Below, one piece after another: positions 1-64,000 of a stretch of 64,000 nucleotides of DNA. The first letter of the stretch is position 1, and the number at the start of each line of letters is the position of its first letter. The stretch is from Kyrpidia spormannii (lineage in GTDB: Bacteria > Bacillota > Bacilli > Kyrpidiales > Kyrpidiaceae), in NCBI RefSeq assembly GCF_002804065.1, contig NZ_CP024955.1, positions 2,852,001 to 2,916,000 on the forward strand, in the 5' to 3' direction. The notes beneath the pieces are model-generated. The model had not been told where the DNA came from. It was given only the letters and a program-made list of their open reading frames with translations, and ran no database searches. The translations under genes were made by a program, and so were the position numbers.

Positions 1-626
1 GCAATGGTGTTTTCCGTTGCTCCCGCCTTGGCGAGATTGAGCTGCGCCTGCGCCTGCTCAAGGGCGCCTTTCGTCTGGGCGACGGCCAACTCGGCCTGAT
101 CCAGGGTCGCTTTGGACGCCGCCCCGGCATCATTGAGATTCTTCGTGCGATTGTAATTTTCCTGGGCATTCGCATAGGCCGCATGGGCTTGTTCCACCGC
201 CGCCTGGAGCCGCTGCAACTCCTCCTGCCGGCTGCCCGCCTTGGTGTCCGCCAGTTTCGCCTGGGCGGCAGCCAGTCCCGCCTGGGCCTGCTGCAACCCG
301 GCCTGGGCCTGGTTCACCTGGGCTTGATAATCGGAGCTGTCCAGCTCGACCAGCACTTGTCCTTTATGTACCCGGGTACCTTCTTTGACGTGTACGGCGG
401 TGACCCGCGCGCCAAGTTTCGACGACACCTTCACTTCGTCGGCCGCCGCGATCTTGCCTGTCACCGTCTGGCCCCCGCCTGCCACCGTGAACACCTGCAC
501 CTCCGGCGTCCCCGGCTGGGACAAGGTCGCCGCCGATCCCGGCAGGGAGCAACCGGACGCCAGGAAGAGCACGGCGGACGAGGCAGCCAACCACATACCT
601 ACCTGTTTGACCGGCCAATGAATCAC
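1..626 (-). CDS. HlyD-family efflux adaptor lipoprotein (5' part; continues past window start)
   Basis: Membrane-fusion adaptor of an efflux pump. 208 codons are visible; the C-terminal part lies before base 1. The GTG start at 626 overlaps the stop of the upstream adaptor gene (GTGA) and has an AAGGAGG ribosome site about 10 bases upstream. The N-terminus has a hydrophobic stretch ending in a lipobox (LASGC), so it is probably a lipoprotein. A biotinyl-lipoyl-like segment follows (KVSSKLGARVTAVHVKEGT), then a long Ala/Gln-rich coiled coil (QAQAGLQQAQAGL...), the normal hairpin of HlyD/AcrA-type adaptors. It is the last visible gene of the efflux module. The family is clear; the substrate is unknown. 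Confidence 0.85.
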   Translation of the reverse strand, partial: MIHWPVKQVGMWLAASSAVLFLASGCSLPGSAATLSQPGTPEVQVFTVAGGGQTVTGKIAAADEVKVSSKLGARVTAVHVKEGTRVHKGQVLVELDSSDYQAQVNQAQAGLQQAQAGLAAAQAKLADTKAGSRQEELQRLQAAVEQAHAAYANAQENYNRTKNLNDAGAASKATLDQAELAVAQTKGALEQAQAQLNLAKAGATENTI

Positions 627-1297
627 GTCCGTGTCCCCTCCTTATCCTTCAGATGAATGCGGACTTCCACGCTCATCCCGGGCGACAAATCCACGCCGTG
701 GAGATCGTCGATGGAGATTTTCACCGGGATGCGCTGGGTCACTTTGGTGAAATTCCCGCTGGTGTTGACCGCCGGAATGGCGGAAAAGGTGGAGTTGGTC
801 GCTTCCCCGATCTCTTTCACTTTCCCGGCGAAAAGCATTCCAGGATAGCTGTCCACGGTAAAATCGACCGGTTGCCCGGTCTTCACTTTCGCCAGGTCGG
901 TTTCCTCAATGTTGGCCGAGACGTACACCTGCTTTTTGTTGACAATCAAGGCCACCGGCTGTCCCGGCGACACCACTTCCCCTACTTTAGCCAGGGTCTT
1001 GATCACCGTGCCGTCGGCCGGCGCCCGCAAGAGGGCGTTATCCAGTTGGCTGTTGGGCAAATTGCTGATCTCTTGCTGGCCGACGATCTGGTCCGCCACC
1101 ACATAGTCCCCTTCCTGGATGTTCAAGGCCGTCAATTTCCCGGCCACCCGGGGCATGATCCGGTACACGTCCCCGGCAATGCGCGCGTCGTCCGTGGAGA
1201 CGTAATGGGTTGCGTTGTACCAGTAATAGGCGCCAATCCCCCCTCCAGCGACCACGATAGCAATCACAAGAACGACTAAGATCAATCTTCGCTTCAT
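623..1297 (-). CDS. EmrA/HlyD-type membrane-fusion protein, short form
   Basis: Periplasmic-adaptor-like partner of the MFS drug pump encoded upstream. 224 residues: one N-terminal membrane anchor (residues about 5-28), then the EmrA signature THYVSTDDARIAGDVYRIMP, a lipoyl-like half ending PGQPVALIVN, and a beta-barrel region (KTGQPVDFTVDSYPG). The long alpha-hairpin of classic EmrA is nearly absent, because the two lipoyl halves are joined by only about 25 residues. This is typical of short Firmicute adaptors. The start is supported by a GGGAGGAGAG ribosome site upstream. It overlaps the next gene by four bases, so the two are translationally coupled. Confidence 0.85.
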   Translation of the reverse strand: MKRRLILVVLVIAIVVAGGGIGAYYWYNATHYVSTDDARIAGDVYRIMPRVAGKLTALNIQEGDYVVADQIVGQQEISNLPNSQLDNALLRAPADGTVIKTLAKVGEVVSPGQPVALIVNKKQVYVSANIEETDLAKVKTGQPVDFTVDSYPGMLFAGKVKEIGEATNSTFSAIPAVNTSGNFTKVTQRIPVKISIDDLHGVDLSPGMSVEVRIHLKDKEGTRT

Positions 1298-1665
1298 GGC
1301 CTCGTCTTCTCTCCTCCCTGTCTCCAGCCGGTCCCGAGATCGGGCTGGCCTTCTCTCTCCGGAATTGCTCCGGTTGCTGCTGAGCGCGGTGCGCAGGATA
1401 CTTAGCAGTAAGGCTCACCACCAAGGCCAAAAACCGTTATCCGTTGTATTTCAGCGTCAGCCACCTTAGATCTCCCGCTGGAACATAGCGGACCGTTGGA
1501 CGCCAATCGGAGCTGGCGTGGTAGTCGGTTGCCAGTTAACCGGCCTCCCTTGAGGGACGATCACGTTTCGTCACTCGGAGGATCTCCAGTCAGGTCTATC
1601 CCTGATACTTTTATAGACTCATAAACCTGTCATTTTCTCAGACGCTTGACAGCCTTCCTTTACTT
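1298..1665. other. Intergenic region inside the efflux module, no gene seen
   Basis: No open frame with coding character on either strand. It is more A+T-rich than the flanking genes. It contains imperfect dyads (CGCCA...TGGCG at 1502-1519, and GCCAGTTAACCGGC around 1531-1544) that could be operator or hairpin sequences. I found no convincing promoter. It separates the pump gene from the two adaptor genes, which are otherwise on the same strand. Confidence 0.4.
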
Positions 1666-3183
1666 TCATGGTTCTCCTATGTGCCTTTGATACAGAAAAA
1701 GGGCGGGCACCATCGTCAGCCAACCGAACACCACCGCCGCAAAAAAAGCATCGTGAAACGCCAGAACGGACGCCGCCTTTTCAACCGATTGAACCAGTAG
1801 AGACACCATCAGTTGCTGCGCTTCCCCCACCGAATAGCCCATGCCCTGTAAAGAAACGGCCACCTGGTTCCACGCTTGCTCCGCAGGGGAGCCAACAGTA
1901 ATGGTCTCGGCATATCTCGTCAGGTACACGGGTTGCCTTTCCTGAAGAATGGTTGTCAACAGCGCAACCCCCAGTGCACTGCCAATCTGCCGGACGAGGT
2001 TTAGAAATGCCGAACCCTGATTCACTAAAACGTCGGGAACGGTACTATATGCGAGAGTAACGGCCGGCATGATGCCCAGTCCCAGGCCGCAGCCTATCAC
2101 TGCTAGATGTTGCTTGAGAATCTGGAGGTCGGTATCCATTTCGAGACTTGTCAAAGGCATCATTCCGGCGGTCATGACAACCACGCTGGCGATGGTCAAC
2201 CAAGTGGCTCCCACCCGGGGGAGGAGGAGTGCGCTGACCGGCACTAACAGGGCTGCTCCCAGCACTTCGGGAATCAAGGCCAGTCCGGCGTCGACAGGAC
2301 CCATATTTCGCAATTGTTGCAAAAACAAGGGAACTAAATATAGACTTCCGAACAGACTCATCATGAGAAAAAACGTCACGAAGGTGGCAGACGTGTAAAT
2401 GCGGTGGCGAAAGAGGCGCAGGTCCAACAGCGGATCTGAGACGACTGCCTCCACCCACACAAAGAGGGTGAGGCAGGAGACGGAAAGGAAAAACAGACCG
2501 ACAATAGATGCAGAACCCCATCCCTCGTCCGGACCGTTACTGATGGCCAACAGCAGGCTCGAAAAACCGATGCCCGACAGAATGAAGCCGAGAGCGTCAA
2601 ATTTTCTCTGCATCGTTTCAAATTCTGTCAGGACGAGCCCTGCGGCGAGGAAGGCTGGTATGCCGACAGGAATATTCAGCCAAAAAATCCATTTCCAGCT
2701 GAAATGTTCCACCAAGTATCCTCCCAACACGGGCCCTACAGCCGGGGCGATCAATAGGGGAACGCCCATTAAACCCATGGCTAACGGCAATTCCTCTTTG
2801 CCAAAGACTTTTTGGACAATGGCCAACGACAAGGGCATGATCATGCCTCCACCTATCGCCTGAACAACACGAAAAGCGATCAACGACTCGATGCTCCACG
2901 ATTCGGCGCACAACGCAGACCCCAAGATAAACACGACCAGACTTCTAATGTACATTTTCTTCATGCCACGGGTCTCGGCCAAATAGGCGGTCACCGGTTC
3001 CACCAGCCCGATGGTCATCATGTACGCGGTAACCACGTATTGGGCCAGGTGAATATCGGCGCCGAATTGGTTCATGATATCCGGTATCGCCACCTCTACA
3101 ATGGTCATATCCAGCAGGTCCAACGACAATCCGAGGACCACCACCGCGAGCACCAACCATTTCTGCAACGCACGACACCTCAT
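1666..3183 (-). CDS. DHA2-family (EmrB/QacA-like) MFS drug exporter
   Basis: Proton-driven multidrug exporter of 505 residues, the length expected for 14-helix DHA2 transporters. Visible features: TM1 with the family signature LDLLDMTIVEVAIPDI (residues about 21-36), motif A-like ETRGMKKMYI, TM4 RVVQAIGGGMIMPL, and the antiporter motif C APAVGPVLGGYLVEHFSWKW. It starts three bases after the stop of the upstream HTH gene, so the two probably form one transcript with the regulator first. Two HlyD-type adaptor genes follow after a 370-base gap. The substrate cannot be read from sequence. Confidence 0.9.
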   Translation of the reverse strand: MRCRALQKWLVLAVVVLGLSLDLLDMTIVEVAIPDIMNQFGADIHLAQYVVTAYMMTIGLVEPVTAYLAETRGMKKMYIRSLVVFILGSALCAESWSIESLIAFRVVQAIGGGMIMPLSLAIVQKVFGKEELPLAMGLMGVPLLIAPAVGPVLGGYLVEHFSWKWIFWLNIPVGIPAFLAAGLVLTEFETMQRKFDALGFILSGIGFSSLLLAISNGPDEGWGSASIVGLFFLSVSCLTLFVWVEAVVSDPLLDLRLFRHRIYTSATFVTFFLMMSLFGSLYLVPLFLQQLRNMGPVDAGLALIPEVLGAALLVPVSALLLPRVGATWLTIASVVVMTAGMMPLTSLEMDTDLQILKQHLAVIGCGLGLGIMPAVTLAYSTVPDVLVNQGSAFLNLVRQIGSALGVALLTTILQERQPVYLTRYAETITVGSPAEQAWNQVAVSLQGMGYSVGEAQQLMVSLLVQSVEKAASVLAFHDAFFAAVVFGWLTMVPALFLYQRHIGEP

Positions 3184-3186
3184 CTC

Positions 3187-3873
3187 TCATTGGACTTGCT
3201 GAAGCGCCTTGGACAGAAAGTTGGCCAACTGGATGAGCTCGCTTTCCGAGAGTTCCTGTACACAGCAAAGAGCACGGCCGATCAGACGGGATGTCTCCCG
3301 TCCGAGCTCGTCGCTCACCGTCTGGACCACAATTCCCAGCATGGTGCCGATGAAGACGAGGATGCGCGTTCTCGGTTGGTCGAGGCTCAAAATGACTTGT
3401 TCAACGGTCGTTCTCACGGGCTCTTCTGCGTGGCTGAGGAAAAGGGTCAGTAGTCCCAACAACGAAAGGCAAAATGTGATTCCATTGGGCGTATGGGAGA
3501 CGGTCTCGATGAGGCGGCTGACGGCGAATCCCATCTCCGCATGTCGCAACTCTTGCAACAAGCCGATCATATTTCGCTCCATCTCGCTCCATTCGGCGGG
3601 CACCAGTCGGTTCTCATAAACCAGGGAAATCAATTGAACAGCCTTTTCGGTTGGCACGAAGACGATCTGCGACCTTCCTGCCCCTCCATGTTCGTGGATG
3701 TAATCTCGAGATAAATATCCTAATTTCTCTAATTCCCGCAACATGTCATAGGCCGTCCATTTGCTGACCCCCAAAGCTTTCGCCAGGGTTATGTAATGAA
3801 CGGGACAGGTTGTCTTTTGATATAATCCGACGAGTTGTTGCAGAAATTGCCTGCGGCGTTCCGTAAGGGACAT
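3187..3873 (-). CDS. Winged-HTH transcriptional regulator of the efflux module
   Basis: Probable local repressor of the efflux genes. The N-terminal third has a winged helix-turn-helix (LAKALGVSKWTAYDMLRELE, then LGYLSRDYIHEHGGAGRSQI as the wing). The rest is a hydrophobic helical domain of no family I recognise. The start at 3873 (MSLTERRRQF) follows GGGGGGA by six bases; an in-frame ATG at 3909 lacks such a site. 228 residues. It is divergent from the patatin-like gene, with 57 bases between the starts, so both promoters must lie in this short gap. The regulatory role is inferred from position. Confidence 0.7.
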   Translation of the reverse strand: MSLTERRRQFLQQLVGLYQKTTCPVHYITLAKALGVSKWTAYDMLRELEKLGYLSRDYIHEHGGAGRSQIVFVPTEKAVQLISLVYENRLVPAEWSEMERNMIGLLQELRHAEMGFAVSRLIETVSHTPNGITFCLSLLGLLTLFLSHAEEPVRTTVEQVILSLDQPRTRILVFIGTMLGIVVQTVSDELGRETSRLIGRALCCVQELSESELIQLANFLSKALQQVQ

Positions 3874-3930
3874 GCTCAATCCCCCCAAAAAACCCATAAT
3901 CATGGCCATGATAAGGAAAGGGAAACGTCC

Positions 3931-4896
3931 ATGTCAAGGGGAAAGGTGCAAAAAACCAAAAAATTGACGAACGGTGTCAACCTGGCGTTGGGAGGCGGCG
4001 CCGCCCGGGGATTGGCCCACATCGGGGTTCTCCAAACACTGGAGAGAGAAAGCGTGCCCGTTGTCGCGATCGCGGGTTGCAGCATGGGAGCTCTGGTTGC
4101 AGCGGCCTACGGAGCAGGGAAATTGAATATTCTTGAAGAGACTGCATTGAAGATCCGTCTGATCGATTTAATCAAATTCGCCGATTTTGCGTTTTTGAGT
4201 GGCGGATTGATCAAGGGAGATCGGGTTGCCCAAGAGCTGCGCAGGTTAATCGGGGATGTGCATTTTGAGGACCTCAAGGTACCTCTGGCCGTTGTGGCCA
4301 CGGACCTTGTAACCGGAGAAACTGCCGTGTTACGACACGGCTCGGTGATCGACGCCGTAAGGGCAAGCATTTCAGTCCCCGGGTTGTTTACTCCGATGCC
4401 GTTGAATTCCCGTCTCTTGGTGAACGGCGGTGTGAGCAACCGAGTTCCATCGAATGCGGCCAGTTCCTTATCCCCGGCTCCCACTGTCGCCGTGGACGTG
4501 GGTTCCAGTCGAGACAGGTGGACGGTTACAGCGACCTTTGCGCGAGTTCGTTGGACACGCCTGCGTTCTTTCTTGCAGGAGGTGCACGATTCTGTCAACC
4601 ACTCCCCTGTCGCCCGTGCCATGGAGGTAGTCGGTCTCCTCAACGAGGAAACTCACGCACCCCATCCCTTGGAAAAAAGCAACCGATTCGGCCTGCTAAA
4701 GACTCTCCTTGCCAGTGTAGATGCACTGGAAGCCCAGTTGGCCGCTCAAAACGATTCTTCTTCAGCGGCCGATTGGGTCATTCATCCGGATATAGACCAC
4801 ATCGACGCTCATCGCTTCGACCTGGCGAAAGAAGCTATAGCTGCTGGAAAAACCGCTGCCAACCGATTTCTTGGGGAGTTGATTCATTCCATTTGA
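3931..4896 (+). CDS. Patatin-like phospholipase family protein with altered dyad
   Basis: Member of the RssA/YlbK-type patatin family, 321 residues. The oxyanion-hole motif GGGAARG and the nucleophile elbow GCSMG are intact near the N-terminus. The family's catalytic Asp, normally in a DGG motif, is Asn here (LLVNGGVSNRVP, codon aac around 4422-4424). Hydrolase activity is therefore doubtful unless Asn deamidates or another acid substitutes. The C-terminal tail (HIDAHRFDLAKEAIAAGKTA) is typical of bacterial members. The start ATG follows AAGGAAAGGG. It diverges from the HTH regulator, suggesting shared control with the efflux genes. Confidence 0.85.
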   Translation: MSRGKVQKTKKLTNGVNLALGGGAARGLAHIGVLQTLERESVPVVAIAGCSMGALVAAAYGAGKLNILEETALKIRLIDLIKFADFAFLSGGLIKGDRVAQELRRLIGDVHFEDLKVPLAVVATDLVTGETAVLRHGSVIDAVRASISVPGLFTPMPLNSRLLVNGGVSNRVPSNAASSLSPAPTVAVDVGSSRDRWTVTATFARVRWTRLRSFLQEVHDSVNHSPVARAMEVVGLLNEETHAPHPLEKSNRFGLLKTLLASVDALEAQLAAQNDSSSAADWVIHPDIDHIDAHRFDLAKEAIAAGKTAANRFLGELIHSI

Positions 4897-5259
4897 ACTC
4901 TTCCTGCGTCGGCTTAGAACCGGAACATATGAGTGATGGACAAGGTGAGGATGTCCGTCAAACAACGAGCGCAGGCTTATGGTCGCACGGTAGGGACCAA
5001 GGGCACGGTTCCCGATGAGCAGGCCGCGCGTCATTCCGCCGCCGGCGGCGCTTCGGCTGCCGAGGGAGCCTGCACCACAGACTGGCGGAACCCGGCCCAT
5101 TTCTCGCGAATACTCTTCAAAAACCGATCTTGCTTGGTCTCTTGTAAGTCTATTGTCTATTTGCCATTGGATCATCTCAAATCACGCCAAGCGCCCCCTC
5201 ACAACACGGGCAGGGGACCGATTCTGCACTCCGAACAGAAAAGTGAGAAACAAGTCCAA
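4897..5259. other. Convergent intergenic region, no gene supported
   Basis: Lies between the ends of the patatin-like gene and rlmD. Short open frames occur on both strands, but none has a ribosome site with a plausible start or a recognisable product. One minus-strand frame (about 5050-5160; SIREKWAGFRQSVV, then an Ala/Pro/Glu-rich tail) looks faintly protein-like but has no start codon, so it may be a decayed gene end. No clear rho-independent terminator was found. Confidence 0.35.
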
Positions 5260-6846
5260 TTAGAAAACATCCCCTCTCACCAGCAGCGCCACGCTCTCCA
5301 CATGCCCGGTCTGGGGAAACATGTCCACCGGCCAAACCTCCCGGACCTGGTACCCGCCGTCCGCGAGAACGCGCAAATCCCGGGCCAGAGTGGCGGGATC
5401 GCAGGACACATAGACCACTCGGGGGACTTTGGCGTGGACAAGGGCCTCCAACGCCGCCCGGCCGCACCCCCGCCTGGGGGGATCGAGGGTCACCACGTCG
5501 GGCCGCCGGTCGGCCACCAGGCTTGGCAAAAGCTCCTCCACGGCGCCGACCTGAAAACGCGCGTTCTCGATTCGGTTCATCCGCGCATTTCGGCGGGCGT
5601 CCGCCACGGCCTCCGTAGCGACTTCAATGCCTGTCACTTGGGAGGCACCCCGGGACAGAAACAACGACAAAGTTCCGACCCCGCAGTAGGCGTCCACCAC
5701 TCGTTGGGAGCCGTCGAGTCCGGCGGCCTCCATCGCCAGCTCGTACATGCGCTCCGCCTGCAAGCTGTTCACCTGATAAAAGGACGTCGGCGAAATTTCA
5801 AACCATAATCCACCCATTCGATCCACGATCCGGCTGGGACCGTAAAGGGCAATCGACCGCCTTCCGTAAACCGGCCCGTCTCCGCGCCCCCGCCGGACAT
5901 TCAGGATCACGCTGGTCACCTCCGGAACCGCGTCCCGCACCCAGGCAGCAAACTCCCCCATCCGGTTCATCCGCTCCCGGTCCACCACCGCGATGAGCAT
6001 CGTCTGCCCCGTCCCCGGCGCCACCCGGGCCGCAACATGGTACAACCGACCCCGGCCCGTCGCGAGCTCGGCCTGGGAGCGGGACCCCGCCGTTTCCTCC
6101 GCCGCCTGCCAACCGCACCTTTCGGCCGCCCGCAGTCCGGCCTGGATCAACGCCACCAGTCGTTCATCCGCGATGGGACAATCCTCGGCCGCCACCCACC
6201 GCCGGCCTCCTGAGGAATAGTAGCCGGCCACCAACCGCCCGCCCCGATCCTTTACCGCCATATGGATGTTATTGCGATAACGCCAAGGGGATTCCATCCC
6301 GACGGTCGGGTGGATGATCACGGGGCCCACCGGGCGATCCAACCCGGGCGAGGCGGGCACATGGCCCTCCCCTGCGACGACCTCGGGCTTCCCAGCGCCT
6401 CCCGGCCCCCCATCTGACCCCCTGGCCGTCTCGCCGACCCCCGGATCCTCACCCTCCTCGAACACCGTCCGAAAACGACCGATCCGCTCCAACGTCTCAC
6501 CGACCCGGACCCTCTTGACGCTCAACTGCCACCCATAAGCCCCGTGCTGGAACTGGCACCCTCCGCACGCCCCAAACACCGGGCAGAGCGGCCGCACCCG
6601 GTCGGCGGATTCCTCCACCACCGCGACCATGTCCGCCTCGGCGTATCCCCGGGCCACCCGGGTGACCCGGGCCCTGACGCGCTCCCCGGGCAACCCGCCC
6701 CGCACAAAAAGGGTGAACCCGCCTCGGTCCGCCTGGCCCAACGACCCGGCCGCCGAGATCCGGCCCACCCCTTTGCCTTCCTGGGTCACCCGATGAAGCA
6801 CCACGTCCACTTCATCCCCGGGCGACACCGGTATTTTCTCGTCCAC
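5260..6846 (-). CDS. rlmD: 23S rRNA (uracil-5-)-methyltransferase, RlmD/RumA type
   Basis: SAM-dependent enzyme that makes 5-methyluridine in 23S rRNA (position 1939, or 747/1939 in some Firmicutes). The N-terminal TRAM domain starts at VSPGDEVDVVLHRV. A 4Fe-4S cluster site follows (CPVFGACGGCQ plus a later CPIADE). The Rossmann fold has VVDAYCGVGTLSLFL, DPPRRGC and the catalytic Cys in VYVSCDPATLARDL. The GTG start at 6846 is placed nine bases after AAGGAGG; the frame extends upstream but without a ribosome site. An insertion rich in Gly/Pro/Glu lies between the cluster site and the catalytic fold. 528 residues, longer than usual (about 450). Confidence 0.92.
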   Translation of the reverse strand: MDEKIPVSPGDEVDVVLHRVTQEGKGVGRISAAGSLGQADRGGFTLFVRGGLPGERVRARVTRVARGYAEADMVAVVEESADRVRPLCPVFGACGGCQFQHGAYGWQLSVKRVRVGETLERIGRFRTVFEEGEDPGVGETARGSDGGPGGAGKPEVVAGEGHVPASPGLDRPVGPVIIHPTVGMESPWRYRNNIHMAVKDRGGRLVAGYYSSGGRRWVAAEDCPIADERLVALIQAGLRAAERCGWQAAEETAGSRSQAELATGRGRLYHVAARVAPGTGQTMLIAVVDRERMNRMGEFAAWVRDAVPEVTSVILNVRRGRGDGPVYGRRSIALYGPSRIVDRMGGLWFEISPTSFYQVNSLQAERMYELAMEAAGLDGSQRVVDAYCGVGTLSLFLSRGASQVTGIEVATEAVADARRNARMNRIENARFQVGAVEELLPSLVADRRPDVVTLDPPRRGCGRAALEALVHAKVPRVVYVSCDPATLARDLRVLADGGYQVREVWPVDMFPQTGHVESVALLVRGDVF

Positions 6847-6975
6847 CGCCAAATACCTCCTTCGGCGAGCCTCTTCCCCCGCCCTGCACCTGTCCACACC
6901 GCGGCAAGCCAACCCGCTCGCCCAGTTCACCCGCGCCCCGTTCCGCCACAGACGTCGTGGGCCAGGCACACCCGG

Positions 6976-7106
6976 GAGCTTGTCCTAGGAGCCGGCCTAG
7001 GGGCTCGTTCTGGAGCCTTCTTAGGGGCTCTTCCTGGAGGGCACCGCCTGAAGGCTCGTCCTGGAGGCTCCCACCTGGGGGCTCGACCTTCGGCTCATCC
7101 CGAGGC
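6976..7106. repeat. Degenerate G+C-rich tandem repeat, unit about GGCTCNTYCTGGAGG
   Basis: At least six imperfect copies of a GGCTC...CTGGAGG-like word occur at irregular spacing (about 7002, 7026, 7053, 7066, 7080, 7092), with a further diverged copy near 6978. They lie in the 283-base gap between rlmD and the upstream methyltransferase gene. Read on the plus strand they form an open Gly/Ala/Arg/Pro-rich frame without a credible start. The array looks like a small minisatellite. No function is evident. Confidence 0.6.
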
Positions 7107-7129
7107 CGCCTTCTCCGCCTCTTCGCCCG

Positions 7130-7900
7130 TTACTCCGGGCGTCTCGCGGTCACGATCAGCCGGTCGCTCTCCAAGGGCAAAAACTCCCCATCCGCATAAT
7201 CGCTGTACAAGCGAATATCGTTAAATCCCGTCTCCCGGAGCATCGGCACCAAATCACTGTGCTCCAGGGACAACACCTCCGAAGAATGAACGTTCATCGT
7301 CCACTCTCCTCCGGAATCCCGCTGCAGCACGAGAAGATGATACAAAATCCCCGTGCCGTTCCATTCATACTCCCCGAGGAGCAGCCACTCCCCCTCGCCG
7401 TCCGCCGGCCGTCCCCGCCGCAGGGGCAAAAACCTCAGCTTCCGCCGCACCACCTTGGCGAGATTGTCCATCTCCATCACCAGCCGGCCCCCCGGGGCCA
7501 AAACGTCGAACATGCGGCTCAATGCCTGCTCCAATTCCGCCCGACTGCGGCCGAGCACCGCGGCGTTTCCCCCGCAGACCACCAAATTCATCGATCCCGG
7601 TTTGGCCGCCCGGGTGAGTTCCGCGAGGGACACGGGATACACCTCGATGCCGCCGTGAAGCTCTCGAGCCCGGTCCACCAGCGTCGATTCCCCGTCGGCC
7701 CCGATCACCTCATACCCTCGGTCCGCCAACACCCGCACCCGATGGCCCGTCCCGCACGCCGCATCCAGGATGGACACCGGCCCCCGGGTCGGCAGCCCCC
7801 GCTCCAGAAACGGAATCTCCTCCGCCAGCCGCCGGTCCCAATCCATCCACACATCATAATAGGGCGCAATTGCCTGTAAAAATCGCACTTCCGCCGCCAT
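7130..7900 (-). CDS. Class I SAM-dependent methyltransferase, substrate unknown
   Basis: Rossmann-fold methyltransferase of 256 residues. Motif I is ILDAACGTGHRVRVLADRGY, the motif II acid is in VIGADGES, and motif IV is LVVCGGNAAVL; the C-terminal strand is SDRLIVTARRP. The middle (NLAKVVRRKLRFLPLRRG, then GTGILYHLLVLQRDSGGEWT) resembles generic small-molecule methyltransferases, so no substrate can be assigned. The ATG at 7900 is chosen because GAGGGGA precedes it; an ATG 15 bases upstream sits on top of the ribosome site. It reads toward rlmD. Confidence 0.8.
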   Translation of the reverse strand: MAAEVRFLQAIAPYYDVWMDWDRRLAEEIPFLERGLPTRGPVSILDAACGTGHRVRVLADRGYEVIGADGESTLVDRARELHGGIEVYPVSLAELTRAAKPGSMNLVVCGGNAAVLGRSRAELEQALSRMFDVLAPGGRLVMEMDNLAKVVRRKLRFLPLRRGRPADGEGEWLLLGEYEWNGTGILYHLLVLQRDSGGEWTMNVHSSEVLSLEHSDLVPMLRETGFNDIRLYSDYADGEFLPLESDRLIVTARRPE

Positions 7901-8045
7901 GGTTCCCCTCACCATCCCCTCGTTCCACCCGTACCCAGGCGCAGACAGGCGCCGTCAAACCAGGAGAGCCATGGCCCGGGGAGTTGCCCGGACTTCCCGG
8001 CCCTTATCCCAACTTCTTTGCCCGGACCTCCCGGGCCGGATCCGC

Positions 8046-9473
8046 TCAGCCCAGGCGCTCCCGCAACAATTTGTTCACCACTTGTGGATTGGCCTTCCCC
8101 TTCGTCTCTTTCATCACCTGGCCCACCAGGGCCCCCAGCGCCTTGCCCTTGCCTCCCCGATAATCGGCCACCGACTTCGGATTGGCCTCGATCACCCGGT
8201 CCACCAAAGCCGCCAGGGCGCCCTCGTCGCTGATCTGGACGAGCCCCTTCTCTTCAATCACCGCATCCGGCTCTTTCCCCGTCGCAAACATCTCCGCAAA
8301 GACAGTTTTTCCGATCTTCGTCGAGATCGTCCCGTCGGCGATCAACTCAATCAGCCGGGCCAAACTCCGGGGCGTCACCTTCACATCCCGGATCTCCAGC
8401 CCGCTCTGATTCATGTGCCCAAGAAGCTCCCCCATCATCCAGTTGCTGACCGCCTTCGCATCCCCGGCATAACGCGCCGCTTCCTCAAAAAAATCCGCCA
8501 CGCCCCGGGAGGCGGTCAACACCCCCGCGTCATAAGCCGGCAGCCCATACTGCTCCACAAAGCGCCGCCGACGGGCATCCGGCAACTCCGGAATCGTCTC
8601 CCGTACCCGCTTCACCCACTCCTCATCGATGGAGAGGGTCACCAGATCCGGTTCGGGAAAATACCGATAATCGTGCGCCTCTTCTTTGCTCCGCATGGGC
8701 AGCGTCCGGCCGGCCGCCTCATCCCACCGCCGGGTTTCCTGGACCACCTGCCCCCCCGTCGCAAGAATCTCCCGCTGACGCTCCTGTTCGTGCTCCAAGC
8801 CCCGCTGGACATTGCGGAACGAGTTCATATTCTTGATCTCCGTCTTTGTCCCGAACTCCGCCGTCCCCACCGGCCGAAGAGAAATATTGGCATCACACCG
8901 CAGGGACCCTTCCTCCATGCGCACATCCGAAATCTCGCAGTATTGCATGATCGCCTTTAACTTTTCCAGATACGCCCGGGCCTCCTCCGGCGACCGCATG
9001 TCCGGCTCGGAGACAATCTCAATCAGCGGAACCCCCACCCGGTTAAAATCCACCAGGGAATGCAGCCCGTCCCCTCCGTGCATGAGCTTCCCGGCGTCTT
9101 CCTCCAGGTGCACCCGGGTAATGCCGATGCGCTTCGGCCCATCCGCCGTCTCGATCTCGACCCACCCGTGCTCCCCGATCGGCTTGTCGTACTGCGAAAT
9201 CTGGTATGCTTTCGGGAGATCCGGATAAAAATAGTTTTTCCGATCAAATTTGCTCTCCCGGGCGATCTCGCAATTGAGGGCCAGCGCCGCCTTCATCGCC
9301 AACTCCAGCGCCCGCCGATTCAAGACCGGCAACACCCCGGGGTGACCCAGGCACACCGGGCAGACGTGGGTGTTGGGGGGAGCGCCGAATTCCGTCGAAC
9401 ACCCGCAAAAGATCTTCGTCTTCGTCGCCAGTTCCACGTGCACTTCCAAACCGATGACTGTTTCAAATTCCAT
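8046..9473 (-). CDS. gatB: Asp-tRNA(Asn)/Glu-tRNA(Gln) amidotransferase subunit B
   Basis: Kinase/tRNA-binding subunit of GatCAB, which converts mischarged Glu-tRNA(Gln) or Asp-tRNA(Asn) to the correct aminoacyl-tRNA. 475 residues. The N-terminus [20 protein letters not shown] is diagnostic, as are the zinc-site cysteines (FCGCSTEF...CPVCLGHPG) and [20 protein letters not shown]. The C-terminal YqeY-like domain ends [17 protein letters not shown]. The ATG at 9473 overlaps the end of gatA by 11 bases and follows a GAGGGGGAG site. Last gene of gatC-gatA-gatB. Confidence 0.97.
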
Positions 9474-10947
9474 TGTTGCCGCTCCCCCTCTCCGCCAGAC
9501 CTGCAGGCCAGAGTTCCAGCGCTGCCGCCTGTTCATAGGCGTGGGCAACCCGCAGCACCGCCGCCTCATCGAAAGCTTTACCGATCACCTGCAACCCCAC
9601 CGGCATCCCGTCCACCAAGCCGCAGGGCACGCTCACCGCCGGCAGGCCCGCCAGATTCACGGGAATCGTCAAGATGTCATTTAAGTACATCGTCAAGGGA
9701 TCCGAGACCTTCTCCCCGAAACGAAAGGCCACGGTGGGGGTCGTCGGCGCCACCACGGCGTCAAACCGTTCAAACACGGCGTCAAAATCCCGCCGGATCA
9801 AAGTCCGGACTTTTTGCGCCCGCAGATAATACGCATCGCAATACCCCGAGCTCAGGGCATAAGTGCCGAGCATAATCCGCCGCTTGACCTCGGGGCCGAA
9901 CCCCTCGCTCCTCGTCCGGCGGTACATGTCGATGAGGTTGTCCCCCTCCACTCGAACCCCGTAGCGCACCCCGTCATACCGCGCCAGGTTCGACGACGCC
10001 TCGGCCGGCGCGATCAAATAATAAGTCGCCACGGCGTATTTCGTATGAGGCAGAGATACCTCCTCCACCTCCGCCCCGAGGCCCGCCAAGGTATCCACCG
10101 CCCGCTTCACCGCGGCGGCCACCCCGGGATCTGTCCCCTCGCCGATGTACTCCCTCGGCACCGCCAAGCGCATTCCCTTCACTTCGCCGGTCAGGGCCCC
10201 GACAAAATTGGGCACCTCCACCGGCGCCGACGTGGAATCTAAGGGATCGTGTCCGGCGATGGCCTGGAGCACCGCCGCCGCATCCTCCACCGTCCGGGTG
10301 ATGGGCCCGATCTGATCCAGGGATGAAGCAAAAGCCACCAAGCCATACCTGGACACCCGCCCATACGTGGGCTTCAGCCCCACCACACCACAAAAGGCCG
10401 CCGGCTGGCGGATGGAACCCCCGGTATCCGACCCCAGGGCAAAGGGCACCTGCCCCGCCGCCACCGCCGCCGCCGACCCGCCGCTAGAGCCTCCGGGCAC
10501 CCGCCCCAGATCCCACGGGTTGGCCGTCTGCTGGAACGCCGAATTCTCCGTGGAAGACCCCATCGCAAACTCATCCATATTCGTCTTGCCGACGATCAGC
10601 GCCCGGGCATCCTCCAGCTTGCGAACCGCCGTGGCCGTATAGGGAGGCACATAATTGGCCAGAATCTTGCTCGCACAGGTGGTGCGCACCCCTTCGGTGC
10701 ACAGATTGTCTTTCACCGCCCCGGGCACCCCGAACAAAGGCCCCTCCCCTCGGCCCGCGGATGCCGCCTCGTCCATCTCCCGGGCCTTCTCCAATGCCCG
10801 ATCCTCGTCGATATGTAAAAACGCCCGCACCCGATCGTCCGTCTCCCGGATCCGGCCCAACACCGCCTCCGCCAGCTCTGACGGCTTCACTTCCCGGCGC
10901 CGGACCTTGTCCGCCATCTCCCGCACACTCCACCGCCACATGCTCAT
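9463..10947 (-). CDS. gatA: Asp-tRNA(Asn)/Glu-tRNA(Gln) amidotransferase subunit A
   Basis: Glutaminase subunit of GatCAB, 494 residues, amidase-signature family. Visible: the catalytic Lys region ([20 protein letters not shown]), the glycine-rich nucleophile segment [17 protein letters not shown], and [20 protein letters not shown], with the Ser-cisSer-Lys triad elements in order. It releases ammonia from glutamine and channels it to GatB. Its start lies five bases after the gatC stop. ATG codons at residues 1 and 3 are both possible. Confidence 0.97.
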
Positions 10948-10952
10948 CTGAT

Positions 10953-11243
10953 CTATCCCTCCAGAATCGCCGGCACCCGGAACTGTCCGTCCTCTTGGTC
11001 CGGGGCCCCGGCCAAAGCCGCCTCCCGGGACAACCCAGGCCGCTGCTCATCTTCCCGCAGCACGTTCGAGATCGGCAGCACATGACTGGTCGGGGGCACA
11101 TCGGATACGTCCAATTCCTGCAATTGATCCGCAAAAGCCAAGATCGCACCCAGCTGCTCTGCATAGACCTCCGCTTCCCGTTCCGTCAGGGCCAGCCGGG
11201 CGAGCCGGGCCACGTGCTCCACCTGTTCCAACGAGATTTTCAA
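10953..11243 (-). CDS. gatC: Asp-tRNA(Asn)/Glu-tRNA(Gln) amidotransferase subunit C (TTG start)
   Basis: Small stabilising subunit of GatCAB, 96 residues. [20 protein letters not shown] and [19 protein letters not shown] are family hallmarks. The start is read as TTG at 11243 because GGAGG lies eight bases upstream and the family's N-terminus begins at this point. Starts further upstream have no ribosome site. First gene of the gat operon, about 40 bases below a sigma-A-type promoter. Confidence 0.93.
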
Positions 11244-11285
11244 AAATGACACCTCCGCGCCAGACTCCTGCACATTCAGGTTACC

Positions 11286-11315
11286 ATTATATCACACCCC
11301 TGAAAATCGCGGCAA
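11286..11315 (-). promoter_or_regulatory. Sigma-A-type promoter of gatCAB
   Basis: On the minus strand: TTGCCG (11310-11315), 18-base spacer, TATAAT (11286-11291). It lies about 40 bases upstream of the gatC start codon. Confidence 0.65.
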
Positions 11316-11482
11316 ATTGCGCTTTCACACCAAATCCCGAGAAGAACGGGACGGACCCGCAGCGCACCGTCCCCGGTCACTGCACGTATTCACCGGAAGC
11401 GGGGAGCTTGTCGGCGCTTGGCCAAGTCGGGGCAGTTTATGTACGAGTGGAGAATTGCAAGGGGAAAAACGATCGCCGCCCC

Positions 11483-12451
11483 TCACCGGGCAGCAAGGAG
11501 CACCACGATCGAAGCCAGGGAAAAACAGATGCCGAGAAGGTACAAAAAGGCCACCGTCTGCACCTGGTTCATACCCGAACGCATGAGCAGGTGAAAAGTG
11601 TGCCCCTTGTCCGCCACGTAGATCGGCCGATTATCCTTCAGCCGCTTAAAGATCACGTACACCGTATCAAAAATCGGCACCCCAAGGGCTAACACGGGCA
11701 CCAACACCGACACCAAAGTCGCGCTCTTGAAAGCGCCGTCCACCGAAATGGCGGCCAGGGTGAAACCCAAAAACATGGCTCCGGCATCCCCCATGAAGAT
11801 TTTTGCCGGGTGAAAATTGTGTTTGAGAAAGGCCAGGGTGACCCCGATCATTGTCGCCGCGTACAGGGCGGTGGGCGCCTGATCCTTGATGAGTGCCACA
11901 AAAAATAGGGTGGTCGAAGAAATGGCCGCTATCCCCGCCGCCAACCCGTCCACACCGTCGAGAAAATTAATCATGTTCGTAATGGCCACCACCCACAAGA
12001 GGGTGGCAATGATGGAAAGCCAATCGGGCATGAGGTACATCCCCTGGGGGGTGAAAGGAATGGTCACCCATTTAATCTGCACCCCAAAGGCGATGAGAAT
12101 CCCCGCCGCGACAAACTGCATGATCAACTTCGGCCAAGGACTGAGCTCCCTGCCCCTCGCTTTAAATCCGTCGTCCAGCAGTCCCGTGGCCACAATCACC
12201 AATCCTCCGAGGACGATACCCCAAAAATCCATGGTCAGGTGAACTTTTGGCGAAACCGCCGTCGCCGCCGTCGCGGCGAAAACAAACCCCACATACAGCG
12301 CCACCCCGCCCATCAGGGGAATGGGCTCCTTGTGGATCTTGCGCTGGTTGGGCATGTCCACAAAACCCCACTTGAGCGCAATGCGACGCACCACCGGTAC
12401 CATCCCGTACACCGCCGCGAACGCCGCGGCGAACGCCAACAGGAAAGCCAT
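11483..12451 (-). CDS. tagO: Undecaprenyl-phosphate GlcNAc-1-phosphate transferase (TagO/WecA family)
   Basis: Integral membrane enzyme that starts wall-teichoic-acid or other wall-polymer linkage synthesis by moving GlcNAc-1-P from UDP-GlcNAc to undecaprenyl phosphate. 322 residues with about ten hydrophobic segments. Diagnostic loops are MPNQRKIHKEPIPLMGG near the N-terminus, the metal-binding LLDDGF, the NMINFLDGVDGLAAG loop, IFMGDAGAMFLGF, and a C-terminal HTFHLLMRSG in place of the HxHH loop. MraY proper would show different loops. Single gene behind its own promoter, downstream of ligA. Confidence 0.9.
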   Translation of the reverse strand: MAFLLAFAAAFAAVYGMVPVVRRIALKWGFVDMPNQRKIHKEPIPLMGGVALYVGFVFAATAATAVSPKVHLTMDFWGIVLGGLVIVATGLLDDGFKARGRELSPWPKLIMQFVAAGILIAFGVQIKWVTIPFTPQGMYLMPDWLSIIATLLWVVAITNMINFLDGVDGLAAGIAAISSTTLFFVALIKDQAPTALYAATMIGVTLAFLKHNFHPAKIFMGDAGAMFLGFTLAAISVDGAFKSATLVSVLVPVLALGVPIFDTVYVIFKRLKDNRPIYVADKGHTFHLLMRSGMNQVQTVAFLYLLGICFSLASIVVLLAAR

Positions 12452-12489
12452 CAGTCCGGGCCCCCTAGTGTTCAGACAAAGTCGCGTCT

Positions 12490-12498
12490 ATTATAGCA
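12490..12498 (-). promoter_or_regulatory. Extended -10 promoter of tagO
   Basis: Minus-strand TGCTATAAT, an extended -10 element about 40 bases upstream of the tagO start. The -35 region is weak (GGGCAA at 17 bases). Confidence 0.5.
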
Positions 12499-12520
12499 GA
12501 ACCCAATCTACCTTGCCCAG

Positions 12521-14590
<2,070 letters not shown>

Positions 14591-16858
14591 CTATTGATCA
14601 ATCTTTCGGATCGGGGCGAATCGCACCAGAAGCTTTCGCCGGCCGATGGGGGGCGCGAAAGCAACCACCAATTCTGTGTCCTCGCCGACCCCGTCCTTTT
14701 TTTCAACCCGGCCTTCGCCCCATTTGCGGTGCATCACCCGGTCTCCCACTTCCCAGCTCTCCGCCGGATCGGCGCCAAACCCCGAAGGCACTTGCAAATG
14801 TCCCCCTTCGGACTTCCCGGCGCCTCGGCCCGGCCCAACGCCTGCACCCTTTCCTGAAGCCGGCGCCGGATCCGCGGCCCGATCGCGCAAACTTCGCCGG
14901 GGTGCGCTCCATTGAAGGAGCGCTTCGGGAATCTCCTCCAGAAAACGGGAGGGCGGGTTGGCCTGCCAGCGGCCGTACAAATTCCGCTGCTGGGCCCGGG
15001 TGATGAGCAGGCGGTCCATCGCCCGGGTGATGCCCACATAGCAGAGCCTCCGCTCCTCCTCCATTTGATCGGGATCGTCCAACACCCGGGAATGGGGGAA
15101 AATCCCCTCTTCCATCCCCACCAGAAACACCACCGGAAACTCGAGCCCCTTTGCGCTGTGAAGGGTCATGAGCACCACGCCGTCTTCCGTCTCGGCCATA
15201 TCCAGATCGCTCACCAAAGCCACATCGGCCAAGAATGCCTCCAGCCCGCCTTCGGCCGCCGTATCCTGGCGACGATCAAACTCCTGGGTGACGGAGAGAA
15301 ACTCCTCCAGGTTCTCCAGCCGACTCTGGGCCTCCAGGGTGTCCTCTCGGATCAGTGCCTCCCGATACCCCGTCCGGTTCAGGACCTCCTGCACCAATTC
15401 CGTCACGGACAAGAATGGCATCATCGCCCGCAAAGCCGCCGTCAGATCCACAAACTGCCGGATCCCCGACGCCGCCCGGGCGGAAACCTCCAACTCGTCG
15501 ACCCTCTCCAGAGCCTCGTAAAGCGACAGATTCCTCCGGGCCGCGAAAGCCGCCGCTTTCGCCAGCGTCCCTTCCCCGATTCCCCGCTTCGGGACATTGA
15601 CGACCCGCTCGGTGCTGAAATCGTCCCGGGGGTTGACCAGTATCCGAAGGTAGGCCAAAAGATCCTTGATCTCCTTGCGCTCATAGAATTTTACCCCGCC
15701 CACCATGACATACGGGATGGACGCTTTCATCATCATCTCTTCCAACACCCGGGACTGGGCGTTCGTACGGTACAGTACCGCCACATCCCCGTATCTTCCG
15801 CCTTGCTCCACATGATTGCGGATCTCTTCGACGACAAAATAGGCTTCCCCCTGCTCGTCCATCGCCTCGTGGACAATCACCGGTTCCCCTTGGGGCCTGT
15901 CCGACCAGAGCCGTTTTTCCTTACGCTTTCGATTGTGGGCGATCACAGCGTTGGCCGCCGCCAAAATCCGGCCGGTGGAACGGTAATTCTGCTCTAATTT
16001 GATGACCTTGGCATCGGGATAATCGGCTTCAAAATCCAAAATGTTTCTCACATCGGCGCCCCGCCAACCGTAAATCGCCTGGTCCGAATCTCCCACCACG
16101 CAGAGATTCCGCCGACGCTGGGCCAAGCGTTTCACCAGTTCGTACTGGGCGTGGTTGGTGTCTTGGTACTCGTCCACATGGAGGTAGACAAACCTCCGCT
16201 GTTGATCTTCCAAACTCTCCGGGAACGCATCCCAGAGCTCCACTGTCTTCATGAGCAAATCGTCAAAATCCAGGGCGTTGTTCGCCCGGAGTTTCTCTTG
16301 GTAGCGCTCATACACCTGGGCGACAACTTCCTGAAAAAAGTCCCTGGCCCGCTCCGCCGCTTGGGAAGGAGTGATCAACTCGTTTTTGAGGGCGCTGATC
16401 GCCCCGGCCATCCGCCGGGGATCGAACTTTTTCGTGTCCAGATTCATCTCCCCGAGAACCTGCTTCACCGCCGTGGTCTGATCCGACGCGTCCAGAATGC
16501 TGAAGGATCTTGTAAAGCCCAGGGGTTCAATGTGCCGCCGCAACACCCGGACACAGTAGCTGTGAAAAGTGGAGACCCAGATCTCCTCGGCCTCCGGCCC
16601 CACCAACCGGCCGATCCTCTCTCGCATCTCCCGGGCCGCTTTGTTCGTAAAAGTAATGGCCAAAATTCCCCAAGGCGGCGCTTTCCTGGTGGCCACCAAA
16701 TACGCCACCCGGTGGGTCAACACCCGGGTTTTTCCGCTCCCCGCTCCCGCCAGAATGAGCAAGGGGCCTTCGGTCTGGCGAACCGCCTCCCGCTGGGCAT
16801 CATTGAGCCCGGCCAGAAGCGCCTCGGCCCGGAGGGCCTCCTCTCCCGCCATTGCCAT
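14591..16858 (-). CDS. pcrA: ATP-dependent DNA helicase PcrA (UvrD/Rep family)
   Basis: SF1A 3'-5' helicase in repair and plasmid replication, 755 residues. Walker A is LAGAGSGKTRVLTHRV, motif Ia AITFTNKAAREMRERI, motif II VDEYQDTNHAQY, motif III VVGDSDQAIYGWRGAD, motif IV EQNYRST, motif V VVLMTLHSAKGLEFPVVF and motif VI RRLCYVGITRAMDRL. The disordered tail leads to a Tudor-like end (WEVGDRVMHRKWGEGRV), the RNA-polymerase-binding element of PcrA. ATGs at 16858 and 16852 are both possible behind GGGGAG; the second has the better spacing. Confidence 0.97.
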   Translation of the reverse strand: MAMAGEEALRAEALLAGLNDAQREAVRQTEGPLLILAGAGSGKTRVLTHRVAYLVATRKAPPWGILAITFTNKAAREMRERIGRLVGPEAEEIWVSTFHSYCVRVLRRHIEPLGFTRSFSILDASDQTTAVKQVLGEMNLDTKKFDPRRMAGAISALKNELITPSQAAERARDFFQEVVAQVYERYQEKLRANNALDFDDLLMKTVELWDAFPESLEDQQRRFVYLHVDEYQDTNHAQYELVKRLAQRRRNLCVVGDSDQAIYGWRGADVRNILDFEADYPDAKVIKLEQNYRSTGRILAAANAVIAHNRKRKEKRLWSDRPQGEPVIVHEAMDEQGEAYFVVEEIRNHVEQGGRYGDVAVLYRTNAQSRVLEEMMMKASIPYVMVGGVKFYERKEIKDLLAYLRILVNPRDDFSTERVVNVPKRGIGEGTLAKAAAFAARRNLSLYEALERVDELEVSARAASGIRQFVDLTAALRAMMPFLSVTELVQEVLNRTGYREALIREDTLEAQSRLENLEEFLSVTQEFDRRQDTAAEGGLEAFLADVALVSDLDMAETEDGVVLMTLHSAKGLEFPVVFLVGMEEGIFPHSRVLDDPDQMEEERRLCYVGITRAMDRLLITRAQQRNLYGRWQANPPSRFLEEIPEALLQWSAPRRSLRDRAADPAPASGKGAGVGPGRGAGKSEGGHLQVPSGFGADPAESWEVGDRVMHRKWGEGRVEKKDGVGEDTELVVAFAPPIGRRKLLVRFAPIRKIDQ

Positions 16859-16928
16859 GCTCTCCCCGCCTTTCCCGCACGCCGGGTGCGGTGAGGCCAC
16901 CGCTTGCCGACTGCATATGCCGCCCTTT

Positions 16929-16958
16929 ATTATAGCAGGTTTCGTCCCGTCGTCCCAA
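16929..16958 (-). promoter_or_regulatory. Sigma-A-type promoter of pcrA-ligA
   Basis: Minus-strand TTGGGA (16953-16958), 18-base spacer, TATAAT (16929-16934) with an upstream TG making an extended -10. About 70 bases before the pcrA start. Confidence 0.65.
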
Positions 16959-17001
16959 AAGAGAATACCCAGGGGCCCAGCCCTTCACCCGTCCTGGCGT
17001 G

Positions 17002-17029
17002 AAAATGCCCGCCTGTCACCAGGCGGGCA
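17002..17029 (-). terminator. Rho-independent terminator after the membrane-anchored protein gene
   Basis: Ten-base perfect stem (TGCCCGCCTG / CAGGCGGGCA) with a four-base loop at 17006-17029, followed on the minus strand by TTTT. It ends the transcript of the gene at 17078-17731. Confidence 0.8.
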
Positions 17030-17077
17030 CCGCCGCTACTCTGAGCCGGTTTCTTCAACGGTTATCCCAGGTTAATC

Positions 17078-17731
17078 CTAAGACTCGACCTTCGTCTCTT
17101 GATCGTCCTCCGGCGCATCATCCATGGCCAGCAGCGCCGCGCTCTCGCCCAGAGCCGCTTTCGCCGTAGCCCTGGCCGCGTCTTGATCGGTAGAAGCCAC
17201 GGCTCGATCGGCCGCTTTGGGCGTCTCCCCTTCGGTCCAGGCCGTCTCCCGGGCGTCCGCTTTCATATCCGCCGCGCCCAAAGCGCGATTCGCGGCATTT
17301 GCTCGCGTCCCGTCCGTCTCACCTTTGGTTTTCTGGTGGATCCCCGCCGGGCCGGGTGCAGGGGGAAACTCTCTTTCCTTGAGGTCGACCACCTGAGCCG
17401 GCTTGTTCCTAACCTGGGTTTCGCCTTTCGCTTTAAACTCCCTCACCGCCACCGGAGAGCGCCCCGAAGTGGAGGTTCCCCGAAAAACGGAGTCGTTCGG
17501 CGACTGAGCATCTCCGGACCGTCTTGAATCGGCGGTCGAGTGATCCGAATCCTCGCGATGATCCTCGTCATCAAGACCCAGCCACTGGCTGAACTCCGTG
17601 TCCAACGCCGAGCGGTCTTTCCACCGCGCCTCTGACCGCCCGCGATCTTCGTCCCGGGGGTTGACAAAGAAATACCCCAGGGCGATGGCTACGGCAATGA
17701 CGACCAAAGTCCAGAAAATGGCGTACGCCAT
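17078..17731 (-). CDS. Uncharacterised single-pass membrane protein with acidic, low-complexity tail
   Basis: 217 residues of no family I recognise. Residues about 4-24 form one membrane helix (FWTLVVIAVAIALGYFF); the rest is hydrophilic, rich in Asp, Glu, Ala, Lys and Arg, and predicted to be disordered. No cysteines and no catalytic motif are visible. An excellent ribosome site (GAAAGGAGG) and a strong terminator bracket it, so it is very likely a real monocistronic gene. Topology with a cytoplasmic tail is plausible but inferred. Confidence 0.7.
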   Translation of the reverse strand: MAYAIFWTLVVIAVAIALGYFFVNPRDEDRGRSEARWKDRSALDTEFSQWLGLDDEDHREDSDHSTADSRRSGDAQSPNDSVFRGTSTSGRSPVAVREFKAKGETQVRNKPAQVVDLKEREFPPAPGPAGIHQKTKGETDGTRANAANRALGAADMKADARETAWTEGETPKAADRAVASTDQDAARATAKAALGESAALLAMDDAPEDDQETKVES

Positions 17732-17848
17732 TGGGCTTCCCTCCTTTCAAGCCTATTCTGCGGCCAGAAAGGAGCGTCCATACCTGGACCTTTTAACAGG
17801 TTGCGGCACTCAGGGGAATCTCCGGGGGCGCCGTGCACCCGCGCCCGG

Positions 17849-18139
17849 CTATCGGCCGAGGCGGCTTAAAGCCAGCTCGAATCCATCCGTCCCATTGTTC
17901 AGGCATCGTTTCACCCGGCTGATGGTGGCAGTGCTGGCTCCGGTGAGCGCTTCTATGCGGCTGTACGTCAAACCCTCCCGAAGCATTCGGGCCACCTCGA
18001 GGCGTTGGGCCATCGCCTGCACTTCCCCCACGGTGCAGAGATCATCGAAGAAACGATAGCATTCTTCTAACGATCGCAACTGCAGAATGGCCTCGAACAA
18101 TTGGTCCACCGTCTGGTCCCGGAATCGATCCAGCTGCAT
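17849..18139 (-). CDS. yerC: YerC/YecD-type TrpR-like DNA-binding protein
   Basis: Small TrpR-superfamily protein. QTVDQLFEAILQLRSLEECYRFFDDLCT and the HTH segment LTYSRIEALTGASTATISRVKRCL match the Firmicute YerC/YecD family. No corepressor is known; the family is conserved beside housekeeping genes in many Firmicutes. The ATG at 18139 (MQLDRFRDQ) fits the family N-terminus and follows GGGGGG; in-frame ATGs up to 18178 would add 13 residues. 96 residues. Confidence 0.88.
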   Translation of the reverse strand: MQLDRFRDQTVDQLFEAILQLRSLEECYRFFDDLCTVGEVQAMAQRLEVARMLREGLTYSRIEALTGASTATISRVKRCLNNGTDGFELALSRLGR

Positions 18140-18210
18140 CCACCGCGCCCCCCATTCGCTCATCCCCGAGTGCATCATGAGCTTCGAGCTTCCGATGCAT
18201 GTTTATCTCT

Positions 18211-18238
18211 ATTGTAACGCATCACCGCGCCAAAGTAA
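18211..18238 (-). promoter_or_regulatory. Candidate sigma-A promoter of yerC
   Basis: Minus-strand TTACTT (18233-18238), 16-base spacer, TACAAT (18211-18216). Confidence 0.4.
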
Positions 18239-18259
18239 TCGAGAAAATCGCCCCTCGGA

Positions 18260-19036
18260 TCAGCGCCCCTGAAACCGGGCTTTCCGCTTTTCCAAAAACG
18301 CCTGCACCCCTTCGGTAAAATCCGCGCTTCCGGCCGCCCAGCCTTGGTACGTCGCCTCCCGGTCCAGAGCCTCAGCCAAACTTCCGGCGGCACCTTCATA
18401 AATCATCCGCTTGGTCAAGGCCATGGCATAGGTCGGGCCTTCCGCCAGTTGCTGAGCCCAGGCCAACGACGCTTCTTCGAGTTGCTCCCGAGGTACCACT
18501 CGATTGACCAATCCCGCCTGAAGCGCCTTCTCGGCATCCAGGGATTCCCCCGTCAGCGCCAATTCCATCGCCCGGGACACCCCGATCAGTTTCGGCAAAA
18601 AATATGACGCCCCGGAGTCCGGCACCAATCCGATTCGAATAAAAGCCGAGACAAACCGGGCATCTTCCGAAGCGATCCTCAGATCCGCCGCCAGGGCCAA
18701 ACTCAGGCCCGCCCCCGCCGCCACACCCCCCACCGCAGCCAGGATCGGCTTGGGCAGTTGTTGCATCTTCAAAATCAAAGGGTTAAAATCCCGCCGAACA
18801 TGCATGTCGATCTGACCCATCATCCCGGGATCCACCGACTTGAGGTCCAGCCCCGCACAAAATCCCTTCCCGGCCCCGGTGAGCAGCACCGCCCGAACTC
18901 CACGGTCCTGTTCGGCCCTGATGAGGGCCTCCCTCAATGCGGTGAGCACCCCGTCCGTCAGAGCATTGAGCACTTCCGGCCGGTTCAAGGTAATGACCGC
19001 CACCCCTTGATCGACCTCGTACCGCACATCGTTCAT
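18260..19036 (-). CDS. Enoyl-CoA hydratase/isomerase family protein
   Basis: Crotonase-fold protein of 258 residues acting on acyl-CoA thioesters. NRPEVLNALTDGVLTALREAL, GKGFCAGLDLKSV (oxyanion loop 1) and AAVGGVAAGAGLSLALAADLRIASEDARF (oxyanion loop 2 region) are typical. The glutamates of true hydratases are not both evident: the second position reads VPDSGASYFLPKLIG, with Asp rather than Glu-x2-Glu spacing. That favours a PaaG-type isomerase or another crotonase activity. The ATG at 19036 follows GAAAGGAGAGG. Single gene behind its own promoter. Confidence 0.85.
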   Translation of the reverse strand: MNDVRYEVDQGVAVITLNRPEVLNALTDGVLTALREALIRAEQDRGVRAVLLTGAGKGFCAGLDLKSVDPGMMGQIDMHVRRDFNPLILKMQQLPKPILAAVGGVAAGAGLSLALAADLRIASEDARFVSAFIRIGLVPDSGASYFLPKLIGVSRAMELALTGESLDAEKALQAGLVNRVVPREQLEEASLAWAQQLAEGPTYAMALTKRMIYEGAAGSLAEALDREATYQGWAAGSADFTEGVQAFLEKRKARFQGR

Positions 19037-19065
19037 CCCACACCTCTCCTTTCGCCTGCAAGCCC

Positions 19066-19094
19066 AGTATATCGCCGGCGAAGCAAGGGGACAA
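19066..19094 (-). promoter_or_regulatory. Sigma-A-type promoter of the enoyl-CoA hydratase gene
   Basis: Minus-strand TTGTCC (19089-19094), 17-base spacer, TATACT (19066-19071). About 30 bases before the start codon; the upstream HTH gene ends just above it. Confidence 0.5.
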
Positions 19095-19106
19095 CCGACC
19101 GGTCGT

Positions 19107-19319
19107 TTACGGCTCATCCTGGATCAAAGTCGCCAAATCCACCTCCAGCGCCCGGGCAATCTTGATCAGTTTCGCCAAACGGCTGCCCCGGGTTCCCGCC
19201 TCCACCGCATAGATATAGCTTTGAGAGACTCCGGCTTTTTCCGCCAGTTCCCGCACAGTCATTCCCCGCTCACGGCGCAGTTCCCGCAGGCGTTCCCCCA
19301 TCGTCGGTTTTTCCGCCAT
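19107..19319 (-). CDS. Small Xre-family HTH regulator (divergent pair, minus member)
   Basis: 70-residue protein that is almost entirely one Cro/C1 helix-turn-helix: MGERLRELRRERGMTVRELA, then GVSQSYIYAVEAGTRGSRLAK. No sensor or oligomerisation domain is visible beyond IARALEVDLATLIQDEP. The ATG at 19319 follows GGGGAGGGG. It diverges from a second Xre gene at 19474. Its promoter is not clear. Confidence 0.8.
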   Translation of the reverse strand: MAEKPTMGERLRELRRERGMTVRELAEKAGVSQSYIYAVEAGTRGSRLAKLIKIARALEVDLATLIQDEP

Positions 19320-19380
19320 CGCGCACCCCTCCCCATCGCGATCTGAGATTTTCACGATTGAAGAAATCCGGGGAACAAAG

Positions 19381-19406
19381 AAAGCCCGCCCGAGAATACG
19401 GGCTTT
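19381..19406. terminator. Hairpin between divergent HTH genes (terminator-like)
   Basis: Inverted repeat AAAGCCCG...CGGGCTTT with a ten-base loop. It lies in the shared control region, so it is either an attenuator in the leader of the minus-strand gene or a dyad used in regulation. No upstream transcript is known that it would simply end. Confidence 0.4.
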
Positions 19407-19408
19407 GG

Positions 19409-19437
19409 TTTACACAAGTGTAGAGAGCCGTTATACT
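19409..19437 (+). promoter_or_regulatory. Sigma-A promoter with overlapping dyad, plus-strand HTH gene
   Basis: TTTACA (19409-19414), 17-base spacer, TATACT (19432-19437). The dyad TACAC-AA-GTGTA (19411-19422) overlaps the -35 box, the position expected of an operator for autorepression by one of the two adjacent Xre proteins. Confidence 0.6.
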
Positions 19438-19473
19438 GAAATGGAAAAGATTCGCCATAAAGGATGATTTTCG

Positions 19474-19902
19474 ATGAGCAACGCCTTCGGCGTAAAATTA
19501 AAGCAACTCCGCACGGAGCGGGGCTGGACCCTGGAACAGCTTTCGGCCCGCTCGGGCTTGTCCATCAGCCATATCTCCTCCCTGGAACGCGGAACCCGAA
19601 TGAAGCCTTCCTTTCAGGTGGCGGTACGGCTGGCCCGGGCCTTGGAAGTCCCCCTGGCCACCTTTCTGGAAGACGCCGGTGAAGAGGAAGTCGACCCACT
19701 GGAACACCTGCCGCCCGAGATCAGGGAGTTTGTCACCCGGGAGGACGCCACCCCTTATCTGTACCTCGCCAAGCGCCTACAAGAAGCCCGTGTGTCCCTC
19801 CAAGAGATGGAGCAATGGCTGCGCGATGAGCGTTCCTCCCCCGAGAGCTCTACATCGGGAACTTCAGGTGACAAGCCTCGCCGCAATCCCACCCAGACCT
19901 GA
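19474..19902 (+). CDS. Xre-family HTH regulator with C-terminal coiled coil (divergent pair, plus member)
   Basis: 142 residues. The N-terminal Cro/C1 HTH is KLKQLRTERGWTLEQLSARS then GLSISHISSLERGTRMKPS, about residues 8-65. The rest resembles the dimerisation part of SinR/SlrR-like regulators (EHLPPEIREFVTREDATPYL) and a short amphipathic helix (LQEARVSLQEMEQWLRDE), then a polar tail. The ATG has no strong ribosome site but sits about 35 bases below a good promoter. Targets are unknown. Confidence 0.82.
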   Translation: MSNAFGVKLKQLRTERGWTLEQLSARSGLSISHISSLERGTRMKPSFQVAVRLARALEVPLATFLEDAGEEEVDPLEHLPPEIREFVTREDATPYLYLAKRLQEARVSLQEMEQWLRDERSSPESSTSGTSGDKPRRNPTQT

Positions 19903-19943
19903 TTCCTCCAGGGGAATTTCACGATTGTGCAATTCCCCGCCAG

Positions 19944-19967
19944 AAAAAAAGGCGCACAAGCGCCTTT
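19944..19967 (-). terminator. Terminator of the tRNA gene
   Basis: Stem AAAGGCGC / GCGCCTTT with a four-base loop, followed on the minus strand by a run of seven Ts. It lies 12 bases after the tRNA 3' end and may also end the convergent HTH transcript. Confidence 0.8.
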
Positions 19968-19978
19968 AGCTACCCTCA

Positions 19979-20055
19979 TGGTGGGCCCACCAGGACTCGA
20001 ACCTGGGACCATCCGGTTATGAGCCGGCGGCTCTGACCAACTGAGCTATGGGCCC
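19979..20055 (-). tRNA. tRNA with CAU anticodon, probably tRNA-Ile2 (lysidine-modified)
   Basis: Cloverleaf with a 7-base acceptor stem (GGGCCCA / TGGGCCC), D arm GCTCAGTTGGTCAGAGC, anticodon loop CTCATAA, T arm CCAGG-TTCGAGT-CCTGG, and an encoded CCA end. CAU could read Met or, with lysidine at position 34, Ile (AUA). The GGCTCATAACC context resembles Gram-positive tRNA-Ile2, whereas elongator tRNA-Met there usually has GGTTCATACCC. The first anticodon-stem pair is a G-A mismatch. Confidence 0.85.
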
Positions 20056-20122
20056 GCGATTTTCGCGCCTATCGATATCATAACAGAGGAATCCACCACC
20101 GGGCAAGAAGGAAACCGGCCCC

Positions 20123-21272
20123 TCACTGGGCAGCCGGTTTCGCCTCGGCATCCCGATCCAACTGGGCGGCCGCCTGCCGACGCAGCCAGACATCGATAAA
20201 AGCATCGATATCCCCGTCCATAACGGCCTGGACATTCCCCGTCTCGACCCCGGTGCGATGATCTTTAACCATGGAATAGGGGTGAAACACGTAGGAACGA
20301 ATCTGGCTCCCCCAAGCGATCTCCTTTTGCTCGCCCCGGAGGGCGGCGATCTGCTCCTCCTGCTCCCGGCGGCGTCGTTCGTACAGCCGGGCGGCCAGGA
20401 TCTTCATCGCCGTGGCGCGGTTCTTGATCTGGGACCGCTCGGACTGGCAGGTCACGACGATACCCGTGGGAATATGGGTGATGCGCACCGCCGAATCGGT
20501 GGTGTTCACGTGCTGCCCACCCGCTCCGCTGGATCGGTACGTGTCGATTTTCAGATCCTCCGGGCGGATATCCACATCCACATTCTCATCGAGCTCCGGC
20601 AGGACATCCACCGAAGCAAAGCTGGTGTGGCGGCGCCCCGAAGCGTCGAAAGGGGAAATTCGCACCAGCCGGTGCACGCCCCGCTCGGCTTTGAGGTACC
20701 CGTAGGCATTGTGACCCTTGATCAACAAGGTCACGCTTTTCACCCCGGCCTCCTCCCCCGGAAGATAATCCAAGGTTTCCACCTTGTATCCCCGGGATTC
20801 CGCCCATCGGGTGTACATCCGCAGGAGCATGGCCGTCCAGTCCTGGGACTCGGTACCCCCGGCCCCGGGGTGGAGTTCCACAATGGCATTGTTGCGGTCA
20901 TAGGGACCGCTGAGCATCAGTTCCAGTTCGAATTGACCCAGTTGGGAATGCACCTGGTTAATCCCGGCCTTGATCTCCCCGAGGACGCTCTCGTCCCCTT
21001 CCTCGTGACCGAGCTCCCATAAAACCTCCAGATCCTCCACCCGACTGCGCAGGCCCTCCACCCGCTCCACGACATCTTTCAAGCGGTTGACCTCGGCGAT
21101 CACCTTTTGGGCGCCTTCCTGGTCATCCCAAAAGTCGGCCGCCGCCATGCGCTGTTCGAGACCGGCGATCTGTTTCTTTTTCCCAGCGAGGTCAAAGAGA
21201 CCTCCCGATTTCGTCGAGCCGCTCCACCAGATCGTGGAGCGCCTGACGGAGTTCACCAAAGGTTTGCGCCAT
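20123..21272 (-). CDS. prfB: Peptide chain release factor 2, with programmed +1 frameshift
   Basis: RF2 recognises UGA and UAA stop codons. The gene begins at ATG 21272 ([15 protein letters not shown]...), reads 26 codons to CTT-TGA (21192-21197), then must shift +1 to CTT-GAC and continue as [16 protein letters not shown]. The internal Shine-Dalgarno-like GGGAGG just before the slip site is the usual stimulator. The stop-recognition motif SPF ([12 protein letters not shown]) and the catalytic GGQ ([16 protein letters not shown]) are present. About 382 residues after the shift. It follows secA by ten bases, as in many Firmicutes. Confidence 0.97.
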
Positions 21273-21282
21273 CCTCAACACC

Positions 21283-23844
21283 TCACGCACCATGACATTT
21301 TTTATACTTTTTCCCGCTTCCGCAGGGGCAGAGATCATTGCGGCCCACCTGGTCCTTGTTGACCACCGGCTTTTTCGCTTTTTCCTCGCCGGACGCCGGC
21401 TCTCCGGGATTCACCTGTTGTGCCGTGCCCGTCGGCTCACTGGGACCTACCGCTTCGCCCTGCACCACGACTTGCTGCTGGACGACTTCGGGCTGAGCCA
21501 CGGCGATATACGCTTTGAAAATAAAGGTGGCCACTTCTTCCCGGATGCTGTGGATCATCTCCTCAAACATCTGGAAGCCCTCGAACTTGTACTCCACCAA
21601 CGGATCCCGCTGGCCGTACGCCCGCAGGTGAATGCCCTGGCGCAGATGGTCCATTGCATCGATGTGATCCATCCATTTGCTGTCCACCGCCCGCAGCAGG
21701 ACGACCTTTTCAAAATCCCGCATCATCGGGCCAAGCTGCTGTTCCCGCATGTCGTACTGCCGATTGACCGCTTCCATCAGCAGGTCGTGCAACTCATCCC
21801 GGCCTTTATCGGCTAGCCCTTCGAGCTCTATGGCCCCGGGCAGCAGAAAAGTCCGCTCGGCGTATTCCAGCAGCCCTTTGAGATCCCACTCCTCGGGGAT
21901 CGCATCCTGGGGGGCATAGGTATCGAGCATCCAGTCGATCAGATCTTCCACCATGCCGACGACGACTTCCCGCAGATTATCCCGTTCGAGGATCTCCCGG
22001 CGCTGCTTGTACATGATCTCCCGCTGCTGGTTCATCACGTCGTCGTACTTCAGCACGTGCTTCCGCAAATCGAAGTTGTTGCCCTCGACCTTTTTCTGGG
22101 CGCTTTCAATGGCCCGGGTGACCAACCGGCTTTCGATCGGCTGATCTTCCTCCAGCCCCAGTCGGTCCATGACCGCCATGGTGTTCTCCGATCCGAACAG
22201 GCGCATCAAATCGTCTTCCAGAGACAGATAAAACTGGGATGACCCCGGATCCCCCTGTCGGCCCGCCCGGCCTCGGAGCTGGTTGTCGATCCGTCGGCTT
22301 TCATGCCGCTCGGTACCAATGATATGCAAACCGCCGAGTTCCGCCACCCCGTCTTCCAAGATGATGTCCGTGCCCCGACCGGCCATGTTGGTGGCGATGG
22401 TCACCGCCCCCCGGTGGCCCGCCTTGGCCACGATCTCCGCCTCGCGCTCGTGATGCTTGGCATTGAGCACTTGATGGCGAATGCCGCGCTTTTTGAGCAT
22501 CTCCGACAGCCGCTCGGATTTCTCGATGGAAGTCGTCCCCACCAGCACCGGCTGCCCAGTGGCGTGGCGCCGGACGATCTCCTCCACCACCGCCCGGAAC
22601 TTGGCCTCTTCCGTCTTGTACACGACGTCCGGCAGGTCCGCGCGGATCATCGGTTTGTTCGTCGGGATGACCACGACGTCCATCCCGTAAATGCTGCGCA
22701 ACTCTTCTTCCTCGGTCTTCGCGGTACCCGTCATCCCGGCCAGCTTTTTGTACATCCGGAAGTAATTCTGAAGCGTGATCGTGGCCAGGGTTTTGCTCTC
22801 GTTCTGAATCCGCACCCCTTCTTTGGCCTCGATTGCCTGGTGCAATCCTTCGGAGTACCGGCGGCCGTACATCAGGCGGCCCGTAAACTCGTCCACGATG
22901 ATGACTTCGCCATTTTGAACCACGTAGTCCCGGTCCAATTTGAACAAACCGTGCGCTTTCAACGCCTGGGTGATGTGGTGATGAATCAGGACGTTGGCGT
23001 GGTCATAGAGATTTTGGATATTGAAAAACCGCTCGGCCTTCTGAACCCCTTGCTCGGTCAACGTGACGGACTTGGCTTTTTCGTCCACCGTGTAGTCCTC
23101 TCCGGGTTTCATGTTCGCCACGAGCAAATTCGCCCGCACGTACAGATCGGTGGATTTTTCCGCCGGTCCGGAGATAATCAGCGGCGTGCGGGCCTCGTCG
23201 ATGAGGATGCTGTCCACCTCGTCGACGATGGCGTAATGAAGAGGCCGCTGAACCATCTGCTCTTTTTGGAGCACCATGTTGTCCCGGAGGTAATCGAAGC
23301 CGAACTCATTGTTGGTTCCGTAGGTGATGTCCGCCCGGTACGCTTCCTGCTTCTGCCCATGGGTCATGCCCGGAATATTCAGGCCCACCGTCAGACCGAG
23401 AAAGCGATGAATCTGACCCATCCACTCCGAGTCGCGCCGGGCGAGATAATCGTTCACCGTCACCACGTGAACCCCTTGTCCGGCCAGAGCGTTCAAATAC
23501 GAAGGGAGGGTCGCCACCAAGGTTTTACCTTCACCGGTTTTCATCTCTGCGACCCGGCCTTGGTGAAGGACGATCCCACCCAGGAGCTGAACGTCAAAAT
23601 GTCTCATGCCCAACGTCCGGCGGGCAGCCTCCCGCACCACCGCAAAAGCCTCGGGCAATAGGTCATCCAGGTCTTCGCCGTTTGCGTGCCGTTCTTTAAA
23701 CTCCGTCGTCTTGGCCTGCAGCTGTTCATCCGAAAGCCCTTGAACCTCGGGCTCAAGGGCGTTAATCTGCTCCACAATCGGCTGCAGCCGTTTCACTTCT
23801 CGCTCATTCGAACCGCCGACAATCCTCTTGAGGAGTCCCAGCAA
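21283..23844 (-). CDS. secA: Preprotein translocase ATPase SecA
   Basis: Motor of the Sec export channel, 853 residues. NBD1 Walker A is [20 protein letters not shown] and Walker [20 protein letters not shown]; the preprotein cross-linking domain is followed by NBD2 ([42 protein letters not shown]). The C-terminal zinc-binding SEC-C tail [14 protein letters not shown] binds SecB or lipids. Normal length. Transcribed with prfB. Confidence 0.99.
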
Positions 23845-23949
23845 ACCGGACCACTCCTTTCTCCTCTCATCCTCCGCCCGCCGAGCGCCCCGCCGCCGGG
23901 GTCCGCATCGGCGGCCGGCCCTTGTCGGCCGACATCATCTCAGACAGTT

Positions 23950-23978
23950 ATTGTAGCACCTTTTGTCAGCGGAAGCCA
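23950..23978 (-). promoter_or_regulatory. Candidate sigma-A promoter of secA-prfB
   Basis: Minus-strand TGGCTT (23973-23978), 17-base spacer, TACAAT (23950-23955), about 105 bases upstream of secA. The -35 match is weak. Confidence 0.4.
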
Positions 23979-24028
23979 GTCCAGGGGCACATCCAGAATC
24001 TAGAAAGAAGCAAAAGTAGCGGCACGAG

Positions 24029-24061
24029 AAAAGCGGGCTCCGGCCATCGCCAGACCCCGCT
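24029..24061 (-). terminator. Terminator after hpf
   Basis: Stem AGCGGG...CCCGCT with an inner paired part (TCTGGC/GCCGGA), followed on the minus strand by TTTT. It lies about 30 bases after the hpf stop. Confidence 0.65.
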
Positions 24062-24091
24062 CGGTCCCCTTTTAAGGTCGCAACCCCGGCC

Positions 24092-24634
24092 TCAAAACGC
24101 CGGCTCAATCAACCCGTAGTTTCCGTCTTTGCGCCGGTATACCACGTTCACTTCGTCCGTGTCCGCATTGGCGAAGACGAAAAAGTCGTGCCCTAACAGA
24201 TCCATCTGGAGAATGGCTTCTTCCACCGGCATGGGCTTGACCGGAAACCGCTTCACCCGGACCACTTCCCCGGCGATCTCCCGCTGGCTCTCCTCGGGCG
24301 GCTCCACCTCCGCCGTCAGCGTACGGATCCCCGCCTGCCGGAACCGTTTATTGATCTTAGACTTATGGCGTTCCGCCTGTGAGACCAGTTTGTCGACGAC
24401 GAGATCCAAGGAACCGTACATATCCCCAGACTTTTCTTCGGCACGGAACACGATACCTCCCAGGGTCATCGTCACCTCCACTTTGTGAAGGCCCCGTTTC
24501 ACCGATAAGGTGACGTACACATCCTGGTCGGCCGGCGCGTCGAAGTACTTCTCTAAGCGCCCCACCTTACGTACCGCGTACTCGCGAAGGGCTTCTGTCA
24601 CAGCCAAATTATCTCCGCGCACGTGGATTCTCAT
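24092..24634 (-). CDS. hpf: Ribosome hibernation promoting factor, long form
   Basis: Dimerises 70S ribosomes into inactive 100S particles in stationary phase. 180 residues, the long form. The N-terminal S30AE domain has MRIHVRGDNLAVTEALREYA, YVTLSVKRGLHKVEVTM and RAEEKSGDMYGSLDLVVDKL. The C-terminal dimerisation domain has RVKRFPVKPMPVEEAILQMD and LLGHDFFVFANADTDEVNVV. The ATG at 24634 follows GGGAGGGG. Single gene upstream of secA. Confidence 0.96.
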   Translation of the reverse strand: MRIHVRGDNLAVTEALREYAVRKVGRLEKYFDAPADQDVYVTLSVKRGLHKVEVTMTLGGIVFRAEEKSGDMYGSLDLVVDKLVSQAERHKSKINKRFRQAGIRTLTAEVEPPEESQREIAGEVVRVKRFPVKPMPVEEAILQMDLLGHDFFVFANADTDEVNVVYRRKDGNYGLIEPAF

Positions 24635-24731
24635 GGGGACACCCCTCCCTTTGGTCTCTATATGAAATATTCCCTCAGTCTGCGTAAATTCCTGCTGAAT
24701 CCCCAAGGGAACTATGGGGATTTTTCGTGAC

Positions 24732-24769
24732 AAAAGAAAAAGGGCCGGGCCACAGGCGGACACCGGCTC
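24732..24769 (-). terminator. Terminator after the cold-shock gene
   Basis: Minus-strand stem GCCGG...CCGGC with a 14-base loop, followed by CCTTTTTCTTTTG. About 45 bases past the csp stop. Confidence 0.6.
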
Positions 24770-24815
24770 CCATTCCTTGCGTCGATGTATCAGAGAGACA
24801 ACGAACACCCCTGGG

Positions 24816-25019
24816 TCATAGCCCCATCGGCACCACGTTGGCCGCCTGAGGACCCCGAGCCCCTTGAACGATGTCGAATTCCACCAATTGTCCCTCGGAC
24901 AGCGTGCGGAATCCCTGGGATTGAATGGCCGAATAATGAACGAACACGTCTTCCCCGTCCTCCCGGGAAATAAACCCGTACCCCTTGTCCGGGTTGAACC
25001 ATTTGACTCGTCCTTGCAT
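24816..25019 (-). CDS. Cold-shock protein (CspA family)
   Basis: 67-residue single OB-fold RNA/DNA chaperone. RNP1 is [10 protein letters not shown] and RNP2 VFVHYSAI, after the canonical [11 protein letters not shown] start. The ATG at 25019 follows GGAAGGAAGG. A leader of roughly 75 bases or more before the start is consistent with thermo-responsive csp mRNAs, but no cold box was identified. Confidence 0.96.
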
Positions 25020-25187
25020 GGATTCCTTCCTTCCCCTCGGGTAATTGCGCGGCCACCCCCAGGCGTCCGGGGACGGCTGTGCGCTACCCGTAGTGTACGC
25101 CAAACACATCCAAATCAATACCGCCAAGGGGCCGGTGGGCACATCCCCTTGACCCCAAGGGTGAAACCGCGGCCGGGGCGCCCTGCG

Positions 25188-25910
25188 TCAAAGCACCTTG
25201 CTGAGAAATGCCCGGGTTCTCTCGGACTGCGGGGCCCCGAACAACTGAGCGGGATCCCCTTCCTCCATGATGATCCCCTCGTCCATAAACAACACCCGGT
25301 CGCTCACCTCCCGGGCAAAACCCATTTCGTGAGTGACCACGATCATTGTCATGCCCTCCTTGGCCAGATCCTTCATCACGGCAAGCACCTCGCCCACCAT
25401 TTCCGGGTCCAACGCGGACGTCGGCTCGTCAAACAGCATCACCTTCGGCTTCATCGCCAGGGCCCGGGCGATGGCCACCCGCTGCTGTTGCCCGCCGGAT
25501 AATTGTTCCGGGTAGGCGTCCGCCTTGTCTGATAACCCAACTTTCGCCAGCAGGGCCCGGGCTTGGTCCATGGCCTCCTCCCGGGGGACCTTTCTCACCT
25601 TCATCGGGGCGAGGATGATATTTTCCAGAGCCGTCATATGCGGGAAGAGGTTGAACCGCTGGAACACCATCCCCACTTCCCGGCGCACAGCATTGATGTC
25701 ACACTTAGGATCGGACACCCGGATGCCGTCGATCACCACTTCCCCGGAAGTCACCGTCTCCAGGCCATTTAAACAGCGCAGAAATGTGCTCTTCCCCGAG
25801 CCGGAGGGGCCAATGACGCAGACCACCTCCTGCTCGCGGACGTCGCAGTTGACCCCTTTGAGCACTTCGAGATCCCCGAAACGCTTGTGCAGATCCCGGA
25901 CGTGGATCAC
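25188..25910 (-). CDS. Polar amino-acid ABC transporter ATP-binding protein (GlnQ/HisP type)
   Basis: ATPase of a PAAT-family importer, 240 residues. Walker [11 protein letters not shown]-loop [18 protein letters not shown], signature LSGGQQQR, Walker [18 protein letters not shown]-loop VVTHEMGFA. The GTG at 25910 overlaps the permease stop as GTGA and is preceded by GAGGAGG about 11 bases upstream; the frame extends further only inside the permease gene. It forms an operon with the permease and binding protein upstream. Confidence 0.95.
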
Positions 25911-26575
25911 CCCTGCCCGTACCTCCTCTCCAGATAGGCCACCACCTGCTGCAGAACCAAGGTCAGGACCAGATACACAAAGGCCAAGGTCAAAAAGGGC
26001 TCCCAAGGCGACAGGATCCGCCCGAACATCAGGTTCATCTGGGTGGCGATCTCGCCCCCGGCGATCACCGCCAGAAGGGATGAATCCTTGAGAAGGGCGA
26101 TGGCTTCATTCCCGAGAGGCGGCAGCATGCGGCGAAACGCTTGGGGCAGAATCACGTACCGCATCGCCTGGCCCATCCGCAGCCCCAAAGACCGGGCCGC
26201 CTCCATCTGCCCCCGGTCGATAGACTGGATCCCCGCCCGAAAAATCTCCGCCACATAAGCCGCGGAATTCAGCAATAACGCGATGGTGCCCGAGATCTGC
26301 GCGTCCAGAGCCCGCCCGCCGTTAAACTGCGGGATCACGGCAAAATGCAGCAGAAGGATTTGCACAAAAAGGGGCGTGCCCCGGAAAAATGTGATATACG
26401 CCAAGGCGGGCCACCGCCACCACCAGCCCCGCCCCAGCCGCATCAAGCCGAGAATCAGACCGAGCAACGTGCCGGCCAGGACAGCGATCACCGTGACCTC
26501 GATGGTCACCAGAGTACCTTGGAGAATTAAAGGCCAATAGTCCCGAATGACTTCCCAGCGAAAATGAACCCCCAC
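25907..26575 (-). CDS. Polar amino-acid ABC transporter permease (HisM/GlnP type)
   Basis: 222 residues, about five membrane helices. [23 protein letters not shown] is the N-terminal family segment, and [29 protein letters not shown] is the EAA loop that contacts the ATPase. The GTG start at 26575 has GAGGAGG seven bases before it. Only one permease gene is present, so it probably works as a homodimer. Amino-acid specificity is not readable. Confidence 0.94.
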
Positions 26576-26650
26576 CGGGTTCCCTCCTCGTTTGCGCGAT
26601 CACAGCCGGTCCCCCGACCCGCCTTCCCGAGCGCGATACCCCCACACACG

Positions 26651-26685
26651 AAATGGGCACGGAACCGCACCGAGGTTCCATGCCC
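26651..26685 (-). terminator. Hairpin between binding-protein and permease genes
   Basis: Twelve-base-pair stem (GGGCATGGAACC / GGTTCCGTGCCC, one wobble) with a seven-base loop, followed by ATTTC on the minus strand. It probably acts as a partial terminator or mRNA stabiliser, giving more binding protein than permease. Confidence 0.6.
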
Positions 26686-26716
26686 ACCGCCGGCCCCCTC
26701 GAACCCGAGCCGCGCT

Positions 26717-27544
26717 TTATTCCGCCGGGGGAGCCGATCCGAAATATTTTTTGTAAATGGTATCATAGGTGCCATCGCTCTTCACTTTGGCGAGGCCCTC
26801 ATTGATCTTCTCCAAGAGTGCCGTGTTCCCTTTCTTAACGGCGATGCCGTAGTATTCCTTAGGGAACTTGGGATCGGTGTAATGCTCGAATCCTTTGGAG
26901 GAATTCTGACGGATATAGTCGAGCACCACCCCGTTATCGGCCACCACCGCATCGACCGCTTTGTTTCTCAGATCCTCCAAGGCAAGGGGCGTCGTGTCAT
27001 AACGCTTGATATTCGGGTCTGTCTTGCCCAGAAAATCTGTGACAATCTCATCCCCGGTGGTCCCGATCTGTACCCCCACTTTCTTGCCCTTCAGATCTTG
27101 AAGGGTCCGGATCGGCGAACCCGGCGGCACGACGATCATCTGTTGCGCCTGAAAATACGGATTGGAGAAGTCCATGGACTGTTTGCGCTCATCGGTAATT
27201 GTGATAGCAGAAATCAAAATATCCCGTTGGCCAATGGACAGGGCCTGAAAGATGCCCTTCCACGGGGTGTTTTCAAACTTCACCTGAAAACCCGCCGCCT
27301 TCGCCACCGCATTCAGTAAGTCGATGTCGAATCCTTCAATCTGATTGGTCTGGGGATTCACCGACTCAAAGGGCGCGTAAGCCGCGTCGGTGCCCACCAC
27401 ATAAACTTGACTGTTATTGTTGGTCCCCCCGCCCGTCGATGACGCCCCGGAAGGTGCGCTGGACGACGCGCCGCACCCCGCCAGGGCTACCCCCAGTGCC
27501 AAAGCGGCGACCCCGGCCCAACCTTTGCGGACCCAATCTCTCAC
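26717..27544 (-). CDS. Amino-acid ABC transporter substrate-binding lipoprotein
   Basis: Solute receptor of the PAAT importer, 275 residues. The GTG at 27544 follows AAGGGGG. The signal peptide (VRKGWAGVAALALGVALAGC) ends in the lipobox LAGC, then a Ser/Gly/Asn linker. The SBP_bac_3 core has YAPFESVNPQTNQIEGFDID, WKGIFQALSIGQRDI, ITDERKQSMDFSNPYF and GTTGDEIVTDFLG. The ligand is likely a polar or branched amino acid. First gene of the three-gene operon. Confidence 0.95.
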   Translation of the reverse strand: MRDWVRKGWAGVAALALGVALAGCGASSSAPSGASSTGGGTNNNSQVYVVGTDAAYAPFESVNPQTNQIEGFDIDLLNAVAKAAGFQVKFENTPWKGIFQALSIGQRDILISAITITDERKQSMDFSNPYFQAQQMIVVPPGSPIRTLQDLKGKKVGVQIGTTGDEIVTDFLGKTDPNIKRYDTTPLALEDLRNKAVDAVVADNGVVLDYIRQNSSKGFEHYTDPKFPKEYYGIAVKKGNTALLEKINEGLAKVKSDGTYDTIYKKYFGSAPPAE

Positions 27545-27651
27545 CTGTATGATCCCCCTTTGTGTGTTCTGCGGCTCCCGATCTCGCCTGCGAAAGGTTT
27601 GTCCACCCGGTCTGCAGCAAAACGGCAATGCCGCACTTCTCTGTCAATATG

Positions 27652-27680
27652 ACTCTACCTGATCTCGGTATCTTCGTCAA
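27652..27680 (-). promoter_or_regulatory. Sigma-A promoter of the amino-acid ABC operon with upstream dyad
   Basis: Minus-strand TTGACG (27675-27680), 17-base spacer, TAGAGT (27652-27657). A near-perfect dyad (TAACATGTTA) lies immediately upstream of the -35 box, at about 27683-27692, and could be an activator or repressor site. Confidence 0.6.
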
Positions 27681-27762
27681 CGTTAACATGTTACAAGAAA
27701 GGACATCCACCATGCAAATGAAATTTTATGGTTAACCGCCGGTTTGCCGCGCCGGGCGATGC

Positions 27763-28764
27763 TCATATCCGGGCGTGGCACAAAGCCGCCCGCAGCCGGC
27801 CGATATCCTCTTCCCGCTTTCTCAGCAGCCTCTGGGCATCCTCCAACTCGATCCGGGTAAACCGGAGTCGCCCGCCCGGGCGGACCTGGGCCACCACCGG
27901 CAGATCCACCGTCGCCACCTGGGCGATTTTCGGATAGCCGCCCATCGTCTGATGGTCCGCCAACAGGAGAATCGGCCGGCCGTCGGGGGGCACCTGGAGG
28001 GTGCCCGTGGTGACCGCCTCGGAGATCATCTCGATGGGCCGGGCCAGCGCCAATTTTGTCCCATCCAAACGGTACCCCATGCGGTCGGACTGGGGCAGAA
28101 CGACAAAATCCGCTTCAAACACCTTTCGCCGGGCTTCTTCGTCGAAAGCCTCAAACTGCGGTCCGGGCATGGCCCTGACCCGGGGATTGGGTTCGTACTT
28201 CGGCAAAAGTCGAGAATCCACCCCCCAGGGAGCCGCGACAAAGCTTTTCCCCCGGAGCCGGGATGACCACATGGCCATGACAGTCCGGGCCCATTCCCCC
28301 GGTGGCCCGAGGGGCAGATCGTCCCCCGCTTGAAGCGCCCGGCCTTTATACCCTCCGATCCCCGCCCGCAAATAGGTACTTGCGCTGCCCATCACCTGGG
28401 GAACGGCGATTCCCCCCGCCACCCCCAGGTACATCCGGCACCCCGAGGTCTCGGCGACAAAATCGAGCACAGCCCCGGGGTGCACCAGCACCGGCCGCCA
28501 AAGAGGAACCGGGATGCCATCGACCCGGGGCGCCAGGCCCGCACCGGCGACGGCGATCAAGGAGAGTTCCTCGAATCTGAGCCGCGGCCCCACCAGGGTG
28601 ATCTCCAGAGCCGGAGCCCCCTCCGGATTGCCCACCAGAAGATTGGCGACCCGCAGGGAAAAACCGTCCATGGCTCCGCTCACGATGACCCCGTATTTCT
28701 GATACCCATATCTCCCGCCATCCTGGACCGTGGTCAAAAGACCGGGATTGATGACCCGAATCAT
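27763..28764 (-). CDS. pxpC: 5-oxoprolinase subunit PxpC (KipA/biotin-dependent carboxyltransferase-like)
   Basis: Subunit of ATP-dependent 5-oxoprolinase PxpABC, which opens the spontaneously formed oxoproline ring to glutamate. In Bacillus subtilis the homologue was first described as KipA. 333 residues. TTVQDGGRYGYQKYGVIVSGAMD and RVANLLVGNPEGAPALEITL are family hallmarks; YLGVAGGI and LLADHQTMGGYPKIAQV follow. The ATG overlaps the pxpB stop by four bases. PxpA (LamB/YcsF) is not in the window. Confidence 0.92.
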   Translation of the reverse strand: MIRVINPGLLTTVQDGGRYGYQKYGVIVSGAMDGFSLRVANLLVGNPEGAPALEITLVGPRLRFEELSLIAVAGAGLAPRVDGIPVPLWRPVLVHPGAVLDFVAETSGCRMYLGVAGGIAVPQVMGSASTYLRAGIGGYKGRALQAGDDLPLGPPGEWARTVMAMWSSRLRGKSFVAAPWGVDSRLLPKYEPNPRVRAMPGPQFEAFDEEARRKVFEADFVVLPQSDRMGYRLDGTKLALARPIEMISEAVTTGTLQVPPDGRPILLLADHQTMGGYPKIAQVATVDLPVVAQVRPGGRLRFTRIELEDAQRLLRKREEDIGRLRAALCHARI

Positions 28765-29456
28765 CCCCTGTCATCCCCTTCGCCCAGGCGGTCGTACTCG
28801 TCGCGATCGATGGCGTAAAATCTCACCCGGTCCCCCGCCGCCAAAAGGCTGGGAGGATCGTCCTCGGGCCTGAACAACCGAAGGGGGGTCCTGCCGATCA
28901 ACCGCCAGCCTCCCGGCGTCTCGATGGGATACACCCCTGTCTGCCCGCCGGCGATCCCCACCGACCCCGCGGGAATGGCAAGGCGCGGCGTCGCCAGGCG
29001 GGGAGTGGCGATTCTATCGGACATCCCGCCGAGATATGGAAACCCCGGCGCAAAGCCGATGGCATACACGATATACTCCCCGGAGGTGTGAATACGGACC
29101 ACTTCCTCCGGCGTCAAATGGTTGTGAGCGGCCACATCCTCGAGGTCCGGGCCGAATTCCCCGCCGTAACACACGGGAATCTCCACCACCCGAACGCGGC
29201 GGTCCGTGGAAGCCGGGGCATCGGCCAGCCGCCGCACCAATTCGGCCTTCACTTCAGAATACGAGGCCAGGACGGGATCGTAAAAAACGGTCACCGTGGT
29301 AAAGGCGGGGACGCATTCCACCATGCCCGGGATCGGCGCGGCCTCCAAATGATCCACAAAAGCCATAATCCGGGCGTGAGTACTCGCCTCGACAGCGTCC
29401 CCGAACCGGATCAGCACCGCCGAATCTCCGACAGGGGTTACGTCCAGGTGACCCAT
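28761..29456 (-). CDS. pxpB: 5-oxoprolinase subunit PxpB (KipI family)
   Basis: Partner of PxpC, 231 residues. GDSAVLIRFGDAV, VCYGGEFGPDLEDVAAHNHLT, YAIGFAPGFPYLGGM and IPAGSVGIAGGQTGVYPIET are signature segments of the KipI/PxpB family. KipI in Bacillus subtilis also inhibits the sporulation kinase KinA, so a sporulation role cannot be excluded. A small internal duplication (ATPRL-ATPRL) precedes the IPAGS motif. It overlaps pxpC by four bases. Confidence 0.92.
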   Translation of the reverse strand: MGHLDVTPVGDSAVLIRFGDAVEASTHARIMAFVDHLEAAPIPGMVECVPAFTTVTVFYDPVLASYSEVKAELVRRLADAPASTDRRVRVVEIPVCYGGEFGPDLEDVAAHNHLTPEEVVRIHTSGEYIVYAIGFAPGFPYLGGMSDRIATPRLATPRLAIPAGSVGIAGGQTGVYPIETPGGWRLIGRTPLRLFRPEDDPPSLLAAGDRVRFYAIDRDEYDRLGEGDDRG

Positions 29457-29541
29457 GATCCTCCACCCCCTCTCCGTACTCGATCACCATACCACGCCCG
29501 CACGTCATCGCCAACCGTGAACCCAACCGGCCAACACCCAC

Positions 29542-29688
29542 GAGCCCACAAATTTATCCACAGCCCAAGCCACCGGCCCTCGTGATAAGAGGGAGTTATC
29601 CACACTATCCACAAGGAGAAGGTGTATAAATGCACAGATAACTCCCGTTAACCACAGTCTGTCCACAAAGATATCCACATTGCCCACA
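29542..29688 (+). other. DnaA-box cluster outside oriC
   Basis: Two perfect TTATCCACA boxes (29554-29562, 29596-29604) and several near matches, all in the same orientation: CTATCCACA (29605-29613, abutting the second), TTAACCACA (29648-29656), CTGTCCACA (29659-29667), ATATCCACA (29671-29679), and the more degenerate TTGCCCACA (29680-29688) and GAGCCCACA (29542-29550). No dnaA or dnaN is near and no A+T-rich unwinding element is obvious. It resembles the DnaA-box clusters that titrate DnaA in Bacillus subtilis. It fills the gap between pxpB and the flagellar operon's end. Confidence 0.8.
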
Positions 29689-29736
29689 AAAAAAGCCGCC
29701 ACGAGGGATCGATGATCCCCGTGCGGCCCGTTTTTT
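29688..29736. terminator. Bidirectional terminator after the late flagellar operon
   Basis: Long stem (GCCGC-CACG-GGGATC / GATCCC-CGTG-CGGC, one bulge, three-base loop) at 29695-29726. It is flanked by seven As on one side and TTTTTT on the other, so it can end transcription in both directions. It ends the minus-strand flagellar operon. Confidence 0.85.
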
Positions 29737-29814
29737 CTTTCCTGATCGGTGATCCCGGACGGCTCCCCGACACCGCGAGGTGAACCCGGCCCCTCTCGTG
29801 TCCTCCTGAAACCG

Positions 29815-30246
29815 TTATCTTCTACGGTCGAAAAACACCCCGTCCGGTGTCGCCCCACCCGAACGGTAGGTCTTTTCGACTTTGAGCGACTGTTGCAATC
29901 CGAGCAGCATATCGCCCACCTTCCCGAGAAGATTGACGAAAGTTTGCTGCAGGCGACGGTCCTGCTCCATCACGGCTTCAAACTGATCTTTAACTCGCTC
30001 GGCCGCCTCTCGGATCTCCGGATCCGCATGGTCCAACAGTGCAGCCAGGCGGAGATCCTCGGGGGAGATGACATCTCGGAGTTGTTCGAACACTCCTTTC
30101 CGGGTGTCCGACAAGGTCATCACCCGTTCCACAGCATCTTCTTGACTGGCCGTTCGCAGAATGTCTTCCCCGAGTTCTGACATCCGCTTCAAAAGTTCTT
30201 GTTGAGTATGCAAGACCGCTAATAGTCCCTCTTTGTCTAAACTCAT
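29815..30246 (-). CDS. Probable FliT-like flagellar chaperone, uncharacterised
   Basis: 143-residue, almost wholly helical protein with heptad-like segments (LAVLHTQQELLKRMSELGEDI, EAAERVKDQFEAVMEQDRRLQ). I do not recognise a named family from sequence alone. Its place directly after fliS, 13 bases downstream, is where Bacilli carry fliT, the FliD/FlhDC-binding chaperone, and the size is right. The Arg-rich C-terminus (VFFDRRR) is unusual. The flagellar role is inferred from position. Confidence 0.65.
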   Translation of the reverse strand: MSLDKEGLLAVLHTQQELLKRMSELGEDILRTASQEDAVERVMTLSDTRKGVFEQLRDVISPEDLRLAALLDHADPEIREAAERVKDQFEAVMEQDRRLQQTFVNLLGKVGDMLLGLQQSLKVEKTYRSGGATPDGVFFDRRR

Positions 30247-30259
30247 GGTCGCTTCCTCT

Positions 30260-30670
30260 CTATATGGAACCGAGTTGCTGGGCGCGGGCAGAAGCTTGTC
30301 GGAGCGCGAGAGCCGCGTCCGCCCACGCCTCGCGCAACTCCCGAACCTGTTCCAAGACTTCCTCCACCGGCACCGGATCCTTGGTAACGTTCGCCTCCAC
30401 CAAACGACGGTGATAGTAATCGTATAAAGCCGCTAAAGAATGGGAGATCTCGTAATCCATCTTTAACGTCACGGTCAGTTCCCGCAAGATATCCTGACTC
30501 CGCAAGAGAAACGCATGGGCATCCGGACGGCGCCCCTCCTCAAGAGCCCGCTTGGCCGCTTCGAGAAACTGGATCAATCCATCGTATAACATGAGCAGCA
30601 ACCGGTCTGGCGCCGCCGTCTGCACCGCCGTATTGCGATAAGCGACTGACGCCTGGTCCCTATCGGTCAT
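30260..30670 (-). CDS. fliS: Flagellin-specific export chaperone FliS
   Basis: Binds the C-terminus of flagellin in the cytoplasm and prevents its early polymerisation. 136 residues. The family core YRNTAVQTAAPDRLLLMLYDGLIQFLEAAKRAL and LRELTVTLKMDYEISHSLAALYDYYHRRLVEAN is clear. The ATG at 30670 is preferred because AAGGGG lies nine bases upstream; a GTG three codons earlier overlaps that site. Between fliD and the fliT-like gene. Confidence 0.96.
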   Translation of the reverse strand: MTDRDQASVAYRNTAVQTAAPDRLLLMLYDGLIQFLEAAKRALEEGRRPDAHAFLLRSQDILRELTVTLKMDYEISHSLAALYDYYHRRLVEANVTKDPVPVEEVLEQVRELREAWADAALALRQASARAQQLGSI

Positions 30671-30728
30671 CCGAGTCACCCCTTCACTGCTTGATCCATC
30701 GCCGTCCGTTCAATGACCAGTTATCAAA

Positions 30729-32618
30729 TTAGTGACCGGCCATCATCGATTGAAAAAATCCCGCTTGGCTGTTCAATTGCGACAAGGCCTGTTCCATGGC
30801 GGTAAACTGCTGGTAGTAATACTGACGTTTCTGGTCTAATTGCTGCTGCATCTCCGCCGCCTGGGTGTCGATCTCCCGGACCTGTTGACCGATCCAACTG
30901 TTGTCGACCAGGTCCGACGCGCTGCCCGCCTCTTGGCTGATCTGGTCGATGGCGGTATTGACCGCATTATAGAGTTTTGCGGCGATCCCGGCCCCCGGGC
31001 TGCTGGTATCCGTCACGCTCGAGGTCGGATTGGTGAACAGCCGCATCACCGCCTGGGGATCCGCCTGCACCGCCGCCCGGAGTTGATCTTCGTTCACGTG
31101 CAGTTGCCCATACTCCCACCAATCTCCCGTGGTGATGCCGATAGACGCCAAGCTGTTCAGGGTCACGGTCTGCCCGTTCACCGTGGAAGGCGCCTGTCCC
31201 TGAAGAACCGACCCGGCAATTCCCCGCAGGCTGTCGATAACATTCCCCAAAAGGGGGTCACTGGACAACATGCCACTTTTAGCCATTGTTTCCCATTTTG
31301 TAATCTGATCCTGGGTCATCTGGGACTTCTGATCGTCGGTGAGAGGCGGATAGTCGTAATTCCGTTTCTCGTGGTACAGATCGTTCATCGTCTTCATGAG
31401 GCTATTATACTTATCCACAAACCCTTCGATCGCTTTGACCACCGTATCCACATCGGTGGTGACCACCAAACTCGAAGAAACGGGGTTTCCGTTCGCGTCT
31501 TTCGCGGACACACCTTTGAGGGTCATCGTTACACCATTGTAGACCACGGTGTTGGTGGCACTGTACGACGTATAGCCATTGACGGTGTAGATGGCATCCT
31601 TCGCCGCGTTCGCACTGACACCCTGGAACCCGCCAAAGGCATTCCCGGGATCGCTGACCACCTCCACACTGATGGGCGAGTACAACGTGGGACCCGCCGC
31701 CCCACCGTTTACCGGCAAAAGTTTAAGATGCCCGGAGCCGTCATCCTGAGCCTGTACCCCCGTCACGGCGGTCTGACCGTTAATCGCAGTCACGATGTCC
31801 GAAAGAGTCTGCCCCGCCGAGAAATTGAAGGAAACTCCATTGATGCGCAAACTCGCATCTTTTGTAAGCGTCCCGATGGCGTTCACCGAGGCCACATTCC
31901 CTGCAGGATTCAGGTGAAACAGGCCCGCAAAGAGATTGTCGTTGTCCCCGCTGACGGAAATCTTCGCCCCGCTGCCCGTGGCCGTCGTTTGAAACACCAC
32001 TTTGTCCTGGACGGCATCATAAAAAGCCGTCACCCCAGTCTTGGGATCGCTGCTGATCTTGGCCAACAACGTGTTCAACGTGTCCGTGGCCGGGTCGAAG
32101 GTCACCGTCTCCCCGTTGATCGTCACTTGGTGCGGCCCCGCCCCGGGGCTCCAACCTGTAGCCGTGCTCAACTGGTTCAGGGGCGCGTTCGGATTCAGTT
32201 GCGGCTTCCCCGCCGCCGTCAAGGCCGTTGCGGACGCAACTGTCACCCCCTGGGCCAACTGGCTCACCGAAACGGAATACGAAGCGGCCGGGGACGTGGC
32301 GGCCGCCGTGGCCGTCACCACCGAAGTGTCCGAGCTGGAAACCGTTTTCGCCAAAAACGTCGACTGCAGCTTCATCGAGAACAACTCATTGGTGCGAAAA
32401 TCCAACAGCGCGCTGTTCACCTGACGGTAGTCGTCCTGTTTCCACTGCCACAGCTGCTTTTGTTGCATCAAGCGGTTCAGGGGGATACTTTCCGCCTGCA
32501 TCATGGCTTTGACCATGCTGTCCGTGTCAATCCCGGAGGCCAAACCGGCAATGTGACTGTAGTCGATGGCATTGAATCCGCTTCCGGAGTTCGTCGACCC
32601 CGTCGCCCCGAGAATCAT
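30729..32618 (-). CDS. fliD: Flagellar filament cap protein FliD (HAP2)
   Basis: Caps the filament tip and helps flagellin insertion. 629 residues, within the family's range. The N-terminal coiled-coil has GLASGIDTDSMVKAMMQAESIPLNRLMQQKQ and the cap domain ASYSVSVSQLAQGVTVASA; the central variable domains include a flagellin_IN-like repeat (DASLRINGVSFNFSAGQTL); the C-terminal FliD_C region (NVIDSLRGIAGSVLQG...LASIGITTGDWWEYGQLHVNE) ends in a coiled coil. Exported without a cleaved signal by the flagellar type III route. Confidence 0.97.
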   Translation of the reverse strand: MILGATGSTNSGSGFNAIDYSHIAGLASGIDTDSMVKAMMQAESIPLNRLMQQKQLWQWKQDDYRQVNSALLDFRTNELFSMKLQSTFLAKTVSSSDTSVVTATAAATSPAASYSVSVSQLAQGVTVASATALTAAGKPQLNPNAPLNQLSTATGWSPGAGPHQVTINGETVTFDPATDTLNTLLAKISSDPKTGVTAFYDAVQDKVVFQTTATGSGAKISVSGDNDNLFAGLFHLNPAGNVASVNAIGTLTKDASLRINGVSFNFSAGQTLSDIVTAINGQTAVTGVQAQDDGSGHLKLLPVNGGAAGPTLYSPISVEVVSDPGNAFGGFQGVSANAAKDAIYTVNGYTSYSATNTVVYNGVTMTLKGVSAKDANGNPVSSSLVVTTDVDTVVKAIEGFVDKYNSLMKTMNDLYHEKRNYDYPPLTDDQKSQMTQDQITKWETMAKSGMLSSDPLLGNVIDSLRGIAGSVLQGQAPSTVNGQTVTLNSLASIGITTGDWWEYGQLHVNEDQLRAAVQADPQAVMRLFTNPTSSVTDTSSPGAGIAAKLYNAVNTAIDQISQEAGSASDLVDNSWIGQQVREIDTQAAEMQQQLDQKRQYYYQQFTAMEQALSQLNSQAGFFQSMMAGH

Positions 32619-32629
32619 ACCTGCACCCC

Positions 32630-33022
32630 CTAAATGGTCCGATCAAAGAATACGCCCAACACCGAGCGCATCTGTTCATCCATGGCAATGAGATCCCCCG
32701 GCGGAATCTGGCGGATGACCTCGCCGGTATCGTCCCGGATCACCCGAACGATGACCTGGTGCGTGTCTTGCTGCAGTTCAAACCGCAAATGGGTCCTGGC
32801 CATCTGGGCGGCCACATTCATCCGCGCCACTGAGCGCTCCACCTGCTCCGGAGATGGCTTCCTCGGGTCCCCTTGTGTTTCGTTGCCTGTCTTCGCCGGC
32901 AACACCGGTGTCGGCGCTTCCACCCGAACCACCGGCGCCGTTTGTTCTGCCGCCGCCGCATCCACCAACTCCCGCCCCACGGGCATTCCCGTATGCAGGG
33001 GCGGCACGATGCCACCATTCAT
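32630..33022 (-). CDS. flaG: FlaG-family flagellar protein
   Basis: 130 residues. The C-terminal FlaG domain (LRFELQQDTHQVIVRVIRDDTGEVIRQIPPGDLIAMDEQM) is clear, and the N-terminal half is a polar, Ala/Pro/Glu-rich linker. FlaG influences filament length in other bacteria. First gene of the flaG-fliD-fliS-fliT-like operon, 11 bases upstream of fliD and about 60 bases below a sigma-D-type promoter. Confidence 0.9.
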   Translation of the reverse strand: MNGGIVPPLHTGMPVGRELVDAAAAEQTAPVVRVEAPTPVLPAKTGNETQGDPRKPSPEQVERSVARMNVAAQMARTHLRFELQQDTHQVIVRVIRDDTGEVIRQIPPGDLIAMDEQMRSVLGVFFDRTI

Positions 33023-33082
33023 CGTCGATCCCTCCCGCTCCGGTCGTCTCCTCGTTCCCGCCCGAAGATTTCCTTATTATAC

Positions 33083-33109
33083 GAATCGGCCGCCCCCGAC
33101 CAACCATTA
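33083..33109 (-). promoter_or_regulatory. Sigma-D (flagellar) promoter of flaG-fliD-fliS
   Basis: Minus-strand TAAT (33106-33109), 15-base spacer, GCCGATTC (33083-33090), against the consensus TAAA-N15-GCCGATAT. A TATAAT (33076-33081) just downstream could also serve sigma-A. Between this site and 33331 no gene is seen; the rest is G+C-rich with short palindromes. Confidence 0.6.
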
Positions 33110-33331
33110 AGCCCAAAATCCCCACCATCCAAGAAAAAGCGTCATTTTTCCGCACGGGCGGGCGGGAAATGCCGTTTTCCCGGCGTGCCCTCCCTATGGC
33201 TACGGGCGGCCCGCCGCGCCGCCCCGGCGGGGGATCGTCAGGGGCTCGCCGATTCGATAAAATCGTTATAAAGTATAAAGGGTTGTAGATCCCAAAGGAT
33301 TGTACAAAATGACGACAAAGGAGGGGTGGAG

Positions 33332-34240
33332 GTGACTCGAAAGCTCGCCTGGCCGGTGATCGGCTACATCGCGGCCCTGGTGTTGATATGGGGAGTGTGT
33401 TGGCCGGTCTATAAGTTCGGTTTAACCTATACGCCTCCGCTCCTTTACGCAGGAATTCGCACTCTTCTCGGCGGCGTACTGATGGCGGCTCTGGCCCTAC
33501 CCCGATGGAAAGCGTTGCAATGGCGGAGGAACTGGCAGATTTACGTGATTTCTTCCTTATTAAATGTTTTCTTGTTCTTCGGAGTTCAGACTGTGGGGTT
33601 GGTGTACCTGCCCTCAGGCATGTTTTCGGTCCTTGTCTATTCCGAGCCGGTGATCGTGGGACTGTTGGCGTGGAAATGGCTGGGAGAAACCCTCACACCC
33701 GCCAAAATGGTGGGCCTTTTTCTCGGCTTGCTCGGGGTCGCGGCCTGCAGCTTTGACCGCCTGCCCGGGTCCGCCTCGGGTCTGGGGATCCTGCTTGGAC
33801 TGGCGGCAGCCATTTCTTGGGCGGTGGGCACCGTGTACCTCAAACGCGTGCAGGCCCAAGTGGATATGATGTGGCTGGTGGCTATCCAATGTTTACTCGG
33901 CGGCGCGGGGATGATGGGGGCCGGGAGCCTGTTTGAAAGCTGGTCCGCGATTCAGTGGACCTGGCCGTTTTTGGCAACGGTGGCTTTCGCCATGTTTTTC
34001 GGCGTCTCTTCGTCTTGGCTGATCTGGTTCCGCCTGGTCCAGATGGGCGAGGTCAGTCGGGTGGCCGCGCTGACCTTTCTGGTACCTGTGATCTCCGTGG
34101 TGCTGAGCGCCCTCTTCCTACATGAGACGATCAGCGGATGGCTTTTTGCAGGATTGTTGCTGATCGCCGCGAGTATCTACCTTGTTAACCACACCCCGCA
34201 CCCCCATCGGGCCGGAGAAGCCCCTCGTCCCCTGGGGTAA
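33332..34240 (+). CDS. EamA/DMT-family permease
   Basis: Ten-helix drug/metabolite transporter of 302 residues made of two EamA repeats: ALVLIWGVCWPVYKFGLTY and ILLGLAAAISWAVGTVYLKR mark their starts. Helix ends such as VPVISVVLSALFLHETISGW are typical. The GTG at 33332 is chosen because AGGAGG lies seven bases upstream; a GTG two codons earlier is too close. The substrate is unknown; relatives export amino acids or metabolites. It converges with the LysR gene. Confidence 0.9.
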   Translation: MTRKLAWPVIGYIAALVLIWGVCWPVYKFGLTYTPPLLYAGIRTLLGGVLMAALALPRWKALQWRRNWQIYVISSLLNVFLFFGVQTVGLVYLPSGMFSVLVYSEPVIVGLLAWKWLGETLTPAKMVGLFLGLLGVAACSFDRLPGSASGLGILLGLAAAISWAVGTVYLKRVQAQVDMMWLVAIQCLLGGAGMMGAGSLFESWSAIQWTWPFLATVAFAMFFGVSSSWLIWFRLVQMGEVSRVAALTFLVPVISVVLSALFLHETISGWLFAGLLLIAASIYLVNHTPHPHRAGEAPRPLG

Positions 34241-34289
34241 GCTGGGGCAGGGGCGAGACATGGGGCAGTCTTAGGAAGACTTTCCTTGC

Positions 34290-35180
34290 CTAGCGCGAGC
34301 TCCCGGTCTCCTCCCGCCCGACCACAAAGCGCCGGAACCGCTGCGCCGCCGGGGACAGAGCGCGGTGCTCGATCCAGGCCATGCCGATCACCCGGCGGCA
34401 CAATGGCGCATGGACCGGCAATTTTTTGATCCCCAACAACTCCAAACCGGGAAAATCAGGAACCATCGCCACACCGAGGCCGCCGGCCACCAGTCCGGCC
34501 ACGGTGGCCACTTCTTCCCCTTCAAAAGCAATCCGGGGCGAGAATCCCGCCTGGGCACAAAGCTCCTCGGTGATGGTCCGCATCCCGTAGCCCCGCTTGA
34601 GAGCGATGAACGGCTCCTCCGCCACATTCCCGAGCTCGATTCTATCCCGTCCCGCCAGGGGGTGCTGCGAGGGGACGATCAAAAAGAGCTCTTCGGTCTT
34701 CAGATCCACCCAACCCACCCCCTCCCGGCGCACCGGCGGAGACAGGAAACACAGATCAATCTCCCCGGACTCCAGTTGACGAAAAACCGGTCCGGCCGCA
34801 TTCTGCACCAGAACAAAGGAAACCTTCGGGAAACGGCTGCGAAAATCCCGAATCAGATCGGGAACGAGGTGCACGCCAAGGGTATGCAAAAAGCCCAGGC
34901 GCACCTCGCCTCGCTCGGGATCTGCCAGCTCCTGAATCTCCCGCCGGGCCTCGTCCATTTCCCGCATCACCCTCTCCACCCGGCGGAGAAATCGCTGCCC
35001 ATAGGGAGTCAGGCGAATGCTGCGCCCTTCCCGCTCGAACAATGGCGCCCCGAGCTCCTGTTCCAGCCGGGCGATGGAACGGCTGAGGGCGGATTGGGAG
35101 ACGGCGAGGCGCTCCGCCGCCCGGGTAAAATGCTGCAACCGCGCCGCCATGCGAAAATACTCCAACTGTGCCCATTCCAC
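34290..35180 (-). CDS. LysR-family transcriptional regulator
   Basis: 296 residues. The N-terminal winged HTH is LEYFRMAARLQHFTRAAERLAVSQSALSRSIARLEQELGAPLFER, and the C-terminal effector domain starts near EVRLGFLHTLGVHLVPDLIRDF. The GTG at 35180 (VEWAQLEYF) matches the usual family N-terminus and has GGGG at six bases; ATG 35186 and GTG 35192 are alternatives. It diverges from an MFS exporter and probably controls it, as LysR regulators usually act on the divergent gene. Confidence 0.92.
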   Translation of the reverse strand: MEWAQLEYFRMAARLQHFTRAAERLAVSQSALSRSIARLEQELGAPLFEREGRSIRLTPYGQRFLRRVERVMREMDEARREIQELADPERGEVRLGFLHTLGVHLVPDLIRDFRSRFPKVSFVLVQNAAGPVFRQLESGEIDLCFLSPPVRREGVGWVDLKTEELFLIVPSQHPLAGRDRIELGNVAEEPFIALKRGYGMRTITEELCAQAGFSPRIAFEGEEVATVAGLVAGGLGVAMVPDFPGLELLGIKKLPVHAPLCRRVIGMAWIEHRALSPAAQRFRRFVVGREETGSSR

Positions 35181-35205
35181 GGCCATCCCCACTTTCGTCG
35201 TATCT

Positions 35206-35220
35206 ATGCATACGATGCAT
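35206..35220. promoter_or_regulatory. LysR-type operator (T-N11-A dyad)
   Basis: ATGCAT-ACG-ATGCAT contains TGCAT-N3-ATGCA, a perfect interrupted dyad of the T-N11-A form bound by LysR regulators. It lies 26 bases upstream of the LysR start and upstream of the MFS promoter. Confidence 0.7.
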
Positions 35221-35242
35221 CAAAATGATCGAAAACGTCAAT

Positions 35243-35272
35243 TAGACAGTATGGATTGGGCAGGAGTAGAAT
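35243..35272 (+). promoter_or_regulatory. Candidate sigma-A promoter of the MFS gene
   Basis: TAGACA (35243-35248), 18-base spacer, TAGAAT (35267-35272), about 57 bases before the MFS start and downstream of the LysR dyad, the usual arrangement for activation. Confidence 0.45.
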
Positions 35273-35329
35273 GAGACCATGTTGAGATGAATCCCAAGAA
35301 GAAAGTTTTGGATCCGGAGGCGCGTGCAC

Positions 35330-36583
35330 ATGCCGTATTTGGAACGGGGACAAAAAGGATTCGGGCGGGCTTTGGCCGCCCTGTTCGCCGGAGGCTTCGT
35401 CACCTTCGCCATTCTGTACTCCACCCAGCCTCTGCTCCCCGTACTGTCCGCCGATTTTCACGTCAGTCCGGCGGTCGCCAGTCTGTCGGTTTCGCTGACC
35501 ACCGCGATCCTAGCGATTTTCATGCTTCTGACCTCGGCGTGGTCAGAAGATCGGGGGCGCAAATCAATCATGGTCGCCTCGGTGCTGGCCTCTTCGGTTC
35601 TCGCGATCCTCACGGCCCTCGTCCCGAGTTTCCTCTCGCTTCTGGTGCTCCGGGCGGTGGTGGGTGCAACCTTGGCGGGGCTTCCGGCCATCGCCATGGC
35701 CTACGTGAACGAAGAGTTCCACCCGGCCACCCTAGGCATCGTGATGGGGATGTACGTAAGCGGGACCAGTGTGGGCGGAATGAGCGGGCGAATCCTCGTG
35801 GGCGCCATGTCGGACCTGTGGTCTTGGCGCGGAGCCCTGGCGGGACTGGGAGTCATCAGCTTGGCGGCGTCGATCCTTTTCTGGAGGGGGCTGCCGGCAT
35901 CCCGGCATTTTACGCCAAAACCCGGAGCCCTTCGGCGGCTGGCGCCGTCTTTGGCGGCCAAATTGCGCGATCCGGGGCTTTTGACCTTATATGGACTGGG
36001 CTTTGTGCTCATGGGGGGCTTCGTGACGCTGTATAACTACCTGGGCTATGAGCTAATGGGACCGCCGTACCACCTGAGCCAGACCTGGGTGGGGCTGATT
36101 TTCCTCGTGTATCTCTCCGGAACTTTCAGTTCCACCTGGATGGGACGATTGGCGGATAGGCACGGACGGGTCAAAATCCTCTGGGTGGGGCTCGGACTCA
36201 GCATCGCCGGGGCCCTGTTGACCCTCGCTCAGCCTTTGGGAGTGAAAATTGCCGCCACCGCCCTGTTCACATCGGGATTTTTCGGGAGCCACGCCATTGC
36301 CAGTGCCTGGGTGGGCAAGCGGGCAAAAACGGAAAAAGCCGAGGCCTCGTCCTTGTATCTGCTATTTTATTATGCCGGTTCGAGCCTGGCCGGCGTGACC
36401 GGCGGGTTTCTCTGGACTCGCTTCGGATGGCCTGGGGTGATCGGGCTGATCGTGGGGCTGCTCGGGGTGGGGCTGTTGTTGGCCGGAGGACTGCAGCATT
36501 TGGAAAGACTGACCATCGCTGCAGCACAGGGGCCTCAAGGGTCGGCGGGAGGGCAGCCGGTGGGCGCGCACCGCGGACGATAG
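35330..36583 (+). CDS. MFS transporter (YnfM-like)
   Basis: Twelve-helix major facilitator of 417 residues. ALFAGGFVTFAILYSTQPLLPVLSADF is the YnfM-type TM1, motif A is WSEDRGRKSIM and the second-half motif A GRLADRHGRVKIL, with SGTSVGGMSGRILVGAMSD in TM4-5. Members export sugars, arabinose-like compounds or drugs; the substrate here is unknown. The ATG at 35330 follows GGAGG by nine bases. Divergent from the LysR gene. Confidence 0.9.
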   Translation: MPYLERGQKGFGRALAALFAGGFVTFAILYSTQPLLPVLSADFHVSPAVASLSVSLTTAILAIFMLLTSAWSEDRGRKSIMVASVLASSVLAILTALVPSFLSLLVLRAVVGATLAGLPAIAMAYVNEEFHPATLGIVMGMYVSGTSVGGMSGRILVGAMSDLWSWRGALAGLGVISLAASILFWRGLPASRHFTPKPGALRRLAPSLAAKLRDPGLLTLYGLGFVLMGGFVTLYNYLGYELMGPPYHLSQTWVGLIFLVYLSGTFSSTWMGRLADRHGRVKILWVGLGLSIAGALLTLAQPLGVKIAATALFTSGFFGSHAIASAWVGKRAKTEKAEASSLYLLFYYAGSSLAGVTGGFLWTRFGWPGVIGLIVGLLGVGLLLAGGLQHLERLTIAAAQGPQGSAGGQPVGAHRGR

Positions 36584-36806
36584 GTCAGCGGGCACCGGTG
36601 CGGCGGGCACAAACCGCACGGTGGCAATGGGAGCGGGTTATGTCCACTCTCCTCCCCACCATTTCCGTGGTGATCGGGAGGGGCGGATTGCATTCCTCCC
36701 CGAGCGCCCACGCGATCACTTGCTCCTCGCCGGTCGTGCGTCAACCACAACATGAACAGCCCCACAGCGCCGGGCCCGTGGCCCTTCGATAGGCCTGGGC
36801 ATTCTG
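36584..36806. other. Intergenic region, no gene seen
   Basis: Between convergent MFS and DUF2935 genes. No gene-like frame and no convincing terminator. Confidence 0.4.
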
Positions 36807-37502
36807 TCAACCAGCCACAAAGGTTTCCCGGAGGTGCCCGGCGCGATGAGGCCGACTCGCTAGGATAGCCTGGGCGACGCCGATAAAATACTCCGACTCC
36901 CGCCGGATGTGATTGAGGACCACCATCACCGTGGGGTTGCTGTACATGGCCGGGCTCTCCACACCCAGTTGGTCTAAGAGGTGAATGAAGGCCCGACTTT
37001 CTCGGAGGCAGTGATCGACGAGGTGGAGGAGATCCCCGTGAAACGCGGCGGCCGCCCGTGGATCTGTCCACACGTAAAGTTCGATCATCCGGCGCACCGC
37101 CCCCCGGGTGCGTTCCAACATCTGCCCCCAAATCTGTAGCGCCCGCACGAAACGCGGCTCCAGGTTGTTCACCAACTGGCGGATCACCACCGTGTGCTCC
37201 GCCTCCTGCTGCTTCCAGAAATCCGCCTCATCGAGAATGCGCAGCGGCATTTTGTCACCGTAGATAAACAGCATCCCCTGGGCCCCCTTCACATCGAGGG
37301 TTTGTGGACTTCTGCCCCCAATGTACGCTATCCAGCCTTCCCAGGTGCCTATCCCCTGTGGGGCAGTGGAAACCCACCATCGCCCTGCGCTCGCTCTCTC
37401 CACACCTCGGTCCGAAGTATAAACAATCGCAAAGGTGCGATTTGGTAAGATTGGATTAAAAATAAGTAACTCCCGCCCGGCGCCGATCTTGTCATCATTC
37501 AT
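36807..37502 (-). CDS. DUF2935-like protein with an extra N-terminal region
   Basis: 231 residues. The C-terminal two thirds resembles one helical DUF2935 repeat (ILDEADFWKQQEAEHTVVIRQLVNNLEP ... VRRMIELYVWTDPRAAAAFHGDLLHLVDHCLRESRAFIHLLDQLG). The conserved Glu and His are arranged like a ferritin-type metal site, but no function is known. The N-terminal 75 residues (FAIVYTSDRGVERASAGRWW, then WEGWIAYIGGRSPQTLDVKG) are unfamiliar. The ATG at 37502 has AAGG nearby; a GTG two codons upstream is possible. It shares a divergent promoter region with the M48 protease gene. Confidence 0.6.
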   Translation of the reverse strand: MNDDKIGAGRELLIFNPILPNRTFAIVYTSDRGVERASAGRWWVSTAPQGIGTWEGWIAYIGGRSPQTLDVKGAQGMLFIYGDKMPLRILDEADFWKQQEAEHTVVIRQLVNNLEPRFVRALQIWGQMLERTRGAVRRMIELYVWTDPRAAAAFHGDLLHLVDHCLRESRAFIHLLDQLGVESPAMYSNPTVMVVLNHIRRESEYFIGVAQAILASRPHRAGHLRETFVAG

Positions 37503-37558
37503 GGACACCTTGATGTTTCAGCAAAAACTGAGGCTGAGCAATGTAAAGTTTCGGCATT

Positions 37559-37591
37559 GGAACGGTTCCGAATGTGGTAGATTTTTACCAC
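37559..37591. promoter_or_regulatory. Two palindromes in the shared DUF2935/M48 control region
   Basis: GGAAC-G-GTTCC (37559-37569) and GTGGTA-GATTTT-TACCAC (37574-37591) lie side by side between the divergent starts. Candidate operators; no regulator is assigned. Confidence 0.4.
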
Positions 37592-37703
37592 GCTCTTTCA
37601 TACAATACAGCTATAAAACATGCCCTTGTCCTGGGTAAGGACACGCCACATGCACCGCAGTGCCCGACGGTTCACATTTGTAAAAACGTCAGGAGGTTTG
37701 CCG

Positions 37704-38489
37704 ATGTCATTTCAAGACATGGAGAGATCCTTGGTTCACCCGAAAGAAAAACGGTATTATGTCCTCAGCGTCATATTTAGTATCATCGTCTATCTCGCCC
37801 TGATCATCTCCCTTGTAGGAATTGTGTATTTGATCATCGGATTGCTGCTGGCCTTCGCCTTGAACTTAATGACCCTCGGTTTTGTGCGATTGAACGGGGT
37901 GCGTCTCAGCGAACGCCAATTTCCAGAGGTCTATGAACGGGTGCGCAAACTTTGCGATCGAATGGACATCTCAAAGGTTCCAGACGTGTACGTCACCCAG
38001 GCTGGAGGCGCATTAAATGCTTTTGCCGCACGCTTTTTCGGCAAGAACATGGTCACGGTGTACTCGGATATTTTCGAGGTGATCCGTACCGGAGAGCATG
38101 AGTTGCTCGACTTTGTTTTGGCCCATGAATTGGCTCACATCCGGCGCAAGCACGTCAGCCATAACATCTTGATTCTCCCGGCCCGGTTGATCCCTTTTCT
38201 CGGCAATGCCTATTCCCGGGCATGCGAATTCACCTGTGACCGCATCGCGACCTATGTGACAGCCAGCCCTGCCGCTGCCGAGCGAGGCCTGACGATGCTC
38301 GCCGTAGGGAGAGATCTGTACGCAGACATCGATGTGGATGAATATTTGCACGACAGCGAACAAAACCGCGGCTTTATACTTCGCATGACGGAAAAAATGT
38401 CCACTCATCCCCCTCTGCCCAAGCGCATCGCCGAGGTGCGCCGGATAGCGGCCTCATGGTGGCCCAAGTCAACTGCTCCGAACATCTAA
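37704..38489 (+). CDS. M48-family zinc metalloprotease, membrane-anchored
   Basis: 261 residues. Two N-terminal membrane helices (YYVLSVIFSIIVYLALIISL, then IVYLIIGLLLAFALNLM) precede the peptidase domain. The zinc motif is HELAHIRRKH (HExxH), with a third ligand Glu likely in SRACEFTCDRIATYV. It resembles HtpX/YugP-like quality-control proteases, though it is shorter than HtpX. The ATG at 37704 follows AGGAGG by seven bases. Substrate and control are unknown. Confidence 0.88.
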   Translation: MSFQDMERSLVHPKEKRYYVLSVIFSIIVYLALIISLVGIVYLIIGLLLAFALNLMTLGFVRLNGVRLSERQFPEVYERVRKLCDRMDISKVPDVYVTQAGGALNAFAARFFGKNMVTVYSDIFEVIRTGEHELLDFVLAHELAHIRRKHVSHNILILPARLIPFLGNAYSRACEFTCDRIATYVTASPAAAERGLTMLAVGRDLYADIDVDEYLHDSEQNRGFILRMTEKMSTHPPLPKRIAEVRRIAASWWPKSTAPNI

Positions 38490-38495
38490 GGAGAT

Positions 38496-38530
38496 CCTCC
38501 CCTCGATTGGGGAGGGCACGAGCCCTCCCC
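38496..38530. terminator. Overlapping alternative hairpins between convergent genes
   Basis: CCTCCCC-TCGATT-GGGGAGG (38496-38515) shares its second arm with GGGGAGGGC-ACGA-GCCCTCCCC (38509-38530), so only one of the two stems can form at a time. No T-run follows. It lies between the M48 gene and the sigma-54 activator gene, and may slow both transcripts. Confidence 0.4.
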
Positions 38531-38602
38531 GCTCTCATCGAACAGGACAGGTTTGCAGGATTGCAGCAGTTGGGAGAAGGACTGCGTCACCCCCGAGCGC
38601 TT

Positions 38603-41569
38603 TTAGATCAACTTGTAGTCTCGAAGTTTACGGTATAACGTTGTACGGGATATTCCGAGTTCCCGTGCAGTACGGCTAATGTTACCTTTGTACATCATGA
38701 GTGCACGCTCAATCTCCAACCGTTCATCCTGGGCATATTGTAGCCGTATCGATTCGACGTTACGTAAAAGACGAGCGTCCCGTTGCACAAGCTGTTCATC
38801 CCGCCTTCCCTGTACTCCGGAGTCAATAGACTCGATTTCGTCTTGCGAGAGCACGTTTGCCTGTACAGCCTGTGGCATTTTGGGCTCGAATTCCGGCGAG
38901 ATCAATTGAAACGTGTCATCCGTCCGTAAGTAATCGGGTAAGTGGTCCAATGTAATGAGGGGTTCGTTGCCTGCTACATAAAAGGCTCGTTCTAGGGCAT
39001 TACGCAACTCTCTGACATTACCTGGCCACCCGTACTGCATAAGGACTCTTGTCGCCTCCTCAGACAATGATTTCTCAGGTGTTCCCGTGGCTTCCGAGAA
39101 CTCAGTAAGAAAGTGCCTCGCGAGTTCCGGAATATCATCTTTTCGTAAACGGAGGGGTACAAGTTCTATGGTGAAGACATTGAGCCTGAAGTAAAGATCG
39201 CTTCGGAACGACCCATTGTATGCGATTTCCTGAGCTAGGCGTTTGTTTGTCGCGGAAATGATTCGTACATCAACCGGAATCGGGGTGCCGCTCCCTACTC
39301 GAACAACTTCTTTTTCTTGTAATACACGCAGTAGGATGGCTTGTTGGTCGATCGGCATATCCCCAATTTCATCCAGGAACAGTGTTCCGCCATTCGCAAG
39401 TTCGAATTTGCCTGGACGTCCCCCCCGTTTTGCCCCGGTAAATGCTCCATCCTCATAACCAAACAGCTCGGCACTGACCAAATCCCGCGGTAGACCCGCA
39501 CAGTTCACGGCAATAAACGGCTTGTTACGACGCGGGCTGGCGTTATGAATAAACCGCGCAAAAAGTTCTTTTCCAGTCCCACTCTCTCCCAAAAGTAGGA
39601 CATTGGCGTCAGCTTGTGCAGCAAGCTCCGCAAGCTGAATGTTCTTTAAAAACAATACGTTTGAACCGACGAGTTCCACCTGGTTTTTTTGAGATTTCCG
39701 GGATAAAATACGCATCTTGCGAATGAAGATATGGTACACTTCCCCTATTTTCTGGCCCTTAATCTCAAACACGTGTTGATCTCGACTGAAACGAGTCATG
39801 AATTGGTGATCTTGTACGCTGCTTAGGTAAGATCTAAGGAAAGGAAGCAGGTTTGGATCATCTGCCAACCAATCGCTGGCAAGTTGATTTTTCACGAGTA
39901 CCTCATTGTTAGCTACACTAATATATCCTTCCGGTATCGCATTTATAGCACCCACGAAAAGACGATCAACTTCCGCTTTTTTACCCTGTTCCTCGACGAT
40001 GCCAACAGCACATTCTAGCAACTGTTTCAAAGCCCTAGAAAGGGTTGTAATGGTATCAGGACTCAACGAGCAATCATCGATGAATACACCAAGCACTCCA
40101 TAGAATCGGCCGGATTTACGCTGAATGGGTATTCCTATCGTAATCCAGTCTTTCAATTCCTCTCGTTCATGTTCGCTCCCCCGAACAACAGCTTCACTTC
40201 GACCCATTAACGCCAGGGAAATTCCGGAATGACCAATTAACGCATGATTGGCCTTGATCCCAGGGCTCAAAAAGGGGGGGAGCTCGGGTGTGTCTGTTAC
40301 ATCGTGGCGAAAAACGGCTAAGGTCAAACCTTCAGCGTTAAAGATTCCAAATCGGTATGGAAAATATTTTGTCATATTTTTGATTGCATCGATCAAAGGC
40401 TTGTATTGATCCTGGGCAGTCCGGAGCACGTGAATGGGGGCACTCGCGCTGTCACTTCGCAGCAGTGCAGGATTCTCTTTTTCGTCGTTGTAAAAAGGTA
40501 TGGGCGGTATCAACCCATTTGATTCCCACACAATGTCAAATTCCCCATTGGCATTCACGCGTCCAATTCTAGACTGCAGCCACAGATGTTGGTTTTTTGG
40601 ATCTACTCGAATGCACCCCTGGGGAGCCTCGAACTCTATATCACGCAGTGCCTCACGAATCTCATCTGTATCTGTTGACCTCGCCCGACGGATCCCCTCC
40701 GCCAATAACCAAACACTATAATATGCACTTTCCATAACCGCACTTATCGTTTGCGTCCCATAGGTTTCATTGTACAGACTGCGAAACTCCGAGTTTCGTT
40801 TTGTACGGATGGATGAGAAATATGGAAATGATGTGTAATGGCCGACAGCATATTTGATACCCATTGCCTGAATCTCCGTTTCCGCAGTAATTGCGCTGGC
40901 AATCGGTATATTTAAACGAGTGCCGTAAAACTGTTGATAAAAAGCAATCACGCTCTCCCCTACGAGCGTTGAAAACACTACATTCGGTTTTACGGCCGTA
41001 ATCTCCCGAAGTATTTGCTGGAATCTTTGAGCACCTAAAGCAACATACTGCTCGCCCGCTATAGTGCCCCCGTGCAACTTCACGAGTCTACGGATATGCT
41101 TATTCGTCTCTCTGGGGTATACATAGTCAGACCCGACAAGATAAACCGATTTACCAATGTGATCAAAAATCCAAGGGATGAAAGTTTCAAGCTGCTGGTT
41201 CGGAACTGGACCACAATAATACACATAAGGGCTCAATTCTTCGCCCTCGTACAATGTGGGGTAAAAGAGCAATTTATTGTACTTTTCTAATACGGGAATA
41301 GTAAGCTTGCGACAAACTGAGGTATATAGACCAATGATCGCCGCAACATGGTGTGTATGAATCAGTTTCTCGGCCTTCGCTGCCGACAAAATAGGGTCAG
41401 AGGCGATATCCTCTGTGATGGGAATGAGCTTTCGCCCCAAGACCCCCCCATTTTCATTGATTTGGCGGATCGCCAACAGTGCGGATTGGTATTGCCCCCG
41501 TTCTGTTACGCTTGTCGTGCCCGTGAGCGAGAAAAGTAGGCCGATGTGGATGTCCTGACCGCCAGGCAC
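38603..41569 (-). CDS. One-component amide sensor/sigma-54 activator (AmiC-like domain fused to AAA+ and Fis HTH)
   Basis: 988 residues. About 8-365: AmiC-type periplasmic-binding fold without a signal peptide, with ligand-region segments GLYTSVCRKL, LFYPTLYEGEELSP and VGSDYVYPRETN, very like Pseudomonas AmiC. About 385-530: GAF-like sensor; 540-625: PAS-like segment. About 632-860: sigma-54 AAA+ with Walker A GESGTGKE (661-668), the sigma-54-contacting GAFTGA loop (708-713), Walker B LFLDEIGD and an arginine-finger region FRSDLYFRLNV. Last 25 residues: Fis-type HTH (NISRTARELGISRTTLYRKL). The GTG at 41569 is chosen because AAGGAGG lies eight bases upstream. Divergent from amiE, which has a -24/-12 promoter. 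It should sense short amides and activate the amidase genes. Confidence 0.92.
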   Translation of the reverse strand: MPGGQDIHIGLLFSLTGTTSVTERGQYQSALLAIRQINENGGVLGRKLIPITEDIASDPILSAAKAEKLIHTHHVAAIIGLYTSVCRKLTIPVLEKYNKLLFYPTLYEGEELSPYVYYCGPVPNQQLETFIPWIFDHIGKSVYLVGSDYVYPRETNKHIRRLVKLHGGTIAGEQYVALGAQRFQQILREITAVKPNVVFSTLVGESVIAFYQQFYGTRLNIPIASAITAETEIQAMGIKYAVGHYTSFPYFSSIRTKRNSEFRSLYNETYGTQTISAVMESAYYSVWLLAEGIRRARSTDTDEIREALRDIEFEAPQGCIRVDPKNQHLWLQSRIGRVNANGEFDIVWESNGLIPPIPFYNDEKENPALLRSDSASAPIHVLRTAQDQYKPLIDAIKNMTKYFPYRFGIFNAEGLTLAVFRHDVTDTPELPPFLSPGIKANHALIGHSGISLALMGRSEAVVRGSEHEREELKDWITIGIPIQRKSGRFYGVLGVFIDDCSLSPDTITTLSRALKQLLECAVGIVEEQGKKAEVDRLFVGAINAIPEGYISVANNEVLVKNQLASDWLADDPNLLPFLRSYLSSVQDHQFMTRFSRDQHVFEIKGQKIGEVYHIFIRKMRILSRKSQKNQVELVGSNVLFLKNIQLAELAAQADANVLLLGESGTGKELFARFIHNASPRRNKPFIAVNCAGLPRDLVSAELFGYEDGAFTGAKRGGRPGKFELANGGTLFLDEIGDMPIDQQAILLRVLQEKEVVRVGSGTPIPVDVRIISATNKRLAQEIAYNGSFRSDLYFRLNVFTIELVPLRLRKDDIPELARHFLTEFSEATGTPEKSLSEEATRVLMQYGWPGNVRELRNALERAFYVAGNEPLITLDHLPDYLRTDDTFQLISPEFEPKMPQAVQANVLSQDEIESIDSGVQGRRDEQLVQRDARLLRNVESIRLQYAQDERLEIERALMMYKGNISRTARELGISRTTLYRKLRDYKLI

Positions 41570-41844
41570 TGGTTCGCCCTCCTTTTCACCTGCTAGGGAC
41601 ATTATATCATTCTGTGTTCTATAGATGTCTTGCAATGTTTCCTAATGTTGCGCTTTTGCATCGGTTTGTTTATCCCTGGCGTTCGTCGTCTTAGAACACG
41701 ATTAAACAGATGAGGACATAACGATACAGACCGCAAGGGAACCAGATTCGCGGTTCGCCCTTTCTGAGCTTCCCTACCGTGCTTCCAGACGGTCGTGGTT
41801 AGCTGTACTGCTGCGTTGAGATAAATCCGTTTCTGCTCACGTAT
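41570..41844. promoter_or_regulatory. Control region between activator gene and amiE
   Basis: No coding frame is supported. It presumably holds the activator's upstream binding sites; ACCGT-N8-ACGGT near 41778-41795 is a candidate dyad. A minus-strand TATAAT (about 41596-41601) lies in front of the activator's GTG start and may be its -10 element, but without a clear -35 box. Confidence 0.4.
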
Positions 41845-41862
41845 TTGGCATGAAACCTGCAA
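41845..41862 (+). promoter_or_regulatory. Sigma-54 (-24/-12) promoter of amiE-amiB-amiS
   Basis: TTGGCATGAAACCTGCAA has GG and GC at the invariant spacing of sigma-54 promoters (TGGCAC-N5-TTGCA), with C-to-T at the sixth consensus position and T-to-C at the first position of the -12 box. It lies 59 bases upstream of the amiE start, in front of the only genes facing the sigma-54 activator. Confidence 0.8.
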
Positions 41863-41920
41863 AGAGGTTAAAAAGAGAAGTTACATTTCTAAAATATACA
41901 AATGACGGAGGGTGTTCTCA

Positions 41921-42967
41921 ATGAGACATGGGGACATTGCTAGCAGTCCAGATACTGTAGGTGTTGCCGTTGTCAACTACAAGATGCCGCGGCTCCATAC
42001 CCGGGAGCAGGTACTGGATAACGCTCGGAAGATTGCGGACATGATCGTCGGAATGAAGCAAGGCCTGCCAGGAATGGATTTGGTCGTCTTTCCCGAGTAC
42101 AGCACGATGGGCATTATGTATGACCCGGATGAAATGTTCGAAACTGCATGTACAGTCCCCGGGGAAGAAACGGAGATTTTTGGCCGGGCATGCCGTGAAG
42201 CCAACACCTGGGGAGTGTTCTCTCTAACCGGGGAACGGCATGAGGAACACCCGCGAAAAAGCCCGTACAATACGCTGGTGCTGATCAACAACAGAGGAGA
42301 AATCGTGCAAAAATATCGAAAGATACTACCTTGGGCTCCTATCGAAGGCTGGTATCCGGGGGATAAGACCTATGTCTCCGATGGACCCAAAGGACTTAAA
42401 GTTAGTCTGATCATCTGTGACGACGGAAACTATCCCGAAATTTGGCGGGATTGTGCAATGAAAGGCGCAGAATTGATTGTTCGTCCACAGGGATATATGT
42501 ATCCGGCCAAAGAACAGCAGATCATGATGGCTAAGACAATGGCATGGGCAAACAACGTTTATGTCGCTGTGGCGAACGCGACCGGATTTGACGGAGTCTA
42601 TTCCTACTTTGGTCACTCAGCAATTATTGGATTCGACGGCCGTACATTGGGCGAATGTGGCGAAGAAGAGTACGGTATCCAGTATGCGGAGCTGTCGATT
42701 TCAGCGATTCGTGACGCCCGGCAGAACTGGCAATCGCAAAATCAGCTCTTCAAATTATTACATCGCGGATATACAGGTATCTATAATTCAGGGGACGGCG
42801 ACAAAGGATTGGCAGAATGTCCGTTTGATTTTTATCGGACATGGGTGTTAGATGCAAAGAAAGCTCAAGAGAATGTAGAGAAAATTACCCGAACGGAGCT
42901 AACAACAGCATGTTGTCCAGTTGGCGGTCTGCCCTATAACGGTGCAGAACGCGAAGCGGATCGGTAG
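41921..42967 (+). CDS. amiE: Aliphatic amidase
   Basis: Nitrilase-superfamily enzyme that hydrolyses short amides (acetamide, propionamide) to the acid and ammonia. 348 residues, nearly collinear with Pseudomonas aeruginosa Ami[21 protein letters not shown] at the N-terminus. The catalytic triad is Glu59 (FPEYSTMG), Lys134 (QKYRKILPW) and Cys166 ([11 protein letters not shown]). Glutamate E142 of the family is also present ([10 protein letters not shown]). The ATG at 41921 follows GGAGGG. First gene behind the sigma-54 promoter. AmiF formamidases are related, but the N-terminus fits AmiE. Confidence 0.98.
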
Positions 42968-43072
42968 TTGATCCATGAGCGCCGCCGGGAACCAAAAGGT
43001 AAGCTTCCATCGGATCCCGGCGGCGGATCTGACCTGTATAGCAGCATCAGTTGTAAAAAGGGGATACGGTTA

Positions 43073-44185
43073 ATGCCATTCGTAAACGATATGCTCCAAA
43101 GCTTTGCCCAACAGAAAATAGCGAAAGAAGAGGAGAATACTGGACCCAACCAGTCGACCAAGTCATCGTCAGCAACGGTAGTCACCCGATTTACTTTCGA
43201 CGTCAATAAAGTGATGCAACATTTGAAAAGCCATATTGCCGGGCAACAGGAAGCACTCAATGCCATCGAGCAGATGCTACGCTTGGTAAGAGCCGATATT
43301 GCTGATCCTAGCCGTCCACTGTACATTGCACTTTTCCTAGGCCCAACCGGAGTGGGAAAAACAGAAATTGTTCGCCTCTTGGCAGAGGCACTTCATGGAA
43401 ACCGAGAAGCTTTTTGTAGAGTGGACATGAACACGCTGTCCCAAGAACACTACGCGGCGTCTTTAACGGGAGCACCGCCCGGATACGTGGGAAGTAAAGA
43501 GGGAACCACCATTCTCGACAAAGAAAAGATAGTAGGTTCCTACAGAACACCAGGTATCGTGTTATTTGATGAAATGGAGAAGGCAAGCAACACGGTTCTG
43601 CAAACCCTATTAAACGTCTTTGACAACGGGCTCATGACTGTGGCATCAGGACAAATAACGATTAATTTCCGTAACTCATTAATTTTTATGACGAGCAACA
43701 TTGGTGCCCGTGAGGTACAAGAATATGCGAGACGCAAGTCTCACTCAAAACTCCGCCACTTTCTCAGGGTTACACGACCGCTGAGTATAGAGACAACTCG
43801 GAAACTCATCCAGGAGCAACTCGAGACCCGATTGTCTCCTGAGTTTCTTAATCGTGTCGACGACATCATTACGTTCAACTGGTTGGACGAAACCGCCGTC
43901 GAGGATATTATTTTGCTCCACATCCGGCAACTGAATCAGCGTTTGCTGCATCATCGGGTCGACATCCATCTAGAGCCCTCAATGCTTGCGCACCTCGCAG
44001 AAGTCGGATTTGACCAGCGGTACGGGGCAAGATCATTAAAGCGAGCTATTCGCCGGTACGTGGAAGTCCCATTGGCTAAATATTTACTTTCTCGTAGCTG
44101 GGAATCGGAAATGCCTTCTGAAAGGGTCATTGTGGCTTGGAGGAACGGGGACACACATTTTCGGAAGGATTTGCAGAAGGAATGA
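43073..44185 (+). CDS. amiB: AmiB-like AAA+ ATPase (ClpA/ClpB C-terminal type)
   Basis: 370 residues, a single AAA+ module like the second ATPase domain of ClpB. Walker A is LGPTGVGKTE, the pore-loop region reads SLTGAPPGYVGSKEGTTILD, Walker B IVLFDEMEKAS, sensor 1 MTSNIGA, and the Arg-rich C-terminal D2-small domain GFDQRYGARSLKRAIRRYVE. AmiB of the Pseudomonas ami operon is this kind of protein; its role is unclear, perhaps a chaperone for AmiE or AmiS. The ATG at 43073 follows AAGGGG; about 105 bases separate it from amiE. Confidence 0.9.
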   Translation: MPFVNDMLQSFAQQKIAKEEENTGPNQSTKSSSATVVTRFTFDVNKVMQHLKSHIAGQQEALNAIEQMLRLVRADIADPSRPLYIALFLGPTGVGKTEIVRLLAEALHGNREAFCRVDMNTLSQEHYAASLTGAPPGYVGSKEGTTILDKEKIVGSYRTPGIVLFDEMEKASNTVLQTLLNVFDNGLMTVASGQITINFRNSLIFMTSNIGAREVQEYARRKSHSKLRHFLRVTRPLSIETTRKLIQEQLETRLSPEFLNRVDDIITFNWLDETAVEDIILLHIRQLNQRLLHHRVDIHLEPSMLAHLAEVGFDQRYGARSLKRAIRRYVEVPLAKYLLSRSWESEMPSERVIVAWRNGDTHFRKDLQKE

Positions 44186-44219
44186 TAGACTGTCGCACGC
44201 CTATGGAGGAGGTCATCGA

Positions 44220-44828
44220 ATGGCAAACGTTGGGCTTCTTTACGTTGGAGCCGTTCTGTTCGTCAATGCACTTATGCTGTTGGGCAAAATCGATTCAAAA
44301 AGTGCGGGCATTTTTAATCTTTTCGTTGGTGCACTGCAAGTATTTACGCCGGTCTACCTAATCATGACCGCCCAGAATAGCTGGGACATTTTTAGTGCCT
44401 CAGGTATTTTCTTGTTCGGGTTTACTTATCTGTATGTCGGAATATCAAATTTAACCGGCAACAACAGTTCGGGTGTCGGTTGGTATTCGCTGTGGGTCTC
44501 TATGCTCGCGATTGGCTATAGCATTGTTAATTTCTACCATTTTGGAGATATCAAGTTTGGCGTTATATGGCTAATGTGGGCGTTTCTTTGGGGTTTGTTC
44601 TTTCTATTGCTCGCGCAAAAACGCGATATCGGCCGATTTACAGGGTGGGTTACACTCATAGAGTCCTGGGCAACCTGTACGATTCCAGCGTTTTTGTCTA
44701 TGACCGGACTTTGGACCCATATAAGCGCCACGGTGGTCTGGATCGCAGTGCTCTTCGTCCTCGCGCTTTTCACCTGGGCTTGGGTGACAACAAGAGCTTC
44801 TCACGCGCCAGTTGCAAAATCGTCCTAG
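44220..44828 (+). CDS. amiS: Amide channel AmiS (AmiS/UreI family)
   Basis: 202-residue membrane protein with six hydrophobic segments (VGLLYVGAVLFVNALMLLG, IFNLFVGALQVFTPVYLIM, FLFGFTYLYVGISNL, YSLWVSMLAIGYSIVNF, FGVIWLMWAFLWGLFFLLL, VVWIAVLFVLALFTWAW), the AmiS/UreI fold that passes small amides or urea. The ATG at 44220 follows GGAGGAGG. Third gene of the ami operon. No solute-binding or ABC genes are nearby, so entry is by diffusion through this channel. Confidence 0.95.
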   Translation: MANVGLLYVGAVLFVNALMLLGKIDSKSAGIFNLFVGALQVFTPVYLIMTAQNSWDIFSASGIFLFGFTYLYVGISNLTGNNSSGVGWYSLWVSMLAIGYSIVNFYHFGDIKFGVIWLMWAFLWGLFFLLLAQKRDIGRFTGWVTLIESWATCTIPAFLSMTGLWTHISATVVWIAVLFVLALFTWAWVTTRASHAPVAKSS

Positions 44829-44931
44829 GTGATTTGCTGCAAATCAGTTCTGCGTTAGTTTGAAAAGCTAACTCAAATGACCTCACAGTCGCACATGGAT
44901 AAACCCTTTTAGTTGCATTGTGGAATCTTAT

Positions 44932-44960
44932 TTGACACATCTTTCTGCCACTGTTATTAT
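44932..44960 (+). promoter_or_regulatory. Sigma-A promoter of fmdA-fmdB
   Basis: TTGACA (44932-44937), 17-base spacer, TATTAT (44955-44960), near consensus. It is 144 bases upstream of fmdA, implying a long leader. Confidence 0.75.
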
Positions 44961-45001
44961 CAATCCAGAAGTGCGTCAAGTCAATGATTATAATTCTTAC
45001 A

Positions 45002-45019
45002 TGGCAAGGTTGCTTGCCA
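45002..45019 (+). promoter_or_regulatory. Stem-loop in the fmdA leader
   Basis: Perfect inverted repeat TGGCAAG-GTTG-CTTGCCA between the promoter and the fmdA ribosome site. It could be an operator or an RNA hairpin. A strong orphan Shine-Dalgarno sequence (AAAGGAGG, about 45026-45033) follows it without a usable start codon. Confidence 0.55.
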
Positions 45020-45103
45020 ATTAAGAAAGGAGGTGCAACTCTCGAAAAAACCTACCCGATCGAACAGATACGATTAAAGAGAACTCATTGAGGAGGGAAA
45101 AAG

Positions 45104-46276
45104 ATGCCAGATGTTTTGTTTCATGTGGATTTGACAAAACCCATGGATGAGCAAGACATACCTGGGCACAATCGGTGGCATCCGGATATCCCGGCGGCAG
45201 TCTCAATAAACCCTGGCTCAATTTTCCGTATCGAATGTAAGGATTGGACCGATGGGCAGATTCATAATAACGATGACCCTTCTGATATTGCCCATGTGGA
45301 CCTTAACCGGGTACACGTCTTAAGCGGACCGGTATGGGTTAACGGAGCGGAACCCGGTGATCTCCTGGTGGTCGATATCCTGGACATCGGTGCATTGCCA
45401 GACTCAGAATGGGGGTTTACCGGAATCTTTGCTCGGGAAAACGGCGGTGGTTTTTTGACGGATCGTTTTCCAGAAGCCCGGAAAGCAATATGGGACTTTG
45501 AAGGAATTTATGCCGTATCTCGACACATACCTGGGGTTCGTTTGCCCGGAGTCCTCCACCCCGGACTGATCGGATGTGCCCCATCCCAAGAGCTCCTTGA
45601 TGAATGGAATCGGAGAGAAGCTGAACTCGTGGCCGCGAATCCCCAGCGAATCCCACCGCTTGCCAACCTTCCAAATCCGCAAAGTGCTGTGCTGGGCAGT
45701 CTGAAGGGGGCCGAGTTCGACCGAGTTGCACGGGAGGCCGCTCGCACAGTCCCGCCCCGTGAACATGGCGGTAACTGTGATATTAAGAACCTTTCCAAGG
45801 GTTCCCGATTGTATCTACCCGTATATGTCAAAGGGGCGAAATTATCCGTCGGCGACCTTCATTTTTGCCAGGGTGACGGAGAAATCTCTTTTTGTGGAGC
45901 CATTGAGATGGCTGGATGGATCGATCTTCATGTCGATGTGATCAAAGGTGGCATGACCAAGTACGGTGTCGCCAATCCAATTTTCAAACCGGGACCTGTG
46001 GAACCAAAGTTCTCCCAATATCTCGTGTTTGAGGGTATTTCAGTCGATGAAAGCGGAAAACAGCATTATTTAGACGCCCACATTGCTTATCGGAGAGCCT
46101 GCCTGAACGCCATTGAATATTTACAACACTTCGGGTATACAGGGGACCAGGCTTACCTGCTTCTGAGCGCTGCCCCCGTCGAAGGCCGCATCAGTGGAAT
46201 TGTCGATATTCCCAACGCCTGCTGTACCTTAGCCATACCGCTGGAAATCTTTGATCGGGACCTGTCCCCGGCGTGA
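45104..46276 (+). CDS. fmdA: Formamidase (acetamidase/formamidase family)
   Basis: Zinc-dependent amidase, unrelated in fold to AmiE, that converts formamide to formate and ammonia. 390 residues. HNRWHPDIPAAVSINPGSIFRIECKDWTDGQI and the metal-site region REHGGNCDIKNLSKGSRLYLPVYVKGAKLSVGDLHFCQGDGE are family hallmarks, with VEGRISGIVDIPNACCTLAIP at the C-terminus. The ATG at 45104 follows GAGGAGGG. fmdB follows within five bases. Confidence 0.96.
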   Translation: MPDVLFHVDLTKPMDEQDIPGHNRWHPDIPAAVSINPGSIFRIECKDWTDGQIHNNDDPSDIAHVDLNRVHVLSGPVWVNGAEPGDLLVVDILDIGALPDSEWGFTGIFARENGGGFLTDRFPEARKAIWDFEGIYAVSRHIPGVRLPGVLHPGLIGCAPSQELLDEWNRREAELVAANPQRIPPLANLPNPQSAVLGSLKGAEFDRVAREAARTVPPREHGGNCDIKNLSKGSRLYLPVYVKGAKLSVGDLHFCQGDGEISFCGAIEMAGWIDLHVDVIKGGMTKYGVANPIFKPGPVEPKFSQYLVFEGISVDESGKQHYLDAHIAYRRACLNAIEYLQHFGYTGDQAYLLLSAAPVEGRISGIVDIPNACCTLAIPLEIFDRDLSPA

Positions 46277-46280
46277 TCCG

Positions 46281-46550
46281 ATGCCAACCTATGCATTTAA
46301 CTGTCAAAGATGCGGACCGTTTGAGCGACAGATGGCCATGAAGGATGCCCAAGATACTTGCATTTGCCCTTTCTGTGGAGAAGTGGCACGTCGAACCTAT
46401 GGGGTCCCAAATGTCTTAAAAACGGCTGGACGATCCACCTCGGTACGTGTTGTTGAGCCACACAACGGAACGAATTCCACTGTCAATACCGAGCGGCAAC
46501 GTCAAGCAAATGGCTCCCGTCCCGGCCGTCCTTGGATGGTCGGTCATTAG
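46281..46550 (+). CDS. fmdB: FmdB-type zinc-ribbon protein
   Basis: 89 residues. The N-terminal zinc ribbon is MPTYAFNCQRCGPFE and CPFCGEVARRTYG, with four cysteines in two CxxC knuckles. FmdB was proposed as a regulatory partner of the formamidase operon in Methylophilus; the family's role is still uncertain. The tail is polar. It starts five bases after the fmdA stop, so it is cotranscribed. Confidence 0.9.
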   Translation: MPTYAFNCQRCGPFERQMAMKDAQDTCICPFCGEVARRTYGVPNVLKTAGRSTSVRVVEPHNGTNSTVNTERQRQANGSRPGRPWMVGH

Positions 46551-46559
46551 TGGCTTTCT

Positions 46560-46609
46560 GGAGCCAGTGAGGCGGATTTTTCGGCAAACTCCTTGCTGGC
46601 TCCATTTTT
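46560..46609 (+). terminator. Terminator of the fmdA-fmdB unit
   Basis: GGAGCCAG / CTGGCTCC, an eight-base perfect stem with a 28-base loop, followed by ATTTTTG. It marks the right end of the amide island; nothing gene-like is seen from here to 46836. Confidence 0.55.
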
Positions 46610-46836
46610 GGCATATCATGTAACCGCCGGGGTTCATAGGCCGAGTTCCATTCTCCAATTCTGCGTAAACCCTGGGGCCGCCCAGAGCGCACTGAACATG
46701 TTCCGCAGGTCTTGCGAATCTCCCGCAAAACGGTCATCCTATGGTATAGACGGGCGTAAGCATGCCCAAGAAGGCTCAGGCCCGACCGACGAGTCGGTGC
46801 CCGGGTCAGCCGTTTGGATGACGGGAGGCGTGGGGA

Positions 46837-47979
46837 GTGTCAAAAGAGCCAAACATTCTCATTCTAACCGGAAGTTTTGGCGATGGACATCTTCAGGTGG
46901 CCCGGGTGTTGCGAAACGGCTTCCAGAAACAAGGTGTTCGAAAGGTCCGGGTGTTGGACTTGTTTGCCGAGGCGCACCCAGTGATCAATCAGGTCACGCG
47001 CTACGCCTATCTCATGGGTTATGGGGTGGCGCCGTCGATTTACGGATGGATGTACACGTCCACCCGGGATATGGAACAGGACGGGATGTTTGCCCGCTTG
47101 CTCAGCTCCTTCGGGGAACAGACTTTGCGGCGGATCTTGAAAGAAGAGCGGCCCGACGCGGTCATTAACACGTTTCCGGTCTCGACCATGCCGGAGCTGC
47201 GGCAAAAACTGGGCATGGAGATCCCCCTCGCCGCAGTGATCACCGATTTTGCGCTGCATCAGCGCTGGCTTCACCCGGCGATCGACCGTTATTACGTGGC
47301 CACGGAGGATTTAAAGCAGGGGCTCGTCCGGCGGCAGATCCCGGAAGACCGCGTCGTGGTAAGCGGCATCCCCATCCGCGAGTCCTTTGCGACGCCGGTG
47401 GACCGAAACACAATCTATGGAAAATACCAGTTTGACCCGAGGAAGAAAATCGTCCTGGTGATGGCCGGAGCCTATGGGGTGCTTCAGAACACCCGGCAGA
47501 TCTGCAAAATCCTGGCCCAGGACCCGAACCTGGAGGTTGTGGTGGTGTGTGGCAAAAACCAGCCGTTACGTAAAGTGCTGGAAACCACCTTGGCCGACCA
47601 GCCGTCCATTCACGTGTTCGGTTTTGTCGAACAGATCCACGAATTCATGGCTGTGGCCTCGGCGATGATCACCAAAGCTGGGGCCATCACCCTGTCCGAA
47701 GCCCTGGCCATGAAACTGCCCACCTTGATTTTTCGGCCCGCTCCGGGGCAGGAGCGGGAGAACGCTTCGTACCTTGCGGGCAAGGGCGCGGTGATCGTCT
47801 TCAAGGACATGGACGAATTTCGGGTGCGGGTGGGGCCGCTGCTCCGGGACGAACGCCGCCTCGGACAGATGAGACAGGCGATGGCGGCCTTGCAAAAGCC
47901 CTTTGCTGCCGATACAATCGTCAAGGATACATTAGATTTGATACAATCGCAGATCCGCATGACCCCGGTCCATCGGTGA
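46837..47979 (+). CDS. UgtP/MGDG-synthase-like glycosyltransferase (GT28 type)
   Basis: 380 residues. The N-terminal MGDG-synthase domain has ILILTGSFGDGHLQVARVLRNGF, and the GT28 C-terminal domain has VLVMAGAYGVLQNTRQICKIL, then AMITKAGAITLSEALAMKLPTLIF as the UDP-sugar-binding loop. Relatives add glucose or galactose to diacylglycerol for membrane glycolipids and lipoteichoic-acid anchors. The GTG at 46837 follows GGAGG/GGGGA. Donor and product are inferred from family only. Confidence 0.9.
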   Translation: MSKEPNILILTGSFGDGHLQVARVLRNGFQKQGVRKVRVLDLFAEAHPVINQVTRYAYLMGYGVAPSIYGWMYTSTRDMEQDGMFARLLSSFGEQTLRRILKEERPDAVINTFPVSTMPELRQKLGMEIPLAAVITDFALHQRWLHPAIDRYYVATEDLKQGLVRRQIPEDRVVVSGIPIRESFATPVDRNTIYGKYQFDPRKKIVLVMAGAYGVLQNTRQICKILAQDPNLEVVVVCGKNQPLRKVLETTLADQPSIHVFGFVEQIHEFMAVASAMITKAGAITLSEALAMKLPTLIFRPAPGQERENASYLAGKGAVIVFKDMDEFRVRVGPLLRDERRLGQMRQAMAALQKPFAADTIVKDTLDLIQSQIRMTPVHR

Positions 47980-48159
47980 GCGCCATTTTGCATCGACTCA
48001 TCGAAGGGTGTCGGTGCATCGGCAAGTGTCGGGGCTGTGGACCCGGGCGGGGGGCGTCATCAGGATGTGGGCGGCAGCAGGGCGTCGGTCCTAGAGACAA
48101 AAGCCTTGCCCAGCCATGCCCTGCCCCGGGCCAATGGCCGCCGTCGGGAAGGGGATCGA

Positions 48160-49350
48160 ATGGAGATATTGAAGCGAGCGGGGATGACAGAAGGCCTTTT
48201 GCCCGTATCCATGGTGTTATTTTTCGTGGAACTGGTCCGGGGGGCGTACTTGGGTTCTTTTTTGCCCACATATGTGACAAACGGGCTGGGGCTGTCCGTC
48301 ACCACGGTCGGTGCCGCTGTCACCGCTCATTTCGTGATGGACACTTTTACAAAGAGCTTTCTCGGTCATTTGTTGGACCGTTTTTCCTCCCGAAAAGTGG
48401 TATTCGGTGGGCTGCTCATTTCAATGTTCGGACTGTTCATGACGTACGGGGCGCCCTTTGCCTGGCTGGTCATCGCCGGGGCCGGGGTGTTTGGCATCGG
48501 CATTTCGCCGGTGTGGATCGTGGCCCTGAGCACCGTGAAAGCCAGCGCCGCCCGGGCGACACAAATGGGCGCTTTGTACACCCTGTGGCTGGCGGGACTT
48601 GGGGCCGGCCCGATCCTCCTCAATTTTTTCCTCGATAAGGGATATCACCTGTCTTTCTGGCTGATGGTCGCCTTCTGGGTGCTGGGATGGCTGCTCTCCC
48701 TGCGCCTGGCGGACCAGACCATCTCCGAAGTGGAAACCCCCTCTTTTGCCGCCCAGTTTCGGGCGCTGTGGCTGCGGCTGAGAACCATGCGGCCCCTTCT
48801 GCCAGGCATGATGCTTCAGACCACCGCCGCCAGCATGCTGGTGCCGATTCTCCCGAGTTACGCCGCCCACCACGTGGGGCTCAGTTACAGCCAATATTCT
48901 TACGTGCTGCTCGCCGGAGGGTTCTGTGCCGTGATCGCCATGGTGCCCATGGGACGGCTCTCGGACCGCCGAGGGCGAAAATGGTTTCTGGTGGGCGGTT
49001 TTGCGGGATTCGCCCTCACCCTGTACGCCCTGACCATGGTGGGAAGCCTTCGCGCCGCTATATTGGTGGCGATCGTTTTAGGGCTGTCTTACGCCGCGGT
49101 GCTCCCGGTGTGGAATGCTGTTCTCTCTTACCAGGTGCCGGACGACCAGCAGGGGCTGGGCTGGGGGGTCTTCTCCAGCGTGGAGGGCATCGGCGTGATG
49201 ATCGGGCCGATTCTCGGCGGCCGGATTGCCGATCTGTACAGCGAAACCGGGACTGTGGTGGTGAGCGCAACCCTGCTCGGCATCCTCGCCGTGTTTTATC
49301 TGCTTTTTCCGTTCTCCCATTTAATTCGAGATCGCCGGCGCCGCTCCTGA
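48160..49350 (+). CDS. MFS transporter
   Basis: 396 residues with twelve hydrophobic segments. The first-half motif A region is HLLDRFSSRKVVFGG and the second-half one GRLSDRRGRKWFLVGG. TM1 (LPVSMVLFFVELVRGAYLGSFLPTY) and TM11 (WGVFSSVEGIGVMIGPILGGRI) suggest a drug or sugar-efflux type. The ATG at 48160 follows GGAAGGGG. 180 bases downstream of the glycosyltransferase gene; a link to lipid export is only a guess. Confidence 0.88.
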   Translation: MEILKRAGMTEGLLPVSMVLFFVELVRGAYLGSFLPTYVTNGLGLSVTTVGAAVTAHFVMDTFTKSFLGHLLDRFSSRKVVFGGLLISMFGLFMTYGAPFAWLVIAGAGVFGIGISPVWIVALSTVKASAARATQMGALYTLWLAGLGAGPILLNFFLDKGYHLSFWLMVAFWVLGWLLSLRLADQTISEVETPSFAAQFRALWLRLRTMRPLLPGMMLQTTAASMLVPILPSYAAHHVGLSYSQYSYVLLAGGFCAVIAMVPMGRLSDRRGRKWFLVGGFAGFALTLYALTMVGSLRAAILVAIVLGLSYAAVLPVWNAVLSYQVPDDQQGLGWGVFSSVEGIGVMIGPILGGRIADLYSETGTVVVSATLLGILAVFYLLFPFSHLIRDRRRRS

Positions 49351-49478
49351 TCGATTGGTAAATGACGGGACACACTATCCGTGAACCCGGGGTCGCCAGG
49401 CTGCAGGGCCCGCACTCGCACTGCGAGATGGCAAGCCACGCCCCGGAAATTCCTTCTCGCCAAAGGAGGATTGGTCTC

Positions 49479-49703
49479 GTGGGAGAACGGATCATCTCCG
49501 TGAAAAAGAACACGGACGGCGACATTGTGGCGGTGAAGTTGAGTTCGGGGAAAATTCTCCAATACGATGAAGCGGTGGAGAAGGCGAAAAAAGGGGAGAT
49601 CGAGCACGTGGATGTGGTTCAGAGATACGATCGTGACATCCTGCGCAGCGAGGCGGACGGCACGACAGAGAATAACCTCGACCGCCTGCCCACTTTCGAG
49701 TAA
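49479..49703 (+). CDS. DUF3892 protein
   Basis: 74-residue protein of the DUF3892 family: ERIISVKKNTDGDIVAVKLSSGKILQYDEAVEKAKKGEIEHVDVV matches its compact beta-alpha pattern. Function unknown; it is common in spore-forming Firmicutes. The GTG start has AAAGGAGG nine bases upstream. It sits just upstream of the LysM-GH18 lysin gene. Confidence 0.85.
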   Translation: MGERIISVKKNTDGDIVAVKLSSGKILQYDEAVEKAKKGEIEHVDVVQRYDRDILRSEADGTTENNLDRLPTFE

Positions 49704-49798
49704 GCCGCCCTGTAGCGGGGTGACCGCCCTTGGGCGCACGCACCCGGCGTCTGCGGAATACAGTACCCTAGACCATCATGGAGAAAAGGGGTACGATC

Positions 49799-50932
49799 AT
49801 GCAGATCCACGTGGTGCAGCGGGGGGAGAGCCTGTGGAGCATTTCCCGCCGATACGGGGTGGCGCTGAACCAAATCGCCGCTGCGAACCAATTGCCGGAT
49901 CCCAACCGCCTGGTCCCCGGCCTGGCGCTGGTGATCCCCACCCCCTCCCCCGGCCCCAAGCCGACCATCGATGTGAACGCCTTTACCTTTCAATTCAGTC
50001 CCGCCGGCGCCCAGGAGGTTCGCCGGCACGGACGACACCTCACGTACATGTCACCCTTTGCGTATCGCATCCGCAGCGACGGTACTTTAGAGACGATCGA
50101 CGATACGGCCCTGATTCAGGCTGCCGTCGCCACCCGGGTGGTGCCGATGATGGCCATCACCAATTTCACGTCCCGGGAGTTGGGGACGGACCGGGCCCAT
50201 GCCGTGCTCAGCAGCACCGCCGTGCAGGACCGCCTGCTCAACAACATTGTGGCCATGATGAGGAACAAAGGCTACCGCGGACTGAACATCGATTTCGAAA
50301 ATGTTCTCCCCGCGGACCGTCAGGCCTACAACGCCTTCCTCCAGCGGGCGGTCAACCGGTTGCACGCGGAGAACTATTTTGTCTCGACATCCCTGGCCCC
50401 AAAAACCAGCGGCGCCCAGCGGGGATTGTTGTATGAGGCCCACGACTACCCGGCTCACGGGCGGATCGCCGATTTTGTCGTGCTCATGACGTATGAATGG
50501 GGCTATCGCCTGGGGCCGCCCAGGGCCATCTCCCCCGTCAACCTGATCCGCGGTGTGCTCGACTACGCGGTATCGGTGATTCCGCGGAACAAGATTCTGA
50601 TGGGCTTTCAAATCTACGCCCGGGATTGGCGGATTCCCCACCGGCCCGGGATGCAGGCGGAGACCATCAGCAACCAGGAAGCGGTGCGCCGGGCCGTGCA
50701 GCACGGTGCCGTCATCCAGTACGACTGGACCGCCCAGTCGCCCTATTTTCGCTATTGGGACGCCCGGGGTCAGGGCCACGAGGTGTGGTTCGAAGATGCC
50801 CGAAGCGCCCAGGCGAAGTTCAACCTGGTGAAAAGTTATCAATTGCGGGGCGTGAGTTACTGGGTGCTGGGCTACCCGTTTCCCCAGAACTGGCTTTTGT
50901 TGGAGGACAATTTTACTGTGCGGAAGCGCTGA
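49799..50932 (+). CDS. LysM-GH18 peptidoglycan glycosidase (YaaH/SleL-like)
   Basis: Probable spore-cortex or coat-associated N-acetylglucosaminidase, 377 residues. One LysM domain at the N-terminus (IHVVQRGESLWSISRRYGVALNQIAAAN) is followed by a GH18 barrel. The catalytic strand is GYRGLNIDFENV, with the acid Glu; YVSTSLAPK-like and VVLMTYEWGY segments follow. Bacillus subtilis YaaH carries two LysM domains; this one has only one. There is no signal peptide, as in YaaH/SleL, which is assembled from the mother cell. The ATG at 49799 follows AAAGGGG. Confidence 0.93.
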   Translation: MQIHVVQRGESLWSISRRYGVALNQIAAANQLPDPNRLVPGLALVIPTPSPGPKPTIDVNAFTFQFSPAGAQEVRRHGRHLTYMSPFAYRIRSDGTLETIDDTALIQAAVATRVVPMMAITNFTSRELGTDRAHAVLSSTAVQDRLLNNIVAMMRNKGYRGLNIDFENVLPADRQAYNAFLQRAVNRLHAENYFVSTSLAPKTSGAQRGLLYEAHDYPAHGRIADFVVLMTYEWGYRLGPPRAISPVNLIRGVLDYAVSVIPRNKILMGFQIYARDWRIPHRPGMQAETISNQEAVRRAVQHGAVIQYDWTAQSPYFRYWDARGQGHEVWFEDARSAQAKFNLVKSYQLRGVSYWVLGYPFPQNWLLLEDNFTVRKR

Positions 50933-51128
50933 TGGGGATAGAAGCGGGGGCGCGACAGGCGAACGGGCGGCACCCGGCCCCCGCTTTCAGAGGATTTGGA
51001 CGCTGGTTTTCGCCCTCCACAAACATCAGCCATCTCCTTGTGGCGGCAATCGACCACAAAGTATTTCCATAGGCCGGGAGCCCTCGTGCAGCACTGATTA
51101 CAGTATATGCCGACCCGCCCAGCGCCTC

Positions 51129-51900
51129 CTAAATCGCGTCCAAATCGACGGGTATACAGCGGCGCTCCTGCTCCTTAACGATCTGCATCGTTTGCTCTTG
51201 CTCGCGCTGCTTTTCTAACCGGTCCCTCAGCCGCTTCTCCAATTCCGATATGTCCAGCGTGCCTTCCGCCAGATCATGAAACTCATCCGGCTGCACTGGC
51301 AACAGGGACATTTGCTGAGCCCACGACAAGATTGGCCTGTTGCAGACGCTGTAACAACCGCCCGTAAACAACCTCTTCTTCACTTCCGGCATAACACAAA
51401 TTGACCACAAAGATTTCCGGGTGGCGTTGGCCGATACGGTCGATCCGGCCGATGCGCTGTTCGATTTTTATCGGGTTCCATCCGAGGTCAAAATTGATGA
51501 GCATGTCGGCCGTTTGGAGGTTCAGGTCCTCGGCCGACGCGTCGGTACACAGCTTCTGGACCGCTTCGGGCAATGGTATGATCCGCAGACTCTTCGGGTC
51601 TCCCTCCCACAGATTTTGAAAATCCGCCTCGTCTTCGTCCACACGCCTACGGTCCCGCCCCTCCCACCAATCGCAATGAACATCGATATTCTCGGCAATT
51701 CCCGAACTCGTCCCGGAGGATGAAGCATTTTTCGTGCACATAGCCGTCTTCCACTGAATCAAACGGGAGGGGCTTCCCGGTATCCCGATGCACGCGCAGA
51801 GCCACCTTCAGCTCCAGATGCCCATGAGCCACCATCCAAGCCAGGAGCGGACTCGCCCGGTGGGCCTCCTGCCGACTTTCGCATAAGTTCGTTCATCTTT
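51129..51900 (-). pseudogene. Decayed helicase gene with N-terminal PLD-like domain (SNF2 type)
   Basis: Fragments in several minus-strand frames read in order as one protein: (1) RASPLLAWMVAHGHLELKVA and YVHEKCFILRDEFGN, the HKD/PLD-like domain (about 51880-51710); (2) DVHCDWWEGRDRRRVDEDEA then FQNLWEGDPKSLRIIPLPEA (about 51680-51560); (3) directly joined, helicase motifs V-VI: LNLQTADMLINFDLGWNPIK, then QRIGRIDRIGQRHPEIFVVN (51530-51390); (4) after another shift, the C-terminal coiled coil LDISELEKRLRDRLEKQREQ. The whole ATPase core (motifs I-IV) is deleted, the start is missing and the frame shifts at least twice. The intact family includes defence-associated helicases. Confidence 0.85.
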
Positions 51901-52015
51901 TCACACCTTCGTCGCAAAATTGGCCCTTTCGAGTCATGGGCGCCTCGGGATGGACCCGGGTACCATCAAAGATAGACTTGTGGATCTCATCATTCTCCAC
52001 CAAGGAGGCGCCTGT

Positions 52016-53179
52016 ATGAAATCGATTCAATCCATCTCCCGAGCTTCGGATCCCGCTCCCAGCCGGGGTCTGGCCGCCCGCCCCCGCCCCTTTCGCCCCA
52101 TGACCCGGGCCAAAACGATCGCCATGTGGGCCGTCGGCCTCTGCATGCTGCTCACCGGATGCGCTCCCGGAGACAACGCCGCTGTCTCGTCAGAATCGAA
52201 AGACAAATCCAAGGCCACCACCGGCGCCGTCGTCACCCACCAGCACCGCATTCCTTGTGCGGATCCGGGCATCGAACTCTACTTGAAAGAAAAAGTCCTG
52301 GCAACCGGCACTGCGGCCACCCCATCCCCAACCAAAGCGGTCCTGTTCCTGGAGCCCTTCGGGGTGCCCACTGCCGAAGCCTTCGACCTCCCCGGGTATT
52401 CCTGGATGGACCATCTCGCTCGACAGGGATTCGACACCTGGGCATTGGATTTTCGCGGGTTCGGCCAATCCACCCGCCCCGCGGCCATGACCCAGCCGCC
52501 CAACCAGAATGCTCCCGTGGTTCGACTGAACGACGTCCTCAAAGACGTGGATGCCGCTGTCAACTTCATCAAGACCAGCCGGGGTGTGCCCTCGGTAGAT
52601 CTCATCGGCTGGTCCTACGGCGGCGTGGCCGCCGGCGCCTACGCGGCCCAGCACCCGGAGAACGTTCACCGTGTGGTGCTCTACGGCGCCATGCACGGGT
52701 TCCAATTGCCCGGCATGACCCAACCCATGGAGGAGAAACCCGGCGTACTGAAAAAAGACATCCCGGCCTATCAATTGGCCACCTTCGCCATGACCATGCA
52801 GCATTGGAACATGATGATGAACGGCCGCCCCTTGGTCAGCGCCGACGCTGTGGAGGGGGCAAAAAAGATCTTTATGGAATCCGATCCCACTGCCGGGGAC
52901 CGCAATCCTCCCTCGGTGCGCCGGCCCATGGGACCCATGGTGGACCTGTATGCCATCTGGTCCAACCGGCCCATTTTTGACGCCGGCAAAATCCAGTGCC
53001 CGACATTGGTGGTCCGGGGAGATTCCGACTTCTTTGCCGATCCCACGCTTTTTGACAAATTGACCTCCGCGAAAGAGAAAAAAGAAGTGGTTATTCCCGA
53101 GGCCACCCATTGGGCCATTTATGAGAAGAACCGCGGAGTTTTGCTGGAGGAGACGTTGAAATTTCTCCAGGCACAGTGA
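52016..53179 (+). CDS. Alpha/beta-hydrolase, predicted lipoprotein
   Basis: 387 residues. AMWAVGLCMLLTGCAPG is a lipobox-like anchor after a charged N-terminus of about 48 residues; an ATG at residue 46 (MTRAKTIAMW) could be the true start of the signal peptide. The hydrolase core has FLEPFGVPTAEAFD, the cap approach DTWALDFRGFGQSTRP, the nucleophile elbow GWSYGG, a late acid (LVVRGDSDFF) and the base His in EATHWAIYE. It resembles haloalkane dehalogenase or esterase folds; the substrate is unknown. The ATG at 52016 follows AAGGAGG. Confidence 0.85.
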   Translation: MKSIQSISRASDPAPSRGLAARPRPFRPMTRAKTIAMWAVGLCMLLTGCAPGDNAAVSSESKDKSKATTGAVVTHQHRIPCADPGIELYLKEKVLATGTAATPSPTKAVLFLEPFGVPTAEAFDLPGYSWMDHLARQGFDTWALDFRGFGQSTRPAAMTQPPNQNAPVVRLNDVLKDVDAAVNFIKTSRGVPSVDLIGWSYGGVAAGAYAAQHPENVHRVVLYGAMHGFQLPGMTQPMEEKPGVLKKDIPAYQLATFAMTMQHWNMMMNGRPLVSADAVEGAKKIFMESDPTAGDRNPPSVRRPMGPMVDLYAIWSNRPIFDAGKIQCPTLVVRGDSDFFADPTLFDKLTSAKEKKEVVIPEATHWAIYEKNRGVLLEETLKFLQAQ

Positions 53180-53352
53180 GCAAGACGAGCGGCCCGATGA
53201 AGGCTCGGAGGGCGGTGGGCAGCGCCCCGTCGCCCCCGCGTCCTTGCGCCCGATAACGGCCTTTATGACGCGCCCCTGCGTTTCTTTTTTTCGCCGGTGG
53301 AGCGCGCCCCCGTCTCTTCCCCGACAATCCCCCGCTAAGTAACACGTCCCAT

Positions 53353-53528
53353 GACCATCCCCCGAAGCCCAGGTATCCACCGAACAGATCTACGGCGTTC
53401 ACCACAGCCGGGAGGTGCTCACCGCCCTGGACGAGTTGATCAACGAACGGGTGGAAAAACTTCTCGCCCCCCACCGGGTCCTGGAAGTCCGCCGGCAGGG
53501 GGACGATTTGGTCATCTATTTTGACACG
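53353..53528 (+). pseudogene. Unidentified coding-like remnant
   Basis: Open frame with protein-like composition (STEQIYGVHHSREVLTALDE, then LINERVEKLLAPHRVLEVRR, then QGDDLVIYFD), no start codon and a sudden end where the antisense pstB remnant begins. It looks like the tail of a truncated gene. I cannot name the family. Confidence 0.4.
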
Positions 53529-53925
53529 CCAAACCCCTGGCGCAAGCAGGATTCGGCCTTGTCCTCCAGGAGCCTGTGGTTTCGAATCCCGTTGAGGTAC
53601 AGCCCGGCGACGACATTTTGGAAAATCGACAGGGTGGGGAAAATGTTCGGCGTCTGAAACACCATCCCCACCCGCCGGGGACCTGGGCAGGAGTCATACT
53701 CCGATAGATATCTTCTCAGTAGATGTAAATATTACCTGACATTCTGACGCTGGGCACCACCTCGTGCATGCAATTGAGACAACGAATGAACGTCGACTTC
53801 CCACATCCCGACGGTCCGATCAGCGCGGTGATGGAATGGGTCTTGACAGACAGGTGGATGCCTTTTAATACTTGGTGGTTGTCGTACCACGATAAGACTT
53901 CGATGAACCTTTGACACCCGCCCGT
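53516..53925 (-). pseudogene. Truncated phosphate ABC transporter ATPase gene (pstB remnant)
   Basis: Minus-strand reading gives EVLSWYDNHQVLKGIHLSVK, then THSITALIGPSGCGKSTFIR and CLNCMHEVVPSVRMSG, i.e. PstB with its Walker A intact. An in-frame TGA follows (after NIYIY), then a frameshift, then RRVGMVFQTPNIFPTLSIFQ (Q-loop) and NVVAGLYLNGI, ending at a stop. The signature motif, Walker B and everything after are missing, and no start codon is evident. No other pst genes are in the window. Confidence 0.85.
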
Positions 53926-54047
53926 TCACGAAATATTCAACAATCGGGCCAATCCCCCCGCTTGACTTTCGATTCACTTGTGAAAAGAATTAAATAATCG
54001 TGCATGTTCGCCATGCGACGATCATTTCGCGCAAAGGAGGTACGCCT

Positions 54048-55229
54048 GTGAAAGCCACGATTCGCGACGTGGATGTGACCCATCGCCGGGTGTTCGTTCG
54101 AGTCGACTACAATGTGCCGATGAAAGACGGGCAGATCACCGACGATACCCGGATCCGAGCCAGTCTGCCGACGCTTGAAGACCTGATTCAACGGGGGGCC
54201 AAACTGATCCTCGCGTCGCACCTCGGCCGACCCAAGGGTACGGCCGACCCCGCGTACAGCCTTGCGCCGGTCGCCGCCCACCTCTCTCGGCTTCTCCGCC
54301 GCCCGGTGGCCTTCCCGGGCCAAGTCGCCGGGCCAGAGGTCGCCGACTTCGCCCAGCGCATGCAGCCGGGGGAGGTCCTCCTGCTGGAGAACGTGCGGTT
54401 TCACCCGGGCGAAACCCGCAACGACCCGGAACTGGCCCGGTCCTGGGCCGATCTCGCCGAACTTTACGTGAGCGATGCCTTCGGAACGGCGCACCGCGCC
54501 CACGCTTCCACCGTGGGAGTGGCCGAACATCTGCCCGCCTACGCCGGGTACCTCATGGACAAAGAGATCACCGTGCTGTCCCGGGTGCTCGCGGCCCCCA
54601 AGCGCCCCTTTGTGGCCGTCATCGGCGGGGCCAAAATCAAGGACAAAATCGGCGTCATCGAAAGCTTGTTGCAGAAAGTGGACGTGCTTCTGCTCGGCGG
54701 CGGCCTTGCCAACACCTTTCTCGCGGCCAAGGGCTTTGACGTCGGGGCATCCCTCTACGAACCTGAACAAGTCGACGTGGCCCGCCGGCTGGTCGAGCAG
54801 GCCGAATCCCGCGGAACCCACCTTCGTTTACCCGTGGATGTCGTCACCGCGCCGGCGCCAGAACCGGATGCACCCCGTGAGATCGTCGACATTTCCGCGA
54901 TCCCAGGTAGTTCCCAGGCCCTGGACATCGGACCGAAAACGGTCGAACACTACCGGCGGGAGCTGATGAGTGCAAGGCTTATCCTCTGGAACGGGCCCAT
55001 GGGCGTGTTCGAAGTCCCGCCCTTTGCCGAAGGTACCTACGCCGTGGCCCGGGCCGTGGCCGACTCGGAAGCGGAATCGGTGGTCGGCGGCGGAGATTCC
55101 CTGGCCGCCATTGAGGGCGCAGGACTTGCCCGCCGGATTTCCCACCTGTCCACAGGCGGAGGCGCCACCCTCGAATTCCTGGAGGGAAAAATACTCCCGG
55201 GCGTCGCCGTTTTGCAGGACCGGGCGTGA
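54048..55229 (+). CDS. pgk: Phosphoglycerate kinase (Calvin-cycle operon copy)
   Basis: Phosphorylates 3-phosphoglycerate with ATP, the first reduction step after RuBisCO. 393 residues. [87 protein letters not shown] and [14 protein letters not shown] are all in order. The GTG at 54048 follows AAAGGAGG. First gene of the Calvin operon, 14 bases upstream of cbbR. Another pgk for glycolysis is expected elsewhere, which cannot be checked here. Confidence 0.97.
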
Positions 55230-55242
55230 CCGGTGATGTCCG

Positions 55243-56130
55243 ATGGAATACCTCAACCTTCGCAGACTGTACGTCTTTCAAACGGTCGCCAAACACCTGA
55301 GTTTCTCCCGGGCGGCCGACGAACTGTACCTGAGCCAACCCGCTGTCTCCCAACATATTCGACTATTAGAAGAATATTTTGACGTCGAGCTCTTTGAGCA
55401 GTCGGGGAAAAAAATCGTCCTGACCGAAGCCGGTCTGTACCTGAAGGACGCGGCCAACCAGCTGTTCAAGCAGCTCGAAGCCATCCATCAGACGGTGCGG
55501 GACATCCGCAGCCATCATATCGGCAGTCTGAAAATCGCCGCGGATACGACGGCCGGAGCCTTTGTCGTCCCCCCTTTTTTGCACCAGTTTCACGACCTGT
55601 ATCCGCGGGTCAACATCAAACTCGATGTCGGCAATCGCAGTATGGTCTTGCAACGCCTGGTTCGCCGGGAGGTCGATCTCGCGGTGATGGGCTATCCCAG
55701 GGTACCCGCCAACCTGAACGCCGATCCGTTCAAAGACAACCCCCTGGTCGTCATCGCACCACCCGATCATCCCCTGACCCGGGAGGCGAACATTCCCCTG
55801 GATCGGCTCGTGGAGGAACCGTTTCTCATGCGGGAGCGCGGTTCGGGAACCCGAAGCACGGTGGAGATGTTCTTTGACAAACACGGCCTGGCGCCCCGTA
55901 TCACTATGGAGCTCGGGAGTATCGCCGCCATCAAGGAGGCGGTGGCTTCGGGACTCGGGCTCTCCATCGTCTCCGAGGCGGCGGTGCGAACGGAACTGGA
56001 GGTGGGAAAACTCACAGTCCTCTCCGTCGACCATTTGCCGATCATGCGAAAATGGTATGTGGTGTATGCCGATGAACGCAGCCTCTCCCCATTCGCAAAA
56101 ATTTTCCGTAATTTACTGCTTAATTCATAA
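55243..56130 (+). CDS. cbbR: CbbR-type LysR regulator inside the Calvin operon
   Basis: 295 residues. The N-terminal HTH is LRRLYVFQTVAKHLSFSRAADELYLSQPAVSQHIRLLEEYFDVELFEQ; the effector domain has IGSLKIAADTTAGAFVVPPFL, DLAVMGYPRVP and RSTVEMFFDKHGL. It is close to CbbR/RbcR regulators that sense RuBP, NADPH or PEP, and its position between pgk and fba supports this. It lies co-directionally within the operon, not divergent as in most proteobacteria. The ribosome site before ATG 55243 is weak, so it may be poorly translated. Confidence 0.85.
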   Translation: MEYLNLRRLYVFQTVAKHLSFSRAADELYLSQPAVSQHIRLLEEYFDVELFEQSGKKIVLTEAGLYLKDAANQLFKQLEAIHQTVRDIRSHHIGSLKIAADTTAGAFVVPPFLHQFHDLYPRVNIKLDVGNRSMVLQRLVRREVDLAVMGYPRVPANLNADPFKDNPLVVIAPPDHPLTREANIPLDRLVEEPFLMRERGSGTRSTVEMFFDKHGLAPRITMELGSIAAIKEAVASGLGLSIVSEAAVRTELEVGKLTVLSVDHLPIMRKWYVVYADERSLSPFAKIFRNLLLNS

Positions 56131-56237
56131 CCCTGGCCGCCGTATGGATAAAATTGGCCATTCCGACCTGTGTAACGAAGTTCTACCATCCGAGGAAGAC
56201 ATAAGCAACCACGTATCGTAGCATGCGAAAAGATCGA

Positions 56238-56267
56238 TTGGCGTCTTAAAAAAGTGATTGCTATCAT
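56238..56267 (+). promoter_or_regulatory. Candidate sigma-A promoter upstream of fba
   Basis: TTGGCG (56238-56243), 18-base spacer, TATCAT (56262-56267). The -10 box lies inside the 56257-56276 palindrome. Confidence 0.5.
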
Positions 56268-56276
56268 GGTAGCAAT
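56257..56276. promoter_or_regulatory. 20-base palindromic operator between cbbR and fba
   Basis: ATTGCTATCATGGTAGCAAT: a palindrome with one mismatched pair, centred on CATG, covering the -10 region of the putative fba promoter. It also contains a T-N11-A unit, so CbbR or another dimeric regulator could bind. Confidence 0.6.
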
Positions 56277-56423
56277 TCGGTTGTACCGCCACGTGGAACA
56301 CCCGCCGGGAGTCGGCAGGGATCGGCCCCGCCGGGGTCGGGGCGACCCACCGGACCGGGCTCGGCGGGTGGGCCCCTGGGTACAGTCGATACCAACACAG
56401 ACGGATGAAGGAGGCGAACACGT

Positions 56424-57287
56424 TTGCACGTCCATCCCAAAGCATCGTATCGGGAAGTGCTCGAAGACGCCAATGCCAAAGGATACGCGGTCGGCCAATT
56501 TAACCTCAACGGCCTGGAGTACCTCCAGGCCATCGTCGAAGTGGCCGAAGAAGAACGATCCCCGGTCATCCTCGGCGTGAGCGTCAGCTCGATGAAGTAC
56601 ATCGGCCTGCACTATTTGACCGCCCTGGCCGATGCGGCGAAACTCCGTGCCCGGGTTCCGGTCATCCTGCACCTCGATCACGGGCCGAATTTCGAAGTGG
56701 TCCAGCAGGCCATCCGGGGCGGGTTTGATTCGGTGATGTACGACGGCTCCGAGCACGAACTGGACCGGAATATCGCCGAAACGCGCCGGGTGGTGGACGC
56801 CGCCCACGCCGCGGGCGTGGACGTCGAAGGGGAGCTCGGGCAGATCGCCGGGACGGAGGACGAGGTGTCCGTGGACGAGCGGGAGGCGATGCTCGCCCGG
56901 GTCGACGATGCGATCCGCTTTGCGGAGGAGACGGGGATTGACGCCTTAGCCCCGGCCCTGGGGACGGCCCACGGCATGTATCGGACAGCACCGGAGATCG
57001 ATTTTGGGCGCCTTGAGAACATTTTCGAAAAGACGAGAAAACCGATCGTCCTACACGGAGGATCCGGTGTCCCCGACGACGATGTCCGGCGGGCGATCTC
57101 CCTGGGAGTGGCGAAGATCAACGTCAACACGGAGGCCCAGATGGAATTTAACCGGATTGTTCGCGAAAAGCTCGATAATGATCCTAAATTGTACGACTCG
57201 CGCAAATATTTAGGTCCAGCAAGGGAAGCCGTGAAAGAGATCGTGCGGAAAAAGATTCGTCTGTTCGGCAGTCACAATCGATATTGA
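56424..57287 (+). CDS. fba: Class II fructose-1,6-/sedoheptulose-1,7-bisphosphate aldolase (TTG start)
   Basis: Zinc aldolase joining triose phosphates (or erythrose-4-P) in the Calvin cycle. 287 residues. YAVGQFNLNGLEYLQAIVE, the zinc ligand region VILHLDHGPNFEVV, and PIVLHGGSGVPDDDVRRAISLGVAKINVNTE are class II signatures. The TTG at 56424 is read as the start because AAGGAGG is nine bases upstream and no other start has a site. prk follows 71 bases later. Confidence 0.95.
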   Translation: MHVHPKASYREVLEDANAKGYAVGQFNLNGLEYLQAIVEVAEEERSPVILGVSVSSMKYIGLHYLTALADAAKLRARVPVILHLDHGPNFEVVQQAIRGGFDSVMYDGSEHELDRNIAETRRVVDAAHAAGVDVEGELGQIAGTEDEVSVDEREAMLARVDDAIRFAEETGIDALAPALGTAHGMYRTAPEIDFGRLENIFEKTRKPIVLHGGSGVPDDDVRRAISLGVAKINVNTEAQMEFNRIVREKLDNDPKLYDSRKYLGPAREAVKEIVRKKIRLFGSHNRY

Positions 57288-57358
57288 TGGCGCGCATTCC
57301 CGATCCGCGGCCAGGGCGCAGCGGCTGAACAATTTTTGATGTCAGGGGGGGAGAGGCG

Positions 57359-58288
57359 ATGCAGCGGAGACCCAAGGCCATTCTCATCGGGATCGCCGGC
57401 GATAGCGGAGCGGGAAAATCCACCTTTGTCGGAGAGTTGCGGGAGTTGATCGGTTCCGACCGCGTGATGACCATCTCCATCGACGACTACCATTCTTTGG
57501 ATCGGCGGGAACGCAATCAAATCGGCGTCACCGCCCTCCACCCGTGGAAGGCGAACAACCTCGGCCTGCTCGTCGACCACGTTTGGCAGCTGAAGGCGGG
57601 CCGGACGATTCAAAAACCGATTTATGACCACAGCACGGGCACCATCGCCCCACCGGAGAATGTCACCCCCACAGACATCATCCTCTTGGAGGGGCTGCAC
57701 ATCCTCTACTTGGAAAAACTGCGGGAAGCTCTGGACCTAAAAATCTATTTTGACACCGACACCCGGTTGCGGGTGCGTTGGAAGGTGCGACGGGACCGGG
57801 AAACCCGGGGTTACACCGAGGAGGAGGTCCTGGCGGAAATCGAGCGGCGGAGAACCGATGTTGTCCGGTATATCGAACCCCAGAAGGCCTGGGCCGACCT
57901 GGTCATTAAGTACGTACCGGATGACGACCGGGCTCCCACGGAAGATAACCCCGAGCCGATTAAAGTCCAGATCGCCGAACGCCTGCGCGGACCCAAGCGG
58001 CGGTTGGTGAAATGGCTTTCCCTCGGTTCCAGGTTCGGATTGATCGAAGCGGTACACTATTACGAAAATATCGTCGGCGAGGAGATGGAGGTTGCCGATA
58101 TCCAGGGCAAGACCGCACCGACCTCCATGAGCGCGCTGATGGAGATGATCAGCGACACGGCCCATCTCAAGGAAAAGATGAACGAGCGGGATTACGACCC
58201 CATTCGAGTCACCCAGTTTCTCGTTGCGAACATGATCATGGAGCTGGCTTACGGGCGGCAGGGCATCCAAGGAGCATGGGCCAATTGA
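57359..58288 (+). CDS. prk: Phosphoribulokinase
   Basis: Makes ribulose-1,5-bisphosphate from Ru5P and ATP, the committing step of the cycle. 309 residues. P-loop GIAGDSGAGKST (11-22); the catalytic Asp region ISIDDYHSLDRRERNQIGVTALHPWKANN is typical; Walker B-like IILLEGLHILY follows. The C-terminal region (TSMSALMEMISDTAHLKEKM) fits the shorter bacterial octameric or dimeric PRK rather than the plant-type redox-regulated form with N-terminal cysteines. The ATG follows a GGGGGGGAGAGG stretch. 40 bases upstream of gap. Confidence 0.95.
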   Translation: MQRRPKAILIGIAGDSGAGKSTFVGELRELIGSDRVMTISIDDYHSLDRRERNQIGVTALHPWKANNLGLLVDHVWQLKAGRTIQKPIYDHSTGTIAPPENVTPTDIILLEGLHILYLEKLREALDLKIYFDTDTRLRVRWKVRRDRETRGYTEEEVLAEIERRRTDVVRYIEPQKAWADLVIKYVPDDDRAPTEDNPEPIKVQIAERLRGPKRRLVKWLSLGSRFGLIEAVHYYENIVGEEMEVADIQGKTAPTSMSALMEMISDTAHLKEKMNERDYDPIRVTQFLVANMIMELAYGRQGIQGAWAN

Positions 58289-58328
58289 CCACGAAAACTG
58301 ACTCACAAAAGGACAGGAGGGTAAGCGA

Positions 58329-59363
58329 ATGAGCATCCGAGTGGGGATCTCCGGGATGGGGAGGATCGGACGACTGGTGCTCCGGGCTTTGGACTCCCGG
58401 CCGGAGCTCGACGTCGTAGCGGTGAATGCGACGACCGACCCGGCGACCCTCGCCCATCTGATCAAATACGACAGTGTACACGGCCGGTTTCCCGGGGAAG
58501 TGGTGGCGGACGGCGACGGCATCCGCCTGAACGGTCGCTGGATTCGCGTCGTGTCCGACCGCGACCCGCTCCGTCTGCCCTGGGGCGAGCTCGGCGTCGA
58601 AATCGTGCTGGAGGCGACGGGCAAGTTCACCACCCGGGACGCGGCTGCGGCCCATCTGGAGGCCGGGGCACGGAAAGTGATCATCACCACCGCCGCCAAG
58701 TCTGACGATCTCATGGTGGTCTATGGCGTCAATCACGAACTGTATGATCCCGAAAAACACCACATCATCTCCAGCTCTTCCTGCACCACCAACTGCTTGG
58801 CCCCGATCATCGCCGTTCTCCAGGATGCCTTCGGGATTGTGGAAGGCGCCATGACAACGGTGCACAGCTTTACGGGCGACCAGCGCAGCCTGGATAACCC
58901 GCACAAAGACCTTCGTCGGGCCCGGGCCGCCAGCCAGTCCATCGTGCCCACCACCACCGGGGCCGCCCGGGCGATCGGAAAGATTTTCCCAGAGCTGGCC
59001 GGCCGGTTAAATGGCGTGTCCATTCGGGTACCGACCCCGAACGTATCCCTGGTGGATTTGGTCGCGACCCTACAAGAGCCGGCTGACGAAGAAATGATCA
59101 ACCATGTGTTCACCGAGGCCGCCCGGGGACGCCTTCAGGGCATTCTCCAGGTGTCTTTCGAGCCGCTGGTGTCATCGGACTATATCGGGGATGTCCACTC
59201 CTGCGTCGTCGATGCCCTTTCCACCATGCTCATCGGCGAGCGCACGGTCAAAATCCTCGGCTGGTATGACAACGAAATGGGCTTTGCCCATCGCATGGTC
59301 GACCTGATGGAGTATGTTGGACTGCGGAACAAAGTCGCTTATCCGGTGGGGGATCAGACATGA
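58329..59363 (+). CDS. gap: Glyceraldehyde-3-phosphate dehydrogenase, probably NADP-capable
   Basis: Reduces 1,3-bisphosphoglycerate in the Calvin direction. 344 residues. Rossmann [15 protein letters not shown], catalytic Cys152 in [12 protein letters not shown], then [14 protein letters not shown]. The coenzyme-specificity site after beta-2 reads [11 protein letters not shown]; most NAD-specific forms have an Asp at or next to this Asn, so its absence suggests use of NADP(H), as in Bacillus GapB and plastid GAPDH. That is inference. The ATG follows GGACAGGAGGG. It overlaps glpX by four bases. Confidence 0.95.
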
Positions 59364-60433
59364 CGAAACCCGAAGACGCCACCCTGTGGCAAAATGGTCA
59401 GTTGCGGGCGCTCACCATGGAGATGGCCCGGGTGACCGAAGCGGCGGCCCTGGCCGCGGCGCGGTGGCTCGGCCGGGGGGATAAGTGGCATGCGGACGAT
59501 GCGGCGACCAAAGCCATGCGGGAAGTGTTGCGGGAGATCGACATCGACGGCACGGTGGTCATCGGCGAAGGGGAACTCGATGAGGCCCCGATGCTCTATA
59601 TCGGCGAGCATGTCGGCAGCGGCGCGGGTCCCCGGGTGGACATCGCCGTAGACCCTTTGGAGGGGACGAACATCCTCGCCCGGGGGGAAGGCGGGGCGAT
59701 TGCCGTGATCGCGGCCGCGCCCCGAGGGGCACTGCTTCACGCCCCGGATATGTACATGGACAAAATCGCCGTTGGACCCCGGGCCCGGGGCCACGTCCAC
59801 CTGGACGCCCCCGTTCGGGACAATATCCGGGCCGTGGCCAAAGCCCTCGACAAGCGGGTGGAAGATGTGGTGGTGGTGCTTCTCGATCGGCCGCGGAATG
59901 AGCACATCCTGGAGGAGATCCGCAACCTCGGCGCCCGGGCCCGCCTGATTCGGGACGGCGACGTCAGCCCGGCCCTCGCCACTTGTGACGAACGCTCCGG
60001 GGTCGACATGCTCCTCGGCCGGGGCGGGGCGCCGGAAGGCGTGATCAGCGCCGTGGCGCTTAAATGCCTGGGCGGGGATTTCCAGGGCCGCCTGGTGCCC
60101 CAACACGAGGAAGAGCTGGCCCGGATGGCATCCATGGGGATCCAGGACCCGGCGCGGGTGTTGATGCTGGAGGATCTGGTCAAGAGCGAAGATGCGCTCT
60201 TCGCGGCCACGGGCATCACCGATGGCGCCCTCCTGCAAGGCGTGCGCTTTCTACCCGGGGAGACGGCTCTGACCCACACCATCGTCGCCCGGGCTTGGAC
60301 CCGGACGGTGCGAGAGATTCACGGACGCCATCACCTGCCGAGCAAGCCTACCCCCTATCGAGGCGAGCAGGACTCCCCGGCCGCGGGAATCCCCAAGGGC
60401 ACGCCAACACCCGTGGAGGCTGGGGACGCATAA
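59360..60433 (+). CDS. glpX: Class II fructose-1,6-/sedoheptulose-1,7-bisphosphatase (GlpX type)
   Basis: Hydrolyses FBP and SBP to regenerate the acceptor sugars. 357 residues. [26 protein letters not shown] and the metal-site motifs [19 protein letters not shown] and [11 protein letters not shown] are diagnostic, then [25 protein letters not shown]. The ATG overlaps the gap stop (ATGA) and has GGTGGGGGA upstream. The C-terminal tail of about 30 residues is rich in Pro/Gly and unconserved-looking. The stop codon TAA lies within the CbbR-box-like palindrome before cbbL. Confidence 0.95.
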
Positions 60434-60445
60434 GCGGACGCTTAT
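60430..60445. promoter_or_regulatory. Palindrome with CbbR-box pattern before cbbL
   Basis: ATAAGCG-GA-CGCTTAT, a perfect seven-base inverted repeat. TAA-N8-TTA within it fits the TNA-N7/8-TNA pattern described for CbbR sites. It is about 20 bases upstream of the cbbL promoter's -35 box. Confidence 0.55.
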
Positions 60446-60466
60446 CAATATCCAGAAAGATCGGTA

Positions 60467-60496
60467 TTAGTCAACGGAAAGGGTTCTCTTTATAAT
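60467..60496 (+). promoter_or_regulatory. Sigma-A promoter of cbbLSX
   Basis: TTAGTC (60467-60472), 18-base spacer, TATAAT (60491-60496), about 84 bases before the cbbL start. It would give the RuBisCO genes expression beyond read-through from pgk. Confidence 0.6.
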
Positions 60497-60498
60497 GA

Positions 60499-62016
<1,518 letters not shown>

Positions 62017-62068
62017 ACCGGGGAGACCCGCGAAGTCACATGACCATTTGGAGAGGAGAGGCGGGACA

Positions 62069-62500
62069 ATGAGCCATTTCCGACTGACACAGGGGACATT
62101 TTCCTATTTACCCGACTTCAGTGATGAAGAAATCGCCAAACAGGTTGAATATTCTATACAAAATGGCTGGGCGATCAGTATTGAATTCACCGATGATCCG
62201 CACCCGCGGAATGTGTACTGGGATATGTGGGGACTGCCGATGTTCGACATCCAGGACGCCGCGGCGGTCCTGACGGAACTCCGGGCCTGCCGCACCGCGT
62301 ATCCGAATTGCTACATCCGACTGAACGCCTACGATCGCAGTTACGGCCGGCAGACGACAGCGCTTTCTTTCATCGTCCAACGTCCCAAAGAAGACCCTGG
62401 ATTCCACGTCATTCGCCAAGAAAAAAGTGATCGCCAGATCCGTTACACGTTGACGAGTTATGCCACGGACCGGCCCAAAGGCGCTCGGTTTGATTCCTGA
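62069..62500 (+). CDS. cbbS: RuBisCO small subunit, red-type
   Basis: 143 residues. [35 protein letters not shown] and [27 protein letters not shown] are typical small-subunit segments. The C-terminal extension ([18 protein letters not shown]) is the beta-hairpin that red-type enzymes use to close the central solvent channel. The ATG at 62069 follows GGAGAGGAGAGG. 52 bases downstream of cbbL. Confidence 0.97.
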
Positions 62501-62525
62501 AGGACGCGGCGAAGGAGGAAGGACA

Positions 62526-63422
62526 ATGGCGGAGGCCGAATCCCCGCAGGTCGATCTGCACGAAATCGCAAAAGAAACGGCCATCTATGAGGTGCTCGAT
62601 CAGTTGGACCGCGAGCTGGTCGGACTGCGGCCCGTCAAGACGAAGATTCGCGAGATCGCCGCCCTCCTGCTGGTGGACCGCATGCGCAAACAGGTCGGAC
62701 TGAAGACACCTCCTCCCTCCTTGCACATGTCCTTCACCGGGAACCCGGGGACGGGCAAAACCACCGTCGCCCTGCGGATGGCCGATATCCTGCACCGCCT
62801 CGGGTACGTGCGCAAGGGCCATATGGTGGCCGTCACCCGGGATGATCTGGTCGGCCAGTACATTGGACACACGGCGCCCAAAACCAAAGAGGTGCTCAAA
62901 CGGGCCATGGGCGGTGTGCTATTTATCGACGAAGCTTATTACCTCTATCGGCAAGAGAATGAGCGAGATTATGGTCAAGAGGCGATCGAGATTCTGCTTC
63001 AGGTGATGGAGAATCAGCGAGATGATGTGGTGGTCATCCTGGCCGGGTACAAAGACCGCATGGAGCAGTTCTTTAAATCCAACCCGGGCATGAGCTCGCG
63101 CATCGCACACCACATTGAGTTTCCCGATTACACCCTGGATGAACTGATGGACATTGCAAAGCTGATGCTGGCCGACATGGGTTATCGCCTCAGCCCCGCG
63201 GCGGATCGGGCATTGCGGAGTTATATCGAACGGCGAAAACAGATGCCCCGTTTTGCCAATGCCCGCAGCGTGCGAAACGCCCTCGACCGGGCGCGGCTTC
63301 GCCAGGCCAACCGCCTCTTCGCGCGGCCCTGCACCTGTTCGGTCGAGGACCTGATGACCATCGAGGAAGAAGACATCATGGCGAGCCGGGTCCTGCAGCA
63401 GAGCCAGGCCGGCGCCACCTAA
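62526..63422 (+). CDS. cbbX: Red-type RuBisCO activase CbbX
   Basis: AAA+ remodeller that pulls the RuBisCO large-subunit C-terminus to release inhibitory sugar phosphates. 298 residues. Walker A is [20 protein letters not shown], pore loop YIGHTAPKT, Walker [24 protein letters not shown], and the arginine fingers come later with [18 protein letters not shown]. The ATG follows GAAGGAGGA. Its presence confirms a red-type enzyme and implies allosteric control by RuBP, as known for CbbX. Confidence 0.97.
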
Positions 63423-63447
63423 ACTGACGAAGATCGGGAAGGTGAGA

Positions 63448-64000
63448 ATGGGAATGGACATCCACCACGGCGCGGAACAAACCGACGTCGCTGTGATCGG
63501 CGGCGGCCCAAGCGGATTGTTTGCGGCATTCTACTGCGGGATGCGCGGACTTTCCTGCAGGCTCATCGAAAGTCTGCCTCAGTTGGGCGGCCAATTGACG
63601 GCCTTATACCCCGAAAAGTTTATTTACGATGTGGCGGGGTTTTCGAAAATCCGGGCCGGGGATCTGATCGAGCGCCTGAAAGCGCAAATGATGCAATTTG
63701 AACCGGATATTCGCCTGTCTGAACAGGTTCTGAAACTCGAAAAACTGGATGAGCGCCTTTTCGCCCTCCATACGACCCAAGGGGTGCACACCGCCAAAGC
63801 GGTCATCATCTGCGGTGGGATCGGCATGTTCACGCCGCGCAAACTGCCGGCCGCCGAAGCCGGGGATTTTGAAGGGCGGGGGATCGACTATTTGATGAAG
63901 GAGACCGAAGCCTACCGCGACAAGCGAGTGCTGGTGGTCGGAGGCGGGGATTCGGCGGTGGATTATGCGCTCATGCTCGAACCCGTGGCCCGGCAGGTCA
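63448..64000 (+). CDS. Ferredoxin-NADP reductase, YumC type (5' part; runs off window)
   Basis: FAD enzyme of the thioredoxin-reductase-like FNR class, 184 codons visible. FAD-binding VAVIGGGPSGLFAAFYCGMR, ESLPQLGGQLTALYPEKFIYDVAG (family-specific), and the start of the NADPH-binding VLVVGGGDSAVDYALML. It has no CxxC redox pair, which separates it from thioredoxin reductase. The ATG at 63448 follows GGGAAGGTGAG. It is 26 bases after cbbX, so probably cotranscribed and perhaps supplying NADPH to the cycle. Confidence 0.9.
   Translation, partial: MGMDIHHGAEQTDVAVIGGGPSGLFAAFYCGMRGLSCRLIESLPQLGGQLTALYPEKFIYDVAGFSKIRAGDLIERLKAQMMQFEPDIRLSEQVLKLEKLDERLFALHTTQGVHTAKAVIICGGIGMFTPRKLPAAEAGDFEGRGIDYLMKETEAYRDKRVLVVGGGDSAVDYALMLEPVARQV

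Follow-up and report, generated by a model that had tools for sequence, protein, structure and literature searches.

A positionally conserved DnaA-box array between the flagellar operon and hpf of Kyrpidia spormannii, a probable DnaA-trapping site outside oriC

Introduction

What is the role of a dense group of DnaA boxes that is located behind a flagellar operon, far away from dnaA? This question is raised by a locus of Kyrpidia spormannii EA-1, the chromosome of which is one contig of 3,352,175 bp. The window, i.e., the whole stretch of 64,000 nucleotides analyzed here, comprises bases 2,852,001-2,916,000 of this contig, and all coordinates below refer to the window unless the genome is mentioned. 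In Bacillus subtilis, DnaA-box clusters (DBCs) are known at gcp/ydiF, ywlC, ywcI-vpr, yqeG-sda, yydA, and trmE, where likewise several boxes are present within approximately 150 bp of intergenic DNA outside oriC, and the strong non-oriC regions tabulated for this organism hold 4-11 boxes (PMC4447404). B. subtilis cells lacking six non-oriC clusters initiate replication early; the timing recovers in part when single clusters are placed at different positions (PMC5295017; PMC13220808). An earlier note on the Kyrpidia locus had pointed to its likeness to these DnaA-titrating clusters, a comparison that is consistent with every test made here.

The array and its setting in Kyrpidia

The array extends from 29554 to 29688 and contains two perfect DnaA boxes, five boxes with at most one mismatch and eight with at most two (cumulative counts). 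Box A (TTATCCACA, 29554..29562, + strand) and box B (TTATCCACA, 29596..29604, +) are perfect, and box B is the first of an abutting pair with box C (CTATCCACA, 29605..29613, +, one mismatch; 9 bp start to start). They are followed by TTAACCACA (29648..29656, +, one mismatch) and by a degenerate triple (29659..29688, +) consisting of CTGTCCACA at 29659, ATATCCACA at 29671, and TTGCCCACA at 29680 with two, one, and two mismatches, respectively. The 12-9 spacing of this triple is that of the cross-family core described below, and its five mismatches in total are above the cut-off of the core survey. Furthermore, the alignment revealed a weak box 0 (GAGCCCACA, 29542..29550, +), of which the CCACA 12 bp ahead of box A is retained in all four family members. 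The earlier description as two perfect and several near-perfect boxes, some of them abutting, thus holds with two perfect and three one-mismatch boxes and the B/C pair, and the single direction holds for all boxes except one weak minus-strand site with two mismatches, TTATACACC at 29621..29629.

As the earlier note had stated, the array is intergenic. It lies in a region of 358 bp between a pxpB-like gene with a CT_C_D domain (28761..29456, -), which is the adjacent downstream gene in Kyrpidia only, and the flagellar operon. The pxpB-like gene is followed by a pxpC-like gene (27763-28764) and by a block of an amino-acid ABC transporter, csp, and hpf (24092..27628, -), which includes the gene for the solute-binding protein of the transporter (26717-27628, -). 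On the other side, a gene at the position of the chaperone gene fliT (29815..30246, -), the product of which is FlgN-like below the Pfam cut-off, is the final gene of the flaG-fliD-fliS operon (fliS, fliD, and flaG at 30260..33022, -). The array adjoins the hairpin at the end of this operon (29687..29737, -), as seen from the fold in EA-1 (z -2.3) and by eye in the other three family genomes. Flanked by an A run and, on the opposite side, by a T run, this hairpin is likely the terminator of the flagellar operon and possibly a bidirectional one; the consensus terminator scan missed it. An Rfam search of the window found a tRNA only. Inside fliD, a perfect and a one-mismatch box lie 33 bp apart (31411-31452), with paired TCCACA motifs as counterpart in Kyrpidia sp. 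Bu79 and Alicyclobacillaceae bacterium Bu37, which may be mere coding conservation. In another part of the window (40001-48000) the G+C content drops to 48-52% and the GC skew has no sign, which suggests a recently acquired region.

Excess over chance and other clusters in the genome

A chance origin of the array is excluded. Among 5000 dinucleotide-shuffled versions of the 358-bp gap, none had as many as five boxes (mean 0.07, maximum 2), a 400-kb sample of the EA-1 genome has at most one box (with up to one mismatch) per 150-bp stretch, and the genome-wide Poisson expectation for such a stretch is approximately 2e-4. No second cluster of this kind is present within the 64-kb window. The genome contains 30 perfect boxes, and the strong clusters around them are located at oriC (upstream of dnaA and between dnaA and dnaN), at the array, and at genome position 3,113,636-3,113,729; when close box pairs were searched for throughout the genome, the same three places emerged. 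Around the perfect boxes, the search of the genome that the earlier note had proposed yields only one other strong non-oriC cluster, besides a weaker box group at genome position 471,653. This other cluster (L025:1427-1520) comprises seven boxes with at most one mismatch in approximately 95 bp beside an alanine-dehydrogenase-like gene and is retained in K. tusciae and Bu79, while none was seen in Bu37. It is a different site from the array downstream of tsaD (gcp), which was not detected in Kyrpidia.

Relation to oriC

The dnaA gene begins at base 1 of the contig and is flanked by box clusters on both sides. The chromosome has a positive GC skew between 40 and 1400 kb and a negative one between 1600 and 3300 kb, with no switch at the array, which therefore lies inside one arm, at a distance from oriC of approximately 470 kb or 14% of the chromosome. 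The earlier claim that the cluster is far from dnaA is thereby borne out. At oriC, runs of DnaA-trio-like triplets follow the boxes; at the array both such runs and an AT-rich tract after the boxes are absent, and trio runs are also absent at the array in the three family relatives. That the array itself is oriC, the alternative that the earlier note had left standing, is ruled out by the dnaA neighborhood, the GC skew, and the missing unwinding element: the contig start harbors dnaA and the bipartite box clusters as well as the unwinding element and the skew switch.

The dnaA-dnaN half of oriC in Bacilli, which is the basal unwinding system, has the same boxes as the array, and in all four Kyrpidiaceae genomes the spacings 12 and 42/43 of the array are found there as well. 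Among 32 dnaA-dnaN gaps (L126-L155 plus L103 and L125), 29 have at least three boxes in the layout 11/12 - 42..44 - 8/9. The idea that the array copies the geometry of oriC was dropped as a general rule, because the oriC spacing occurs in only four of 14 clusters of the unselected survey (see below) and the 12-9 core is absent at oriC (0/32 loci). The likeness within the Kyrpidiaceae thus carries no weight for the mechanism.

Conservation within the family

K. tusciae, Kyrpidia sp. Bu79, and Alicyclobacillaceae bacterium Bu37 carry the array at the same place; Bu37 belongs to another genus, and there csp/hpf instead of pxpB follows the array. Within a 77-bp core of the four genomes, 20 of 27 positions in boxes are invariant compared to 12 of 50 in spacers (Fisher p 2.6e-5). 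The distances between box A and box B (42/43 bp) and between box B and box C (9 bp) are kept in all four, box B reads TTATCCACA throughout, and the position of box A is conserved in K. tusciae, Bu79 (there as CTGTCCACA), and Bu37. EA-1 and its family retain the abutting pair and have no good box 12 bp ahead of it, but box A at 42/43 bp instead. In K. tusciae approximately half of the EA-1 array is missing. No cluster was found at the Alicyclobacillus fliD loci (L092-L094, L097-L099) in the sequence examined.

Conservation across families

A pattern search of the class with the Kyrpidia-based spacing of 42-44 and 8-9 bp gave matches in 126 of 399 genomes, compared to one match for the reversed control. 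Of these arrays 98 could be placed, namely 26 in the fli/transporter-csp-hpf-secA region, 45 just downstream of tsaD (gcp), 21 at oriC, and six elsewhere, counted as stretches and not as independent genomes, as some stretches are included twice in a short and a longer version; K. tusciae belongs to the last six solely because hpf falls outside its retrieved stretch. All 26 fli-hpf arrays and all 45 tsaD arrays have a single orientation, and neither of these two groups contains an array with a DnaA-trio run of at least four. The arrays downstream of tsaD match the known B. subtilis gcp/ydiF cluster; they are found in many families, and their strand is without exception the one opposite to tsaD (L156-L170, L174-L176, L204, L213-L218, L220, and L223-L239, for the most part). 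In one genome (G025) the fli-hpf region contains a pair of distinct arrays approximately 2 kb apart (L191:5471 and L191:7437).

Since the pattern search imposes the spacing and some stretches had been chosen for their nearness to hpf, a survey blind to boxes was performed with 40 hpf-upstream regions; their genomes were selected regardless of boxes, and almost all belong to other families. Among the 39 regions that were long enough, 14 contain a cluster and 25 do not. The core box-12-box-9-box was found in 13 of the 14 clusters, and with respect to fli/hpf it always occupies the opposite strand; 13 of the 14 have the 9-bp box pair. The 12-9 core did not occur in 0.8 Mb of EA-1 background strand or in the other hpf regions. 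Altogether, the site is present in approximately 13 families (f1, f8, f12, f17, f18, f21, f22, f23, f27 without the core, f29, f30, f31, and f54), and in the eight genomes in which dnaA was located its distance from oriC is approximately 357-665 kb or 8-15% of the chromosome. The gene just downstream differs by lineage and can be pxpB, the solute-binding protein gene, the permease gene, csp, or hpf. Adjacency to the flagellar operon, on which the earlier note had remarked, is correct for Kyrpidia; across families, the transporter-csp-hpf-secA block is the more constant neighbor. In B. subtilis, none of the 20 listed DnaA-binding regions is located at fliT-hpf-secA (PMC4447404), which makes it less likely that the same locus is used there and leaves the assignment to the same kind of site unaffected.

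Proposed role of the array

From its sequence features and its conservation we consider it fairly likely that the array is a chromosomal DBC of the B. subtilis kind that titrates DnaA, and thus a conserved DnaA-trapping site that probably helps to time replication. In the short gap behind the flagellar terminator, DnaA would bind the tandem boxes, with cooperativity at the abutting pair, and DnaA bound there would be kept from oriC. Located in one arm at approximately 14% of the chromosome length from oriC, the array would be copied early after initiation; thereby its high-affinity sites would be doubled and free DnaA lowered, so that the next initiation would be delayed. Occupancy, cooperativity, and the effect on timing are what we infer for EA-1, which has a DnaA with the recognition motif GGRDHTTV, identical to that of B. 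subtilis DnaA, and also YabA. Two points speak against titration: any single cluster may be of little consequence, and 25 of the 39 hpf regions of the unselected survey are without a cluster.

The strongest competitor, which we nevertheless regard as unlikely, is a DnaA-controlled promoter element that represses or activates pxpB in Kyrpidia, or transporter/hpf genes elsewhere, in a similar way as sda, ywlC, and others are controlled in B. subtilis. Gene regulation by B. subtilis clusters is indeed known (PMC4447404), the EA-1 array occupies the stretch 98-230 bp ahead of the pxpB start, and a weak promoter-like match, TTGGCG-17-TATGGT, is kept in K. tusciae as judged by eye, whereas the promoter scan gave no match at its threshold. 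It also speaks against such an element that in several families the array is located inside the transporter operon. Control of one gene becomes less likely because array, strand, and core spacing remain constant although the neighbor is not the same in every lineage, and this is what can be expected for a role at the level of the DNA instead of a promoter. It is less probable still that the site resembles datA or DARS of E. coli and alters the nucleotide state of DnaA instead of simply holding the protein. The fixed box distances (12-9, or 42/43-9) point to DnaA assembled in an ordered complex and not to loose boxes, but datA and DARS require IHF or Fis, whereas B. subtilis is without IHF and Hda homologs (PMC13220808) and its regulators act on oligomerization (PMC5295017).

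Box turnover, as seen from the reduced array of K. tusciae, would fit boxes that have accumulated without a function or that belong to a repeat family, an explanation that we judge to be very improbable in view of the excess over chance, the conservation of boxes above that of spacers, and the recurrence in about a dozen families at the same place and on the same strand. A second or remnant origin of replication, chromosomal or derived from a plasmid, is hardly conceivable: the array shares the spacings 12 and 42/43 with the dnaA-dnaN half of oriC, but it has neither the unwinding features that follow the boxes there nor a skew switch nor adjoining replication genes, and the oriC spacing is not retained in most clusters of other families.

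Comparison with known systems and significance

The datA site of E. coli is located approximately 470 kb from oriC. Like the array, it is a non-coding multi-box site outside oriC, and it lowers initiation (PMC5295017), but it requires IHF and promotes hydrolysis of DnaA-ATP. DARS1 and DARS2 of E. coli are small sets of boxes as well, and their distances from oriC are conserved (PMC5010248). These sites serve to reactivate DnaA, together with IHF/Fis, and there is no hint of that at the array. A literature search covering open-licence papers revealed no account of the fli-hpf site. DnaA-box clusters as a kind are already known, whereas this site is newly recognized, and its positional and structural conservation is unusually clear.

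More tentatively, and with somewhat less than even confidence, the fli-hpf array can be regarded as an old element that times replication from a fixed position in many Bacilli, an ordered DnaA trap in which a third box stands 12 bp ahead of a tandem TTATCCACA-TTATCCACA pair and the strand is fixed, and lineages would use this site, the tsaD site, or both. For a role of DnaA titration outside E. coli, the evidence comes mainly from the six B. subtilis clusters. Wide conservation and the same orientation rule were also found for the known gcp/tsaD cluster. The fli-hpf array supplies a defined 30-bp core, and as a second site that keeps its position, strand, and core spacing in approximately 13 families it points to selection on the array and its place, and not on the neighboring gene.
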